From a virus, in the IMG/VR virus record IMGVR_UViG_3300037247_000638, positions 1 to 48,729 of that record: a DNA stretch of 48,729 nt; one strand, written 5' to 3'. The translations under genes and the position numbers were made by a program. Shown in pieces: positions 1 to 48,729 of this stretch. Below the pieces are notes generated by a model, which was given only the letters and a program-made list of their open reading frames with translations, made no database searches and was not told the DNA's origin. Numbering within the stretch: the first letter of the stretch is position 1; every line of letters begins with the position of its first letter.

Positions 1-127
1 GTGACTTGGGCAGCCCACATGATATGCCGTATGTTCTCTTCAAATATCTTCCAACTGATATACTTGCTCTTCATGTCGTTGCTGCCTATGAGGAGTAAAC
101 AGAGGTGCGACTCAGGATATGAACGGC
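1..127. repeat. Terminal overlap (circular-contig join), left copy
   Basis: These 127 bases are identical to 48603-48729. The overlap starts at the first base and ends exactly at the last base of the window. A length of 127 equals a common maximum k-mer of short-read assemblers. The simplest reading is a circular contig printed with its k-mer overlap, giving a true circle of 48,602 bp. The repeat lies inside the SGNH hydrolase gene and its reading frame continues smoothly across the join, which argues against a biological terminal repeat. Confidence 0.93.
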
Positions 128-320
128 ACACATCGAAAACGCGCATCAACAAGCTAGTAGTTGTTTCCCTAGTTAGACCCTTATTTACTATTATTGTGCG
201 GTAGCCAGTGACTTTGGTGCGCAGCTCTGCAAGCCTAGCTGGATAGCCGCGCCCCTCTGGAATATCACGGCTACCGTAGGTTAATGAGTCGCCCAGGCAC
301 AGGATTATGTCACGAAGCAT
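1..320 (-). CDS. SGNH/GDSL-family hydrolase, N-terminal part (gene crosses the circular join)
   Basis: The minus-strand frame opens with ATG at 318-320, runs off the left edge, and continues in the same frame from 48602 down to 48377, giving a 181-residue protein. It shows the SGNH blocks: LCLGDSLTYG with nucleophile Ser12, a Gly in NKGL near residue 48, LIGSND with Asn81, and DGVHLTPDGY with Asp161 and His164. Family members are esterases or lipases, often sugar-O-acetyl esterases. Beside glycosyltransferase genes, trimming or deacylating a glycan is a reasonable inference. The start follows the TGA of the upstream membrane peptide at 323. No signal peptide is evident, so it is probably cytoplasmic. 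Confidence 0.9.
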   Translation of the reverse strand, partial: MLRDIILCLGDSLTYGSRDIPEGRGYPARLAELRTKVTGYRTIIVNKGLTRETTTSLLMRVFDVCRSYPESHLCLLLIGSNDMKSKYISWKIFEENIRHIMWAAQV

Positions 321-322
321 CT

Positions 323-481
323 TCACATTCCCTGGATTACAGCATAAAAGAGAAGTGGGGTTAGCACCCAAAGTGCGAACAAAAGTAACCCAGCAATTAC
401 ATCATCTGTTGTCTTTCCGGTGGTTGACCCAAGAATACCTCCAAATAAGATACAACACACAAACCACGCTATCCACAACAT
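323..481 (-). CDS. Small single- or double-pass membrane protein (52 aa)
   Basis: The frame is 52 codons, with an AGGAGG site seven bases before the ATG. It encodes an N-terminal hydrophobic stretch (LWIAWFVCCILFGGILG), a short polar turn (STTGKTTDD) and a second hydrophobic stretch (VIAGLLLFALWVLTPLLFYAV). This suggests a helical hairpin in the inner membrane. Its start overlaps the end of the GT2 gene and its stop lies two bases before the SGNH hydrolase start, so the three genes are translationally linked. A role as a membrane anchor or small holin-like protein is possible. No family is recognised. Confidence 0.75.
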   Translation of the reverse strand: MLWIAWFVCCILFGGILGSTTGKTTDDVIAGLLLFALWVLTPLLFYAVIQGM

Positions 482-1215
482 AACAACCTCCTATATCGTT
501 CATTATCCCATCCATCGGGATAAAGGGGGTACTTCACTCCCCATTTTTCTTTGAATATCTTCTGAGATGCCCCGATAGCATCCCTAAGATCTTCCCCAAA
601 ACTAGCGGACCGTATGTGACGTACCAAAGCATCTGCAACAATAGTCTTGAGCCCCGCCTTCCAAACACGCAACGAATAGTCTTCATCTTCTCCTCCATAT
701 CCTGTGAACCTCTCATCCAGCATCCCCACTTTCTTTATTACTGTTCTGGGCACCAAACAACAGTACATGTTAATCGCTTGTCTGGTAGTTAACACGGGAG
801 GTCCGGCATCCAGTAGTCCAACCTTCCAGCAATCCCTATTATGGCAACCTCCTCGCTGAACTCTGGCAGTCACGATGCCGGGACCCCATTCGCGCAGCGC
901 ATCATACATAGAACCTATCCACCCCTCTCCTACTATCACATCATCATTCATAATGATGTAGTACTCAGTATTAACCTCTCTGAGCACCCTATTAATACGC
1001 CCTGCAAAGTTAAAAGGCCCCATAGTATAGAACACGCGCCCCAACTTAATCAACTCATCCACATCGTACTCACATTCTAATCCCACCACAAACGCAAAAC
1101 GGGGGTCAATGGTATGCTCTTTGACTGAAGCGATGCACTCCCTGGCATGCTCTCCAAAAACAGGCATTATAAGCAGTGGATTTATTTTATGGGTACTTGG
1201 GTACTCATTCGTCAT
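469..1215 (-). CDS. Family 2 glycosyltransferase (GT-A fold)
   Basis: This 248-residue protein has the GT2 layout. There is an N-terminal beta-strand nucleotide-binding region (LLIMPVFGEHAR), the DxD-like metal site MNDDV at about 90-93, and the acceptor/catalytic segment DERFTGYGGEDEDYSLR near 170-185, whose acidic pair is typical of GT2 enzymes. It would transfer a sugar from a nucleotide-sugar donor in the cytoplasm. Its length is normal for a minimal GT2 domain and no membrane segment is present. The start is set by GTAGGAGGCGTTTAA before the ATG. It lies at the early-gene end of the circular modification cluster, upstream of the SGNH hydrolase. Confidence 0.88.
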   Translation of the reverse strand: MTNEYPSTHKINPLLIMPVFGEHARECIASVKEHTIDPRFAFVVGLECEYDVDELIKLGRVFYTMGPFNFAGRINRVLREVNTEYYIIMNDDVIVGEGWIGSMYDALREWGPGIVTARVQRGGCHNRDCWKVGLLDAGPPVLTTRQAINMYCCLVPRTVIKKVGMLDERFTGYGGEDEDYSLRVWKAGLKTIVADALVRHIRSASFGEDLRDAIGASQKIFKEKWGVKYPLYPDGWDNERYRRLLCCG

Positions 1216-1226
1216 TTAAACGCCTC

Positions 1227-1754
1227 CTACGGCCTCTCAGGGGCCTTAAGCGGCCCATTGAGGGATATGTAGTGCAGTATCAAGAGCAAGTCAAATTCTT
1301 CTTGCTCGGGATCTACCATAGTCCAGGTCACATGTTCGCGCATCATCTTCATCATCTTCATATACCATCCCACCCCTCGCTTCTCTCCAAAATATTCTCT
1401 CGCTGCCCCATCATCATCGTGAACTGCCATTTTGTCTAGTGTGCCTTCTGTATGGCACTTCATAGGGTGCAGCATAGCACACATATCTGGCATCCATAGC
1501 GTCCTCACATTTTCTGATAGGTTGCGGCCCCAGATATGGTGCATGTTGGCATATTTATATATAGGCTCGCCGCACCACTCACAAAGAGGATATTCTGCGT
1601 TAGGATAGTTTTGATTAGGCGCGAGGCATCTCTCTATACATATCTGTCTGCACAGTCCCATTAAGCCAGTAGCATACTTGGTTTGAGTCACTGGATGCGT
1701 CCAGGTGCGGCGATTTACCCAGTATCCCTTGGTTTTTGGCGTCTTCTTAGCCAT
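1227..1754 (-). CDS. HNH endonuclease-like protein
   Basis: The protein is 175 aa if ATG 1754 is used, supported by GAGG nine bases upstream; a TTG at 1769 is an alternative. Visible motifs are CEWCGEP, then NMHHIWGRN, then NLWMPDMCAML..KCH further on. This is the zinc-ribbon plus HH pattern of HNH nucleases, with the first His of HH as the expected general base. It may nick DNA as a homing-type or packaging-associated HNH enzyme; being far from the terminase makes the former or an accessory role likelier. The 3' end is 12 bases from the GT2 start. The HNH assignment is by motif only. Confidence 0.7.
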   Translation of the reverse strand: MAKKTPKTKGYWVNRRTWTHPVTQTKYATGLMGLCRQICIERCLAPNQNYPNAEYPLCEWCGEPIYKYANMHHIWGRNLSENVRTLWMPDMCAMLHPMKCHTEGTLDKMAVHDDDGAAREYFGEKRGVGWYMKMMKMMREHVTWTMVDPEQEEFDLLLILHYISLNGPLKAPERP

Positions 1755-1986
1755 TATAGGCTGCCTCAAGCTTTTCCTGTAGCCGTGTGATCTCTATATC
1801 TTTGTCGTAGCAATCTTGTGCCCAGTCTTGTAATTGTGTTTTTAGGTATGTGATTTTATCTAGGTGCGCGGCTATCTCTTTCTTGTATGCGTGGATGCGA
1901 CGTCGCAACTCACATTCTGGACAATCACACGGATCGTGCTTTCCAAATATAGCCTCTAGTAATTCATCATTCTCTAATTTGCTCAT
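1747..1986 (-). CDS. Hypothetical coiled-coil protein with CxCxxC knuckle
   Basis: The protein is 79 residues. The N-terminal part contains DPCDCPECELRR, a compact metal-binding-like knuckle. From about residue 30 it has a predicted coiled coil with Leu/Ile heptads (KEIAAHLDKITYLKTQLQDW, then DIEITRLQEKLEA). It overlaps the HNH gene at its 3' end and the next gene upstream at its 5' end, so it sits inside the polycistron. A dimeric DNA- or protein-binding adaptor is plausible; no family is recognised. Confidence 0.7.
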   Translation of the reverse strand: MSKLENDELLEAIFGKHDPCDCPECELRRRIHAYKKEIAAHLDKITYLKTQLQDWAQDCYDKDIEITRLQEKLEAAYNG

Positions 1987-2182
1987 CGGCCCCCTCCACG
2001 GCTTGATCCTTCCACCCCAAGCCTTCCTTCACTTCTCGAATAACCTCTTTTAATGGTATTTGCATACACCCTACTAACTGCTCGCCGTCTCTCCAGGTAG
2101 CGTATGCTTCCACACCAGCAATAACTCCTTCGGTAAAATCCTTGCCCCTTGCCCCATACATATCTCTCCAGTAATTACTCAT
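1967..2182 (-). CDS. Hypothetical phage protein (71 aa)
   Basis: A short hydrophilic protein with mixed composition, including FTEGVIAGVEAYATWRDGEQ and PLKEVIREVKEGL. The start is preceded by CAGGAGGAGACCG, a strong ribosome-binding site. Its stop overlaps the start of the coiled-coil protein by 20 bases. The amphipathic helix near residues 43-55 may mediate dimerisation. Function is unknown; tight packing and a good ribosome site support it being real. Confidence 0.7.
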   Translation of the reverse strand: MSNYWRDMYGARGKDFTEGVIAGVEAYATWRDGEQLVGCMQIPLKEVIREVKEGLGWKDQAVEGADEQIRE

Positions 2183-2196
2183 CGGTCTCCTCCTGT

Positions 2197-2370
2197 TTAG
2201 GTGCGCTCATAATCATCCTCCGGCTGAAACCTATCAAAACAATGTGCATGTCTCCAGCAAAGTGGATCAGGCTGAGTCCTTGATATGATTACCTCATTGC
2301 TACAGCTATGGATACAGCACTGGACTACCTTTTCATCTTCAAAGAATGTATCTTCTTCAGGTACGCTCAT
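2197..2370 (-). CDS. Small Cys/His-rich protein (57 aa), zinc-binding candidate
   Basis: This 57-codon frame begins at ATG 2370 after AAAGGAGGCTCCCG, an excellent ribosome-binding site. It encodes VVQCCIHSCSNEV followed by PLCWRHAHCFDRF. The spacing of Cys and His residues suggests a single treble-clef or zinc-ribbon site. The acidic N-terminus (VPEEDTFFEDEK) overlaps the end of the next upstream gene by 14 bases. No specific family is recognised. Confidence 0.68.
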   Translation of the reverse strand: MSVPEEDTFFEDEKVVQCCIHSCSNEVIISRTQPDPLCWRHAHCFDRFQPEDDYERT

Positions 2371-2563
2371 CGGGAGCCTCCTTTAATGCCTGAACCTCCG
2401 GAGCCTTAAAAACCCCGCATCCTTGTTTCTTTATTTTCTCTTTTAATATCGGATCAACATTCATCATACAGTCCTTGCTGTAGCATCGACCATCGTGGCT
2501 TATACCGTAATTGTAGAAACAGTTTATAGGCCATAAAGCTTTTACGACTTCTTCCCTGCTCAT
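2357..2563 (-). CDS. Hypothetical Cys-containing protein (68 aa)
   Basis: The ATG at 2563 is chosen over the longer frame to 2587 because GGGAGGAGATAGG lies directly before it. The protein has CFYNYGISHDGRCYSKDCMM and KKQGCGVF, four Cys that could bind one metal ion, followed by a charged C-terminus. It overlaps the 57-aa zinc candidate downstream. Function is unknown. Confidence 0.65.
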   Translation of the reverse strand: MSREEVVKALWPINCFYNYGISHDGRCYSKDCMMNVDPILKEKIKKQGCGVFKAPEVQALKEAPDERT

Positions 2564-2608
2564 CCTATCTCCTCCCTGTATGTCCACTAATCATGGACTT
2601 ACCTGTGT

Positions 2609-2824
2609 TTAATGGGGATGTGGGGTCTCCACTGGCTTTCCAGGGACTGAAACATTACCAACAGTTGTTATAAAATGCGGCGATTGGCTCATGATTTGCA
2701 ACCGTCCTTCCGGAAACTCATGGAGATCGTATTTTTTGCCATTGGACAATTCAATATGAACCTCCGCAAACGTGCCCATAGGCATCCAAATATTTTCATC
2801 TTGTTTTCTTGTACCAACTTTCAT
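2609..2824 (-). CDS. Hypothetical phage protein (71 aa), beta-rich
   Basis: The ATG is preceded by AGAAAGGAGGTAGGGG. The sequence (GTFAEVHIELSNGKKYDLHEFPEGRLQIMSQ) alternates hydrophobic and polar residues as in a small beta sheet, with a Pro/His-rich tail (ETPHPH). There is no Cys cluster and no membrane segment. Function is unknown; it belongs to the early minus-strand polycistron. Confidence 0.7.
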   Translation of the reverse strand: MKVGTRKQDENIWMPMGTFAEVHIELSNGKKYDLHEFPEGRLQIMSQSPHFITTVGNVSVPGKPVETPHPH

Positions 2825-2827
2825 CCC

Positions 2828-3064
2828 CTACCTCCTTTCTGACAACATATGTGTTGCTAAATCTCGGTGCATCGGCAACATATTCATTGTCCGTTCTGTT
2901 ATAGGTGCGGGGCTGGCACGGTGTCTTTTGGCAGTCGTTTCAGTAACACCGTTTTGCAGACACCACGTTCTGTATCCAGACCGCCTACCGGCTGCATAGC
3001 ATTTCCGCCACAGCCCCGCATCCCTTGTAAGAAATACTACCTGTTCATTTCTTTCTCTATTCAC
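2828..3064 (-). CDS. Doubtful ORF over a structured DNA/RNA element
   Basis: A GTG-initiated frame of 78 codons, Arg-rich with odd composition (WRKCYAAGRRSGYRT, TETTAKRHRAS). Only a weak AGGG lies upstream. The frame covers a segment whose ends form a 10-bp perfect inverted repeat (2906-2915 with 3011-3020) and which has internal hairpins, so it may be a non-coding element rather than a gene. It fills an otherwise empty 290-base gap between two convincing genes. Confidence 0.35.
   Translation of the reverse strand: MNRERNEQVVFLTRDAGLWRKCYAAGRRSGYRTWCLQNGVTETTAKRHRASPAPITERTMNMLPMHRDLATHMLSERR
2906..3020 (-). ncRNA. Candidate structured RNA closed by a 10-bp stem
   Basis: On the minus strand TGCGGGGCTG (3020-3011) pairs perfectly with CAGCCCCGCA (2915-2906), closing a 115-base domain. 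Inside are possible hairpins GCC-GGTA-GGC and TCTG-GATA-CAGA and a longer stem GGTGTCT/AGACACC. The 5' strand plus its extension matches, at 17 of 18 bases, a second site at 10334-10351 in a different reading frame. The length and closing stem recall a tRNA, but no T-arm or anticodon arm can be drawn. The strand is inferred from transcription direction. Confidence 0.35.
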
Positions 3065-3116
3065 CTAGTATCCCTAGTTGATTGTACTTTAATGTAATCT
3101 CCGTAATACATATATA

Positions 3117-3365
3117 TCATATGCCTCGGTGCTCCTCACTACAGAACACTGATACAACATCACCGTTTCTCTGATAGAACAACTCCAGCCCTTCTTCCTC
3201 GGGCATCGGAATTCCACATTTCTTACAGATCCATACCTTTCTGCCTCTATGAGCAGGGTGTATATAGGTGATGCGCCCCCAATTATGGGGCGGCTCATTC
3301 TCTATGAATTCTAGTTCGCCGCATCCACAGATAAGCAGTAGTAAAAGAACAATGCGCGTCATCAT
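3117..3365 (-). CDS. Small putative lipoprotein with zinc-ribbon-like Cys pairs
   Basis: This 82-residue protein begins with MMTRIVLLLLLICGCGE, a short n-region and hydrophobic core ending in a lipobox-like ICGC. Signal peptidase II processing and membrane anchoring are therefore likely. The mature part has WICKKCGIPMPEEEG and VFCSEEH, a CxxC...C pattern that may bind zinc. Its start follows directly after the stop of the replisome-organiser gene. A second frame in this stretch (3089-3298) is a shadow. Function is unknown; an envelope-located early protein, for example in exclusion, is possible. Confidence 0.65.
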   Translation of the reverse strand: MMTRIVLLLLLICGCGELEFIENEPPHNWGRITYIHPAHRGRKVWICKKCGIPMPEEEGLELFYQRNGDVVSVFCSEEHRGI

Positions 3366-3366
3366 C

Positions 3367-4188
3367 CTAACCCCCTTTCAGCTTTTGCTTGACTTCGGCT
3401 AAGTCTTTCTTAAATCTTTCAATCGCTTTCGGAGTTGTTGAGTTTCTTATGACTTTTTCCAAATCTCGCATATGCTTCTCTAGCTCGCTCTTACGCCGTG
3501 TATCCGATGAGGCACTAGAAGACAAAGCAGGGTACTTATCGCGCACCTTATCTATCACCCAAGAGAGTATTGCCCTGTAGTCGCTCTTGTACTTCTTTCC
3601 AGAGGAGCCCTTGTAGTTGTCGAGGCATCTAATCGCCTTCTCTGTGAGTGCCTTGCCGTACTGGGTGTTGAGTTTGTCGAGGTCTTCTTTTTTCATTGTG
3701 ACGTACTCACCCAATTTGATGCCTTTATCTTTATATTCTTCTTTATCTTTATCTTCATCTTCAGTCGATACCTTGTTATTATTTAGTTTATACAAAGTAT
3801 ATACATCACCAGTTCTTCTCTCCCAAGCAGTTATGAGTTCTTGTGGAGGAGGGGGGTAATCCGAGGTCTTGACCATGTTCCCGACGATCTTATTGTGCCC
3901 CAAATGATATGGATCTTGTACATATACATGCCCCTTGATCTTGTAGATTAGTAAAAGGTCAGCATCCACACATGCCTGTAGCCAATCACCACAGTCCTCG
4001 CAACTGACATCATTACGTCTCTCGTACAGTCGTCCCTTTAGGTGAAACTTATTTCCCTTTGTGCGCCCCAGATTATCCATATCTAACTGTAGGAGCACAT
4101 AGAATACCCTCTCAGCATCAGATGTCAGTTCCATAAACTTCTCACTTTCTATCAGTGACCTAGTAAAACTCTTGTTTCTAGTAGCCAT
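3367..4188 (-). CDS. DnaD-like phage replisome organiser
   Basis: The protein is 273 residues. The N-terminal part (NKSFTRSLIESEKFMELTSDAERVFYVLL..DNLGRTKGNKFHLKGRLY) has the winged-helix layout of phage replisome organisers. A charged linker (STEDEDKDKEEYKDKG) follows. Residues 160-215 contain KALTEKAIRCLDNYKGSSGKKYKSDYRAILSWV, resembling the C-terminal DnaD-type tail whose conserved Tyr/Trp helix binds ssDNA and helicase loader. The last 55 residues form a basic coiled coil. It would mark the phage origin and recruit host helicase. No phage polymerase or helicase was found, so reliance on the host replisome is inferred. Confidence 0.65.
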   Translation of the reverse strand: MATRNKSFTRSLIESEKFMELTSDAERVFYVLLQLDMDNLGRTKGNKFHLKGRLYERRNDVSCEDCGDWLQACVDADLLLIYKIKGHVYVQDPYHLGHNKIVGNMVKTSDYPPPPQELITAWERRTGDVYTLYKLNNNKVSTEDEDKDKEEYKDKGIKLGEYVTMKKEDLDKLNTQYGKALTEKAIRCLDNYKGSSGKKYKSDYRAILSWVIDKVRDKYPALSSSASSDTRRKSELEKHMRDLEKVIRNSTTPKAIERFKKDLAEVKQKLKGG

Positions 4189-4564
4189 AAATTTGCTTTA
4201 ATACATTTATACAATTTGATCTATGGTCTTCTTTATTATTAGTATAGTATAACTGATGTAATTCTGTTGGTATTGCTAGTACACATTCATCATCTATATG
4301 ATGCCATTCTATTGGCTCATTATCATCAAATGGATTATCAAGCATCGGGACGAAACCCATTCCCTTACGTCTAGCCTTTCCCCTTTTGATTGCTTCTCTA
4401 CCTACTGGCGATTGTCTGTATCTCTCTCTCGCAGCATATCCACGACCTTTGCGATATTCATTTACACAATATTTGCATCTGTAATATTGTCTCTTAACAT
4501 ATGATGGATACCAATTCTCCCCTACTATTAATAATTCTTTGCAGCGGCTACATACTTTATTCAT
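4178..4564 (-). CDS. HNH endonuclease with N-terminal zinc ribbon
   Basis: The protein is 128 aa from ATG 4564, with AGAGGA 11 bases upstream; an in-frame upstream extension overlaps the previous gene and lacks a good site. It starts with CSRCKELL..YRCKYCVNEYRKGR, a zinc ribbon common in phage HNH proteins. A basic stretch (RERYRQSPVGREAIKRGKARRK) follows, then IEWHHIDDECVLAIPTELHQLYY and HRSNC. HH is the catalytic site. This is the group-I-homing-type free-standing HNH layout. It overlaps the replisome-organiser start by 11 bases, so it may be a mobile insertion into the operon. Confidence 0.8.
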   Translation of the reverse strand: MNKVCSRCKELLIVGENWYPSYVKRQYYRCKYCVNEYRKGRGYAARERYRQSPVGREAIKRGKARRKGMGFVPMLDNPFDDNEPIEWHHIDDECVLAIPTELHQLYYTNNKEDHRSNCINVLKQIYGY

Positions 4565-4572
4565 CTTATCTA

Positions 4573-4794
4573 TTAGTCCTCTGCTAGTGGTTCTGCATGA
4601 TAAAAAACAGGACAATCATGTCCAAACACTTTGCAACTTCTTTTAGTTACAGTTTGTAGAGGAAATTCCTCGACCAATTGACCATAAGGACAATATTCTA
4701 GTTTATGGCAGGGCTTTTCCAGCGCGTCATAAAATCCTTGCCACTCTGAATCACTACTTGTTAAGACATGTTCAGTATTAAGCCATTTACTCAT
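4573..4794 (-). CDS. Cys-rich small phage protein (73 aa)
   Basis: The protein has the block CHKLEYCPYGQLVEEFPL followed by SCKVFGHDCPVFYHAEP. This C..C..C..C arrangement recurs in small environmental phage and clostridial proteins and probably binds one metal ion or an Fe-S cluster. Its 5' end overlaps the next upstream gene by eight bases. Role unknown; confidence that it is a gene is high. Confidence 0.75.
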   Translation of the reverse strand: MSKWLNTEHVLTSSDSEWQGFYDALEKPCHKLEYCPYGQLVEEFPLQTVTKRSCKVFGHDCPVFYHAEPLAED

Positions 4795-5014
4795 GAGTCT
4801 TCTCCTTCTTTCTTCGCTCTTCTCTTGTTTCCAGCTTGATATGCGTCCTGAACAGCCCTATTTGGTTGGGGCACCTCTTGTAGGGCTCTATCCAGCCTTC
4901 AACTCCATGTTCTTCTAGCCTAATCACCTCGCAGCAGCACCACTCATAAAAACTCACATAGCCATACTGACTATTGAACATGGTGCCTCGACTCTCCCAT
5001 TCAGTTATACGCAT
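4787..5014 (-). CDS. Hypothetical phage protein (75 aa)
   Basis: The ATG at 5014 follows AGGGGAATCTT. The protein has an aromatic, Cys-containing N-terminal half (YGYVSFYEWCCCEVIRLEEHGVEGW) and a very basic C-terminal tail (ETREERRKKEKTHE), suggesting nucleic acid contact. It directly follows the structured segment at 5033-5101, which would form its 5' untranslated region. Function unknown. Confidence 0.68.
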   Translation of the reverse strand: MRITEWESRGTMFNSQYGYVSFYEWCCCEVIRLEEHGVEGWIEPYKRCPNQIGLFRTHIKLETREERRKKEKTHE

Positions 5015-5032
5015 AAGATTCCCCTAATATTA

Positions 5033-5101
5033 GCACAGGCCCAGCAAGGAGGGACACCCGATAAGGTGGGTTGCTGACTTGCGTCCGTTAGGAACCTGTG
5101 C
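5033..5101 (-). ncRNA. Candidate structured RNA / 5'-UTR element
   Basis: The 69 bases between two genes are closed by a perfect 7-bp stem, GCACAGG/CCTGTGC. On the transcribed (minus) strand the inside folds into a GAC-GCAA-GUC hairpin with a GNRA tetraloop, plus a CAGCAA/UUGCUG stem enclosing CACC-UUAUCG-GGUG. So much nested pairing in one short intergenic region is unlikely by chance. It lies 18 bases upstream of the ATG at 5014, as expected for a leader regulator. It could equally be a processing signal. It matches no riboswitch I can recognise. Confidence 0.5.
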
Positions 5102-5102
5102 A

Positions 5103-5333
5103 TTATTCCAACTCTGAGTTATGTATTAGTTTAAACTTCTTCCTATCTTTTAGGTGCGTCGCTCCAATACCCACAGCATAACCCTCCACATAGAAAAACT
5201 CCAGTTCGGGGCATCCATTTACCTTCTCATTCATCTCTTTTGTTATTGCTTCTTCAAACTCATAGAAGGCATCCAAATATGCTTCTCTCTCTTTCCAGAA
5301 AGGCTTTAGTGCCTCTATCAAGGATTTATTCAT
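5103..5333 (-). CDS. Hypothetical phage protein (76 aa)
   Basis: The N-terminal 40 residues are helical and acidic/aromatic (EALKPFWKEREAYLDAFYEFEEAITKEM), followed by PELEFFYVEGYAVGIGATHL and a basic end. The start overlaps the stop of the next upstream zinc microprotein (ATGA). Its 3' end adjoins the structured element at 5033-5101. No family recognised. Confidence 0.68.
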   Translation of the reverse strand: MNKSLIEALKPFWKEREAYLDAFYEFEEAITKEMNEKVNGCPELEFFYVEGYAVGIGATHLKDRKKFKLIHNSELE

Positions 5334-5473
5334 CGCTTCTTCTTGACAATGGCATCACACTCTGTATTATAACAGGGTGCCTGGCCCTCGATGTGATAAA
5401 CTTTTGTAGGGGTGCCACACTGCATGCACTTGATTATGTATCCCTTACTCTTAAATTTGATCTTCTTTGTCAT
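5330..5473 (-). CDS. Zinc-ribbon microprotein (47 aa)
   Basis: This 47-codon frame starts at ATG 5473 after GGGAGGATGAAT. It encodes a basic N-terminus (TKKIKFKSKGYIIK), then CMQCGTPTKVYHI and APCYNTECD, two CxxC-like pairs typical of a zinc ribbon, and a KKKR tail. It overlaps both neighbours by a few bases, as expected in this polycistron. Probably a nucleic-acid-binding accessory protein. Confidence 0.7.
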   Translation of the reverse strand: MTKKIKFKSKGYIIKCMQCGTPTKVYHIEGQAPCYNTECDAIVKKKR

Positions 5474-5666
5474 ATTCATCCTCCCATAGAGGCATCCAAA
5501 TTTTATCCCATGTTTCTATGATGCCCTGTGCCTGAGCCCATGTTAATTCTTTCAGGCTACCACTAGGGAGCCAACCCATCTTCTGCAACTTCATTTTTAG
5601 CCATTCTATTGGCATGGATAGCTCCCTGGCGCGTCCTCTAATGACTCTATTCTGGTAACTCGTCAC
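5451..5666 (-). CDS. Hypothetical phage protein (71 aa), adjacent to Rad52-like gene
   Basis: A basic N-terminal half (YQNRVIRGRARELSMPIEWLKMKLQKMG) and an acidic C-terminal tail (WEDEYDKEDQI). The middle TWAQAQGIIETW resembles the C-terminal helix often seen attached to recombination proteins. It overlaps the end of the Rad52-like gene by 20 bases and could be a partner or the detached C-terminal domain of it. Speculative beyond that. Confidence 0.65.
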   Translation of the reverse strand: MTSYQNRVIRGRARELSMPIEWLKMKLQKMGWLPSGSLKELTWAQAQGIIETWDKIWMPLWEDEYDKEDQI

Positions 5667-6390
5667 CTTCGTCCTGGTTCTCGTCTGCTATCTGATTACC
5701 TTCCCATTTCCAGAATGCTGCCTTGAACGCATCCCACTTGTCGAATATATCCGATACGTCTTTCTTAGACAGTGCATCCCAATGAGGCTTCCCCTTCTCG
5801 TCTCGCTCGATAAACTTAATGCTAATGAGATACCCCTTCACCATATCTATGTCCATTCCGTCGCTTCTGGACATAGCATAGAGCTTCTTTAGCTGCTTTT
5901 CAGATGCCGTGCCACTTGGTGCTGACTTGGTGCTATTTGGTGCCCGTTGCCTCTCTCCATGCTCTTCAGGAATCGAGGCATCATCATCCAGTGAGCCCTC
6001 GAACGCTTGCTTACCCACTCCGAATAAGGCACCGCATTTTTTGACGCCGCCCGTAATGGCCCCTTTCAGGGCATCGCCATAGTTAGAGGCTGTATGGCTG
6101 CCCACATGACGCTTCTGACGAGTGACCGCAGCCCCAGCTTCACCTATGCCTATGGAGACAGCCACAATTACCTCAAAATAGGGCTTCTTGCTAGTGGCAT
6201 ATATACCTTCTATCTCCTTCAATATTTCCCAAGCCAGCGTCCACCCGTCGATGCCACAGACATCATTAAGGCGGTTAACAACGTACTGGTAGCCAAAACC
6301 AGTAGTATTGAATCCTTTACGGGTTTCCTCGCCTTTAGTACGCTGTATAGCACACTCGGGCATCTCTGCACTTAATGCTTTATAGTCCAT
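5647..6390 (-). CDS. Rad52-like single-strand annealing protein
   Basis: The 247-residue protein carries the Rad52/Rad22 core in residues 1-135: KGFNTTGFGYQYVVNRLNDVCG near 24-45, then DGWTLAWEILKEIEG, then VGSHTASNYGDALKGAITGGVKKCGALFGVGKQAFEG at about 97-132. The GYQYV and ALKGA.T..KKC.A..G segments are hallmarks of the family. A Ser/Pro linker and an acidic C-terminus (DENQDEGDELPE) follow, as in phage annealases of the Sak type. It anneals complementary ssDNA during recombination and replication. The nearby Cas4-like nuclease is the probable resecting partner. Confidence 0.88.
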   Translation of the reverse strand: MDYKALSAEMPECAIQRTKGEETRKGFNTTGFGYQYVVNRLNDVCGIDGWTLAWEILKEIEGIYATSKKPYFEVIVAVSIGIGEAGAAVTRQKRHVGSHTASNYGDALKGAITGGVKKCGALFGVGKQAFEGSLDDDASIPEEHGERQRAPNSTKSAPSGTASEKQLKKLYAMSRSDGMDIDMVKGYLISIKFIERDEKGKPHWDALSKKDVSDIFDKWDAFKAAFWKWEGNQIADENQDEGDELPE

Positions 6391-6391
6391 G

Positions 6392-6691
6392 TCATGCCTC
6401 CTTCTTTGTGGGGACTAAGCATACAAAGTCTTTGTCACGTTCATAATCTACTAACGTCCATGAATACTCATCCTTAAACAAATAAAGTAGCCCAGCATGT
6501 ATAGACCCATTATTGTCTACAATTCCTCCGATCTTATTCCCGTTCAAGAAAATCTCGTTATCGCCTCGGAATTCCGTTACACTTTTGTAATACACTCCTG
6601 TTATTGCCGCGATGATTTCTCGCACCGCCGTTTTATCAACTTCGCTGCATCTTATCTTATCAACTGCTTCATAAGCTTTCTGTGCGTCCAT
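6392..6691 (-). CDS. Hypothetical phage protein between recombination genes (99 aa)
   Basis: A mixed alpha/beta protein with an N-terminal helical part (AYEAVDKIRCSEVDKTAVREIIAAI) and a beta-rich second half (EIFLNGNKIGGIVDNNGSIHAGLLYLF). It lies between the Rad52-like and Cas4-like genes and overlaps the latter by 23 bases, so a role in the recombination module is suggested by position only. Not recognised. Confidence 0.68.
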   Translation of the reverse strand: MDAQKAYEAVDKIRCSEVDKTAVREIIAAITGVYYKSVTEFRGDNEIFLNGNKIGGIVDNNGSIHAGLLYLFKDEYSWTLVDYERDKDFVCLVPTKKEA

Positions 6692-7331
6692 TCTCCACCT
6701 CCTTACATATTATTGTATATGGACAGTACTTACATTCTTTGCCTCCATAGGCTCTTGGTACTGCTGGGGGCAACTCTTTCTTGGCCCAGTAATGTCTTAA
6801 TATGGTAAGTTCGTTTGCTATGCGCTCATGCCAAGCATCAGTAAAATCTAGGGGATACTCAGCTATAGTCAGATCGTCCTTGCTGATAAAGACTAACCGC
6901 CCCTTGGGCTTCTCCAAGAAGTAGCAGTATGACATAAGCTGGATACAGTTAGCATACTTGGCTTCTTCGATGCTCTTGTTGCCTTTCTTGAGATACCAGA
7001 AGGCGCGACTATGCTGTGACTTGGCCTCTATGACCTCATCAGGCAGCACTACATCAGCATATCCTATAACATCTTCGACCTCGAATTTGACCTCTATCTC
7101 TGCCTCTGGGTACATTCGGACTATGGTGTCCTGCACAAACTCATGGAACATATTGCCACACCTGAAGACCCTCAACGTCCGTGCATCTACGGACGCACCC
7201 TCTTTACCCTCTCTCTTCCAATACTGGAACCTATAGCACCTTCCGAGGCGGCTACTAGCAAACTTACCACTATGCTTACGACGCTTACTCTGTTCTTCTG
7301 CTAGGTACTCGTCTATCAGTTCTTGTATCAT
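6669..7331 (-). CDS. Cas4/RecB-like PD-(D/E)XK exonuclease with Fe-S cysteines
   Basis: The protein is 220 residues from ATG 7331; ATG 7349 is an alternative with AAGG upstream. Catalytic signature: His63 in MFHEFVQD, Asp93 in GYADVVL, and Glu102-x-Lys104 in IEAKSQ. Cysteines at 32, 200, 203 and 209 (GRCYR and CKYCPYTIIC) match the four-Cys [4Fe-4S] site of Cas4/AddB-type nucleases. No CRISPR array or other cas gene is present. It is therefore better read as the phage end-resection nuclease working with the Rad52-like protein. Confidence 0.87.
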   Translation of the reverse strand: MIQELIDEYLAEEQSKRRKHSGKFASSRLGRCYRFQYWKREGKEGASVDARTLRVFRCGNMFHEFVQDTIVRMYPEAEIEVKFEVEDVIGYADVVLPDEVIEAKSQHSRAFWYLKKGNKSIEEAKYANCIQLMSYCYFLEKPKGRLVFISKDDLTIAEYPLDFTDAWHERIANELTILRHYWAKKELPPAVPRAYGGKECKYCPYTIICKEVENGRTESL

Positions 7332-7332
7332 A

Positions 7333-7551
7333 TTAGAACCCGAACCCATCTCGTAGACCTTGATACTCATGCATATATGGTAGAGCCTCTTTGCCTTCAG
7401 CTCGCGCAGTACAGGGCGTACACCTTCTCTCACCGCTAATGTCATCGACGAAGTAGGCTGTCTTCCCACACGCACACTTAGCTCTCCACCCAAACACGGC
7501 CTTAACTCTTTCCCACAACGTCAAGTTGCCTTTTCTGCGCTCGTATTTCAT
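7333..7551 (-). CDS. Zinc-ribbon microprotein (72 aa)
   Basis: ATG 7551 is chosen because AAAGGAGGGTGCC precedes it; the longer frame to 7581 has no site. The protein has a basic N-terminus (KYERRKGNLTLWERVKAVFG), then CACGKTAYFVDDISGERRCTPC, a CxC...CxxC ribbon. Its stop is one base from the Cas4-like start, so translational coupling is likely. Probably nucleic-acid binding. Confidence 0.72.
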   Translation of the reverse strand: MKYERRKGNLTLWERVKAVFGWRAKCACGKTAYFVDDISGERRCTPCTARAEGKEALPYMHEYQGLRDGFGF

Positions 7552-7577
7552 GGCACCCTCCTTTATGAGTTCTTGGA

Positions 7578-7700
7578 TCATTCATCATCCTCCCAATCCT
7601 CATCATACTCATACTCATAACCATATCGTTTGAAGAACCGATCACAGAACGCCTCGTACTCAGTCTGGGCATCTACATCGTAGCCGTAGTCTTTTGGCAT
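7578..7700 (-). CDS. Acidic microprotein (40 aa)
   Basis: A 40-codon frame with GGAGGGTTATCCA before the ATG. It is rich in Tyr, Asp and Glu (KRYGYEYEYDEDWEDDE at the C-terminus). A strongly acidic, aromatic tail of this kind could mimic DNA or cap a partner's positive surface; that is inference. No family recognised. Confidence 0.6.
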   Translation of the reverse strand: MPKDYGYDVDAQTEYEAFCDRFFKRYGYEYEYDEDWEDDE

Positions 7701-7773
7701 TGGATAACCCTCCATTAAAGCTGTTAATTATATTTTACCATAGATCAGGTGCCGGGTCAAGGTTTATTTTGAT

Positions 7774-7869
7774 TTATCTTTGTGCCCTGCCGACGCCGCA
7801 GCAGATTAACCACACCAACAACCCAAACGAGCACCAGCCTACCCAAAACCATATATTGACTACAGGCAT
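7774..7869 (-). CDS. Single-pass membrane microprotein (31 aa)
   Basis: A 31-codon frame beginning MPVVNIWFWVGWCSFGLLVWLICCGVGRAQR, one hydrophobic helix with a basic C-terminal end. The ATG is preceded by AGGAGGACACA, an almost ideal ribosome site. A longer frame in another phase covers the same bases but lacks a site and is rejected. Small membrane peptides of this kind can act on host channels or in lysis. Function unknown. Confidence 0.6.
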   Translation of the reverse strand: MPVVNIWFWVGWCSFGLLVWLICCGVGRAQR

Positions 7870-7890
7870 TGTGTCCTCCTAGTTTTTCTC

Positions 7891-8124
7891 TCATCCCATT
7901 TCCTCCCCAACGCTTACCTTCACCGCCCTTGGTAATCGCCATCCATGAGGTTCCTTCCGTAGATCGCTACGGCTCTTGATGTACCCATAACGTCCTTCAA
8001 TCCAAATCCTTGCTTCTCGCCGTGTCTTAAATAATACTGGAAGACAATTCTCGCTAAGGAGATATTGAGTTAGTCCATCTATATTATTTTTTGAGTGCCA
8101 CAATGCACCCCACAACTGTCTCAC
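7891..8124 (-). CDS. Hypothetical phage protein (77 aa), GTG start
   Basis: The frame starts at GTG 8124 with GGGAGGAGATAAG directly upstream. The protein is basic and aromatic (RQLWGALWHSKNNIDGLTQYLLSENCLPVLFKTRREARIWIEGRYGYIK). The segment CLPVLFKTRREARIWI resembles short phage helix-sheet modules. It overlaps the next gene by four bases. Not recognised. Confidence 0.7.
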   Translation of the reverse strand: MRQLWGALWHSKNNIDGLTQYLLSENCLPVLFKTRREARIWIEGRYGYIKSRSDLRKEPHGWRLPRAVKVSVGEEMG

Positions 8125-8291
8125 CTTATCTCCTCCCTTTTATAGTAAAATCCTCTGCCTTGTTCCCCATAAGGCTTATAGACTTTAATATACCCCTCAA
8201 TACTTGGCATAGAAATAAAAACCCTGCTCTTTGTGGCTTGACTTCTTTCTTCTTTCTGGTTTTTAGTCTTTCTAAAAAGTATATCGTTCAT
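8121..8291 (-). CDS. Basic microprotein (56 aa) translated behind a hairpin-SD leader
   Basis: ATG 8291 is chosen because AAAGGAGGGTAGGAAG precedes it; the frame extending to 8351 runs through the hairpin and the preceding gene's end. The protein is basic (RKTKNQKEERSQATKSR) with a beta-rich C-terminal half (VFISMPSIEGYIKVYKPYGEQGRGFYYK). The perfect hairpin at 8308-8323 lies immediately 5' of the Shine-Dalgarno sequence. Function unknown. Confidence 0.65.
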   Translation of the reverse strand: MNDILFRKTKNQKEERSQATKSRVFISMPSIEGYIKVYKPYGEQGRGFYYKREEIR

Positions 8292-8307
8292 CTTCCTACC
8301 CTCCTTT

Positions 8308-8323
8308 CGGGGCCTTAGCCCCG
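8308..8323 (-). promoter_or_regulatory. RBS-proximal hairpin, copy 1
   Basis: CGGGGC-loop-GCCCCG, a perfect 6-bp stem with a four-base loop. It ends right beside the AAAGGAGG that starts translation at 8291. The same arrangement occurs at 10700-10714 and, with paired base changes, at 11245-11260. It could stabilise mRNA ends, keep the ribosome site open, or be a processing site. Confidence 0.6.
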
Positions 8324-8325
8324 CA

Positions 8326-8481
8326 TCATATCCTCCTAAAATATAATCCATCCCAATGCAACTTAATCAAGTGTGTAATGTATTTATCTTCGCTGCGGCA
8401 CCCCTTACAGTACCCCTCATCATCTACTATACGCACCTCTGCACATTCCCGGCATCTCCGCTTCCATACCTTAGTTGCCAT
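8326..8481 (-). CDS. Zinc-ribbon microprotein (51 aa)
   Basis: A 51-codon frame; ATG 8481 follows AGGAGGGGTT. The sequence CRECAEVRIVDDEGYCKGC gives two CxxC pairs 11 residues apart, a short zinc ribbon, in a basic context (KVWKRR, then HLIKLHWDGLYFRRI). Likely nucleic-acid or protein binding. Its stop abuts the downstream hairpin. Confidence 0.7.
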   Translation of the reverse strand: MATKVWKRRCRECAEVRIVDDEGYCKGCRSEDKYITHLIKLHWDGLYFRRI

Positions 8482-8489
8482 AACCCCTC

Positions 8490-8666
8490 CTATTCAAAAG
8501 ATAATCCTTCACATCTCTTATAGCCACAACCCTCTTTATCATCATCTCCCAGGCAATATGAATGTTCCAATACATAAGATTCATCATGTGCCCCAAAACT
8601 TCTTTCAGTTATTATTGGAGGCCCCATTTCCCCACCACATTCAGGGCACTTGTCTTTAGTTGTCAT
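8490..8666 (-). CDS. Zinc-ribbon microprotein (58 aa)
   Basis: A 58-codon frame with GGGGGGAGGT before the ATG. CPECGGEMGPP at residues 7-17 and YCLGDDDKEGCGYKRC at 37-52 give a CxxC...C...CxxxxC zinc site of transcription-factor-like type. It overlaps the next upstream gene by four bases. Function unknown. Confidence 0.7.
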   Translation of the reverse strand: MTTKDKCPECGGEMGPPIITERSFGAHDESYVLEHSYCLGDDDKEGCGYKRCEGLSFE

Positions 8667-8938
8667 ACCTCCCCCCTTATCCTGTTGGAGATTGCTTTTG
8701 CTATCAGGACTCTTGTTGTTGAACGAAACATGTAAGGTTCTTCATTAGGCATATTATTTAGATATTTATCTATAATATCTACTATATCATCCCGGCCAGG
8801 CAACCACTTCTCGCAATCATCTATGGCTATGCTGTAGCCTATCTCCATACTTATTGCTTGTGTTTCTGCTAACTCCTTGTCACCGTGAGTAATTGTGGAT
8901 AGAAAATAATGTCTATCCTTCTTCTCTGGCTTAGTCAT
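8663..8938 (-). CDS. Hypothetical phage protein (91 aa), helical
   Basis: The ATG is preceded by CAAGGAGGGTAGAGC. The sequence is mostly helical with an acidic centre (DDCEKWLPGRDDIVDIIDKYLNNMPNEEPYMF) and ends RVLIAKAISNRIRGEV. No metal or catalytic motif is seen. Its start overlaps the upstream 45-aa gene (ATGA), indicating coupled translation. Confidence 0.7.
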   Translation of the reverse strand: MTKPEKKDRHYFLSTITHGDKELAETQAISMEIGYSIAIDDCEKWLPGRDDIVDIIDKYLNNMPNEEPYMFRSTTRVLIAKAISNRIRGEV

Positions 8939-9072
8939 GCTCTACCCTCCTTGTTCATCGCCCTTACAATTGCCTGGGCGTCATATTTCCTCGCACATAA
9001 AGCAATTATTCTTTTATCCCCATTTACCTTCATAATAAAGTGACTACCAGACCCTACTAATTTAACTTTCAT
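8935..9072 (-). CDS. Basic microprotein (45 aa)
   Basis: A 45-codon frame starting after AGGAGGGTAGGAGG. The protein (VKLVGSGSHFIMKVNGDKRIIALCARKYDAQAIVRAMNKEG) looks like a compact two-strand, one-helix fold with a basic surface. No family recognised. Strong ribosome site and exact ATGA coupling support it. Confidence 0.62.
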   Translation of the reverse strand: MKVKLVGSGSHFIMKVNGDKRIIALCARKYDAQAIVRAMNKEGRA

Positions 9073-9095
9073 CCTCCTACCCTCCTGTTGAGTGT

Positions 9096-9170
9096 TTATG
9101 GTGATGATGCGGGGCTGTCTGTTTCACTCTCTTCATCTTGTATTCCAAAAACCCTGAATTTGTTTACCAT
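9096..9170 (-). CDS. Possible 24-aa peptide
   Basis: A 24-codon frame, N-terminally basic/hydrophobic (VNKFRVFGIQ) then acidic (DEESETDSPASSP). CAAGGAAACGG precedes the ATG, and the start overlaps the stop of the zinc-ribbon gene upstream. It ends in a segment containing CAGCCCCGCATC, related to the hairpin arm repeated elsewhere in this arm, so it may be partly leader sequence. Confidence 0.4.
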   Translation of the reverse strand: MVNKFRVFGIQDEESETDSPASSP

Positions 9171-9331
9171 CCGTTTCCTTGTCTTTCTTCGCTTAATTTC
9201 GTATTGAATTTGGCAACTGCTTCACCATAGCAATCCTCGCAGATTGCAGGAGGCACAGGCTCTCCAAATATCTCCTTATATGCGCCAGTATCCTCCATGC
9301 TAGCTCCGCACCTACTACATTCTACCTTCAT
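9164..9331 (-). CDS. Zinc-ribbon microprotein (55 aa)
   Basis: A 55-codon frame with ATAAGGAGGGGTAGT before the ATG. It has CSRCGAS at residues 5-11 and ICEDCYGE at 30-37, a CxxC...CxxC ribbon with a 22-residue spacer, then a basic-polar helix. Probable zinc-binding regulator or adaptor. The 5' flank carries the boundary repeat at 9346-9360. Confidence 0.72.
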   Translation of the reverse strand: MKVECSRCGASMEDTGAYKEIFGEPVPPAICEDCYGEAVAKFNTKLSEERQGNGW

Positions 9332-9345
9332 ACTACCCCTCCTTA

Positions 9346-9360
9346 TAGGTTAGGTGTTAG
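9346..9360 (-). repeat. Gene-boundary repeat, copy A
   Basis: On the minus strand CTAACACCTAACCTA overlaps the stop codon of the gene at 9350-9733 (coding S-N-T-stop) and precedes the next ribosome site. The same string recurs at 9771-9785, and shorter forms at 10201-10210 and 11292-11304. Confidence 0.6.
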
Positions 9361-9733
9361 ATTTTAGTCTATCTAGTTCGTTGAGTAATCGTATTGTATA
9401 GTTTGCCCATTGGCATCGCGTCCCATCTGGTTCAGTAAGGCAGGATTTTGCATATTTTCTGAATGACTGCCTTTCTTCTTTTGTGAGATTTTTATTCATG
9501 GGGTTAGTTTTCTTTTCTATGGCTATTTTAACTTCATCAGCAGTAGTTGTTATTTTCATTGCTATGTCCCTTGCAGGTGTCTTGCCTTTTGTCTCTGGTA
9601 TTTCAAATATCCACCAGTCGTGTCCAGTGTTGTCGCATAAAACACATTTCCAATATTCTTTTCCCTCTTTAATGGCAATATACTCAAGTCCCTTTTTCCC
9701 GCATATAGGACATTCCCCCTTTCCTCTTGTCAT
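9350..9733 (-). CDS. Zinc-ribbon protein (127 aa)
   Basis: The N-terminal part has CPICGKKGLEYI and WKCVLCDNTGHDWW, a classic CxxC(18)CxxC zinc ribbon, followed by a linker and a helical C-terminal domain (LTKEERQSFRKYAKSCLTEPDGTRCQWANYTIRLLNELDRL). The ATG follows TGGAGGGATTGACCG. The last codons come from the boundary repeat. A nucleic-acid-binding early regulator is plausible. Confidence 0.72.
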   Translation of the reverse strand: MTRGKGECPICGKKGLEYIAIKEGKEYWKCVLCDNTGHDWWIFEIPETKGKTPARDIAMKITTTADEVKIAIEKKTNPMNKNLTKEERQSFRKYAKSCLTEPDGTRCQWANYTIRLLNELDRLKSNT

Positions 9734-9749
9734 CGGTCAATCCCTCCAT

Positions 9750-10157
9750 TTAGGTGCCGGGGCACCCTGTTAGGTTAGGTGTTAGTACAAGCTCTGTTGC
9801 TGGAAAATAATGTCCCGGTTCATTAGTCTCAAGGTTATAACTGACACAATGCTGGTATGATTGTAATTTGGTTTCAATGCCTTTGCGTCTAAATGCATCC
9901 TTCCAGTGTGAAAGGTCAATACCATGGTTACTTTTATGTGTCATTGGCAATAGCTTCTTAATGGGATTTTTGTCAATAATAGTTTCCATAATTTTTACCT
10001 CGTTATCCCTTCGCTTTTCCAGCTCCCGCAGGGCACTATGAATATCTACAGTATCATCCAGTGTTCCTAATGTATTATTACCTATCATGGCATCAATATT
10101 CCAATCGTAATATTTTATCAATTCCTTTAGCCGTTTGGCTGTAATATTTCCTCTCAT
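9750..10157 (-). CDS. Hypothetical phage protein (135 aa)
   Basis: The N-terminal half is helical with acidic character (KRLKELIKYYDWNIDAMIGNNTLGTLDDTVDIHSALRELEKRR), and the C-terminal half contains HWKDAFRRKGIETKLQSYQHCVSY. Its final residues (LTPNLTGCPGT) are written entirely by the boundary repeat plus GGTGCCCCGGCACC hairpin. The start follows TGGAGGGTAGATAG. Function unknown. Confidence 0.7.
   Translation of the reverse strand: MRGNITAKRLKELIKYYDWNIDAMIGNNTLGTLDDTVDIHSALRELEKRRDNEVKIMETIIDKNPIKKLLPMTHKSNHGIDLSHWKDAFRRKGIETKLQSYQHCVSYNLETNEPGHYFPATELVLTPNLTGCPGT
9751..9785 (-). repeat. Gene-boundary repeat with palindrome, copy B
   Basis: The minus strand reads CTAACACCTAACCTA, a short spacer, then the near-palindrome GGTGCCCCGGCACC and TAA. 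The palindrome can form a 5-bp stem with a 4-base loop and lies just upstream of the ribosome site of the 9350-9733 gene. The copy at 10178-10210 shares both parts. Confidence 0.65.
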
Positions 10158-10171
10158 CTATCTACCCTCCA

Positions 10172-10321
10172 TTAGGTTAGGTGCCGGGGCACCTTGTTGT
10201 TAGGTGTTAGTCTTTGGGCGCGAGGCTGACAGGGATTTGCCGAGATTGCACTCGTATAGTCACCCTGCATGAGAGCCATTGTCGTCTCAATATCCCTTAG
10301 CTCTCTCTGTGAGACATTCAT
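10172..10321 (-). CDS. Hypothetical microprotein (49 aa)
   Basis: A 49-codon frame with a convincing first half (NVSQRELRDIETTMALMQGDYTSAISANP) and a tail written by the boundary repeat (RLTPNNKVPRHLT). The start has only a weak AGGT nine bases upstream, just after the stop of the previous gene. Not recognised. Confidence 0.5.
   Translation of the reverse strand: MNVSQRELRDIETTMALMQGDYTSAISANPCQPRAQRLTPNNKVPRHLT
10178..10210 (-). repeat. Gene-boundary repeat with palindrome, copy C
   Basis: The minus strand reads CTAACACCTAAC, a seven-base spacer, then GGTGCCCCGGCACCTA. It sits just upstream of the ribosome site of the 9750-10157 gene and forms the end of the 49-aa reading frame. Matching the copy at 9751-9785 in both parts shows the unit was copied. 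Confidence 0.65.
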
Positions 10322-10330
10322 AGCGTCTAC

Positions 10331-10513
10331 CTATTCCGCCACAACCCCGCACCTGAAATGTTTTATTCTCTCATTAACCACTAATAACGCTACTGTCTTA
10401 TGGATGCTTAGAGTGCCAAAAAACTTCCACCTGTTGCGCCATAATGGGCTTTCTTCTTCTAAGCTTCTTTTAGTTATCCCTAGATAACTCTCCCATTCCT
10501 CAGATTTGCTCAC
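10331..10513 (-). CDS. Hypothetical microprotein (60 aa), GTG start
   Basis: GTG 10513 is preceded by AAAGGACTACTATA. The protein is mixed alpha/beta (EWESYLGITKRSLEEESPLWRNRWKFFGTLSIHKTVALLVVNERIKHF). The last 30 bases resemble the 5' half of a tRNA-Leu (acceptor strand plus D-arm with GGTAGACGC), which may be a relic captured into the coding end. Overlaps the upstream gene by 14 bases. Confidence 0.58.
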   Translation of the reverse strand: MSKSEEWESYLGITKRSLEEESPLWRNRWKFFGTLSIHKTVALLVVNERIKHFRCGVVAE

Positions 10514-10685
10514 TATAGTAGTCCTTTATTCCTATTAATCTTGATACAGCGACATTATGCCCTTTTCTTTCTACTTTTATTTTGCAATCTTTGATTGTAT
10601 CCCCCCAGGCTAATGCTACACCTAGCTCCGCATCATAAGCATAATACCTACCATTCTTATGCCTATATATCTGCAAATCTCTCAT
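10500..10685 (-). CDS. Hypothetical microprotein (61 aa)
   Basis: The ATG follows the second RBS-proximal hairpin and AAAAGGAGGGAGCG. The protein looks beta-rich (DLQIYRHKNGRYYAYDAELGVALAWGDTIKDCKIKVERKG). A compact beta-sheet fold of this size is common among phage early inhibitors, but no family is recognised. Confidence 0.65.
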   Translation of the reverse strand: MRDLQIYRHKNGRYYAYDAELGVALAWGDTIKDCKIKVERKGHNVAVSRLIGIKDYYSEQI

Positions 10686-10699
10686 CGCTCCCTCCTTTT

Positions 10700-10714
10700 C
10701 GGGGCATCGCCCCG
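10700..10714 (-). promoter_or_regulatory. RBS-proximal hairpin, copy 2
   Basis: CGGGGC and GCCCCG arms around a three-base loop, immediately 5' of AAAAGGAGGGAGCG and the ATG at 10685. Same geometry as the copies at 8308 and 11245. Confidence 0.6.
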
Positions 10715-10716
10715 CA

Positions 10717-10806
10717 TCAATAACCTAACATCTCCCATACTACCATAACAAGAGTACCACACATCACTATAACTAGCCAGGCAGCCATAAAGGTGTATAG
10801 TGTCAT
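10717..10806 (-). CDS. Single-pass membrane microprotein (29 aa)
   Basis: A 29-codon frame with AAAGGAGACACC before the ATG. Nearly the whole peptide (LYTFMAAWLVIVMCGTLVMVVWEML) is one hydrophobic helix. Its start overlaps the stop of the upstream gene. Similar in size and design to the 31-aa membrane peptide at 7774. Confidence 0.6.
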   Translation of the reverse strand: MTLYTFMAAWLVIVMCGTLVMVVWEMLGY

Positions 10807-11045
10807 GGTGTCTCCTTTGGTTTATCCAATGACCTCTCCAGTTTGAGTAGCCACTCATTTATACTAAGAGTGCAGTCCTCACACTCTGCATGGCGTTGTG
10901 CTGTTTTTAGCAACTCGGCTGCCTCGTCTATAAGATTGAGAAGCCAACCTATATCCTCTATGGCATGGGAAAATTCATAGCTATAGTGTGGGGCATTTGC
11001 AATTGCCTCCTTATAACGGAATTTTATGTAGTTTAGCTTCTCCAT
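10803..11045 (-). CDS. Hypothetical helical protein (80 aa)
   Basis: Mostly helical: EKLNYIKFRYKEAIANA, then HAIEDIGWLLNLIDEAAELLKTAQRHAECEDCTLSINEWLLKLERSL. The CEDC pair could bind metal with the nearby His. Probably a small helical bundle or dimer. A TAAAAGGAG site lies upstream of the ATG. No family recognised. Confidence 0.68.
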   Translation of the reverse strand: MEKLNYIKFRYKEAIANAPHYSYEFSHAIEDIGWLLNLIDEAAELLKTAQRHAECEDCTLSINEWLLKLERSLDKPKETP

Positions 11046-11060
11046 AGTTAGATTCTCCTT

Positions 11061-11228
11061 TTACAGATTGCGTGGCAAGCTGGCAGCTAAGGCACTATAC
11101 AAACCTTCTTTGGCCTGTATTTCTGTGTGATAGTTCCCTCCGTCTAGGTATTGTCTATCATCTATCCCTATTATTTCCCATCTCCAATAATCCCCTTCTT
11201 CAAATACCTTTTTACTCTTAATTCTCAT
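11061..11228 (-). CDS. Hypothetical microprotein (55 aa) behind hairpin-SD leader
   Basis: ATG 11228 is chosen from AAAGGAGGGTAGGAGC. The protein (RIKSKKVFEEGDYWRWEIIGIDDRQYLDGGNYHTEIQAKEGLYSALAASL) looks like a compact beta-alpha module. The longer frame up to 11276 runs through the hairpin and is rejected. Confidence 0.65.
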   Translation of the reverse strand: MRIKSKKVFEEGDYWRWEIIGIDDRQYLDGGNYHTEIQAKEGLYSALAASLPRNL

Positions 11229-11244
11229 GCTCCTACCCTCCTTT

Positions 11245-11260
11245 CGGAGCTTTAGCTCCG
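11245..11260 (-). promoter_or_regulatory. RBS-proximal hairpin, copy 3 (covarying)
   Basis: CGGAGC-loop-GCTCCG. Compared with the CGGGGC/GCCCCG copies, one base pair has changed on both sides (G-C to A-T), keeping the stem. This is direct evidence for conserved pairing. It sits immediately before AAAGGAGGGTAGGAGC and ATG 11228. Confidence 0.65.
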
Positions 11261-11293
11261 CACCTACTATGTCCATGTGTCCCTCTCTAGTGG

Positions 11294-11569
11294 TTAGGTG
11301 TTAGTTGGCGGATTCGGTCTGCAAAAATGTTTTTTAGTAACCATAAGTTCATCCTCAAAGGCATCTGCTATAAACTCATCATTAAACTTGATACGGTAAA
11401 CGGCAGGTTCTCCATTCTCTAGCCTTGCTTTCATTGTTTTACCATATCCAGGCTCTATTTGCTGTAGGATCGTTGCTCTCTGGTGGGAATGATACCATAG
11501 CGCCGCATCTGCTGACTTGTCAGATTCGTAACAGTGATATTCAAACCAGTATTTACTGCCATTTCTCAT
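11294..11569 (-). CDS. Hypothetical phage protein (91 aa)
   Basis: ATG 11569 follows GAAAGGAAGGACA; a longer frame to 11638 overlaps the upstream gene and lacks a site. The protein (YWFEYHCYESDKSADAALWYHSHQRATILQQIEPG, then AVYRIKFNDEFIADAFEDEL) is rich in aromatic and charged residues, ending NPPTNT inside a copy of the boundary repeat. Not recognised. Confidence 0.66.
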   Translation of the reverse strand: MRNGSKYWFEYHCYESDKSADAALWYHSHQRATILQQIEPGYGKTMKARLENGEPAVYRIKFNDEFIADAFEDELMVTKKHFCRPNPPTNT

Positions 11570-11748
11570 TGTCCTTCCTTTCGGACTGTTAATATATCTC
11601 TTATCTTCTGTAGCTCGGCCTCTGTAATCTCTAACCATTTAGTCTCCGCATTAGGCTTGATTATCTTAATCTTAGGCTTGTATTCACTATACTCTGTACC
11701 TACCGCATTAAACTCTGCTACTCTATATTTCCTTGTGCTATTGTCCAT
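11566..11748 (-). CDS. Hypothetical microprotein (60 aa)
   Basis: ATG 11748 follows TGGAGGGATTGACC, the same leader string used at 9733. The protein (KYRVAEFNAVGTEYSEYKPKIKIIKPNAETKWLEITEAELQKIRDIL) looks like a beta-strand half and a C-terminal helix. Overlaps the next gene by four bases. Function unknown. Confidence 0.66.
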   Translation of the reverse strand: MDNSTRKYRVAEFNAVGTEYSEYKPKIKIIKPNAETKWLEITEAELQKIRDILTVRKEGQ

Positions 11749-11767
11749 GGTCAATCCCTCCATTACT

Positions 11768-11814
11768 GTCTGGACTTGAGACCAGACTTGTGGTTTAACG
11801 CGCCCGGAGGCGCG
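11768..11814 (-). promoter_or_regulatory. Tandem hairpins in early-operon leader
   Basis: Two adjacent perfect stems lie between the gene ending at 11823 and the next start at 11748: CGCGCC/GGCGCG with a CGGA-type four-base loop, and GTCTGG/CCAGAC with an eight-base loop. There is no following T-run on the minus strand. An RNA processing, stability or attenuation element is therefore likelier than an intrinsic terminator. Confidence 0.5.
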
Positions 11815-11822
11815 CCTCTCAC

Positions 11823-12098
11823 CTAGCTTGCTTGTAGTCCATTAATGTATGCCTGCCCTAACTCCCAAAGCTCTCTTTTAGGTGCATAACCTCCACCGAA
11901 GGCTACTTCTATGCCTCCACCATCAGTCACCATTCTATGTACTGCATACCCACCATAGGCACCGCTTAAATGAAAATTACCTATGTTAGCTCGCAGCCTT
12001 CCATCATTGTTACGCCTCCACGGGACCAATGGACTGTTAGTTATTTTGTTGATCCTCTCAACCAATCCCTCCAGGTTACGCTTTGTTACTCTACTCAT
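11823..12098 (-). CDS. Conserved phage protein with YGGYxxHRM motif (91 aa)
   Basis: First substantial gene of the minus-strand unit. It carries NIGNFHLSGAYGGYAVHRMVTDGGG, a pattern I associate with a widespread uncharacterised phage family, plus a basic N-terminal helix (SRVTKRNLEGLVERINKI) and RELWELGQAYING. The ATG follows AGGAGGGTAGTATA. Early position suggests a host-takeover or regulatory role, which is inference. Confidence 0.75.
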   Translation of the reverse strand: MSRVTKRNLEGLVERINKITNSPLVPWRRNNDGRLRANIGNFHLSGAYGGYAVHRMVTDGGGIEVAFGGGYAPKRELWELGQAYINGLQAS

Positions 12099-12123
12099 TA
12101 TACTACCCTCCTATGGTTAACTG

Positions 12124-12168
12124 TTAGCTCTCTCTGTTGCTGCACCCCTTTACTTGGCAATCTATCAT
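12124..12168 (-). CDS. Possible 14-aa leader peptide
   Basis: ATG 12168 is preceded by TGGAGGGATTAACAG and encodes MIDCQVKGCSNRES before TAA. It would be the first open frame of the minus-strand transcript, ending 26 bases before the next ATG. A leader peptide that controls the downstream gene, or a chance short frame, are both possible. Confidence 0.35.
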   Translation of the reverse strand: MIDCQVKGCSNRES

Positions 12169-12432
12169 CTGTTAATCCCTCCATTTTCTCCGACAGTACC
12201 ACATCGAGAGCCCAGGCGCAAGGAAATATTTGATTTTCTGCCCCAACACCTTAAAAAAGATTTATTTAATCTGATAACGGTTGACAAATCAGCAGTCCGT
12301 GTGCATTGTGTCCAGTGTCGAGCCAAAGACCGCCCAGATGGGAAGTTTTTACCTGTCGACTTGACAAGTTTTCGAGGCGTCTACACTGTCGAAACTTGCT
12401 CAAATCAGCACCCGCATCTGTACAAAAGATAA
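12154..12432 (+). CDS. Possible Cys/His protein in the divergent control region
   Basis: An open plus-strand frame. From about residue 24 the translation looks protein-like: KEIFDFLPQHLKKDLFNLITVDKSAVRVHCVQCRAKDRPDG, then LPVDLTSFRGVYTVETCSNQHPH, with CxxC and C/H pairs fitting a zinc site. No clear start codon with a ribosome site is visible (TTG 12154 is the only upstream start in frame), so the 5' end is uncertain. It overlaps the proposed minus-strand promoters. It could encode the regulator of the two units; that is inference. Confidence 0.4.
   Translation: MAIYHLLIPPFSPTVPHREPRRKEIFDFLPQHLKKDLFNLITVDKSAVRVHCVQCRAKDRPDGKFLPVDLTSFRGVYTVETCSNQHPHLYKR
12193..12221 (-). promoter_or_regulatory. 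Candidate minus-strand early promoter
   Basis: TTGCGC and TACTGT are spaced 17 bases, with a TG-rich spacer end (TGTGG). The predicted start lies near 12186, just upstream of GGAGGG and the 14-aa leader frame. Both hexamers are weak (3 of 6). A second candidate on the same strand is TTGTCA (12282-12287) with TAAATC (12259-12264), also spaced 17. Confidence 0.35.
12365..12398. repeat. Inverted repeat in divergent control region
   Basis: CAAGTTTTCGA and TCGAAACTTG face each other across 13 bases, matching at 10 positions with one extra T. An operator for a dimeric regulator or an RNA hairpin is possible. It lies within the doubtful plus-strand frame at 12154-12432. Confidence 0.4.
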
Positions 12433-12498
12433 ATTCACTCCCAGGAGCACCCCCAACACCTAAACACTAACATAATAACATACAAACATACTGACACC

Positions 12499-12526
12499 TT
12501 GACATAACACTATACTATGATATACT
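12499..12526 (+). promoter_or_regulatory. Sigma70-type promoter of the plus-strand unit
   Basis: TTGACA (12499-12504), 16-base spacer, TATACT (12521-12526). The predicted transcription start, six to eight bases on, falls at or one base before the ATG of the next gene at 12534. The mRNA would therefore be leaderless. It drives the rightward unit. Confidence 0.75.
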
Positions 12527-12533
12527 AGGCACA

Positions 12534-12827
12534 ATGAATGATAACCACCTAGTAATATACATTCTGGGCAGCATACTACATTGGCAGGCACCACGTATTA
12601 ACAACATAGATCTAACCAACATGGGCATAAGAAACATACAACACTACACCAAGCACTATCGAGAGCACCCTATCAAAGCCCAGGACAGCCTTAGAGAGGC
12701 ACTACAATATATCCCCCGAGAAGCACCTACTATGGACGTAGAGATAAACCTATCAGAGCACCCAAGCCACTTCGAGCTACATAACATATTGTACTCAACA
12801 AATAGAAATGAGCATCACGATGGATAA
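12534..12827 (+). CDS. Hypothetical protein, first gene of the rightward unit (97 aa)
   Basis: No ribosome-binding site precedes the ATG; the promoter -10 box ends eight bases before it, so translation is probably leaderless. The protein has a hydrophobic N-terminal part (LVIYILGSILHW) and a polar remainder (IDLTNMGIRNIQHYTKHYREHPIKAQDSLREALQYIPREAPT). Unlike the minus-strand genes it uses many ACA/ATA codons. Not recognised. Position suggests an early or regulatory gene. Confidence 0.6.
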   Translation: MNDNHLVIYILGSILHWQAPRINNIDLTNMGIRNIQHYTKHYREHPIKAQDSLREALQYIPREAPTMDVEINLSEHPSHFELHNILYSTNRNEHHDG

Positions 12828-13218
12828 GGCCCCGTCAAAACAAGAGAGAGACCCCGTCACACAGCAGTTTTTGAAGGTCCCCGGCAGCATCTACCCAGGT
12901 AAACATAAACGTAAGAAAAGGCGCATCAAGATAGAGAAGATAGACGATGTAACACTGGTAATACAAGAATTATGCAAGACAAGTGCACACCTAGCAATAC
13001 AAGAGATACTAAGCATACTACTCGGACCGGAGTGTAAGGAGAAAGCAGTGACGGCCAGGTTTGTGATAGACAAGCTAACCCCCCAGCAGGTGTACAATTT
13101 ACTACATACACACCATTCAGGCAGCCTTACCATAGTCCTTGATAGAGGCGACACACTACAAGCCACTACACCACATACATTAAGCAATACAGAGGCATCA
13201 AAAGAAAGGGCAACATAA
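12808..13218 (+). CDS. Hypothetical basic protein; possible small-terminase or DNA-binding candidate
   Basis: A 136-residue protein with a lysine/arginine-rich block (PGKHKRKKRRIKIEKID, residues 31-47) followed by helices (VTLVIQELCKTSAHLAIQEILSILLG and EKAVTARFVIDKLTPQQVYNLL). A basic patch and helical C-terminal region would suit DNA binding. No small terminase is otherwise evident, but the terminase is 3 kb away, so this is weak. The start overlaps the previous gene. Confidence 0.6.
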   Translation: MSITMDKAPSKQERDPVTQQFLKVPGSIYPGKHKRKKRRIKIEKIDDVTLVIQELCKTSAHLAIQEILSILLGPECKEKAVTARFVIDKLTPQQVYNLLHTHHSGSLTIVLDRGDTLQATTPHTLSNTEASKERAT

Positions 13219-13256
13219 CAGATATTATGACTACCAGTGTACGATCCAAGGGTGTA

Positions 13257-13296
13257 GGGGGGTACGGGGGGAGGGCAGCATGGAGGGGTGGACCCC
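13257..13296 (+). other. G-run cluster and hairpin in intergenic leader
   Basis: The sequence holds G runs of 6, 6, 3 and 4 within 32 bases, followed by GGGG-TGGA-CCCC (13285-13296). The plus-strand transcript could form a G-quadruplex or the hairpin, alternatively. It lies between genes ending at 13218 and starting at 13357, a 138-base gap with no other gene. Confidence 0.45.
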
Positions 13297-13356
13297 CTAT
13301 ATATACATCCTTGCCTTACCTTCATTGGTACGCCCTAGATATGCTGAGGTAAAATA

Positions 13357-13527
13357 ATGGATAAGACTATCTGTAGTCAATGCCAAGGCAAGGGTAAAGT
13401 GAAGAGATGGATTGTATATGATGCCGGGCCTGAACGCCATGAGTTTGTTTGTCCTATCTGTTATGGTGCTGGTATCTTGATGCCAGGGTTTCTGTCCAGT
13501 GATGATAAAGCAGGAGACCGGGTATGA
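13357..13527 (+). CDS. DnaJ-type zinc microprotein 1 (56 aa)
   Basis: It encodes CSQCQGKGKVKRW and VCPICYGAGIL: two CxxCxGxG-like half-sites separated by about 24 residues, the zinc-centre pattern of DnaJ's Cys-rich domain. GAGGTAAAATA precedes the ATG; the stop overlaps the next start (ATGA). It may bind unfolded proteins or metals. One of three related genes here (also 13699 and 14459). Confidence 0.72.
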   Translation: MDKTICSQCQGKGKVKRWIVYDAGPERHEFVCPICYGAGILMPGFLSSDDKAGDRV

Positions 13528-13712
13528 GACTGATAGGCTACTTCAATGGAGTCCCTATATATGAGCATGCAGATGTGCCTGCAAACACCATATACTTCAT
13601 AAACAACGAACTGTTAGTGCCTTGCGGAACAATAGCCTTCATAAATGCGGACTTGGATGCAATGGTACATGATGTTCTTGATGCCCAGGGGGAGTCTAAT
13701 GGAATACAGTAG
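13524..13712 (+). CDS. Hypothetical microprotein (62 aa)
   Basis: ATG preceded by AGGAGACCGGGT and overlapping the previous stop. Beta-rich sequence (RLIGYFNGVPIYEHADVPANTIYFINNELLVPCGTIAFINADLDAMVHDV). No metal motif. It lies between two DnaJ-type zinc microproteins. Not recognised. Confidence 0.66.
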   Translation: MRLIGYFNGVPIYEHADVPANTIYFINNELLVPCGTIAFINADLDAMVHDVLDAQGESNGIQ

Positions 13713-13908
13713 AACACTATGTCCTGATTGTAATGGTGCTGGGACTCTATATGTAGGAGGAGATGCCACAGCTCATACGTGGTTATGCCCTACTTGTATT
13801 GGCTTAGGATACTTACAGAGTAGGTTCACTGTAGATCATGATGCCCAGACGGAGAAAAACCAACAGAAGGGTCAAGGAGATAAATCCAGTGGTCATAGCA
13901 GCTCATAA
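13699..13908 (+). CDS. DnaJ-type zinc microprotein 2 (69 aa)
   Basis: ATG 13699 is preceded by GGGGGAGTCTA; the longer frame from 13645 is rejected. It carries LCPDCNGAGTLYVG and LCPTCIGLGYL, again two CxxCxGxG half-sites. The C-terminal tail is polar (HDAQTEKNQQKGQGDKSSGHSSS) and probably disordered. Confidence 0.72.
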   Translation: MEYSRTLCPDCNGAGTLYVGGDATAHTWLCPTCIGLGYLQSRFTVDHDAQTEKNQQKGQGDKSSGHSSS

Positions 13909-14092
13909 TGATACCTCAACTGCTTCAGGGTGCGCTCTCTCGATGGAGCACTTTGGCATAGGGATTGAGACATATCTGGCTGAACTTGCCCAGCAATTAG
14001 CTCCTCTGTATACTGCAATGGCGAATAGGGCACGTTTTTCAGGTCTTGATCTGCGTAAGGCATTAACCTTAAATCCGGGGATATTGATATGA
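13838..14092 (+). CDS. Hypothetical protein (84 aa), overlapping zinc microprotein 2
   Basis: Basic N-terminus (PRRRKTNRRVKE) then a helical region (MEHFGIGIETYLAELAQQLAPLYTAMANRARFSGLDLRKAL). It overlaps the previous gene by 71 bases and lacks a strong ribosome site, so the start may be internal. Its C-terminal end is coupled (ATGA) to the membrane peptide that follows. Confidence 0.5.
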   Translation: MMPRRRKTNRRVKEINPVVIAAHNDTSTASGCALSMEHFGIGIETYLAELAQQLAPLYTAMANRARFSGLDLRKALTLNPGILI

Positions 14093-14208
14093 AGATAGTA
14101 GCAATGGGAATTGGAATGATAGTGGTGACAATAGCAGCGAACCTTCTCCTGTTAGGTGCCGCAGTGTGGTTGGTGGTCAAGATACTTCAGTGTATGGGGG
14201 TGTTATGA
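14089..14208 (+). CDS. Single-pass membrane microprotein (39 aa)
   Basis: A 39-codon frame encoding one long hydrophobic segment (IVAMGIGMIVVTIAANLLLLGAAVWLVVKILQ). CGGGGATATTGAT precedes the ATG. Coupled by ATGA overlaps to both neighbours. Size and design are compatible with a small holin-like or membrane regulatory peptide; unproved. Confidence 0.6.
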   Translation: MKIVAMGIGMIVVTIAANLLLLGAAVWLVVKILQCMGVL

Positions 14209-14462
14209 AATACAGGAAGAAGCCAGTGGTGGTTGAGGCCGTACAATATATAGAATACGGCAAACTTGTAAAAGGAATGTGCAATTCCCAAAGTTGCTTT
14301 GTTGCTGGCAACGATAAGCCGCACGTCCATACTATCCATGACAATCAGATAGTATTGTTACAGGTAGGAGATTACATAATAGCTGAGCCTGACGGCAATC
14401 ACTTTTATCCCTGCAAGCCAGACATCTTCGAGGCAACGTATGAATTAGTGGAGGAGGCATGA
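14205..14462 (+). CDS. Conserved phage protein of the MKYRKKPVVVEA family (85 aa)
   Basis: ATG 14205 follows TATGGGGGTGTT. The opening MKYRKKPVVVEAVQY and the later VGDYIIAEPDGNHFYPCKPDIFEATYE form a pattern found in very many phages, usually annotated hypothetical. It is small, beta-rich and probably cytoplasmic. Function unknown. Confidence 0.82.
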   Translation: MKYRKKPVVVEAVQYIEYGKLVKGMCNSQSCFVAGNDKPHVHTIHDNQIVLLQVGDYIIAEPDGNHFYPCKPDIFEATYELVEEA

Positions 14463-14749
14463 AAGCCCAGTTATGTCCTGTGTGTGGGGGGTGCGGCAAA
14501 TATCACGATCATCGCCAAGTGTATCCGCATTGTGAAGGTGGTGTAGTAGATACATGTCATGGATGCAAGGGGAAGGGATATGTAGTGGTGCCGTGCGTAG
14601 AGGACTCCCCCAGTTGGGGGCATCAGAAGCCAGGCACATTGATGCAGGTGCCCGATGATTGGAGCAGCACCAACACCAGAGGCGACAAGTTCACGGGTGA
14701 TTGCACCTATCAAGGCAAGTGCAGGCACAAGTATGGGCAAAGGGGATAG
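14459..14749 (+). CDS. DnaJ-type zinc microprotein 3 (96 aa)
   Basis: ATG after GTGGAGGAGGC. Contains LCPVCGGCGKYHD and TCHGCKGKGYVVVPC, two CxxCxGxG-type half-sites, then a polar region with CTYQGKCRHKYGQ, adding two more Cys. Third member of the local family with the genes at 13357 and 13699. A DnaJ zinc-centre mimic that interferes with or recruits host chaperones is a conceivable role. Confidence 0.75.
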   Translation: MKAQLCPVCGGCGKYHDHRQVYPHCEGGVVDTCHGCKGKGYVVVPCVEDSPSWGHQKPGTLMQVPDDWSSTNTRGDKFTGDCTYQGKCRHKYGQRG

Positions 14750-14829
14750 AACAGCGTGGGGTCATTGAGGGCACTGTGACGCCAGCGGGCAGCTACAATG
14801 AACTGCAACGCTACTGGCTGAAAGACTGA
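14719..14829 (+). CDS. Doubtful small ORF (36 aa)
   Basis: A GTG-started frame (QAQVWAKGIEQRGVIEGTVTPAGSYNELQRYWLKD) overlapping the end of zinc microprotein 3. The tail SYNELQRYWLKD looks protein-like. AAGG lies very close to the GTG. It may instead be untranslated sequence. Confidence 0.28.
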   Translation: MQAQVWAKGIEQRGVIEGTVTPAGSYNELQRYWLKD

Positions 14830-14858
14830 ACGGTGAGCGACCTGAGCCCCACCATATT

Positions 14859-14972
14859 ATGAGCAAAGGCAGCAGAGACAGAACAAGTAACTTCAAGAGG
14901 TACTGGAGAAATGCTGCCCAGATAGACTGGAGGAAACGTGAAAAGAGAAACGATAAGCGTATACATAGATGA
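14859..14972 (+). CDS. Possible basic microprotein (37 aa)
   Basis: A 37-codon frame, strongly basic (SKGSRDRTSNFKRYWRNAAQIDWRKREKRNDKRIHR). No good ribosome site is visible, and its end overlaps the better supported gene starting at 14938. A small nucleic-acid-binding peptide is possible. Confidence 0.35.
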   Translation: MSKGSRDRTSNFKRYWRNAAQIDWRKREKRNDKRIHR

Positions 14973-15108
14973 TTTTGAGCAATGGAACCTCTCGGACTTG
15001 GCGTCCTTCAAGAAGGCCGATCTTATCAGATTGATAAATAGCTTGGTCGATGATATGAGGGACACAGACAAAGAAAGATGCTATAGGAGATGCCCCTTCA
15101 GAAGATGA
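14938..15108 (+). CDS. Hypothetical microprotein (56 aa), GTG start
   Basis: GTG 14938 is directly preceded by GGAGGAAAC, a strong site. The protein (ETISVYIDDFEQWNLSDLASFKKADLIRLINSLVDDMRDTDKERCYRRCPFRR) is helical with a Cys/Arg-rich end. The stop overlaps the acetyltransferase ATG at 15105. Not recognised. Confidence 0.6.
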   Translation: MKRETISVYIDDFEQWNLSDLASFKKADLIRLINSLVDDMRDTDKERCYRRCPFRR

Positions 15109-15536
15109 TAAGACTGATAAAGTACAACGAGAGTCTAAGAAGTAGGTTCGAGTACCTGGTAGAATCAGCGGACCGCGATTACTTCACTCCTGAGCGTGTG
15201 CTACAGGAGGAGTGGGATATAGATGAGATTGGTAAGGGGTGCTGGATTCTAGTAGAAGTTAACGATCATATCGTACGTTATTGCATGGGATTTGTTGCCT
15301 GGGATGATTGGGGTGAGATATATAAGATATATGTGGAGCCCTATTACCGTAAGAAGGGCTATGGCAGACTACTTATTCATGCTGCCTTGAGTGAGATAAA
15401 GCACCGATGCACCATGTGGGTAGATGTGGGGAATTCAGGTATGCTGGGCCTGTTGTTCCAAGAAGGATTCTATATTGAAGAAATCAGCGAAGAGGAGATG
15501 GGGCACCAATGGCTAAGGCTCGTAAAAAGGTTATAA
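15105..15536 (+). CDS. GNAT-family N-acetyltransferase
   Basis: The protein is 143 residues from ATG 15105; ATG 15090 would add five residues. Motif A is clear: IYKIYVEPYYRKKGYGRLLIHAAL around residues 74-97, with the R/Q-x-x-G-x-G/A acetyl-CoA loop seen as RKKGYG. The later WVDVGNSGMLGLLFQEGFYIEE matches motif B with its GF turn. It would acetylate an amine on a small molecule, peptide or protein. The substrate is unknown; host-protein modification is typical for early phage GNATs. It overlaps the next gene by 28 bases. Confidence 0.85.
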   Translation: MIRLIKYNESLRSRFEYLVESADRDYFTPERVLQEEWDIDEIGKGCWILVEVNDHIVRYCMGFVAWDDWGEIYKIYVEPYYRKKGYGRLLIHAALSEIKHRCTMWVDVGNSGMLGLLFQEGFYIEEISEEEMGHQWLRLVKRL

Positions 15537-15790
15537 CCACTAAGGACATAGAAGTAGATGATGTTGGAGATGGTGCCTGGAGGGAACTCTATTTAGCTGA
15601 ATATGAGATACATAATAAGAAGGTGCTGCGCGCCAAGTGGCCTCTGAGTTGCTGTGACTGTGGATTGGCGCATCTGTTCATATTTGAGGTTGATGAAGAT
15701 ACATTGAGGATACAGGTATGGCGCGACGAATTCGGAACAGAAATACTGCGTAAGTTATACAAATACGATATGACATGCAAAAAGAAATAA
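15509..15790 (+). CDS. Hypothetical phage protein with CCDCGLAH motif (93 aa)
   Basis: Basic N-terminus (AKARKKVITTKDIE), then WRELYLAEY and WPLSCCDCGLAHLFIFEVDEDTLRIQVW. The DCGLAH element recurs in small phage proteins of unknown function and may bind metal via Cys and His. Start preceded by GAGGAGATGGGGCACCA. Confidence 0.7.
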   Translation: MAKARKKVITTKDIEVDDVGDGAWRELYLAEYEIHNKKVLRAKWPLSCCDCGLAHLFIFEVDEDTLRIQVWRDEFGTEILRKLYKYDMTCKKK

Positions 15791-15800
15791 GGTTCCCTCC

Positions 15801-16595
15801 ATGACTGTAGTCATTATTACATTTTGCCGCAAAGCCGAGTTGTTCTATGGCACAGAACTTATCTTCAAGACTCTACGGATAGGTTTTCCGACTGCTGATG
15901 TGCTAGTGATAGAAAACGGTAGCTTGCCTGATGCGCGTTCAAAAATAGAGGAGTTGGCACATAAAAACAGATGTGACTTTTTCCAGAATGATATTTCTTA
16001 TCCCCCAGCAGATATTATGGAGAAAGTGGCAATGGGATCAAACGGAACTGTTGTATTCGTTGATCCAGATGTTGTATTTTGGCAAAATTGCGAAAACTTC
16101 GAGATAAGCAAACTTCTTGCTGGTAGGATTATCCCTGCCTTTTTTGACCCCTATGCCGAGAGCATCGCTCGACCACGAATACATCCCTCATTTTTTTGGA
16201 TAAATGATTCACATGAGTTAAGGGAACGTATTCTGGAGTTGAGGGAGTTGAAGCAAACAGATTTCAGACCATTCCATCCCTGGACAACAATGTCATGTTG
16301 GGGCAATTTGGAATGGGTTATGTTGAACAAGGAAGAACGGATTGATGCTTGGATTAGATATGATACATTGGCTTCCATGTATGCTGTCTTCAAGAATCTC
16401 GTTATGCCATTCAACAAAGTTCATTTAGACAGTTACGATCATTTGTTTTGTGGGTCTCATTTTGACTGGATTTATCCAAAGTTAGATGCCAAAAACGCCA
16501 AGGAGTATAAGAGAATACACGATATTGCAAGAAGCGATAACCTGGCTGGGTTGAGGGGAATTTGGCGCACTCAGGAAGAGTTCTTTGATGAATAA
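15801..16595 (+). CDS. GT-A-fold glycosyltransferase-like protein
   Basis: The 264-residue protein opens with a Rossmann-like strand (TVVIITFCRKAELFYGTELIFKTL) and has VFVDPDVVFW at about 86-95, where Asp88/Asp90 form a DxD-type metal and nucleotide-sugar site. Downstream features (HPSFFWIN, HPWTTMSCWG, DSYDHLFCGSHF) resemble acceptor regions of viral glycosyltransferases. The family cannot be fixed. It lies immediately before, and overlaps by eight bases, the large terminase, so it is co-expressed with late genes. A role in modifying virion or DNA is possible. Confidence 0.65.
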   Translation: MTVVIITFCRKAELFYGTELIFKTLRIGFPTADVLVIENGSLPDARSKIEELAHKNRCDFFQNDISYPPADIMEKVAMGSNGTVVFVDPDVVFWQNCENFEISKLLAGRIIPAFFDPYAESIARPRIHPSFFWINDSHELRERILELRELKQTDFRPFHPWTTMSCWGNLEWVMLNKEERIDAWIRYDTLASMYAVFKNLVMPFNKVHLDSYDHLFCGSHFDWIYPKLDAKNAKEYKRIHDIARSDNLAGLRGIWRTQEEFFDE

Positions 16596-18063
16596 AAAAG
16601 AAATAAGATTTCCACCATTCAAGCCCCATTCCGGCAGAGATCGGGAGAAGACTCTCTATGAGATAGCAGAAATAGATCGCAAGTATGGTGACTCTGGGGC
16701 AAGTGATTTCTGGGTGCGCGGCGATGGTCAGAAGATACTCCTTCCCAATAGGGGTCAGAATGCCTTGCTTCGGACTGATGAGCGTTTTATTGTGCTTGTA
16801 GCTGGGAGGGGTTACGGCAAGTCCATGACTGGACGCGCCAAGATATATCACTGGTTGCTCGAAGAAGATGTAGACCTTATCTGGTATGTAACTCACTTCT
16901 ACAAACAGGCTAAAGACATTGCTTGGTTGCCTCTTTTGAAGGAGGTTCCCTCCGAACTGATAATCAAGAAGAACGAGAGCGACTTGACTATGGATGTGCG
17001 TATAGGTGATAAGGCCAAGCGTATTCAGTTGAAAGGTGCTGACCAGGACCCCGATGCTCTTCGAGGAAGCCGCCCCCAGAGAGTTCTTCTTGATGAATAT
17101 GGGTTTATGAAGGAATCGGTGTGGACTGACATTATAAGGCCCATGCTTTTGACGCACCACGGCAAGGCTATGTTCGTAGGCTCCCCAAGTGGATTGAATC
17201 ACTACTACGACCTCTTCTGTTATGGTAAGGCGCATCCCGATTGGAAGTGCTTCCTGTTCTATGCTGCTGACAATCCCTATAACAGCATGGAAGAGATGGA
17301 GGATGCCCGGAGGGAATACATCGGAAGGAACAGATACAGCCAGTTTTTACAGGAGTACATGGCTGATTTTGTGGATTATGGGGGATTGGTGTGGCCCATG
17401 TTCGAGGAAGAGTTCCATGTGATAGACGACTTTGCTCCTGTCGTAGGTCAGTATGTGTTCTTGAGGGCAATAGATTGGGGATATACGCATCCCTGTGCTA
17501 CGTTGTTTGCTGCGATTGCAGATGGAGAGATAACCATATTTGATGAGTACTGGGAAGATAGACATATAATAGCTTCAGAGGTTGCCAAGAATATACTGGG
17601 GATGCACAAATTGCCGTTCCTGATAAATTACGGAGGCCATGATTTCTCAAGGGCTGACAGTGGATCGGGCACCCCCACTTGGGAGTTTTTCAGTAAGGAG
17701 GGCATCTATATCCGTCAATGGGACTCGGGTCCGGGGTCTGTGCAGGCTGGATGCAACAGAGTAGGAGAACTCCTCCATATAGACAAGAATGGCAAGTCCA
17801 GACTCCATTTTACTAGAAAGTGTAAGCGCACCATATATGAGGTAAGTCGTTATCGGATGGATGAGGCTATGACAGCCGATGAGAAGCGCAAGCGTCCAGA
17901 GAAGCCACTGAAGAAAGAAGATGACTGTGCTGATGCCCTGAGAGGTCTCTGCGTTATGAGACCCGAGTACCTTGTTCCAGATATGGCAATCACCGCCGCA
18001 CCTGGAACAGATGAGTATTATCGCCAGATGATACTGCTTGATGCGATAGCTGGTCGCATTTAG
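16588..18063 (+). CDS. terL: Terminase large subunit
   Basis: The protein is 491 residues from ATG 16588; a TTG just upstream is the alternative. ATPase motifs: Walker A AGRGYGKS (residues 72-79) and Walker B RVLLDEYG near 170, followed by the coupling motif SPSGLNHYYDLF. The C-terminal nuclease shows RAIDWGYTHP (first catalytic Asp) and DDCADALRGL (last catalytic Asp). It cuts and pumps concatemeric DNA into the prohead at the portal. The length is typical. Directly followed by the portal gene after one small ORF. Confidence 0.96.
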   Translation: MNKKEIRFPPFKPHSGRDREKTLYEIAEIDRKYGDSGASDFWVRGDGQKILLPNRGQNALLRTDERFIVLVAGRGYGKSMTGRAKIYHWLLEEDVDLIWYVTHFYKQAKDIAWLPLLKEVPSELIIKKNESDLTMDVRIGDKAKRIQLKGADQDPDALRGSRPQRVLLDEYGFMKESVWTDIIRPMLLTHHGKAMFVGSPSGLNHYYDLFCYGKAHPDWKCFLFYAADNPYNSMEEMEDARREYIGRNRYSQFLQEYMADFVDYGGLVWPMFEEEFHVIDDFAPVVGQYVFLRAIDWGYTHPCATLFAAIADGEITIFDEYWEDRHIIASEVAKNILGMHKLPFLINYGGHDFSRADSGSGTPTWEFFSKEGIYIRQWDSGPGSVQAGCNRVGELLHIDKNGKSRLHFTRKCKRTIYEVSRYRMDEAMTADEKRKRPEKPLKKEDDCADALRGLCVMRPEYLVPDMAITAAPGTDEYYRQMILLDAIAGRI

Positions 18064-18114
18064 TGTAAGAAATACCGCCCTTATTTTTCTTTCATTTCGT
18101 CCCCCCCCTACTCT

Positions 18115-18315
18115 ATGAGAGAGGGGTGTGTATTTCTACACTGTAGACAAGGACTTTTTTGGGAACGCTATTTCGTGGACAAAAGATATTGTGGCACCAG
18201 AGAATCTTGCATGTTCAAGAATCCTTATCTCGAACCCTACCGTTGTTATGCCTACGAGGAAAATAGAATCGTGTGGGAAACTTGCCACAAACGTTGGCGA
18301 CCAAAGAAGAAATAG
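18115..18315 (+). CDS. Cys-rich microprotein between terminase and portal (66 aa)
   Basis: Six cysteines in 66 residues: GCVFLHCRQG, RYCGTRESCMF, RCYAYEEN and ETCHKRWRPKKK, with a basic C-terminus. It could hold two zinc ions. No good ribosome site is seen, so confidence is limited; another frame (18128-18349) overlaps and reads less like a protein. Confidence 0.5.
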   Translation: MREGCVFLHCRQGLFWERYFVDKRYCGTRESCMFKNPYLEPYRCYAYEENRIVWETCHKRWRPKKK

Positions 18316-18324
18316 GGGATATAA

Positions 18325-20373
18325 ATGCAGTCAGAAAAACAAAAAATAATCGCTCAATTTATAACTGAAAGATACGATGCAGCAAAAAACGCACAGGGAC
18401 GCACAACCGTAGAGAGTAATCTGCAAAAGTCCGACAGGGCTTGGCGACTTCACTGGTTTGAGGACGATCATTTCTATTCCTCGAATCGCAGCAAATACCA
18501 CTCAGGTCTCTCTTTTATGAATATCCGCGCCATCACCAACCGCGCAATGCACGTTCTATTCAGGAACGACCCCCCATTCGAGCCAACTGGTTATGATGCT
18601 GCTGATGAGGAGGTTATCAGAAAGATCATCGTTCCCTACACCAGATGGCAGTTGGATGATATTAAATTCAAGAGCAAGAATCGTAGGGCATGGGAATACT
18701 TTCCCAAGTACGGAACTATCCTCATATCCACTCCTTGGCGCAAGCAAATTAAGAGCAGGCGCATCAGAGAACCCGTAGAGGTAGTAAATGAGAAGGGCGA
18801 GATAGAGACAAAGATGGTCAAGAAATACGTTCCCCAGGTGATCTATGACAATGTTGATTTCATCATAGAAGACCTGTTCAATGTCCATTACATCGGGAAG
18901 AACGTCAAGGGGGTCAATTCCGCAGAGGCACTTATCATAGACAACTGGATGAGTCTGGAGGAGCTTGCACAGTATAGGGACGGTAACGGCTGGGCCATTA
19001 TGAACCTCGATGAACTCAAGAAAACCCCTCCCGAGGAAGGCTATCACAGGAGCAAAGAGGACCTTCGTAAACAGAATGTTGACCTAGAAGAGGTTGGCGA
19101 TTCTAAGTCTCGAAATAAGTACCACGTTAAAATGTATTTTGGTCTGTTGCCCAGATCGTATGTTGAGGGCAACCCTTCAGAGAAGTATGAACAGGAAGAG
19201 TGGGTGCCCGCCTTCGCATGGGTATCCAATCATCTTTTGATTCTCAACACGGAGAATCCCTATGACCATTTAGAAATTCCCCATCTCGATGCCAGGTTCG
19301 TTGAGGATGATCTTTCTCCATATGGCAGGAGCCTCCCAGAGGTTCTTCGCAAGACAGAAGCTTACCTCAACGACACCTATAATATGTACCAAGATGGTAC
19401 ACAGCAGAATCTTTGCAAGATGTTTGGGGGCACACCAGAGTTTATGTCTATAAATAAGGGAGCAAAACTGGAGTTCTCACCCAATAAAATCTGGCAAGCT
19501 CTTGATAAAAATTCAATCTTCCCGTTGGAGCTAGGGATAGCCGATCCCAATGCGGTCAATATCATAGGTCTTCTCACTCAACAGGCGCAGTTGCTAGGAG
19601 CGGTTCCCCGGTCCATGCAAGGAACTGGCGAAGAGGATGCCGGTGGAGGTACTGCCAGTGGTCTTGCTATGGTTCTTGACCAGGCACAGTTGAATCTCCT
19701 GGGGGTCATACAGGACTACGAAGAGTCCATCTTGGTGCCCTTCATCAGGCGTATGTGGCAGTTGAATCGCCAGTTCAAAGACACTGAGATTGTTAAGATT
19801 ATGAGGGTATGTACGGCTGCCGATCCTGAATCAGAAGAGTACCGGAAGATAAGGGCTCTGGCAGAAAGGGCTCTGGCAGATGATATGAAGTATGACTTCC
19901 GCTGGAAGGGCGCGACTGAGATGGAAGCATATATGGTGAAGCAGCGTAAGGTTGTCCAGTTCCTTGAGATTCTTGCTAATGCCGCGAAGGTTGCTCCCCA
20001 GGCATTGCAACAGATGGCACTACGGATAGACCTGTTCTTCCTGCTCCGTATTGCCTATGAGTATTCTGGACTACAGAATGCAGATGCGGTTTTCCCTGTC
20101 AATGGCGTGGAGCAGATGATTTCTGTGAGAGAGGTCATGGCACAGTTGCAGATGGTGATGCAGAACCTCCCTCCAGAGTGCCAGAAGGAAATAGCACAAG
20201 TTATACAACTCCTACAGGCAGTGGCATCAGGACAATACGGCCCAGTAGACCAACCTCAAGGGGGCAACAACTTTCAGGGAACTCCTCCAGGAACTCCTTA
20301 TACGGGCCGTGAGGGCGACCAAGCAGCCACAGAGACTAGGAGAACACCAATCAGACCAACAGCGGAATTCTAA
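18325..20373 (+). CDS. Portal protein
   Basis: The 682-residue protein follows the terminase and precedes scaffold and capsid, the canonical portal place. It contains GGTASGLAMVLDQAQLNLLGVIQDYEESILVPFIRRMWQLNRQF near 440-490, a segment typical of portals that line the DNA channel. The N-terminal region (NIRAITNRAMHVLFRNDPPFEP) fits the clip/wing. The C-terminal end is Gln/Pro/Gly-rich and probably flexible. It forms the dodecameric vertex ring. Length suits podovirus-type portals. Confidence 0.9.
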   Translation: MQSEKQKIIAQFITERYDAAKNAQGRTTVESNLQKSDRAWRLHWFEDDHFYSSNRSKYHSGLSFMNIRAITNRAMHVLFRNDPPFEPTGYDAADEEVIRKIIVPYTRWQLDDIKFKSKNRRAWEYFPKYGTILISTPWRKQIKSRRIREPVEVVNEKGEIETKMVKKYVPQVIYDNVDFIIEDLFNVHYIGKNVKGVNSAEALIIDNWMSLEELAQYRDGNGWAIMNLDELKKTPPEEGYHRSKEDLRKQNVDLEEVGDSKSRNKYHVKMYFGLLPRSYVEGNPSEKYEQEEWVPAFAWVSNHLLILNTENPYDHLEIPHLDARFVEDDLSPYGRSLPEVLRKTEAYLNDTYNMYQDGTQQNLCKMFGGTPEFMSINKGAKLEFSPNKIWQALDKNSIFPLELGIADPNAVNIIGLLTQQAQLLGAVPRSMQGTGEEDAGGGTASGLAMVLDQAQLNLLGVIQDYEESILVPFIRRMWQLNRQFKDTEIVKIMRVCTAADPESEEYRKIRALAERALADDMKYDFRWKGATEMEAYMVKQRKVVQFLEILANAAKVAPQALQQMALRIDLFFLLRIAYEYSGLQNADAVFPVNGVEQMISVREVMAQLQMVMQNLPPECQKEIAQVIQLLQAVASGQYGPVDQPQGGNNFQGTPPGTPYTGREGDQAATETRRTPIRPTAEF

Positions 20374-20636
20374 TGAGAATCGACCAGATTATAGCAGAAG
20401 CCGACGTGCTGGATCAGTTCATTGATTCACCCGTAGGGCAACTGGTATTTGAATACATAGATGGCAGAGAAAAAGCATTGACAAGAAAACTCCTCAAACC
20501 AGAAGGGCAGACAGCACAAGACAGAAGCATTGAAAGAGATGAGACTGCCGGACAGTTGAATTTCATCAATGGCTTCAAAACCTGGATTGAGTTGAAAAGA
20601 GTACTTAGGGCAGAGGCCCTAGAAGCGGGCGATTAG
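20373..20636 (+). CDS. Hypothetical structural-module protein (87 aa)
   Basis: The start is coupled to the portal stop (TAATG). Charged helical protein (RIDQIIAEADVLDQFIDSPVGQLVFEYIDGREKALTRKLLK), ending ELKRVLRAEALEAGD. Its place between portal and scaffold suggests a head-assembly accessory. No family recognised. Confidence 0.7.
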   Translation: MRIDQIIAEADVLDQFIDSPVGQLVFEYIDGREKALTRKLLKPEGQTAQDRSIERDETAGQLNFINGFKTWIELKRVLRAEALEAGD

Positions 20637-20695
20637 CCGTCGTCCAAGGAACCGCCGCGTCAGAGCGTATCTGATGTAACCTAAAGGAGAAAAAA

Positions 20696-21538
20696 ATGGC
20701 TGAAGAAAAGACAGACGTAGCAGAGGTTTCTGAGAAGCTTCAGGAAGCTGCCGAGGCATCGTCTACCTCAGAAGAACAAGAAAAAGTCGAGGGAGAGGAA
20801 GCAAAGCCAGAAGTAAAGGCTGAAGCACCGCCCGAGCATGATTGGTCTGAAGGTCCACCGCCTGCAATTAAGGCGAGGATTGATGAGCTTAGTTCCGATA
20901 AAAAGGTTCTAAAGCAGCAAGTCGAAGACCTGAGCAAAAAGCTCGCTCAGGTCGCGCCAGCACCAGATGTTCGAGGTAAGAATCCTCTTGTAACCACGTT
21001 CAAGGAAGGGCTCCATAAAAAGGGCTACACCCCTGAACAGGCAGAGTCATTTGCCGAAATCCTGGAAGAAGGGATCGCAGCATATACAGCCCCTCTCACT
21101 ATTCAGGTAGGAGAGGGAAGGGTGGCATCACAACTGTATAAAGAGTCCATGAGGTATCCTGATTTGACGAATGAAAATTCCGCTCTTTTCAAGATGGTCA
21201 AAGGGACTCTTGATGTGCCTGAGATGAGGTACGCATGTATGCAAGATCCCGGAAGGTTGAGCAGTATTATCAAAAACGCAGCCGAGATAGTTTCATCCGC
21301 AAATCTAGCCGGAATTGCCACCGCCACCACTACCCAGGAAGCACAGGCGGCAACAGAGGCAGTGAAGAGCAAGATTGTGGCTCCAGTAGGAGCCAGTCAT
21401 GCGGAGGCTGATGCAGACATCCTCCAGAAGAGGGTAAATGCGAATATTGCAAAATACCATGAGACGGGGAACAATGACTACGCCGTTGCAGCAACCCTCG
21501 ATAAGATGAAAATAGAAGGGGTAGTGCAAAAGGAGTAG
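20696..21538 (+). CDS. Head scaffolding protein
   Basis: The 280-residue protein has a very acidic, Ala/Glu-rich N-terminal half (KTDVAEVSEKLQEAAEASSTSEEQEKVEGEEAKPEV), a coiled coil (LSSDKKVLKQQVEDLSKKLAQ) and a helical C-terminal part. Composition and position immediately before the major capsid gene are diagnostic of a scaffold that directs prohead assembly and is later expelled. AAAGGAGAAAAAA precedes the ATG. Confidence 0.85.
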   Translation: MAEEKTDVAEVSEKLQEAAEASSTSEEQEKVEGEEAKPEVKAEAPPEHDWSEGPPPAIKARIDELSSDKKVLKQQVEDLSKKLAQVAPAPDVRGKNPLVTTFKEGLHKKGYTPEQAESFAEILEEGIAAYTAPLTIQVGEGRVASQLYKESMRYPDLTNENSALFKMVKGTLDVPEMRYACMQDPGRLSSIIKNAAEIVSSANLAGIATATTTQEAQAATEAVKSKIVAPVGASHAEADADILQKRVNANIAKYHETGNNDYAVAATLDKMKIEGVVQKE

Positions 21539-21544
21539 AAACCA

Positions 21545-22507
21545 ATGGGTGATAAAGACACCTCAAAAAATGTATATGATAGTGGCGCGTATTCCCGAGC
21601 AGAATCAATTCGGGAAGACCTCGCTGATTTCATTACGCAGCTAATCCCTAAGATTACTGTCAAACTCTCACTGTTTGGTCGTGGGCCGATGCCCACTCAA
21701 CCCAAGCATGAGTACCAGACGGATACTCTTCCCGCAGCGTCAGTAAGTACTGTTGTAGATGGTGCGGATTGGGGAGCAGCGACGAAAACGGATAGAACCA
21801 GAATATACAACAACACTCAGATCTTTAAGACTGTGGTCCAGGTAGACGGCACGCAACAGCAGGCTGTCAAGGCTGGTCTCGATTCCGAGATTGCCTACCA
21901 GGTAAACCAGGGGAATAAGATTCACGCCCGTTCCATTGAGAAACAGCTTCTCGATGGTGCGAGAGCAGATGGTGACACCACCACTGCCAGGACGATGGGT
22001 GGACTTCGAGGCGGGAGTGATGCAACTGCTGCCGCAGCCGCGCCAGGTCTTGTGACCAATGACACGGATGTTTCGGGGTCATTCGGAGAGGACAACTTGC
22101 TTGATCTTTGGGAGAGCATTTCAAGGGTCAGTTTTGGCGACCCATCCCATATCCTTGTTAATTCAGGGCTAAAGAGGATCATCAGCAAGTTCGCGATATA
22201 CATCGACACCTCTAACAACAGTGCCTTCTCAGAGCGTATGCTCGAAGGCAAGAAGCGCACCATTGTTGTAGACGAGTATGAGTGTGACTTTGGGCGCACC
22301 AGAGTCGTTTACGACAGGTTCGTTGATCGTAGTGAGCTTTACCTGCTCGATATATCCACATTCAGAACATCGTGGTATCGAGGCACTAAGATCGTAGAGG
22401 CACCGAAGCTTGGTGATTATATTAAGCGCATAATCCTGAGTGAGCTGACGGTCGAAATTCGTGCAGAATCCCATTCCGGGAGGCTGTACGGAATCACAAA
22501 CTACTAG
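21545..22507 (+). CDS. Major capsid protein, DUF5309/SU10 type
   Basis: The 320-residue protein follows the scaffold by six bases. It has the features of SU10-like HK97-fold capsid proteins: an early SLFGRGPMPTQPKHEYQTDTLP segment, WGAATKTDRTRIYNNTQIFKTVVQVDGTQQQA (E-loop), and VNQGNKIHARSIEKQLLDGA leading into the P-domain. An Ala/Gly-rich loop (TAAAAAPG) sits in the middle, and the C-terminal beta strands end RLYGITNY. It forms the icosahedral shell. Confidence 0.88.
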   Translation: MGDKDTSKNVYDSGAYSRAESIREDLADFITQLIPKITVKLSLFGRGPMPTQPKHEYQTDTLPAASVSTVVDGADWGAATKTDRTRIYNNTQIFKTVVQVDGTQQQAVKAGLDSEIAYQVNQGNKIHARSIEKQLLDGARADGDTTTARTMGGLRGGSDATAAAAAPGLVTNDTDVSGSFGEDNLLDLWESISRVSFGDPSHILVNSGLKRIISKFAIYIDTSNNSAFSERMLEGKKRTIVVDEYECDFGRTRVVYDRFVDRSELYLLDISTFRTSWYRGTKIVEAPKLGDYIKRIILSELTVEIRAESHSGRLYGITNY

Positions 22508-22519
22508 AAGTCAAGGCCC

Positions 22520-22546
22520 GTGGGGAGCCTGGAACCAAATCCCCAC
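22520..22546 (+). terminator. Hairpin after the capsid gene (weak terminator or processing site)
   Basis: GTGGGG and CCCCAC arms with a 15-base loop lie 13 bases after the capsid stop. The following ATAATAATATG lacks a T-run, so complete termination is unlikely. Partial read-through or an RNA end would raise capsid expression relative to downstream genes. Confidence 0.4.
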
Positions 22547-22554
22547 ATAATAAT

Positions 22555-22875
22555 ATGATTTACCTGACGAAACCAAAATCAAAATCATGGGATGACATTA
22601 TAAGGGAGTTGCCGCCCCACGAATTAAAAGAGTGCATTATGGCCGCCACGGATGCCAAGGAGCAACGTAGGGATGCCAACGAGTATGGACATGGCTTTAG
22701 CGAGAGTCGCAACTTTATGAATGTTGGAGTAATACCCTCTCTTTTATATATGAGATATACAGAGTTGGAGACAGAGAAGGGGCGTGAAGAGTTCTATAGA
22801 GATTGCCCTGTATTCAGGACGCGTGATGTGGGGGGATTAGGAAATAGAATTACGGTGCCCCGAGACATAAAATGA
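22555..22875 (+). CDS. Hypothetical phage protein after capsid (106 aa)
   Basis: Charged protein (KSWDDIIRELPPHELKECIMAATDAKEQRRDANEYGHGFSESRNFMNVGVIPSLLYMRYTELE) with a conserved-looking FSESRNFMNVGVIP motif common in phage hypothetical proteins. It overlaps the glycosyltransferase by four bases. Possibly a head-associated protein. Confidence 0.7.
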   Translation: MIYLTKPKSKSWDDIIRELPPHELKECIMAATDAKEQRRDANEYGHGFSESRNFMNVGVIPSLLYMRYTELETEKGREEFYRDCPVFRTRDVGGLGNRITVPRDIK

Positions 22876-23588
22876 ACCTTTGCACCATCATCATAATCAA
22901 CAGGAACTATGCTCAGTACATAGCACAGGCTATTGAGTCGGCACTGAACCAGACAGTAAAGTGCGATGTGGTAGTACATGATGATTACAGCACAGATGCC
23001 TCGACAGAGGCTATCGCTAAGTACATAGACCGATGCCATGTGACGTTTGGGTTGGAGCATGAGGGCATTGTATCCTTGAGGAACTATGCCGCGAATAGGG
23101 CAGAGACCGAATGGATATGTATGCTGGATTCAGATGACTGGCTTGAGAAGAATTATGTTGAGAGGTGCCTCGAAGCTATTGTCGATGAGTGGGACTATGC
23201 AGATCCCACCGTTGGGGTTATTTACCCTAATGTCAGATTCAGAACAGGTCTTATCCACTGGAGAGGTCGGAGCATCGTTAAGAAAGCAGAGTTCGATAAG
23301 GTCAAAAGAGGGGCCAGGCAACATGGATTTATATATGGATGCTCCCTCTTTAGAAAACGATGCTGGGAGCATGTTGGCGGCTATAGAGAATGTGAGTATG
23401 AGGATTATGACTTCTTTATTCGTGTTCAAGATGCTGGATGGGGATTCAGGCATGCCGATACACATTTTAACTACAGGAAGCACAAGGGGTCTCGATCCCC
23501 AAAGGATTCTTGGGAAGCATACCTAATCGCCAAAAAAATAAGGGAGAATAATCATGGGACTGCACGGGCATACGCCGAAGCAACGTAA
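22872..23588 (+). CDS. Family 2 glycosyltransferase in the capsid operon
   Basis: 238 residues. GT2 motifs: VVHDDYSTDAS at 34-44, MLDSDDW at 84-90 (DxD metal site), YGCSLFRK, and YEDYDFFIRVQDAG (catalytic acidic pair) near 176. Single cytoplasmic domain with no membrane segment. It lies right after the capsid region and before the decoration-like proteins, so glycosylating capsid or tail protein is an obvious hypothesis. An unlinked cargo gene is the alternative. Confidence 0.9.
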   Translation: MNLCTIIIINRNYAQYIAQAIESALNQTVKCDVVVHDDYSTDASTEAIAKYIDRCHVTFGLEHEGIVSLRNYAANRAETEWICMLDSDDWLEKNYVERCLEAIVDEWDYADPTVGVIYPNVRFRTGLIHWRGRSIVKKAEFDKVKRGARQHGFIYGCSLFRKRCWEHVGGYRECEYEDYDFFIRVQDAGWGFRHADTHFNYRKHKGSRSPKDSWEAYLIAKKIRENNHGTARAYAEAT

Positions 23589-23628
23589 GAAAATCAAAGC
23601 TAAGATGAAGAAAAACAGGAAAAAGTAA
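23554..23628 (+). CDS. Lysine-rich 24-aa peptide
   Basis: A 24-codon frame, MGLHGHTPKQRKKIKAKMKKNRKK, with AAGGGAGAATAATC before the ATG. Eleven of 24 residues are lysine and two arginine. It could bind nucleic acid or a capsid surface. It overlaps the glycosyltransferase end by 35 bases in another frame. Confidence 0.62.
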   Translation: MGLHGHTPKQRKKIKAKMKKNRKK

Positions 23629-23630
23629 CT

Positions 23631-24647
23631 ATGTCTAATCCAGACAGTTCAAGGTTTGCCCCCAGCGAGGCAGTCAATCTTATAGTGGCATCAGAGAAGA
23701 TCTCCTTTACTAGCCATTGGTATGAGACCCAGACTGATTACAGCCTCAAAAATAACACTGCCCTGTTCAATGATGTAGAGGTAGCAAAGGTCATAGAGAT
23801 TTACTCATCCGAAGAAATCCAGGTCAAACTCAACTCTACCTCCAATGACCCGATGACCATCTTGGCGGATGTATTGTATACGATAGATTATATCCTTGTC
23901 ACCGACATCTTTATTACCACCACACAACTTACTAATGTTAAGGTACTTGTTTCGGGGATGCAGCGCGCAACTCCTTTAACCAATTCATATACAGAACCTC
24001 ATTTCTACGATGATGCCACGGAAGCTGGCAATGATAATATGCTTGCCTACTGGTCTCTTAATGGTAATTCAAATGACCCAGTGGGTTCACATGATGGTAC
24101 TGATACTGATATATCTTATGTGTCTGGTAAATTCGGCAACTGCGCGGGTCTTGACGGGTCCACTTCCCATATAGCAATCCCATCTCATGCTGATTTTAAC
24201 CAGATGCCAGGATTAAGTATTTCTGTTTGGATAAATAGCGATGATTATAGTAATGACATGGGCATCATAGACCATGATAGTGAGTTATTCAGACTTTACT
24301 GGAAAGGCCCGGACTCTCAAATTTATTTTCATGTAAGGGGTGTTCCTCTAACGCGCATCGCAATATATGACGTTGTCTTGACAACTGGAGTTTGGTATCA
24401 CATTGTTGGTACTTGGGTAGCTGGTGGTGCCCCAAAAATATATCTCAACGGCACATTAAAAGCAACTGCTGGTTCTACTCTGCCGTCGATGCGTGATGCT
24501 CAAAATTCTCTTGATATTGGGAGAAAAGACAGTGGCAACAACCCCTTTGATGGCAAATTTGACGATATGGGCATCTGGGACAGAGAACTAACAGCAAATG
24601 AAATAGAATTTTTGTATGAAAGCGGAAACCCAATAATCCAACCATAG
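23631..24647 (+). CDS. Decoration-like protein with C-terminal LamG/concanavalin-like domain
   Basis: 338 residues. The first about 110 (LFNDVEVAKVIEIYSSEEIQVKLN, then DYILVTDIFITTTQLTNVKVLVSG) are paralogous to the next gene. The remainder (LAYWSLNGNSNDPVGSHDGT, then GLSISVWINSD, GVWYHIVGTWVAGGAPKIYLNG, DDMGIWDRELTANEIEFLY) is a LamG-type beta-sandwich, a carbohydrate- or protein-binding module. Probably a virion surface protein with adhesion domain. Confidence 0.82.
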   Translation: MSNPDSSRFAPSEAVNLIVASEKISFTSHWYETQTDYSLKNNTALFNDVEVAKVIEIYSSEEIQVKLNSTSNDPMTILADVLYTIDYILVTDIFITTTQLTNVKVLVSGMQRATPLTNSYTEPHFYDDATEAGNDNMLAYWSLNGNSNDPVGSHDGTDTDISYVSGKFGNCAGLDGSTSHIAIPSHADFNQMPGLSISVWINSDDYSNDMGIIDHDSELFRLYWKGPDSQIYFHVRGVPLTRIAIYDVVLTTGVWYHIVGTWVAGGAPKIYLNGTLKATAGSTLPSMRDAQNSLDIGRKDSGNNPFDGKFDDMGIWDRELTANEIEFLYESGNPIIQP

Positions 24648-24657
24648 GAGATAGATT

Positions 24658-25035
24658 ATGGCTTTAGCAACAATAAATGTGAGTGCACATAGATTCGACA
24701 CTTCAGAATGTTTGAATCTTCTTGCCCCCGCAGAGAACTATGAGGACTCGTCAAAGACAGTCGCCACTGGCACCACAAACCAACAGCCAACAGTGGCTAA
24801 TGGGTGGACTACCGACCTGTTTGATGATGTTGAGCGTATCGTAGTCGCGAAGTATGTCGAAATATACTCCGATAAAGTGATAACTGTTCGGTTCAACGCA
24901 GTCGGCAATGACCCAATAACATGCCGTGCTGGAGAGGTCAGGAGCATCGACTTCTTACTCGTTACTGACATCTTTATCACGAATGCAAGCGGCGAGAATG
25001 CTTCGGTAGAGATAGTAATATCTGGCGGGAAGTAA
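24658..25035 (+). CDS. Decoration-like protein, paralogue of the preceding N-terminal domain
   Basis: 125 residues sharing LFDDVE...KYVEIYS, FNAVGNDPI and LLVTDIFIT....VEIVISG with the start of the 23631 gene. A tandem duplication followed by LamG insertion or loss explains the pair. AGGAGATAGATT precedes the ATG. A small beta-rich capsid decoration or head-fibre protein is likely; identity unproved. Confidence 0.75.
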   Translation: MALATINVSAHRFDTSECLNLLAPAENYEDSSKTVATGTTNQQPTVANGWTTDLFDDVERIVVAKYVEIYSDKVITVRFNAVGNDPITCRAGEVRSIDFLLVTDIFITNASGENASVEIVISGGK

Positions 25036-25036
25036 G

Positions 25037-25924
25037 ATGAGAAGAAGCGGAGTCCAGAGGACTGTTCTTGTTCCTGCTGATAAGGAAGAGTCTGCCCTTA
25101 TATCTCGCAAGAACGACCTCAGAAACCAGATCACGCGAGCGACCAAAGAGCTTCTTCTCATCCGCTCTGATTACGAGAAGCAGAGGCTTGCACTGATTGA
25201 GTCTGTAGGTGCCCTGAAAGCAGAACTCAGTCAACTCAAAGAAGAGATGGTGGAGTCCCTTGAGTTGGTTCGTGTTGCCAACGCGAAGATGGATGACCGG
25301 GCAGAGGCACTTCTTGTGGCAGAGAAGGAATTGAAGCATCTTTGCACCAGACTTTCTATTCAGGGTACAAACCAGGAACAGCGTGAAGGAACGCTGAGAA
25401 GTAAGGAGGCGAAACTTGCAACAGACCTCGCATCACTCAACAGAGAAAAAGAAGCCGTCTCCAAGAGGCTTCAAGAAGCAAAAGAACGGGAAGGTAATGC
25501 AGTTCGACAACTTGCTAAGACGGAAGGTGTATCGGCATCAAATGAGAGGCACAGGCAGACGTGGTTGAAGGAAGAACTAAAACTTGAGGAACTAGAGAGA
25601 AGGGCGAATGAAGCCAGTGCAATCCTAGCTGTCGAAAGATCAGATTTCAAGGCTCACAGAGGAGTGATTCTTTCTGACATCCAGAATAGACAATCAAACC
25701 TAGCGCGATGGGAAAAAGAATTAACAAATCAAAAGCAATACCAGAATTGTGTTCTGGAAGAGATAGAAATAGACAAGGCAAAACTGGTCAACGAGAAGAC
25801 GGAGATTCAGAAGGAATACAGAGCAATCAAGAAGGTCAAAGACGGCCTCAAGTACGACGAGGCAAAACTGAAGGAAAAGAAAAGGGAGCTTGAGTATAGA
25901 CAGAAGGGCATCTTAGATGGCTAG
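25037..25924 (+). CDS. Long coiled-coil structural protein
   Basis: 295 residues. From about residue 20 to the end it is almost continuous heptad repeat (ALISRKNDLRNQITRATKELLLIRSDYEKQRLALIESVGALKAELSQLKEEM, and so on), with few Gly/Pro. Such rods form fibres, whiskers or internal structural spacers. It sits between decoration-like and fibre genes. No enzymatic motif seen. Confidence 0.75.
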   Translation: MRRSGVQRTVLVPADKEESALISRKNDLRNQITRATKELLLIRSDYEKQRLALIESVGALKAELSQLKEEMVESLELVRVANAKMDDRAEALLVAEKELKHLCTRLSIQGTNQEQREGTLRSKEAKLATDLASLNREKEAVSKRLQEAKEREGNAVRQLAKTEGVSASNERHRQTWLKEELKLEELERRANEASAILAVERSDFKAHRGVILSDIQNRQSNLARWEKELTNQKQYQNCVLEEIEIDKAKLVNEKTEIQKEYRAIKKVKDGLKYDEAKLKEKKRELEYRQKGILDG

Positions 25925-26150
25925 AGTAGCCCAACTTGCTCAACGAGATTCCGATCTCGACGCATCTCCTGTTGTGATACAAGAGGTAATCCCTACCAGC
26001 AGCTACGAGAATAATCCCTCGTATGCTTTGTCTTACACGGGCTCTGAATTGACCCAGATAGATATGACTATTTCTGGAATTGCCTATAGGAAGACGCTGA
26101 CTTGGGTAGGCGGTGTAGTTACCGTCATAACCGCCTGGAGCGTAGTCTAA
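25917..26150 (+). CDS. Hypothetical virion protein (77 aa)
   Basis: Beta-rich (YALSYTGSELTQIDMTISGIAYRKTLTWVGGVVTVITAWSVV). This resembles the short beta-strand modules found upstream of phage fibre genes. It is coupled to the coiled-coil gene (overlap of eight bases) and to the fibre gene (TAATG). Confidence 0.65.
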   Translation: MARVAQLAQRDSDLDASPVVIQEVIPTSSYENNPSYALSYTGSELTQIDMTISGIAYRKTLTWVGGVVTVITAWSVV

Positions 26151-27652
26151 TGTCTGAACAAGCCAGAATGAGAGAGCCAGATTTTGCTGCTCTGCTTATA
26201 GAGCACCAGGCACTAATACACTCCCTTGCTTCGCTCACAGGCGATCTTGATGATATTGACGATGGCACAACATATGCCAGAGTCAAGGCTACGGAGCTTA
26301 CTGACGGAGAGGTGAACGATAGTGCCATAGACCACAACCAGACAACTAACACGCACAATCTGACTACAGATATAGACCATGACCAGTTAACTAATTTCGC
26401 ATCAGATGAGCACTTCACAGAAGCCAGTATTGACCATACTAATATTCTCAATATCGGGTCGAATACTCACCCACAGCTGGATTCCCATTTAGCTGATAAT
26501 TCGCAGGCGCATACAGACTATTTAATAAATACAGGCAATGACACTACATCAGGAAAACTTACAGCAATAGGTGGATTCACTATAGGCAGCCATGATCTGA
26601 CTGATTCTGGCACTGGAAAAGTATTGCTGAAAACAACCGATGCTACGGATACAAATACCATCCTAGAGATTAAGGGCAACGGAAATGGTGTAGGTAGAAT
26701 TGACTTTTTCGATCAGGATGATGCTGAATTTATGAACTTATTCTGCATCTCTGGCGTGGGTTTTTTAACTGGTGGCGGGGTTGCATGGAATGGTTTTTCC
26801 ATACAGGGGAATGGCCTTGCGGATGTTTTTCTTTTCCAAAGCACTTGGGAGGAAAACCCCGGCGGCACACCAAAACTTATTATATATGGCGATGACCCCA
26901 TGGTCGAAGAAACACCAGAGTATGTAGAGATTTACAACGATCCGACGTCAGGCCACGGCATGATCGGTACTAGAGCACAGAGCTTGGAACTCAATCCTGG
27001 TGATGGTAATACGATTATATCCGAATTTATTGTCTTTAATAAAGCATCAGGAAAGGGAATCAAAGTAGACTCCACAACTCCTACTTTTGGATGGAGAGAC
27101 CTTGAAGGTTTTGAAATACCTGACCCAACTGGCGGAGATAGACCGACATTATCAACATATAATTCAGGTGGGGAAATCAAAGAAAATGCTTTTTCAAACG
27201 GAGATAAATTAAGAATTAGATACCACATTCCACACGATTATGTTAAGGGAACGGATATTTTTTCTCATATTCACTGGTCTCACAACGGAACTGCCATTAG
27301 TGGGAATGTTGTATTTGGGATAACTTCTGATTATGCTAAAGGACATAATCAAGCTAATTTCGGAACTGAAAAATCAATTAGTATACCCTATAATACTACA
27401 AATATTGCGACAACGCCTCAACGCAGACACAGAATTGAAGAAGCAGCAATGACCAGTGATGGAGGAAGTGGAACTTTAATAGACAGGGGATTATTAGAAC
27501 CAGATGGAGTAATTTTAGTTACTTTTGAAGTGACAACAAACCCTACAATAACAGGTGGCAGTCCAAATAATGTTTTTGTTCATAGAGCAGACCTCCATTA
27601 CCAATCCTCCAATATCGCCACGAAAGCCAAGGTGCCTGATTTCTATGTATAA
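26150..27652 (+). CDS. Tail fibre-like protein
   Basis: 500 residues from ATG 26150 (TAATG coupling); the longer frame from 26102 is rejected. It has the phage fibre repeat IDHDQLTNFASDEHFTEASIDHTNILNIGSNTHPQLDSHL at about 85-125, with DHxxLxN, EHF, IxH and GxxTHxxxDxH spacing. A beta-rich central shaft (GIKVDSTTPTFGWRDLEG) and a C-terminal domain (YVKGTDIFSHIHWSHNGT) follow, which probably binds the host receptor. Confidence 0.8.
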   Translation: MSEQARMREPDFAALLIEHQALIHSLASLTGDLDDIDDGTTYARVKATELTDGEVNDSAIDHNQTTNTHNLTTDIDHDQLTNFASDEHFTEASIDHTNILNIGSNTHPQLDSHLADNSQAHTDYLINTGNDTTSGKLTAIGGFTIGSHDLTDSGTGKVLLKTTDATDTNTILEIKGNGNGVGRIDFFDQDDAEFMNLFCISGVGFLTGGGVAWNGFSIQGNGLADVFLFQSTWEENPGGTPKLIIYGDDPMVEETPEYVEIYNDPTSGHGMIGTRAQSLELNPGDGNTIISEFIVFNKASGKGIKVDSTTPTFGWRDLEGFEIPDPTGGDRPTLSTYNSGGEIKENAFSNGDKLRIRYHIPHDYVKGTDIFSHIHWSHNGTAISGNVVFGITSDYAKGHNQANFGTEKSISIPYNTTNIATTPQRRHRIEEAAMTSDGGSGTLIDRGLLEPDGVILVTFEVTTNPTITGGSPNNVFVHRADLHYQSSNIATKAKVPDFYV

Positions 27653-27684
27653 AAATGAAACGCAACCAGAAAAAGGAGAAGAAA

Positions 27685-27846
27685 ATGGCGAAGAAGGAAC
27701 GTGATGTATATAGGGAGTTCAGGGACATCGTTAAGGCTATAGAGCAGACAAGATTGCACTACACAAGATTGACGCAAGCCTATACGAGACTGGATAAAGA
27801 GATAAAGGAGTTAGAAGATGGCGAAGCTAGTAGACCTAGCAAGTAG
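27685..27846 (+). CDS. Short coiled-coil microprotein (53 aa)
   Basis: ATG 27685 is selected by AAAGGAGAAGAAA. Helical (VYREFRDIVKAIEQTRLHYTRLTQAYTRLDKEIKELEDG). Its end overlaps the adaptor gene by 29 bases. Function unknown; a small structural or assembly helper. Confidence 0.6.
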   Translation: MAKKERDVYREFRDIVKAIEQTRLHYTRLTQAYTRLDKEIKELEDGEASRPSK

Positions 27847-28495
27847 AGTAAATAACAAACTCGCCAGTGTGGGCGTGTCGATTCCGGGCGATGAAGAAAA
27901 AGTTGAATGGATGAATGATGCTCGCGAGGAATTTGCCACCATCACAGATTTCTTCTACGCGACAGGACTAGGCATTACAGATAGCACCAATAGTTATCCT
28001 ATCTCTGATTTTGTTGCCGCAACTCATGGAGACTATCTCAATCTCCTTCGTATATGGGTGCTCGATGAAGAGCATGGAATCAAGAGTTGGGAATGGATCA
28101 AGAATCAGATTTACTACAAGTGGAGAGGTTCCAGTGCCGCGACAACCAGATTCGCATATCAGGATTCCCCTACCACGTTCTCTCTGTATCCCCCAGCAGA
28201 AACACATACCGCAGAGAATCTTAGGGTAGCGTATTCATATGTGCCTGCTAGGATGGTTTATGGCGGTGCCGAATTAGGGACATGGTACACAGAGGACATT
28301 CCCGAGCCCCGAATAGTCCACAAAGCCATAGTCAACTTCTGTGTGGGCTCTATATTCGTCAAGATGGGAGAGACAGTAAAGGGGAAGACGTACATAGATG
28401 ATGCCAGATTAGCGTTCAGGGCTTTTGCAATGGATAATCTGATAAATAGGGCAGCGGACTGGAAAATAACTCAACCAGACCTATATGTGACCTAA
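27818..28495 (+). CDS. Head-tail adaptor-like protein
   Basis: 225 residues beginning AKLVDLASRVNNKLASVGVSI.. and including WMNDAREEFATITDFF, DYLNLLRIWVLDEEHGIKSWEWIKNQIYYKWRG, and FSLYPPAETHTAENLRVAYSYVPARM. This helix-then-beta arrangement and position before the nozzle resemble podovirus adaptor proteins that dock on the portal. AAGGAGTTAGAAG precedes the ATG. Confidence 0.65.
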   Translation: MAKLVDLASRVNNKLASVGVSIPGDEEKVEWMNDAREEFATITDFFYATGLGITDSTNSYPISDFVAATHGDYLNLLRIWVLDEEHGIKSWEWIKNQIYYKWRGSSAATTRFAYQDSPTTFSLYPPAETHTAENLRVAYSYVPARMVYGGAELGTWYTEDIPEPRIVHKAIVNFCVGSIFVKMGETVKGKTYIDDARLAFRAFAMDNLINRAADWKITQPDLYVT

Positions 28496-30864
28496 TGCCA
28501 CTGATAAGAGCGGGTTCAGAAAATTACTTGTACATGTTGCCTCAACTCGGAGGCATCATGGAGAATGCTAATATTTTCTCTCCAGCCCTTGAAGGGTTCT
28601 GCTCAGTACTCACCAATGTTAATTTTGATGAGAAGGGAAGCTGGACGGGAGTTCTTGGCTATAGTAGATATACGTCTGGTCATATTGTGACTAATAAGGC
28701 ACTGGTCTGGCTGAATAAATTCTACAAATCAGATGGCCTCGCGGCAGAGGAACTTGTTCTTATAGATGCCACGACCTGCGATCTCTATGAGAATAACAAT
28801 TTTGGCACCCCGTCATTTTCTAAGGTGACTTGGCCTGACTCTGGCGTAGAGTGGGCTACTGGAAAGAAACACGATTCAGTAGTTATCGGAGATAATGTGG
28901 TAATTGTGGATGGTGATGGAGTTGGAGTACGTTATCCATTGCGTTCAGATACTACTTATGCTGCTGTGCTGTATCAGCTTGGCATCAGGGTTAAGCCCAC
29001 AGAGCCATCAGTGTATTTAAACGTATCTGTTGTCGCGGATAAATTCACTGTGAATCAACCATATTGGTATGTGATTGTTTATGTCAATGACAGAGGATTC
29101 ACCTCTAATCGCAGCATATCCGCTGGATTCACTTGCCCAGAAGAAATATTAGCAGTAGCCGATGCCTCTGGATTCTCTGTTGGAGACACTTTGTATGGAG
29201 TCACATCTACTAAAACAGCAGAAGTGACTTTCGTTTCTGATGATGGAGCTTCTATCCATACTCTTGGCATAAAGGATTCAACGGGAGCATTCACAGATGG
29301 TGAGGATATAAAGGTTCCTGATTCCGGGGGTTCAGTTATCTCCACAGCCGTTGGCACTAATTCAACCAAGATAGAAGTGCAGATACAGGATATTTCTGTT
29401 TCAAGCGAGGATTCATGTGAAGCAGAAGGACATGCTATCGTATTTGGAGATCATACTAATATTAATACAGTTTCAGTCGATTCGGGGCATGATATAAAGA
29501 CAGGAGATAAAATTTGGGCTCCTGGGGGCTCAAACAAATCATGGGCCGCAACTATAACAGAGGCAGCTTCTATCTTCCTTATATTTGATGGAGAACCACA
29601 AAATTTTAACGATAATGATGATATATATGCTGGTTCCCGTAAATTTGTACATCGCGGAGATGGTCAATATGGGCCATTCTATCATTATGCCACGATTCGT
29701 AAGGGGGCTACAACTTATGGTGATGCTGGTGGTGGGGCACTGGATGAAGACCTTATAGCCTATGAGACAGAACATGATGCCCCAGAAGAAGGACAGTCAG
29801 TTGTCTGTTTTGCCAACGATGTGCTATGGATGGCAAAAAGGGACAAGGTGATATTTAGTCGTGCTGGTGATGACTGGGAAGCGTTCCCCGAAGATAATCA
29901 ATTCTCAGCGGAGTTCAACACTGGTGGGGCGATAATGGCATTGATACCATTCAACAACGCCGTATTGGTCGTTGGAGAAAGGGAAGTTATTCGAGTTGTC
30001 GGGAATACGCCGGAATCAGTAGCCAGGACAAAGATACCTGGTCTTCCCGGTTGTGTATCCAAGGAATCCGTGATGATAGGAGATGGCTTCGTCGGGTGGT
30101 ATGCTGGTCTGGAGAACGGGCTCATAGCTTATGATGGAACAAGGGTTCATTACCTCACTAAGGGAGTTCTTGACGACACTATTGCAGACATAGCGAATGA
30201 GAGCGACATCGTATGCGAGTATGCGAATAGGAAGGTATATCTATCCTATACAGATGATTCTGGTAACACCGATAAGAATACTTACACGTTGGTACTCGAC
30301 TTGTATCACAGCGATTTCCAATCGAGAAGATTCGCTTGGTACAAACTTGGGTTTGGCTTCAGGAGCATAGGGTACAGGAATGGTGCTGGAGATAACGATC
30401 AGGTGATTGTCGGCTCGATATTCTCATCGGGAAATCTGACAGTCGCATCCCATATCTATGAAATAGAGAAGAGAGATACTTTTTTATTCTACATCCTTGA
30501 TTACACTCGTGCTGTCAAGACGCTTCCCAATGAATGCGGATTCCCCCTTCACAGAAAACTCTTTCACGGCTGCGTCCTATCTCTTGCGGATATAGACACC
30601 ACAGATGCCCTGAAGATAGCTGTTACCGTCCACGTTGATGGAGTAGAGATAATGACGGTTACAAGCACAATAACAGGTTCTCCGTATACACAGAAAGAAC
30701 AATACTTTTCTTTCATGGACAGCAGCAATCAGCTTCCGACTGGCAGGAATATTGAAATCGAGATAGAAATGACCGAAGCAGTTTTTGGAGACACGCTTGA
30801 TGCCAGGGCGACAATACGAAGAGTGGGGATTCACTTCAAGTCTATTCCTTGGGACATACCATGA
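28495..30864 (+). CDS. Tail nozzle / head-closure protein
   Basis: 789 residues, almost entirely beta-strand, with propeller-like repeats. The block KVIFSRAGDDWEAFPEDNQF, GGAIMALIPFNNAVLVVGEREVIRVVG, LPGCVSKESVMIGDGFVGWYAGLENGLIAYDG is characteristic of phage stabilisation/nozzle proteins that seal the portal in short-tailed phages. Starts on the adaptor stop (TAATG). Confidence 0.8.
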   Translation: MPLIRAGSENYLYMLPQLGGIMENANIFSPALEGFCSVLTNVNFDEKGSWTGVLGYSRYTSGHIVTNKALVWLNKFYKSDGLAAEELVLIDATTCDLYENNNFGTPSFSKVTWPDSGVEWATGKKHDSVVIGDNVVIVDGDGVGVRYPLRSDTTYAAVLYQLGIRVKPTEPSVYLNVSVVADKFTVNQPYWYVIVYVNDRGFTSNRSISAGFTCPEEILAVADASGFSVGDTLYGVTSTKTAEVTFVSDDGASIHTLGIKDSTGAFTDGEDIKVPDSGGSVISTAVGTNSTKIEVQIQDISVSSEDSCEAEGHAIVFGDHTNINTVSVDSGHDIKTGDKIWAPGGSNKSWAATITEAASIFLIFDGEPQNFNDNDDIYAGSRKFVHRGDGQYGPFYHYATIRKGATTYGDAGGGALDEDLIAYETEHDAPEEGQSVVCFANDVLWMAKRDKVIFSRAGDDWEAFPEDNQFSAEFNTGGAIMALIPFNNAVLVVGEREVIRVVGNTPESVARTKIPGLPGCVSKESVMIGDGFVGWYAGLENGLIAYDGTRVHYLTKGVLDDTIADIANESDIVCEYANRKVYLSYTDDSGNTDKNTYTLVLDLYHSDFQSRRFAWYKLGFGFRSIGYRNGAGDNDQVIVGSIFSSGNLTVASHIYEIEKRDTFLFYILDYTRAVKTLPNECGFPLHRKLFHGCVLSLADIDTTDALKIAVTVHVDGVEIMTVTSTITGSPYTQKEQYFSFMDSSNQLPTGRNIEIEIEMTEAVFGDTLDARATIRRVGIHFKSIPWDIP

Positions 30865-31418
30865 AATTAGAGCGATCAGGAATACCAGAGGTAGACAGGG
30901 TGATAGAGCAAATAGAGATAGCTCTTAACGTCAAGCAACTGCGTTCCGTGAAGATTACTGATAGCGAGAAGTCGGTCTACTTCCCTTACGTGATGGAGGG
31001 TGCAGGCCAAGAAACCACGACGACTACAGACTATTCCTACACTATCAGCGATATGACCAAGACATTCACGCTAGAAAGAAAGAGCTACGTCCGGGTGACT
31101 TTCAATGGAGTCTTTGGGAATGACACATTAGGCAAGGCTGTTCTTGTCGCATTTTTTGTCGATGGTAATCAAGATGGCAAATCAGCACAGGCCACTGCTC
31201 CTGCGAATGATTATAGGTTTATGCTGGGCCTCTATAACGTATTTGAGTTAGATAAAGGTGAGCATACGATAGCAGTAAGAATGAAGGTCGATGGGAATAC
31301 AGGGTATTCTTTTGCTAACAGGGTGTTAGTCGTCGAGCCAGTAGATAAACCCACGCACCAACTTGAACACTTGGTATTTGACGGAGGTTTGGAATGGAAA
31401 AGATCGGGCTCAGCGTAG
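30861..31418 (+). CDS. Beta-sandwich tail protein (185 aa)
   Basis: ATG 30861 overlaps the nozzle stop. Sequence is beta-rich (TKTFTLERKSYVRVTFNGVFGNDTLGKAVLVAFFVDGNQDGK, then FELDKGEHTIAVRMKVDG). It has the look of a jelly-roll or immunoglobulin-like tail or fibre accessory domain. No family named. Confidence 0.68.
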   Translation: MKLERSGIPEVDRVIEQIEIALNVKQLRSVKITDSEKSVYFPYVMEGAGQETTTTTDYSYTISDMTKTFTLERKSYVRVTFNGVFGNDTLGKAVLVAFFVDGNQDGKSAQATAPANDYRFMLGLYNVFELDKGEHTIAVRMKVDGNTGYSFANRVLVVEPVDKPTHQLEHLVFDGGLEWKRSGSA

Positions 31419-31876
31419 AGTGGATCGGCGAGACAAATTGGGAACTACTACCACAATTAAGGCCACTTGTAGAGAAGTTCAAAGTCAAAGCAAAATCGGA
31501 TTTAGATGTGAATGTCATATTGACTGGGATGCTCAGATGCCTTGTGGACGAGACCTTTCGCGTCTTGGTTGCTAGAAACGGTGATGGGCCTGTTGGTTAT
31601 TCAGTGGTTCAGATGTCAGCTAATCCCCCTTGGCATCCACCTACGTTATATATATTACAGGGGTACAGTGCTCCTGGATACAGGGAAGCGACAGAAAAAG
31701 GAATGAAAAAGATAGAGGCATGGGCGCGTGAGTGGAAAGTCAAGCGTATCGTTGCAGAAACTAAGCGATTTTCCAGTTTAGTGGGAATGAATAAGTTGCT
31801 CAAACTGGCACCCATGACTGCTACTATCGTTAAAGAATTAAAGTACTACAAACGGAGAACTCCAAATGCCGATTAA
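31394..31876 (+). CDS. Degenerate acetyltransferase-like virion-module protein
   Basis: 160 residues. VLVARNGDGPVGYSVVQMS and LYILQGYSAPGYREATEKGMKKIEAWAREWKVKRIVAET have GNAT-like secondary structure, with GYREA in place of the acetyl-CoA loop, so the catalytic signature is incomplete. Short-tailed phages often carry an acetyltransferase-like internal protein here. GGAGGTTTGGA precedes the ATG. Confidence 0.55.
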   Translation: MEKIGLSVEWIGETNWELLPQLRPLVEKFKVKAKSDLDVNVILTGMLRCLVDETFRVLVARNGDGPVGYSVVQMSANPPWHPPTLYILQGYSAPGYREATEKGMKKIEAWAREWKVKRIVAETKRFSSLVGMNKLLKLAPMTATIVKELKYYKRRTPNAD

Positions 31877-32393
31877 CACATCTCCAGCAGCTTTCGTTGA
31901 TCCAGGCCCTCAATTCTACGCTCCCCCAGCCTGGGCAACTCAAGACCTATGGAAGTCTATGAATGTCAGTGCCCAGCGTAGGGGCGACATAGAAGGAATA
32001 TTAGAAATGATGATGGAGCGTCCTGGTCAATTCCAGAAACCAGTCTCAGATGCCTTCAATCGGTCATTTGCTCAATACACCAATCCCGTAAAACGCTTTG
32101 GTGGAATATCACAGTCTGGTCGGGCGCAACTCCAACAGATGCTCAGAGGCAAGAAGGGGTCAGCTATCAGGCAGATGCTTATGGGACGTCAGGGCATCCA
32201 GCAGAGGGGAAGAGAGGGGATTATTGGTTTGATGAAGGCAACCCCATCACCAGCCGATGTGATGAATCTGCTCAATCCAGAGATTACCTCTCGGCAGAAG
32301 GCATACTATGACCAGCAAGCAACGGAGATGAGGGCAGCTACAGCACTAGCTGGTGCAAGTAGCGGTGGCGGTGGAGGCGGGGGAGGCAAATAA
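31866..32393 (+). CDS. Internal virion protein candidate with polyglycine tail (175 aa)
   Basis: Helical, Met/Gln/Arg-rich (MMMERPGQFQKPVSDAFNRSFAQYTNPVKRFGG, then RAQLQQMLRGKKGSAIRQMLMGRQG), ending in Ser plus eight glycines and Lys. It is coupled by TAATG to the next gene. Composition resembles ejected internal proteins of podoviruses. Exact function unknown. Confidence 0.6.
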   Translation: MPINTSPAAFVDPGPQFYAPPAWATQDLWKSMNVSAQRRGDIEGILEMMMERPGQFQKPVSDAFNRSFAQYTNPVKRFGGISQSGRAQLQQMLRGKKGSAIRQMLMGRQGIQQRGREGIIGLMKATPSPADVMNLLNPEITSRQKAYYDQQATEMRAATALAGASSGGGGGGGGK

Positions 32394-33430
32394 TGGCTAC
32401 TTTCCCTTGGCAACCACAGAATTTTGATTTAACTAAGGTCACACCCGGAAATTCGTTCCCTTCCGGTGGAATTGATGTGGGGCAGATAGACCCGTGGGGG
32501 CGCAACCCCCCAGATTGGAGCTTTAATAAAGTCAACCAACTAGGGGGACAGCAACTCCCTGATTGGGGCGGCCAAAATACCCCAGATGGATTGCAACTAT
32601 TAGGTGGCGGCGGCGATAGTTTATTCGACCCTATCAGAACAGGACAGGATATTTGGGATCAGTGGCCTGGGGGCAAGCAGCCTGGATGGGAGAACCTTCC
32701 TATGATAGGCCCAGCCCAGCAACGCTTCCGCACGGAATATCTTGATCTTCTGAGACAGTATTCAGGTAAGCAGCAGCAGTATGGTGAGGTGATGTGGCCT
32801 CGCTTTAGGGGTATGGTAGATGACCCTATGGCGACTTTGGGACAATATTTACCCCAGATGGAATCACAGTTTAGGTCGAATCTATCAGGCACATTACAGC
32901 AGATGCGCGGCGCGCAGGGAGCCAATCTTGCCCAGCGTGGATTTGGAGTGGGGTCAAGAGGTGGGGGGCCACAACTCCAAGCCAATCTACAGAGAAGAAT
33001 GGGCCAGGCGGGCGCGTGGGGCGACTTTGCAACGCAACAGACACAGAATCTACAACAAATCAGAGAACAGGGACTAACGGGATTAAGGGAGATTGCTGGT
33101 GATACTCCAGGGGTAACTGAAACGATAAAGTCTGTTACGCCCCAGATAACGTCGGCTATTTCGGGGCAATCAAGCCTAGCGCAGGCAACAACAATAGACA
33201 ACATGAAACGCCAGATACAGCAGATGCAACAGAATCAAACTGGTGGAGATGGAGGAAAAGGACTTATGGGACCGCTTATGGCTGGTGGTGGGTTATTGCT
33301 GGGAGCGGCTACAGGAGGACTTGCAACCGCAGCACCACTAGGTGTTTCTCCGTTAGTAGGAGCAGGTGTAGGAGCAGCAATAGGTGGTGGATTAGGAGGC
33401 ATAGCAGGACAAGCCTCGGGAGGTAAATAA
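32393..33430 (+). CDS. Internal virion / DNA-ejection protein with glycine-zipper membrane segment
   Basis: 345 residues. A Trp/Pro/Gly-rich N-terminal region is followed by long Gln-rich helices (QQYGEVMWPRFRGM, QSNLQRRMGQAGAW-type). The C-terminal 60 residues are Gly/Ala-rich (LMAGGGLLLGAATGGLATAAPL, AGVGAAIGGGLGGIAG). The GxxxG/AxxxG pattern suits insertion into the host membrane as an ejection channel. Confidence 0.65.
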   Translation: MATFPWQPQNFDLTKVTPGNSFPSGGIDVGQIDPWGRNPPDWSFNKVNQLGGQQLPDWGGQNTPDGLQLLGGGGDSLFDPIRTGQDIWDQWPGGKQPGWENLPMIGPAQQRFRTEYLDLLRQYSGKQQQYGEVMWPRFRGMVDDPMATLGQYLPQMESQFRSNLSGTLQQMRGAQGANLAQRGFGVGSRGGGPQLQANLQRRMGQAGAWGDFATQQTQNLQQIREQGLTGLREIAGDTPGVTETIKSVTPQITSAISGQSSLAQATTIDNMKRQIQQMQQNQTGGDGGKGLMGPLMAGGGLLLGAATGGLATAAPLGVSPLVGAGVGAAIGGGLGGIAGQASGGK

Positions 33431-33431
33431 G

Positions 33432-33749
33432 ATGGCTAAGAAGAAAAGAAGGCAACAGGATTGGAGTTGGCTTATGGCATTGCTGGGGGCATTGCCTCAG
33501 TATGCTAATCTTGGAATGAATCTGGGGATGCTGGGACCTAAGATAGAAGCCTCAAAAACAGCGACAGAATTGAAAGGATTACAGATTGCGCAACAGCCAG
33601 ATATAGCTGCGACTCGTGCAGCCGATCTGGGCATAAAACAAAGTAAAGCGGATTGGCTTGGTCAATTAAGCGGAGAAGAACTCGATGCCTATTACAATAG
33701 GAATCTCAGTGGTCTTGGTGGATTAGGGAACTGGCTTACTGGAGAATAA
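33432..33749 (+). CDS. Hypothetical virion protein (105 aa)
   Basis: Basic start (AKKKRRQQDW), a hydrophobic stretch (SWLMALLGALPQYANLGMNLGML), then a helical region. GGGAGGTAAATAAG precedes the ATG. It sits between two internal virion candidates and is probably part of that complex. Confidence 0.62.
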   Translation: MAKKKRRQQDWSWLMALLGALPQYANLGMNLGMLGPKIEASKTATELKGLQIAQQPDIAATRAADLGIKQSKADWLGQLSGEELDAYYNRNLSGLGGLGNWLTGE

Positions 33750-33750
33750 C

Positions 33751-36700
33751 ATGCCTCCGATCAATCCCTTAGCCTGGAATATGCCTGAGGTAGACCCTAC
33801 GTTGCCGCCAGATATTGCTGATTTCATACGGGCATCAATTCCACCCGATCCACCCCTGCGCCCTGAGCAAATGGGATTTCCTCGGCAATACATGAATGAA
33901 GCTCAGGAGGCATTCAAATATGGGGCTACTTGGTCGCTTCCAGAACAAAAGCGTTTGGAATTAGCGGAGCAAAAATGGCCGGGCGTTTATCGCGCCTTAC
34001 TCGGACTAGAAGATTCAACGAGTTTTGCGGCCAATCTTGCCACTGAAGTAGGTGGGGACATCATTGATACCTTCAGTCGTCCATCCACTTGGTTGGGAAT
34101 GTATGCAGGGCAACAGATATTAAAGGATGCCCCTGCGCTTCTTCAGGAAAAAGCACCACGGCTTTGGGATCAGTTTGTTAGACCGCGCACCCTAAAACAA
34201 CCGTTTGGAATACAGGACATCATCAAGCGTCCATTCACTGGAGAGGATCTTATTGGTAAAGGAATACGTGCTGGAATAGCACCATCTGAAGATATACTTG
34301 CCGGAATGACTTCCAAAGAAAAGGGCGTAATATCGAATATACTCCAGAGATTAGCGAGTGAAGGAGGATTCGCCGATCTGCCTACTCGTAAGGAGATTGC
34401 TGCCCTTGCAGCAAAAGAAGGCAAAACAGTAGCACAATTTATTAAAGAAGGGGGTGTTGCCAAAATAGCAGCGGCAATCTCTAAAACGGTTGCTCCAAAA
34501 GGAGTTGTCAGCCAATTCCCAGAGGCAGTCAAAGAATCACCAGAAACGCTTCCTGGCTTCAAGGAATTCTTAACTCCAGCAACCACAAAGGGCGAAGTAC
34601 TATCTAAAATACTTGCCCTAGAGGACTACAAAAAGATCCATACAGTTGTTACAGATCAAGAAGTCCAACGATTGGCAAAGAGTATGGTGGGCAAAGACCC
34701 TGCACAGGCTCAGTTGTTTGCTCTCGATCCAAAAAGGATTGATAAACCTTCTGCCGCAGTGGGGATAGAACTCCTTCGGTATTATCAGGACAGGGGCGAC
34801 TTTGAATCAGCGTTGGCTATTCTTGACCCACTATCAGATAAATTTACTAAGGCGGGCCAGACAGTTCAGGCTGCTAAACTCTACGCCCACCTGAAACCAG
34901 AGGCGGTCCTACTCAAAGCACAGAAGATAATAAATCAAGCCAATAAAAGTCGTTGGGCTTGGCAAAAACAACTTAACCTCGATGAATCCACAGCAAGGCA
35001 GTTAAGTGAATTGTCTAAGCAGGCCCAAGGGGCGACAGGCGATCTCCAGTTAGAATTGCAGGAACAGATACAAAGCACATTGCAGCAGTTGAAACCAACG
35101 AGTTTCCTGCAAAGAGTCGAATCGACACAGACCATTGCTCAGCTTCTCAACCCCAAAACACTCGTCAGAAATATTATGGGAAATGAAATCTTCTGGAGGA
35201 TAGACCGTCTTTCCCATTATGTTGCCACCCCAATAGATTGGGCAAGAAGTAAGATTACTGGAGGGGAAAGGTACATAACATTCAAAAGTGCAAAAACGGG
35301 ACAATGGTGGGAGAGTTGGTTCAAAGGAGCGAAACCTTTTTCTAAGGGTATAGCCAAGGGAGGGAAGCAGGCATTGGAGGGAACATCGAGACACGGAACT
35401 AAATTCAGTCTTCGGGCTCCTTCATTCAAAAGCAGATGGAACCCAATGCGTTATCTTGAAAAGGCTATGAGTGTTGGATTACGTTCTTTCGATACTGCTG
35501 CATATGAAAGAGCTAGAACACAGACAATTAATGAACTGGCATATCTCAAGGCACTCAACGAAGGATTGAAAGGGAAAGCACTCAATGAAGCAGCTAAAAG
35601 ATATGCTACGGGTGTTAATGAATCTATCCTCCAGACAGCAGAAAAATATGGCACTTACGCGATCTATGAGGACGACAATGTGCTCTCGTTGGGTTTTGGT
35701 AAGTTAAAAAATGTCCTCAATCTAGGCAAACCTTTTGGGATAGGTAGTATGACGACTAAATATCCTCGTATTCCTGGGGCACTAATTATGAGAGCGTTGG
35801 AATATAGCCCTGCTGGCTTCCTAAAGTCAGCATATCAAATCGCCAAACCATTTGCAAAATATGGGAAGGAAGGAACTGGCAAAATCCCTGTTAGGGAAAT
35901 TGAGTTGGCTTTATCGAGAGCGATTGTGGGGACTCTTGGCTTCACAGGTATGGGATATTTTTTGGCTAGAAAGGGTATCATCACTGGAGAACGAGATCCG
36001 AACAGAAGAGTATACGCCTTTGAGAGAGAGCTAGGAGGGGGGCAATATCAGGTAGAAATAGACAAACTGACTAGATGGGTCCGAAGTGGATTTAAGGAAG
36101 AGGCACTTGCTCCACAAATCGGGGACAGAAAATATACCTATGACTGGGCTCAGCCCCTTGCTGTATCTCTTTCTATAGGAGCGAATATGCAGCAAAACGT
36201 CGAGCGTAATGCCCTAGAAGAGGAGAAAAAAGGCATCTTCGCGGGGACTCCTGGTGTTGTTGCCACCTCAATCGCTGGTGGCATAAAGACATTGACTGAG
36301 CAACCCCTAGTATCTGGAGTCCAAAAATTATTCAGCAAGAAAGATCCTGTTGAAGGCTTGGTGGAAGTTATTGCCGGAATGCCATCGAGTTTCGTCCCGA
36401 CAGCTCTTAATCAGGTAGGACAACTCGAAGATAATGTACAATTAGAAACCTACGATCAAAGCATTTTCAAGAAGGCACTGAAAATGGCAAAAGCAAAAAT
36501 GCCCAAGATAATAAGGAAGCGATTGCCGGGGCAAGAACTACCGAAGAGATATACTGTTTTCGGAGAAGAGAAGAAAAGATTTGAAAAACCGTCGGCCTTC
36601 AATGTGATGTTCAATCCAGGATTTGTCTCTACTTTCAATCCCACTCCAGCAGCACAGATGGTTCTTGAAATATACAATGCTACTGGAGAGACAAAGCAGA

Positions 36701-37107
36701 TGCCCTTAATCGCCCCCAGAAGGTTGACTTTCTACGGGAAGGAATTCCCTCTTGATGGTCAAAGAATATCCACCTTCCAGCGAAATATTGGAGAGACCAC
36801 ACAGAGAGCTTTTGAAAAACTGGCAGAGCATAAAGGCTTCGGCAAATTAGACAACTTTGAAAAGGCAAATAAACTCAACCTCATACTGAGTAATATATTC
36901 GAGGCAGAGAAATTCGCAATCCTTACAAAACAAGAGAGACAATTCCTCTGGAAGAATATCTCCCCCAAACAACAGAAAAATCTAATGATGAGACTCAGAA
37001 GGGCAACACAATGGCAATCTCCAGAAAGGAGAAAGGCCAAGAAAGATATTAGCGAACTGATAGTCCCCCCTAGAACCTCAAACGTACTCGCAGGAAACTT
37101 AGGATGA
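33751..37107 (+). CDS. Giant internal virion protein (1118 aa)
   Basis: The largest gene of the circle. The N-terminus is Pro-rich, then long helical stretches (TEVGGDIIDTFSRPS.., LQLELQEQIQSTLQQLKP..). A mid-region NPKTLVRNIMGNEIFWRIDRLSHYV near 470 recalls LPD-type domains of phage polyvalent proteins. No clear lysozyme or transglycosylase signature was found. Position at the end of the virion module and size fit an ejected core protein; a tape measure is less likely since no tail-tube genes are present. Confidence 0.65.
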   Translation: MPPINPLAWNMPEVDPTLPPDIADFIRASIPPDPPLRPEQMGFPRQYMNEAQEAFKYGATWSLPEQKRLELAEQKWPGVYRALLGLEDSTSFAANLATEVGGDIIDTFSRPSTWLGMYAGQQILKDAPALLQEKAPRLWDQFVRPRTLKQPFGIQDIIKRPFTGEDLIGKGIRAGIAPSEDILAGMTSKEKGVISNILQRLASEGGFADLPTRKEIAALAAKEGKTVAQFIKEGGVAKIAAAISKTVAPKGVVSQFPEAVKESPETLPGFKEFLTPATTKGEVLSKILALEDYKKIHTVVTDQEVQRLAKSMVGKDPAQAQLFALDPKRIDKPSAAVGIELLRYYQDRGDFESALAILDPLSDKFTKAGQTVQAAKLYAHLKPEAVLLKAQKIINQANKSRWAWQKQLNLDESTARQLSELSKQAQGATGDLQLELQEQIQSTLQQLKPTSFLQRVESTQTIAQLLNPKTLVRNIMGNEIFWRIDRLSHYVATPIDWARSKITGGERYITFKSAKTGQWWESWFKGAKPFSKGIAKGGKQALEGTSRHGTKFSLRAPSFKSRWNPMRYLEKAMSVGLRSFDTAAYERARTQTINELAYLKALNEGLKGKALNEAAKRYATGVNESILQTAEKYGTYAIYEDDNVLSLGFGKLKNVLNLGKPFGIGSMTTKYPRIPGALIMRALEYSPAGFLKSAYQIAKPFAKYGKEGTGKIPVREIELALSRAIVGTLGFTGMGYFLARKGIITGERDPNRRVYAFERELGGGQYQVEIDKLTRWVRSGFKEEALAPQIGDRKYTYDWAQPLAVSLSIGANMQQNVERNALEEEKKGIFAGTPGVVATSIAGGIKTLTEQPLVSGVQKLFSKKDPVEGLVEVIAGMPSSFVPTALNQVGQLEDNVQLETYDQSIFKKALKMAKAKMPKIIRKRLPGQELPKRYTVFGEEKKRFEKPSAFNVMFNPGFVSTFNPTPAAQMVLEIYNATGETKQMPLIAPRRLTFYGKEFPLDGQRISTFQRNIGETTQRAFEKLAEHKGFGKLDNFEKANKLNLILSNIFEAEKFAILTKQERQFLWKNISPKQQKNLMMRLRRATQWQSPERRKAKKDISELIVPPRTSNVLAGNLG

Positions 37108-37274
37108 AGGACAACGACCTCAAGACAGAATTCGCTATAGTCAAGACAGAACTTAAAAGCCTACAAGCACACTTCTCCAATCATCTCAGCGAGCACAAGA
37201 AGTTATATTGGCTGGTCGTTGCCATCCTACTGGAGGCAACATTACTTGTAGGTCTAAAATGTCTGTTTCCTTAA
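37104..37274 (+). CDS. XhlA-like membrane protein (56 aa)
   Basis: A 56-codon frame: N-terminal amphipathic coiled coil (KTEFAIVKTELKSLQAHFSNHLSEHKK) followed by one transmembrane helix (LYWLVVAILLEATLLVGLKCL). This is the layout of XhlA-type lysis accessory proteins, which work with a holin. Start overlaps the preceding stop. Confidence 0.65.
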   Translation: MKDNDLKTEFAIVKTELKSLQAHFSNHLSEHKKLYWLVVAILLEATLLVGLKCLFP

Positions 37275-37381
37275 TATGGGAGAGGTACTATGATGTCGCG
37301 GATTGGGTGTTGGGCATTCTACTTGCTGTTGGTATTGTGCTTATGTCTCACTGTATTGTGCGGGTACTTCATAAAGACTAG
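37259..37381 (+). CDS. Small membrane protein (40 aa)
   Basis: A 40-codon frame starting inside the XhlA-like gene end: SVSLIWERYYDVADWVLGILLAVGIVLMSHCIVRVLHKD, one transmembrane helix with basic end, a holin-like or spanin-like design. An overlapping hydrophobic frame upstream of the lipoprotein start (from 37290) is treated as a shadow. Confidence 0.5.
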   Translation: MSVSLIWERYYDVADWVLGILLAVGIVLMSHCIVRVLHKD

Positions 37382-37385
37382 ACAT

Positions 37386-37676
37386 ATGAGATGCTTCAAC
37401 CTACTGATACTCCTGAGCCTACTTTGTTGTAGCTGCGCCCCTATATACTATCATGTGCAAGTGAAAGACCAAGCTGGAGCAGTCATAGAGGAATGGTCGT
37501 TTGAAACCAGGGGCATAGGGGCGGGGGATATTGTTTATGATGTAACGCAGGAATGGGATGCGGAGGGCAACGAACTCAAGCGACACATCAGATTTGAGCG
37601 GCGCATCATGGAAGGCATCTCTAACGTGGCTGGTATGTTGTCTGATATGATAGGGGCAGCCAGCAACAAACTATAA
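37386..37676 (+). CDS. Small lipoprotein, possible outer-membrane spanin
   Basis: ATG 37386 gives a 96-residue protein: MRCFNLLILLSLLCCSCAP is a signal peptide with lipobox-like Cys cluster. The mature part (YYHVQVKDQAGAVIEEWSFETRGIGAGDIVYDV, then RIMEGISNVAGMLSDMIGAASNKL) is compact. With the two membrane peptides upstream it could form a lysis cassette, which would imply a diderm host. No endolysin accompanies it. Confidence 0.58.
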   Translation: MRCFNLLILLSLLCCSCAPIYYHVQVKDQAGAVIEEWSFETRGIGAGDIVYDVTQEWDAEGNELKRHIRFERRIMEGISNVAGMLSDMIGAASNKL

Positions 37677-37682
37677 TTCTCC

Positions 37683-37711
37683 TTGACAAGCACTATGAGA
37701 TATAGTATAAT
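37683..37711 (+). promoter_or_regulatory. Perfect-consensus sigma70 promoter
   Basis: TTGACA (37683-37688), exactly 17 bases, TATAAT (37706-37711), followed about 28 bases on by the phosphoesterase start with CTGGGAGGTTTCT. Both hexamers match consensus fully, so expression by host RNA polymerase independent of the virion operon is expected. Confidence 0.85.
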
Positions 37712-37738
37712 GGAGTGTAATTAAACTGGGAGGTTTCT

Positions 37739-38521
37739 ATGGATGAAGGGCCAAAACTGCGGAAGGTGGTAGCATCAGGTGACTACCATATACCAGATAA
37801 TATCCCATTAGATGGGTTTTATGGATTTCTAAAGAAAGTTTGCCCTACCACGTTTCTTCTGGGGGGCGATTTTATTGATGCTGGGGCATGGTTCGGATGG
37901 AATAAGAAGAAGGTAATAGATGTTGCCTCTGGAGAATGGAAGGACAACCTAGCACGACAACAGACGGAATTTGATGAAGGTAACAAAATACTAGACGAGT
38001 TCGATAAATCGCTTTCGGGGGAATGTGAGAAAGTCTTTTTGACAGGTAACCATGAAATTAGGTTAATCAAACTCTACAGGCGGGCACCATCAGAGAAAGC
38101 ACACCTAGATTTTGTAGAGAAGTTACGATTAAAGGAACGTGGTTACAAAACCATTGGATGGAATAAGCACTGTGCCGTGGGATACTGTAGATATATTCAT
38201 GGAGAATATCACCCAAAACACCATGCCCTGAGACATGTAATGGCAACACTCAGACCTGTGAGATATTTCCATCTCCACACGCACCAAGCACATACAATAG
38301 TAAGTTCGTTGGACAGCAGGACTATAGATGGAGAGTGTATGGCATGTATGTGTCATCTTAATCCCGAGTGGTTGCAAGACAAATCTAATGCCTGGAGGAA
38401 TGGGTTTGAATATAATGTTGTCGAACATACAGGGCAGTTCTTTAGTCATTTTGTGCCGATAAATCAGAACCGTTTTTATTGGGGTACCAATGGGAACGGG
38501 GAACCAATTTGCTATAAATAG
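37739..38521 (+). CDS. Calcineurin-like metallophosphoesterase
   Basis: 260 residues with the family's metal blocks in order: SGDYHIPD (Asp15, His17), LGGDFIDAG, LTGNHEIR, YIHGEYHP and HLHTHQAH. These bind two divalent metals and cleave a phosphoester. The substrate is not evident; nucleotides, nucleic acid ends or a phosphorylated host molecule are possible. It has its own strong promoter. Confidence 0.88.
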   Translation: MDEGPKLRKVVASGDYHIPDNIPLDGFYGFLKKVCPTTFLLGGDFIDAGAWFGWNKKKVIDVASGEWKDNLARQQTEFDEGNKILDEFDKSLSGECEKVFLTGNHEIRLIKLYRRAPSEKAHLDFVEKLRLKERGYKTIGWNKHCAVGYCRYIHGEYHPKHHALRHVMATLRPVRYFHLHTHQAHTIVSSLDSRTIDGECMACMCHLNPEWLQDKSNAWRNGFEYNVVEHTGQFFSHFVPINQNRFYWGTNGNGEPICYK

Positions 38522-38536
38522 AAAAGGAGAAGAATA

Positions 38537-38713
38537 ATGTGGAAGCCTCTAACTTGGCCTAAGAAAATCAGGGAAGCGAAATTTTGGTACAGAGTGTACA
38601 AAGGTATCAAGAGTGAGTACGATGACATCCCAGAAGAATACACCGACAGACTCGAAGACGAACTCAAAAAGCAAATCAAAAAAGCAATCAAGAGATACCA
38701 AGAGAAGGATTAA
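38537..38713 (+). CDS. Hypothetical basic protein (58 aa)
   Basis: A 58-codon frame with AAAAGGAGAAGAATA before ATG 38537. It begins WKPLTWPKKIREAKFWYRVYKG and ends in a basic helix (DELKKQIKKAIKRYQEKD). It overlaps a second frame by up to 92 bases (38622-38951). Confidence 0.6.
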   Translation: MWKPLTWPKKIREAKFWYRVYKGIKSEYDDIPEEYTDRLEDELKKQIKKAIKRYQEKD

Positions 38714-38951
38714 CGACTCACTCGACGAAGAACGAGTCCCTGTAGGATTTGATCTGTATGAGATACAGGTAGTTCTGCGCGACTTGAAACGAATATCATC
38801 CAAAGGGCATTGTGAACTGTGCAAGGCAGCATACCTAGACTTAATAGATATACTTATGGTAGAGCTGCCCGAAGTGGTGAAGTACCAGTTACTTGATGCC
38901 CTGCATGGCAAACTAGGGAAGGGAAAAAGAAAATGTGGAAAGTCCTCTTAA
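38622..38951 (+). CDS. Hypothetical protein with CELC motif; start uncertain
   Basis: The C-terminal half (VGFDLYEIQVVLRDLKRISSKGHCELCKAAYLDLIDILMVELPEVVKYQLLDALHGKL) reads like a folded helical protein. The first about 30 residues (SQKNTPTDSKTNSKSKSKKQ) overlap the 58-aa gene in another frame and may not be translated. True start could be downstream, or the two frames could join by frameshift. Confidence 0.55.
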   Translation: MTSQKNTPTDSKTNSKSKSKKQSRDTKRRINDSLDEERVPVGFDLYEIQVVLRDLKRISSKGHCELCKAAYLDLIDILMVELPEVVKYQLLDALHGKLGKGKRKCGKSS

Positions 38952-39187
38952 AGTATGGTTCCAACATTCTGTTGGGAATAGACCAGTTCGGGAATGTGCT
39001 GCTGGGCGGCGACCCCGATGAATCAATTAGTTCTAGGATAGGAAAGTTGAAGCGGCGACATGGTGGCGTCATTCCTTGGTATAGACCCTTCTCTGGGTTT
39101 ACTGACTTTCTACTCGACAAGATACAGAAAGACCACAGCACGAAGGCAATAGAAAATGACGAAGGGGATGATGCTATTCTTCACTAA
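38933..39187 (+). CDS. Conserved phage protein (84 aa), last gene of rightward unit
   Basis: Contains YGSNILLGIDQFGNVLLGGDPDESISSRIGKLKRRHG then YRPFSGFTDFLLDKIQKDHSTKAIENDEGDD, a pattern often seen among phage hypothetical proteins near lysis or late genes. It overlaps the previous gene, and its last 14 bases overlap the opposing YopX-family gene. Confidence 0.75.
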   Translation: MWKVLLKYGSNILLGIDQFGNVLLGGDPDESISSRIGKLKRRHGGVIPWYRPFSGFTDFLLDKIQKDHSTKAIENDEGDDAILH

Positions 39188-39608
39188 GAAGCTCTGGGTT
39201 CTCGTAGATGTTGCCGATAACTTCGACCTCCCTACCGTTCCAGATATTGTGCGTAGCCTCTTTCTGGGGGTTCTCGATATTCTTGGCGAGGATATACGAC
39301 ATCACGCTGTCTCCTTCGCAGGGTCCGCACTCGCCCTGATTAAGGTAGACAAAACGGGGACCCCACCACCAAGAGGGGTCCATTAGGATGGACCCATCGT
39401 ATATCTCAACTTCATTCTTGTCTTTGAGGCCAGTGTATTGGATGAAGTCCAAGTTAACTGTTAAGACCGCTTCTGTTATTTTCTTCAATACCCCATCGTC
39501 ATAATACCTCACAAGAGTAAATGGTGTTTGCACTGCTCTGGTAAGAGACATTACCTCTACCATTTGCCCATTGACTCTATCCCACGCCCTGAATTTAATC
39601 TCTTTCAT
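39174..39608 (-). CDS. YopX-family phage protein
   Basis: 144 residues from ATG 39608, which follows AGAGGAGGTTGTTCA. Typical YopX signature: MKEIKFRAWDRVNGQMVEV at the start, FIQYTGLKDKNEVEIYDGSIL in the middle and EVIGNIYENPELL at the end. Widely distributed in phages; molecular function unknown. It is the last gene of the long minus-strand unit. Confidence 0.9.
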   Translation of the reverse strand: MKEIKFRAWDRVNGQMVEVMSLTRAVQTPFTLVRYYDDGVLKKITEAVLTVNLDFIQYTGLKDKNEVEIYDGSILMDPSWWWGPRFVYLNQGECGPCEGDSVMSYILAKNIENPQKEATHNIWNGREVEVIGNIYENPELLSEE

Positions 39609-40888
39609 TGAACAACCTCCTCTGGTTTCCTTGGACAATGCTCCTCTAAGAACTCTATAAGGCTGGTGCGCTCGCGCATCAGTTCTTCATTGCTGATGCT
39701 GTCGAGTTCCATTACCAGTCCGCTCTGCTGATCGTAGCCAACAACAAAATAATCATCATAATTCCTATGCAGAATCCTAAACCCGAATCTACTAGGATTT
39801 CGCCAAGCTGGACTCCCAACCACCGGAATAAAAGTGCTAACCACCCAATCATCAGGAATGGTTTCCACCATGAATTGTTTAGTTGCTTCAATGGTCTCAT
39901 AGGTCTCTCCTGGGTTGCCAATCATTATACTTACCCTACATTTGATTCCTGCTGCCCCAATGTAGGTTATCGCCTGTCTGTTCTGTTCTACGGTGATGCC
40001 TTTTTTGATGTTGCGTAGAATCGTATCGCTTCCACTCTCTATCCCCACACATAGAGAATAGCACCCGGAATCTTTCATGTATCCTAATAGTTCTGGGTCT
40101 ATGCAATCTGCTCTCGTCCATCCTCTCCAGATCACGTTCCTCCTGGCCAGTCCTTCGCATATCTCTAACATCCTTTCCCTATTGGCAGTAAGTGTATCGT
40201 CTAAGAATAGTATCCTATCGATGCCCGTCTTGTCCCGTATATCATCTATCTCTTGTAAGACATACTCTGACGAATGAAAGCGTAGCTTGCCGACCCAAAT
40301 GTCTTGGTCACAGAAGATGCACTCGCCGGGGCATCCCCTACTGGTAATCATATTGGTTGCAGGTTTTCCGGCAATTGTTCGAGTATATCGACTGAAGTCC
40401 AGTAATTCTCGTGCAGGGAAAGGGATGGTATCTAAATCCTTGATTTGGTCACATCTCATCAAGGATGGAGGGTCATAGATACCATAATCGGCGTTGCCTT
40501 GGATTATCAAGGACCAGGCCTGTTCGCCCTCTCCCTGCACGGCTATGTCTGCGTGGGTCAGTTTTAATGTCTCTCCAGGTAAGGTTGTTGGGTGCGGCCC
40601 CCCTACGATAAGAGGGGTATTGGGGTTGTTCGCCTTTAGTGCCCTACAGACCCCCTCAGCTAGCCCTATCTGCGTAGAAGCGATAGATACACCAAACAGG
40701 TCAGCTTTCTCGTTAGAGAGCCTTACAAGGCAACTCAGGGGGCTAGAATCGTCCATATTGGCTAGGTCTATGACTTTGACGTTAACTCTCCTTGATGATG
40801 CCGCGAGATACAGGAGCCCCAATGGGGGTGCAATTTTGGAATCCGTCATCGTTGGGTTCGGAAGACTAATCAGTGTTATGTTTTTCAC
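39605..40888 (-). CDS. Radical SAM enzyme with B12-binding-type N-terminal domain
   Basis: 427 residues. The N-terminal Rossmann part (IAPPLGLLYLAASSRR, VGGPHPTTLPGETL at about 95-108, VQGEGEQAW) resembles cobalamin-binding domains of BchE/HpnJ-like enzymes but lacks an obvious DxHxxG, so B12 may not be bound through His. The cluster motif CPGECIFC places Cys186, Cys190 and Cys193 on a [4Fe-4S]; GIESGSD and NPGET follow. Such enzymes methylate unactivated carbons or rearrange substrates. Overlaps neighbours by four bases. Confidence 0.88.
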   Translation of the reverse strand: MKNITLISLPNPTMTDSKIAPPLGLLYLAASSRRVNVKVIDLANMDDSSPLSCLVRLSNEKADLFGVSIASTQIGLAEGVCRALKANNPNTPLIVGGPHPTTLPGETLKLTHADIAVQGEGEQAWSLIIQGNADYGIYDPPSLMRCDQIKDLDTIPFPARELLDFSRYTRTIAGKPATNMITSRGCPGECIFCDQDIWVGKLRFHSSEYVLQEIDDIRDKTGIDRILFLDDTLTANRERMLEICEGLARRNVIWRGWTRADCIDPELLGYMKDSGCYSLCVGIESGSDTILRNIKKGITVEQNRQAITYIGAAGIKCRVSIMIGNPGETYETIEATKQFMVETIPDDWVVSTFIPVVGSPAWRNPSRFGFRILHRNYDDYFVVGYDQQSGLVMELDSISNEELMRERTSLIEFLEEHCPRKPEEVVQ

Positions 40889-42663
40889 ATCACTGCCCTC
40901 TCGAATCTATCTATATGCGCCTTCCAGGTAAGCGACTTCGCCATCGCCAATCCACCCTCTGCTAGTCTCTGGCGTAGTCGCCTATTCTTTATCGCGAATA
41001 TCAGATTGTCGGCTAGTGCCTTGACATCGCTTGGCTCTGATACTAGGGCTGTCTGTCCGTTCTTGGCATAGAACCTGTTGCCCAGAGTGTCTGTGGTTAC
41101 GAGGGCGCATCCACAAGCCATGGCCTCAAGTGGCGGCATCCCTATACCCTCTTTCTCTGCTGCATTGAGCCATATGTCGCACTGAGAGTAGATTTCCTTC
41201 ACCCTATCAGGAGAGATACCAGAATGGGCATCAAATTCAAGAAGATTAATCCAGGGATATTCCTCTTTAGCTTTCTGAAATGCCCGGAGGGCATCGTCAA
41301 CATGAGTTGATGGGATGTTGTTGGTGTAGGTCCCCACAGTTATGTCATCCTTTCGGGGCACCCTTATCCTATGCACTCTGGTCAAATCTAATCCAGTATA
41401 GAGACATGTCTGCCTTGTATCTAATTCCTGTCCTAACCCATTACAGTAGTCGCGCATCCAATCGGTTGTGCATATCTTGATGTAGTCTCTGTTGAGGATG
41501 TTCTGCTTTACCCAACTGGCCTTTCGTGCCCTCACTGAGAGTACGAGGAGATAGTGGTTCCCATCTTTTTTGGCTATTTCTCGGACAACCTTGGGCTCAC
41601 AACACTCATAGACTACCCACCTATCTGCTTCTAGGTTACGCCAATCGTAACTTATGGGCACCTTATTATCAAACCAATCAGGAGTGCCTTGACGCTCTGA
41701 TGCCAGCACAACCTTATGTCCTCTCTCCTGTAGCATATTGGAGATTTTTAGAATGCGCCTGACTCCCCCGTTGAGGGGGAATCCGGGCGTCAAAAAGGCA
41801 ATGTCAAATTTAGATGCTTCCTGCTTTCCCCTCAAATGTGGTTGCAGCTTTTTGGGCTTTGGCGATGTCCTTCCAAACCATTTCTTGACAAACATTTCTC
41901 GACATATTTTATTGTCTCGGGCATATCCAGGGAATACGTTGGGAATGGTTTGATTCCTCATGTGATGAATGAGCGGTATATTGTAGGCATCCATGCTGAC
42001 CATTATCGTAGGGAGATGGTTGCGATGACTGAACTGATAGGAAATATCCGCATCGTCACAAGAACAGAAATATTGGGAATCAAATCTGATGCCCAGTCTT
42101 CTCGCCACATCCCCACGATAAAGCAATAGAAATCCGTTAAGATAATCTACTTCGACATATCTAAAGGATATTTTTTGGTTATATCCCACTACGCCATCGC
42201 CATTCCAATTTGACCAATCTTCAAAGTCATAGCCCCTGTCTCTTAGTATAACTCCCCCAGCGATCCCAATGCAACCAATCTCTCTTCCTATCTCTTTCTC
42301 TACTTCAATGAAGGTGCGTATCAATACGTCGATGCTGCCCTGTTTGAACATACAGTCGTTCTGCGTTACGAGCACCCATTGACCTCGCGCAATATCTTGA
42401 GCTTGTGCTGCTGTATCAGAGAATCCTTTTCGATCCTTTTTTGTGACTATCGTCATAGGATATGGGGGTTTGTATGACTGCAACATCTTCTGTGTTCCAT
42501 CGGATGAGCAATCATCTGAGACTATTACTTCTGCGCCTTCTGGCAAGCATGGACTTATGTGGTCTAACCAGTCTTTAGTCAAATCCTTCCTGTTATATGA
42601 AGTGCATATGACGCTCACAAATGGGCGACCCTTCCAATGTGTAACTATCTTATCGGTAGGCAT
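40885..42663 (-). CDS. Two-domain glycosyltransferase (GT2-GT4 fusion)
   Basis: 592 residues from ATG 42663 (TTG 42693 adds ten). Residues 10-265 form a GT2 domain: FVSVICTSYNRKD, SDDCSSDGTQ, QNDCMF (metal site) and CSCDDADISYQF. From about 285 a GT-B/GT4 domain follows: FLTPGFPLNGGVRRILK, GTYTNNIPSTHVDDALRAF, and the donor motif EKEGIGMPPLEAMACGCALVTTD. Two transfers could be made in sequence on one acceptor. Confidence 0.9.
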   Translation of the reverse strand: MPTDKIVTHWKGRPFVSVICTSYNRKDLTKDWLDHISPCLPEGAEVIVSDDCSSDGTQKMLQSYKPPYPMTIVTKKDRKGFSDTAAQAQDIARGQWVLVTQNDCMFKQGSIDVLIRTFIEVEKEIGREIGCIGIAGGVILRDRGYDFEDWSNWNGDGVVGYNQKISFRYVEVDYLNGFLLLYRGDVARRLGIRFDSQYFCSCDDADISYQFSHRNHLPTIMVSMDAYNIPLIHHMRNQTIPNVFPGYARDNKICREMFVKKWFGRTSPKPKKLQPHLRGKQEASKFDIAFLTPGFPLNGGVRRILKISNMLQERGHKVVLASERQGTPDWFDNKVPISYDWRNLEADRWVVYECCEPKVVREIAKKDGNHYLLVLSVRARKASWVKQNILNRDYIKICTTDWMRDYCNGLGQELDTRQTCLYTGLDLTRVHRIRVPRKDDITVGTYTNNIPSTHVDDALRAFQKAKEEYPWINLLEFDAHSGISPDRVKEIYSQCDIWLNAAEKEGIGMPPLEAMACGCALVTTDTLGNRFYAKNGQTALVSEPSDVKALADNLIFAIKNRRLRQRLAEGGLAMAKSLTWKAHIDRFERAVM

Positions 42664-43390
42664 CTCTATCAAGCACCGGGGGGTAGAAGTCAATTTCAGG
42701 CCAGTTACGTTGCCTGTTCTCTGGATGGAAATATATTTGGTCTGAACTGGGCATCTTATTCTTATCCTTGCGCCATTTTTTTAACCAGTATTCACAGTCT
42801 ACCCTGAATTGGGCGACCTTTTCATTGGTATCTCTGTATTGGTTGCCGCCTCCACGCTTCTCTAAGTTGCGCCCAGAGAACGACTCTCGACTGAACGGAA
42901 TTCCAGCCTCTTCAAAACGTAGGTACATATCAAGATCTTCCGACCCCCCGCTAACCATCCTCTCATCAAACCACCCCAATTTGCGTATGGTATCTGCTCG
43001 GAATACGCTGAAGTTCAGGTGCCCTATCAGGTGGAGGCCCTTCTCGGCATCCTCATCAGCAGCCTCTAACCATCCCGGTTTTGCTATTGTATCAGGAGCA
43101 ATGATGCCACACCATTCTTTCTCATCTAACAGCGTAAGACGTGTAGCTTGGTTCCAATTCCTGGCCTGTGATTGATTTAGGACATTATTCTTGAAGCGAA
43201 GTTTAGGATAAAAAATGCTCTGATATAGATCGTGGGGAGGAACCCATCCAGGATGATTGTTTATTATAGACAAGGAGGGCATGATTGGCTTAGTGAGAGA
43301 TTGCACAAATGCCCCAACGCATTTCTTAACCATCTCAATAGGCTCATCATACACAAACATAAAGAACGATAACGATTCACTTGGTTTCAT
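42650..43390 (-). CDS. Family 2-like glycosyltransferase
   Basis: 246 residues. ESLSFFMFVYDEPIEMVKKC at the start and SIINNHPGWVPPHD give the nucleotide-binding strand region; CGIIAPDTIAKPGW takes the DxD-site place in altered form. WFDERMVSGGSEDLDMYLRFEEAG has the acidic catalytic pair. The metal site is unusual, so activity is less sure than for its neighbours. Overlaps both. Confidence 0.75.
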   Translation of the reverse strand: MKPSESLSFFMFVYDEPIEMVKKCVGAFVQSLTKPIMPSLSIINNHPGWVPPHDLYQSIFYPKLRFKNNVLNQSQARNWNQATRLTLLDEKEWCGIIAPDTIAKPGWLEAADEDAEKGLHLIGHLNFSVFRADTIRKLGWFDERMVSGGSEDLDMYLRFEEAGIPFSRESFSGRNLEKRGGGNQYRDTNEKVAQFRVDCEYWLKKWRKDKNKMPSSDQIYFHPENRQRNWPEIDFYPPVLDRDAYR

Positions 43391-44322
43391 AGGGTTGCCT
43401 CCATTGCGTTAACTACATGGTCCCAAGTATAGGCCATGATTTCGTTTCTTGCTTCGTCTGCTAGTTCTTCTCTAATTCCCTTATTCTCCAGCAAAAATCT
43501 GATTGCCTCTGCTATCTCCTCTGCATTCTCAGCCAGCAATGCTGTTTGCTCTTGAAAGGCAAAATCATCTGTTCCAATATCAGAGCATATCACGGGCGTA
43601 CCACATGCCATCGCCTCAGCAGCTACGTTATTCCATCCCGCGCTTCTCTCCACTGCGATTACTATGGTGGATTCACAGTATGCCTTGACGAGATGCTTCT
43701 GCTCCAGTTGGTAGTATTTCTCGTTGTCATGTGGGCAACGCAACCTTATCCGTTCCTTCATAGAGAATGGTGTAGCCAATAGGGGTATCTTTTCAGCAGC
43801 CATTTCGATGCCCCGAACAACCGCCCCAGTACACTTATACTCAGACCACTTCCCATTGAACATAATCTGTGGGGGGTCTAGGCGTTCGCAATCCAATGGC
43901 TTGAATAGGTCTGGATTGATGCCCCCTATCCACCCCACTGCCTTTCTGCCGTGCTTACGCATATTCTCAATTTGGCGCGACGAATTGGCAGCAACTATAT
44001 CAGCAACAGACAAGGATAGTTCATCCACATCGTCGCTCACAGAATAGTACACTCTCTTCCGTGCGGGCATCCGATAGAAAGGTCGGAAGCACCCTTCACT
44101 GGCAATAACATAGTCGAATTCGCCGATACGTTTATCTGTCACCCATGCGGTGCTAAGTATTTCAAAGTTCACCTCCATCCATCCCTTTAATGGGCGTGTG
44201 CTGGCATCCCTATTGAATAACTTATACTCATGCCCTCTACGAGTGAGTTCATTCCCTATTTCAAGATAACGTCTGGTGCCTCCGTGGACTCCGGGCGTCT
44301 GTATTACTGCTGCTATTCTCAT
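43387..44322 (-). CDS. GT4-family glycosyltransferase (GT-B fold)
   Basis: 311 residues. Acceptor half: IQTPGVHGGTRRYLEIGNELTRRGHEYKLF. Donor half: MFNGKWSEYKCTGAVVRGIEMA, then VERSAGWNNVAAEAMACGTPVICSDIGTDDF (the conserved E-x7-E of GT4), with helical end. Typical short GT4, cytoplasmic, ATGA-coupled to neighbours. Confidence 0.9.
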   Translation of the reverse strand: MRIAAVIQTPGVHGGTRRYLEIGNELTRRGHEYKLFNRDASTRPLKGWMEVNFEILSTAWVTDKRIGEFDYVIASEGCFRPFYRMPARKRVYYSVSDDVDELSLSVADIVAANSSRQIENMRKHGRKAVGWIGGINPDLFKPLDCERLDPPQIMFNGKWSEYKCTGAVVRGIEMAAEKIPLLATPFSMKERIRLRCPHDNEKYYQLEQKHLVKAYCESTIVIAVERSAGWNNVAAEAMACGTPVICSDIGTDDFAFQEQTALLAENAEEIAEAIRFLLENKGIREELADEARNEIMAYTWDHVVNAMEATL

Positions 44323-44969
44323 TTATGCACCTCAACGACAATAAGAACTTCATGCCCATCGCAGCCAAAACCATCACTCCACCTAACTATTTCATCATCT
44401 GGGAAAACATATAAGAATAAGTCATACATGGCACTAGCATCCCATACATGACGATGCAGCCACCCATTTGCCAACTGTCTTTCCTTGTCCTTTTCTCTCG
44501 CTCGATGTTCTTCCCCTTCTTGCTTAGACAGTACTAATTTGCACCACTCCTCCCAATGTTCATCTTCACTCGTATCAACACCTGTCATAAAATCTGCTAT
44601 GAGATGTTGCAAAGATGTTATGGGACGGTCTACATCATAGGTATAACGCTTATCTGGTATAAGGGCGAAGAGGGTGCCTCCATCCTTCAACACACGCTTA
44701 CATTCCAACAATCCAAGAATGGGGTCAGGCACATGCTCCAGCACATCACGGAAGGCAACCCAACCAAATGTATTGTCATTGAAATCGTTAAGGTCGCCCA
44801 TGCGATTTATGCTGTGCGCCAATATGGGATTGCCATTCCAGCTTGTGTCAATCGGGTCAGCATATACGACATTACCAGTCGTAATCGGGTCAGGTCCCGG
44901 CCCTATTTCGAGTCCCAGTTCTGTCTTTGACAGGTACTTCTCCACTGCCTGTTTTGTTTTATTGTCCAT
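44319..44969 (-). CDS. Class I SAM-dependent methyltransferase
   Basis: 216 residues. Motif I is LEIGPGPDP (20-28), followed by VYADPID and FRDVLEHVPDPILGLLECKRVLKDGG, characteristic of small-molecule or sugar methyltransferases of the DVLEH type, often found in glycan clusters. It probably methylates a sugar of the glycan made by neighbours. Overlaps neighbours by a few bases. Confidence 0.88.
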   Translation of the reverse strand: MDNKTKQAVEKYLSKTELGLEIGPGPDPITTGNVVYADPIDTSWNGNPILAHSINRMGDLNDFNDNTFGWVAFRDVLEHVPDPILGLLECKRVLKDGGTLFALIPDKRYTYDVDRPITSLQHLIADFMTGVDTSEDEHWEEWCKLVLSKQEGEEHRAREKDKERQLANGWLHRHVWDASAMYDLFLYVFPDDEIVRWSDGFGCDGHEVLIVVEVHK

Positions 44970-45597
44970 AACCCACCAGTTTGATTACCTTGAAGGTGAC
45001 ATAGAGAGAATTTGCTATTTGCTGTCGAGTTGCCTTGCACCCAATAAAGGGTTCTATATATTCATCTAGTACGAACTTGTAATAACTCTCCCGCTTGTTC
45101 CATATCTCACAAGCAAATACATGTGTGTCATTGTGGATGTCTTCGTCCATTAGAAAGAAAGCTGTAACATTCAGAATAGGATAGTGTACCAGTATATCTC
45201 CGTTGTCATGGGCCACTATATCGCCGTCGGCAGTGATGAGATAATTTAGTTCCCATCTATCAAAGGTATTTAGCACTAAATCCAACAGGGCTAGTCGCTG
45301 AAGAGCCCTTGAAGATACAGGGCACTTCCCTAACTGACGCCCCTCCACAAATCTTTGGAGCGAACCCACATGCCCTTCGTGGTGGACTATAACTGTCTCT
45401 GGCACCATTTCAAAACCAAAGAACTTATCTATCCTATAAGCCAATTCCTCACGACGAAAACACATCAATGCTTCATGGGCGGGATTTGCTGTGTGCTTCC
45501 AGATCGCAGGGGTATCGTCTTCCAGGAAAACAAGGTCGGTATTCCACATGTCTCTTTCCTTGTACGTCTCAACGATTCTCTTTATGGGAGCTAACAT
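44959..45597 (-). CDS. PI3/PI4-kinase-like (SCO1664/HipA-related) protein
   Basis: 212 residues. IWKHT (Lys34) would bind ATP phosphate; LAYRIDKFFGFEMVPETVI, GSLQRFVEG follow. The catalytic loop is LNTFDRWELNYL (Asp113, Asn118) and the metal motif is VAHDNGD (Asp131). This matches bacterial PI3/4-kinase-like families related to HipA. The target could be a protein, a sugar or a lipid. Its placement between two methyltransferases in a glycan cluster is unusual. Confidence 0.7.
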   Translation of the reverse strand: MLAPIKRIVETYKERDMWNTDLVFLEDDTPAIWKHTANPAHEALMCFRREELAYRIDKFFGFEMVPETVIVHHEGHVGSLQRFVEGRQLGKCPVSSRALQRLALLDLVLNTFDRWELNYLITADGDIVAHDNGDILVHYPILNVTAFFLMDEDIHNDTHVFACEIWNKRESYYKFVLDEYIEPFIGCKATRQQIANSLYVTFKVIKLVGYGQ

Positions 45598-46214
45598 CTC
45601 ACCACCACCATGTTTCTGCTTGGTCTGCCCGGACTGGGCAATATGTGAATATCGCTATGCTCAGGACGATACTCCTCTATGAGTTCCAAATCATCGTGAG
45701 TACATTCAAATATTACGGTCCCTACGGGGAGTTTGAATAGCTTGTCGAGTGCCTTTATTCTGTAATCCTTGCCTGGAATCTTGTTTCTCAGGTCAGGCCA
45801 TTTTTCCCTGAAATGGTGCATCACATTGAACATCGTTACTGTCCATTTTTCTGTTTTAGGTCCTTGGGGAATATCGGCATCAAGCCAACTAGCATTAAGG
45901 ATGGAATATCCATGTGCTTCGTTAAAGTCTAGGACTAAGCGAATCGCTTCTGCCTTGTGTGGAGAAATTTCAATAGCAACTACCCAATCTGCTTTTCCTT
46001 CTCTCAATAACTTATCTGCCATGAAACCACAACAGGCCCCCACATTGAGTACCCACTTATTCTTGAAATCCACAAGGCGTTTAGCTGCTTCCCATGTTTG
46101 CCTAGTAGGTGCCTCGCCTTCCTTGTGGAAGTCTCCGAGGTCTAAGGGAGTATAGTCCAACTCTATCAGCCCGGCAACCTTCTGCAACTCTGCCATTATC
46201 TCTTTTACGTTCAT
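45591..46214 (-). CDS. Class I SAM-dependent methyltransferase
   Basis: 207 residues from ATG 46214, with AAGGTGAAATA upstream. Motif I is VLNVGACCGFMAD (55-67), then VVAIEISPHKAEAI, LDADIPQ and TVTMFNVMHHFREKW. It resembles methyltransferases acting on glycans or small molecules. Coupled to the kinase-like gene. Confidence 0.85.
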   Translation of the reverse strand: MNVKEIMAELQKVAGLIELDYTPLDLGDFHKEGEAPTRQTWEAAKRLVDFKNKWVLNVGACCGFMADKLLREGKADWVVAIEISPHKAEAIRLVLDFNEAHGYSILNASWLDADIPQGPKTEKWTVTMFNVMHHFREKWPDLRNKIPGKDYRIKALDKLFKLPVGTVIFECTHDDLELIEEYRPEHSDIHILPSPGRPSRNMVVVRC

Positions 46215-46227
46215 TATTTCACCTTGT

Positions 46228-47268
46228 TCATAAAAAATGTACATGAGCTGGGGTTTCTTTGAGCTTTTCCAGCATTTCGTTGATGCCGTCGCAGCGACAT
46301 AGTGGGGGGCAGTCTTCTGCCATATTGAGATTTTTCAATACCTCCTGTCTACGCTTCCCATTCCATATGTCATAGAATGCTTCTTTGTAGATGTTGCCCA
46401 GAACAGCACCCTTTACTCCGCGCATCAAACAACACAGAACCACATCTCCTGTTGCTGTGACTACGCCACAGAACTGCTGCCCGTGGCAGAAAGAGTATTT
46501 TCTATCGAGATCATGCCTTGCTAGTTTATCAAACTTGACCGCGCTCTGGGTAATGAGATACTTATTTGTCCCATGGTCTATGCGCCTCCGAAAGATTTTC
46601 CGGTATGCCTCAATGTCTATTCCATCAGGGCCATCAAACCAAGGAGCAAGGTAGACTGGTCTGAACTGGAGATAATCCACTCCAAGTACCCTACCACGAG
46701 CCATTACATCTTCCATCCCATTGATGGAGAAATTGTCTACAAGATACCCTATTCCAACAGTGCAAGATGATCCTGTGTCTTTCTTGGCGTCAACCAGTCG
46801 TGTGATAGTATCGCAAACTCTATTGAATTCTCCTTGCGTACCATTGTGTGTTATCTTATACATCTCGGGAGTTCCGGCATCAAGACTCACTCTCACCCAC
46901 TTGCAGCATTCTATCACGGTCTTAGCCAGAAGACAAGACATTTTTAATCCATTAGTAATGAGGGCAGTGTCATATCCAAGGGCGTCTGCCTCAGTTATCA
47001 TAACCCCTAAAGCCGGATTTAATGTAGGTTCCCCGCCACCAGTAAATATGATTGCCTCAGTCTCTTCAACGAGTTCATCCATCAGAGTCTCGAACATAGA
47101 GAGTTCGAGCATCCCCTTATGTTCTCCTCCTACGCATCTAGGGCAGGCACCATTACATGCCCCAGAAGGGTCTACTTCCATTACTATGGGATAAGGGTTG
47201 CCTCCACTCTGCCATTCCGCAATCTGGGCACCATGCCATAGTATCTTGTTCTCTGTAAATATCTTCAT
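46228..47268 (-). CDS. Radical SAM enzyme with SPASM-type C-terminal cluster
   Basis: 346 residues. CNGACPRC gives Cys38, Cys42 and Cys45 for the radical SAM [4Fe-4S]; FTGGGEPTLNP (75-85) contacts SAM. The C-terminal part has YSFCHGQQFCGVVTATGDVVLCCLMRG and EDCPPLCRCDGI, the Cys-rich SPASM/twitch region holding auxiliary Fe-S clusters. Such enzymes mature peptides (RiPPs), modify sulfatases or dehydrogenate alcohols. A Cys-rich 67-aa gene lies just upstream. Confidence 0.9.
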   Translation of the reverse strand: MKIFTENKILWHGAQIAEWQSGGNPYPIVMEVDPSGACNGACPRCVGGEHKGMLELSMFETLMDELVEETEAIIFTGGGEPTLNPALGVMITEADALGYDTALITNGLKMSCLLAKTVIECCKWVRVSLDAGTPEMYKITHNGTQGEFNRVCDTITRLVDAKKDTGSSCTVGIGYLVDNFSINGMEDVMARGRVLGVDYLQFRPVYLAPWFDGPDGIDIEAYRKIFRRRIDHGTNKYLITQSAVKFDKLARHDLDRKYSFCHGQQFCGVVTATGDVVLCCLMRGVKGAVLGNIYKEAFYDIWNGKRRQEVLKNLNMAEDCPPLCRCDGINEMLEKLKETPAHVHFL

Positions 47269-47278
47269 ACCTTTTCCT

Positions 47279-47482
47279 TTATCTTAACAATTCCCTGAAA
47301 AATTTTCTTATACATCCAACAGAAACAAAATCTGGACAATCAAAGTTTTTGTTTTTTTCTTCAGGATTGGCATAATGTCTCCACTCACCCCTGTAATCAG
47401 TCGTCACCTTATATTCAGCCCAACATGAACTGCCCCTATCCCAACCAGAATAATATTTGCAAAAAAAGCAACCAATTTTCAT
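47279..47482 (-). CDS. Cys-rich 67-aa protein next to SPASM radical SAM enzyme
   Basis: ATG 47482 follows AGGGGAGAAGAT. CFFCKYYSGWDRGSSCWAE at residues 5-23 and DCPDFVSVGCIRKFF near 49-63 give five Cys. This may be a small zinc protein of the C-x2-C...C...CPDF type. Given the neighbour, a peptide substrate (RiPP-like precursor) must be considered. Overlaps the methyltransferase upstream. Confidence 0.65.
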   Translation of the reverse strand: MKIGCFFCKYYSGWDRGSSCWAEYKVTTDYRGEWRHYANPEEKNKNFDCPDFVSVGCIRKFFRELLR

Positions 47483-48183
47483 ATCTTCTCCCCTATTACG
47501 ATGCACCATTCACTGTCTATATGATATTCAGAGAAGTCTATGCCGCCATAGACATTCTTTACGCGCAGACCAGCCTTTTTGAACATCCCAGTTATTTCTG
47601 CCAGTGTATAGAATCGAATGGATTGAGTTACCTTCTTGCCGCTAGGCCAGTAGACTATTTCTGTTTCCATGCGCGAGGTCAGAAGGTTGAAGTTGCGCTT
47701 GGTAAGTTCTGTATGGTCGGCGTAGGAATCCCATTGGTTCTCCACGAAGTTCCGCATCAGCCACTCTCTATTGCGGAGGTGGATGAGAAACTTACTTTTT
47801 ATCGCTGCTGCGGCATGATCTAATACTTTTTGATTATCCAGATCATTGAAGTATCCGAAGGATGTAAAAAAACAATAAGCATGGTCCATATTAAGAAGAT
47901 AAAAGGTCCTCATATCTTCAATATCAAAATGACCAGCTCCTTTCTTGGCTTCTTCTATATATAAAGGATTGTTGTCTATGCCATAAGCCGTGATGCCTCG
48001 TTTCCATAATTCATTCACATGCCTCCCATATCCACAGGCTATGTCCAGCACCTTATCTTCTATCTTAAGTCCCAATGCCTTTATCAGGAAGGTGACTTCA
48101 TCTCTGGTCTGTTTCCCCTCCTGTCTGGGGCGATACTTGAGCAGATATTCTTCCGTGAAGTAATCTCCAGTCCAGTCTTTCAT
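47479..48183 (-). CDS. Class I SAM-dependent methyltransferase
   Basis: 234 residues from ATG 48183, with GGGGATACC upstream; the long frame to 48294 is rejected. KVLDIACGYGRHVNELWKRG (44-63), YGIDNNPLYIEEAKK, and FTSFGYFNDLDNQKVLDHAA are typical of the FTSFGYF-type methyltransferases seen with nucleotide-sugar or small-molecule pathways. Third methyltransferase of the cluster. Confidence 0.88.
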   Translation of the reverse strand: MKDWTGDYFTEEYLLKYRPRQEGKQTRDEVTFLIKALGLKIEDKVLDIACGYGRHVNELWKRGITAYGIDNNPLYIEEAKKGAGHFDIEDMRTFYLLNMDHAYCFFTSFGYFNDLDNQKVLDHAAAAIKSKFLIHLRNREWLMRNFVENQWDSYADHTELTKRNFNLLTSRMETEIVYWPSGKKVTQSIRFYTLAEITGMFKKAGLRVKNVYGGIDFSEYHIDSEWCIVIGEKI

Positions 48184-48380
48184 GGTATCCCCAGTAGCCC
48201 TTTCGCTGTTTCCTTGTGTTTTTCCAATGCACCAACATATTCTTCGATCATATCCATCTTTTTCTCCATCCGATCCCGGAAATGCGGGCAGCAATCAGTG
48301 ATATATATATCATACGAGAATTGATCTACAATATCCTCTAATTCATGTTCCCACTCTCGTCTTTCTTCTTTTATAGTCAT
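48180..48380 (-). CDS. Hypothetical helical protein (66 aa)
   Basis: ATG 48380, preceded by GCGAGGCGAT, overlaps the SGNH hydrolase stop. TIKEERREWEHELEDIVDQF then DCCPHFRDRMEKKMDMIEEYVGALEKH, helical with a CCPH element. Frame extending to 48458 is rejected. Function unknown. Confidence 0.65.
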   Translation of the reverse strand: MTIKEERREWEHELEDIVDQFSYDIYITDCCPHFRDRMEKKMDMIEEYVGALEKHKETAKGLLGIP

Positions 48381-48729
48381 ATCGCCTCGCACCACCTTTC
48401 TGCCATCAATGCGTAACCGTCTGGGGTTAAATGCACCCCATCTACCAAGTACTCCCACATATCATCAAACTCTACTGTCTGAGTAGGCATCTCTCTGATA
48501 ATCTTATTTGCTGTTCTGATGCTGTCGATTACATCGACAGGAAAACAGGTCATCATGTGGGAATCTATCGGCGGCAGTGTCCCCATAATCACCCTCTTCC
48601 CTGTGACTTGGGCAGCCCACATGATATGCCGTATGTTCTCTTCAAATATCTTCCAACTGATATACTTGCTCTTCATGTCGTTGCTGCCTATGAGGAGTAA
48701 ACAGAGGTGCGACTCAGGATATGAACGGC
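48377..48729 (-). CDS. SGNH/GDSL-family hydrolase, C-terminal part (continues at 1-320)
   Basis: This is the remainder of the gene that crosses the join; only 48377-48602 is unique, and 48603-48729 repeats bases 1-127. It encodes the Asn-block end, a helical region, and VDGVHLTPDGYALMAERW carrying the catalytic Asp161 and His164 of the 181-residue protein. The stop overlaps the next gene's ATG. See the N-terminal entry for function. Confidence 0.9.
   Translation of the reverse strand, partial: RSYPESHLCLLLIGSNDMKSKYISWKIFEENIRHIMWAAQVTGKRVIMGTLPPIDSHMMTCFPVDVIDSIRTANKIIREMPTQTVEFDDMWEYLVDGVHLTPDGYALMAERWCEAI
48603..48729. repeat. Terminal overlap (circular-contig join), right copy
   Basis: Exact copy of bases 1-127. 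When merged, the SGNH hydrolase reading frame runs uninterrupted from 320 through 1/48602 to 48377, which validates the circle. Confidence 0.93.

Follow-up and report, generated by a model that had tools for sequence, protein, structure and literature searches.

Glycosyltransferase and radical SAM genes of a podovirus-like phage suggest a soluble pathway for a tailored glycan, possibly on the virion

Capsid glycans are known from mycobacteriophages such as Che8 and Rita, whose virions are glycosylated by phage-encoded glycosyltransferases (Freeman et al. 2023, as cited in PMC11256854). Cyanophages and pelagimyophages hold O-antigen/LPS islands in which several glycosyltransferases, sometimes together with radical SAM genes, are gathered in one region, and the pelagimyophage glycosyltransferases have been ascribed to O-chain modification, with radical SAM cassettes in the same region (PMC7029224). 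The phage genome described here shows such a gathering as well but, unlike these islands, which hold nucleotide-sugar genes (SynMITS9220M01), it has neither these nor a membrane component. With the mycobacteriophages it shares phage-encoded glycosyltransferases and, putatively, a glycan on the capsid protein. To that precedent it adds an SGNH hydrolase, methyltransferases and a pair of radical SAM enzymes, and one glycosyltransferase gene lies directly behind its capsid region.

The window, i.e. the whole stretch of DNA that was analysed, is IMG/VR record IMGVR_UViG_3300037247_000638, a complete genome of 48,729 nt with a direct terminal repeat of 127 bp, and the join between the record ends is therefore real. 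Judging by its genes, this is a podovirus-like phage and distant kin of PaP3 and LUZ24, with which it shares a homologous capsid and the gene order terminase - portal - scaffold - capsid. The major capsid protein displays 30-31% identity to those of PaP3 and Manatee Spring phages; given the ~30% identity to PaP3, the phage is a distant relative outside the PaP3/LUZ24 genus. A single-protein scan of viral contigs with the capsid protein gave no match, so that an alignment-based search was needed. The features considered on the plus strand are:

15090 to 15536, plus strand: GNAT acetyltransferase before the terminase gene, possible accessory (PF00583 2.1e-13)
21545 to 22507, plus strand: major capsid protein, landmark (phrog_1328 1.2e-51)
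22555 to 22875, plus strand: small post-capsid gene, 106 aa, in position and size as PaP3 ORF8, MW202496 and MW202711
22872 to 23588, plus strand: GT2 glycosyltransferase, preceded by the small post-capsid gene and followed by the next structural gene (PF00535 2.6e-23)

The GT2 gene behind the capsid, which also gives a weak GtrB-like match, occupies a slot that is used repeatedly. Indeed, a glycosyltransferase is found at this slot (+1 to +4) in 17 of 69 PaP3-type capsid loci, 16 of them besides the window, and glycosyltransferases make up 14/209 genes at +1 to +3 vs 1/587 elsewhere; the loci behind these and all further neighbourhood counts are not independent of one another. In MW202496 and MW202711 the scaffold gene is followed by capsid, small gene and glycosyltransferase, with tail tubular protein A coming next in MW202711, and the cultured Microcystis phage Mel-JY34 (PP438425.1) has a glycosyltransferase-like gene directly behind its putative capsid gene. 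Neither this GT2 nor the GNAT gene near the terminase gene figured in the sequence-only reading of the window.

The remaining genes of interest form a leftward cluster, which spans from ~39.6 kb across the join to 1.2 kb and is an operon apart from the capsid gene on the early-gene strand. In transcription order its features are:

469 to 1215, minus strand: GT2 glycosyltransferase, first cluster gene (PF00535 2.4e-6; phrog_2456 1.8e-9)
128 to 320, minus strand: SGNH/GDSL hydrolase, N-terminal part, past the join (same joined 181-aa ORF as the next feature)
48377 to 48729, minus strand: SGNH/GDSL hydrolase, C-terminal part (joined ORF of 181 aa, PF13472 8.9e-13)
47479 to 48294, minus strand: SAM-dependent methyltransferase, likely start near 48183 (PF13649 3.5e-9)
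47279 to 47509, minus strand: small cysteine-rich ORF, 76 aa, between the SPASM gene and the last methyltransferase
46228 to 47268, minus strand: radical SAM/SPASM enzyme (PF04055 3.6e-10, PF13186 7.2e-10; CNGACPRC at residue 38)
45591 to 46244, minus strand: possible methyltransferase, weak (PF13649 0.0028, NCBIfam 2.2e-5, both below cut-off)
44959 to 45597, minus strand: kinase-like candidate, weakly similar to TIGR03843 (8.6e-8, below cut-off)
44319 to 44969, minus strand: SAM-dependent methyltransferase (PF08241 1.1e-7)
43387 to 44322, minus strand: GT4-type glycosyltransferase (PF13524 1.6e-13, PF13692 1.4e-12)
42650 to 43390, minus strand: GT2-like protein (iterated GT2 profile; GSED motif)
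40885 to 42693, minus strand: GT2-GT4 fusion glycosyltransferase, likely start at an internal ATG near 42663 (PF00535 8.7e-12, PF00534 2.1e-19)
39605 to 40888, minus strand: B12-binding-domain radical SAM enzyme, last gene of the cluster (PF04055 1.7e-21, PF02310 1.1e-18)

Most of the enzymes named in the sequence-only reading were recovered by profile searches. The GT2 past the join, the SGNH hydrolase on the ORF crossing it, both domains of the GT2-GT4 fusion and the two radical SAM enzymes all gave matches. Concerning the two further glycosyltransferases, the GT4 stands, but the protein at 42650-43390 has no Pfam match and was seen as a GT2 only through an iterated profile built from another GT2 of the window. 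Similarly, two of the three proposed methyltransferases are solid (44319-44969 and 47479-48294) whereas the third, at 45591-46244, is weak. The cluster thus comprises glycosyltransferases (one GT2-GT4 fusion, one GT4 and two of GT2 type), methyltransferases (two solid, one weak), an SGNH hydrolase and two radical SAM enzymes, one of the B12-binding and one of the SPASM kind. A PI3/4-kinase-like protein found no confirmation: the ORF at 44959-45597 scores 31.8 bits against TIGR03843 (SCO1664, kinase-like) where the curated cut-off is 172.4, has no relatives in viral contigs or in 193 Omnitrophota genomes, and its single-sequence structure prediction, at a pLDDT of 39, supports no fold claim. 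The suggestion of a possibly phosphorylated glycan relies on this unconfirmed call.

The extent and coupling of the cluster were also revised. The ORF at 39174-39638, where the cluster had been taken to start, is a YopX phage protein (PF09643 1.5e-19) and not a glycan gene. ATGA coupling, described for the genes in general, is a true 4-bp overlap at three junctions, but the others overlap by 7-11 bp and the 76-aa ORF intervenes; likely true starts are internal in three ORFs (40885-42693, 45591-46244 and 47479-48294). Scans of the cluster for promoters and terminators gave no more candidates than shuffled sequence. In a hydropathy scan all cluster proteins lacked transmembrane segments, and no flippase, membrane-bound priming or bactoprenol transferase or nucleotide-sugar gene was found in the window cluster.

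Both radical SAM enzymes have the make-up of their classes. The enzyme at 39605-40888 combines a B12-binding domain with a radical SAM core bearing CxxxCxxC at residue 186, as in class B, and its model (pLDDT 88) superimposes on AprD4 over 394 residues with a Z of 33.6, an rmsd of 2.9 and 22% identity. It thus shares the full-length fold and the CxxxCxxC motif with AprD4 and the cobalamin-dependent radical SAM enzymes, but differs from AprD4 by its phage context, by the low identity and by the absence of an AprD3-type partner reductase among the genes seen. AprD4, the closest fold, works without cobalamin; the window enzyme is, by its domain, a candidate for cobalamin binding. In the tree it lies among viral sequences only and hence was not recently captured from the cells sampled. 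The protein at 46228-47268 has a radical SAM core and a SPASM cysteine domain, both above cut-off and with conserved cysteines, and the best-scoring solved relatives of its profile are DesII, cytosylglucuronate decarboxylase and SPASM enzymes, the alignment with DesII covering a partial chain only (about residues 27-231). The best-scoring solved relatives of the two enzymes, AprD4 and DesII, act on sugars; however, high-ranking structural and profile matches include the non-sugar enzymes MgmA, TsrM and SkfB, so that the substrate class is not fixed. The same SPASM family is also found in cellular, polysaccharide-type, glycosyltransferase-rich loci of Omnitrophota and Elusimicrobiota and is therefore not virion-specific. 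B12 radical SAM genes lie near SPASM genes in Omnitrophota, which gives modest support since each genome has 5-28 such genes.

Other phages combine the same gene classes. In viral contigs a glycosyltransferase lies within four genes of the SPASM gene in 52/76 loci, glycosyltransferases accounting for 69/537 near genes vs 12/720 far genes, and B12 radical SAM loci have a glycosyltransferase nearby in 53/80 and a SPASM gene in 13/80. Relatives of the methyltransferase at 44319-44969 adjoin B12 radical SAM genes in two contigs (L227 and L265). Furthermore, four phages or groups of phages, which differ in capsid type, have a radical SAM and glycosyltransferase cassette directly behind the capsid gene. 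Three of them are L077 (PaP3-type capsid), the L070 group (phrog_283 capsid) and MW202801.1. The capsid of MW202801.1 was considered as a homologue of the window capsid; as homology was not detectable, it was counted as a separate type. The fourth is contig L205, whose B12 enzyme is among the two viral relatives closest to that of the window (38%); it displays the order capsid - small gene - GT9-like - methyltransferase-like - B12 radical SAM - GT2 - GT9-like - methyltransferase-like. When the GT2-GT4 fusion alone was used to scan viral contigs there was no match, and alignments were needed instead. When nine cluster proteins were concatenated into one query, no phage record had more than one clear match; the exact gene set is thus not a conserved feature of phages that have been cultured or annotated. 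Conserved co-occurrence, which the sequence-only reading had proposed as its own check, therefore holds for the gene classes but not for the exact set. Individually, the families are widespread in phages, being present in 439 and at least 358 viral contigs. In light of this, and of the known virion glycosylation by phage-encoded glycosyltransferases (Freeman et al. 2023, cited in PMC11256854), "candidate new system" is too strong a term, and the sequence-only reading, in seeing no known need of the phage for such chemistry, leaves that precedent out of account.

A pathway that makes a methylated glycan, be it for the virion or for the host surface, remains the most sensible reading, given that the radical SAM families recur beside glycosyltransferases, several times behind a capsid gene. 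We propose, at about even confidence, that the phage encodes a soluble pathway for making and tailoring a glycan, with virion proteins as the most likely acceptor; we infer this acceptor, as well as the order of steps and each substrate. The glycosyltransferases would build a short glycan from host nucleotide sugars, one of them acting from within the capsid operon. The methyltransferases could add O- or N-methyl groups to the sugars, and the radical SAM pair may bring about otherwise difficult changes at sugar carbons by deoxygenation, epimerisation, oxidation or C-methylation, of which C-methylation requires cobalamin and deoxygenation of the AprD4 type does not. The SGNH hydrolase, possibly with the GNAT protein, might adjust acyl groups. 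The GT2 in the capsid slot, the cassettes behind capsid genes and the absence of a membrane protein and of ThyA count for virion proteins as acceptor; against it counts that the cluster is not beside the window's own capsid gene.

Its position as a separate leftward operon on the early-gene strand, apart from the late genes, also fits early action on the host. The cluster would then remodel host surface polysaccharide or LPS during infection, its glycosyltransferases and methyltransferases capping or altering a host glycan so as to exclude superinfection or keep progeny from re-adsorbing. This is a serious rival, albeit one we judge somewhat unlikely. The pelagimyophage precedent (PMC7029224) argues for it, as do the relatives of the SPASM enzyme in cellular loci and viral contig L019, which adds cytidylyltransferase, aldo/keto reductase, sulfotransferase-like and GT9 genes. 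Nevertheless, the missing flippase, priming transferase, nucleotide-sugar gene and transmembrane segments speak against it, as does the repeated location of related cassettes and single glycosyltransferases directly behind capsid genes. O-antigen conversion (gtr) in particular would call for a membrane flippase and a bactoprenol or polytopic glycosyltransferase, and no gtr family is among the cluster matches. Soluble glycosyltransferases of the LPS-core type would evade the membrane argument.

Glycosylation of hypermodified DNA bases, with radical SAM and methyltransferase tailoring as a shield against restriction, is disfavoured and appears very improbable. Such chemistry involving glycosyltransferases is known in phages, the protein at 43387-44322 barely passes the PF20706 GT4-conflict profile (26.5 vs 26 bits) and two SPASM-bearing contigs have a TET-associated glycosyltransferase (PF20691). 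However, no thymidylate-synthase-type base hydroxymethylase (PF00303, ThyA) was found in the window by a search that detected its positive controls, and neither a DNA polymerase nor a gene of nucleotide metabolism was recognised. Tet_JBP gave no match in the window or in 33 other records, nor in its control. It is also improbable that the operon assembles unlinked auxiliary cargo from polysaccharide loci, i.e. individually mobile genes without a single product. A gene set unique to this phage, made of families individually common in viruses, would be expected from such cargo, but the genes overlap, the enzyme classes are co-located far above background in other contigs and the B12 enzyme belongs to a virus-only part of the tree.

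Several phages unrelated to one another have related gene sets behind their capsid gene, which suggests that such phages may put modified sugars on their own particles. More tentatively, they could represent a widespread, undescribed class of phage particles with radical-SAM-remodelled glycans, their cassettes lying behind the capsid gene in many lineages, with the window phage splitting the function between the glycosyltransferase slot and a separate operon. As cultured Mel-JY34 has a glycosyltransferase-like gene in this slot, glycosylation of the virion is directly testable. Virion glycosylation is so far known from few phages; if the proposal is true, a conserved capsid-adjacent glycosyltransferase slot, with radical SAM tailoring in several capsid lineages, would make it a frequent trait among environmental phages and one with a rich chemistry, of relevance to adsorption, particle stability and immune recognition.

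The 48,729-base IMG/VR record is a complete phage genome, and end comparison shows 127 identical bases at its two ends. Profile matches recognised terminase, portal, capsid and internal virion protein genes, and the order terminase - portal - small gene - scaffold - capsid - small gene is common to the window and Pseudomonas phage PaP3, to whose capsid protein that of the window is 30% identical (31% to a Manatee Spring phage). The early genes and the cluster lie on the minus strand and the late genes on the plus strand. The early region also contains a recombination pair on the minus strand, a Rad52-type annealing protein and a Cas4/PD-(D/E)XK-type exonuclease (5647-6390 and 6669-7493). A sigma-70 promoter that matches the consensus perfectly (37683-37711, plus strand; TTGACA, 17 nt, TATAAT; 12/12) lies just 5' of a metallophosphoesterase-like gene (37739-38521), where the late region ends. 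An 1118-residue late-region protein (33751-37107, plus strand) shows part-length likeness (22.7% over 362 residues) to a 1121-residue protein of MW202801.1, which also carries a SPASM gene. In MW202497.1 (locus L005), a phage whose terminase is 30% identical to that of the window, the stretch from terminase to portal includes two glycosyltransferases (GTs) and a GroEL-like gene (35151-39470).

The genes discussed below are:
469-1215, minus strand: GT2
39605-40888, minus strand: B12-binding radical SAM enzyme
42650-43390, minus strand: GT2-like gene
44959-45597, minus strand: kinase-like protein
46228-47268, minus strand: SPASM radical SAM enzyme
21545-22507, plus strand: capsid
22555-22875, plus strand: small gene following the capsid gene
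22872-23588: GT2 behind the small gene

The cluster is transcribed from its GT2 gene through the SGNH hydrolase gene, which spans the genome join, to the B12 radical SAM gene, which comes last. Pfam, PHROGs and NCBIfam bore out both radical SAM proteins, a GT4, the GT2-GT4 fusion and the GT2, and the SGNH hydrolase stands as well. Two of the three methyltransferases of the sequence-only reading were confirmed by the same databases and the third is weaker, and the GT2-like assignment is weaker than those of the other cluster GTs. Its PI3/4-kinase was not confirmed, the TIGR03843 match (8.6e-8) being far under that family's cut-off; this protein had no relatives in the viral contigs or 193 Omnitrophota genomes searched, and its single-sequence structure model failed. 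No transmembrane segments were found in any cluster protein. No nucleotide-sugar genes were recognised in the window, hence donor sugars would be host-derived.

A key to interpreting the cluster is a clear GT2 (2.6e-23), overlooked by that reading, which is flanked by the small post-capsid gene and the next structural gene. A capsid alignment was used to scan viral contigs; of the 69 loci that extend 1.6 kb or more beyond the capsid gene, 17, the window included, have a GT at +1 to +4. Across the fetched viral loci, GTs make up 14/209 genes at +1 to +3 compared to 1/587 elsewhere (Fisher 6e-8). Since the relatives' slot GTs mostly belong to one Anp1-like GT-A family (~205-245 residues; Pfam matches from 7e-11 down to none, membership widened by iterated profile), the window puts an ordinary GT2 where its relatives use another GT. 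One slot (L104) additionally contains a GT11 enzyme (7e-24). In two Manatee Spring genomes the deposited annotation reads scaffold - capsid - hypothetical - glycosyltransferase, with tail tubular protein A next in one of them, and the cultured Microcystis phage Mel-JY34 carries a relative (32% identity, annotated hypothetical) directly after its putative capsid gene.

An alignment-based scan found relatives of the SPASM enzyme in 439 viral contigs, and relatives of the B12 enzyme occur in at least 358. The grouping that the sequence-only reading had singled out recurs at the level of gene classes: a GT lies within four genes of the SPASM gene in 52 of the best 76 distinct loci, and of the B12 radical SAM gene in 53 of 80 viral loci; 13 of those 80 have a SPASM gene at that distance. 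Around SPASM genes, GTs account for 69/537 near and 12/720 far genes (Fisher 6e-16); around B12 genes, the counts are 86/584 and 38/735 (Fisher 4e-9). As the loci are interrelated, such p-values are descriptive only. A Pfam scan of the SPASM neighbours was concordant, GT2, GT4-type and methyltransferase domains being the commonest families and GTs being scarcer farther away. In one contig (L019), a single row holds B12 radical SAM, GT4, SPASM and GT2 genes.

Furthermore, three capsid backgrounds have a SPASM and GT cassette immediately after the capsid gene: L077, with a PaP3-type capsid, the L070 group, with a phrog_283 capsid, and MW202801.1, where the deposited names read SPASM - GT - PhyH - methyltransferase - NodB-like - GT. 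The two nearest viral relatives of the window's B12 enzyme, on contigs L205 and L206, are both ~38% identical to it. L205 runs terminase - portal - ... - capsid - small gene and then a cassette of GT9-like - methyltransferase-like - B12 radical SAM - GT2 - GT9-like - methyltransferase-like, in which the GT2, like the capsid, was tested and the GT9 and methyltransferase labels were read off the sequences. L206 has GT2 and SGNH genes within ~5 kb, the latter 26% identical to that of the window. A 94-sequence tree joins the window enzyme and L206 as a pair (support 98) inside a virus-only part; since the cellular sequences came from neighbours of SPASM genes only, this suggests a virus-specific clade.

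Several other features were seen in SPASM-bearing contigs. In L070 (9019-11236), two genes beside the SPASM gene match the N- and C-terminal halves of phrog_34187 and look as if a TPP-dependent (transketolase/E1-type) enzyme had been split between them; the three genes, which in L070 come immediately after the capsid gene, recur together in many such contigs (e.g. L052:1105-2614, L009:9439-11657). L015 (IMGVR_UViG_3300035698_011651, 399-5092) carries one three-ORF set twice in opposite orientation, with the same SPASM match on each strand, which would reflect either an extensive inverted duplication or a misassembly. L026 and L027 (records G011 and G012) encode a TET-associated glycosyltransferase (PF20691; 3.5e-46 and 1.0e-36); a search of both for a TET gene gave no match, and neither did its positive control.

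For the B12 enzyme, modelling with 22 sequences gave a confident structure (pLDDT 88). Among solved structures, AprD4, a radical SAM 1,2-diol dehydratase acting on the aminoglycoside paromamine, comes nearest to it (Z 33.6, 394 residues, rmsd 2.9), and the methylase MgmA ranks next (Z 30.9). For the SPASM enzyme, profile ranking of solved relatives placed DesII best, then an archaeal lipid enzyme and cytosylglucuronate decarboxylase. DesII and cytosylglucuronate decarboxylase act on nucleotide sugars. Given AprD4 and these two as remote relatives, sugar tailoring is the leading candidate for the substrate class of both radical SAM enzymes.

Among cellular sequences, those nearest to the SPASM enzyme come mainly from Omnitrophota, Elusimicrobiota and DPANN archaea (30 loci, 23-36% identity); many of these loci are GT-rich, and 12 of the 30 have a B12 radical SAM gene nearby. 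The Omnitrophota and Elusimicrobiota genomes concerned are small, with 5-28 B12-type radical SAM genes each, which at several loci adjoin glycosyltransferases and SPASM genes. A host within one of these three groups is possible.

As to what the cluster makes, a virion glycan is favoured, at about an even chance, on account of the recurrent linkage to the capsid gene. Remodelling of the host surface, which the cluster's leftward location on the early-gene strand and the pelagimyophage literature (PMC7029224) speak for, is less likely but a serious rival. That the cluster is unlinked cargo is improbable, and glycosylation of DNA bases, for which no base-hydroxymethylating enzyme of the thymidylate-synthase type was found in the window, is the least probable reading.

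The GT slot at the capsid gene and the proposed radical SAM tailoring seem undescribed in the open-access literature, within a limited search, and we therefore claim no priority for them. Phage-encoded GTs that glycosylate capsids have been described before (PMC11256854; PMC12619734); a virion glycan made by this cluster would hence be a variation on a known phenomenon.
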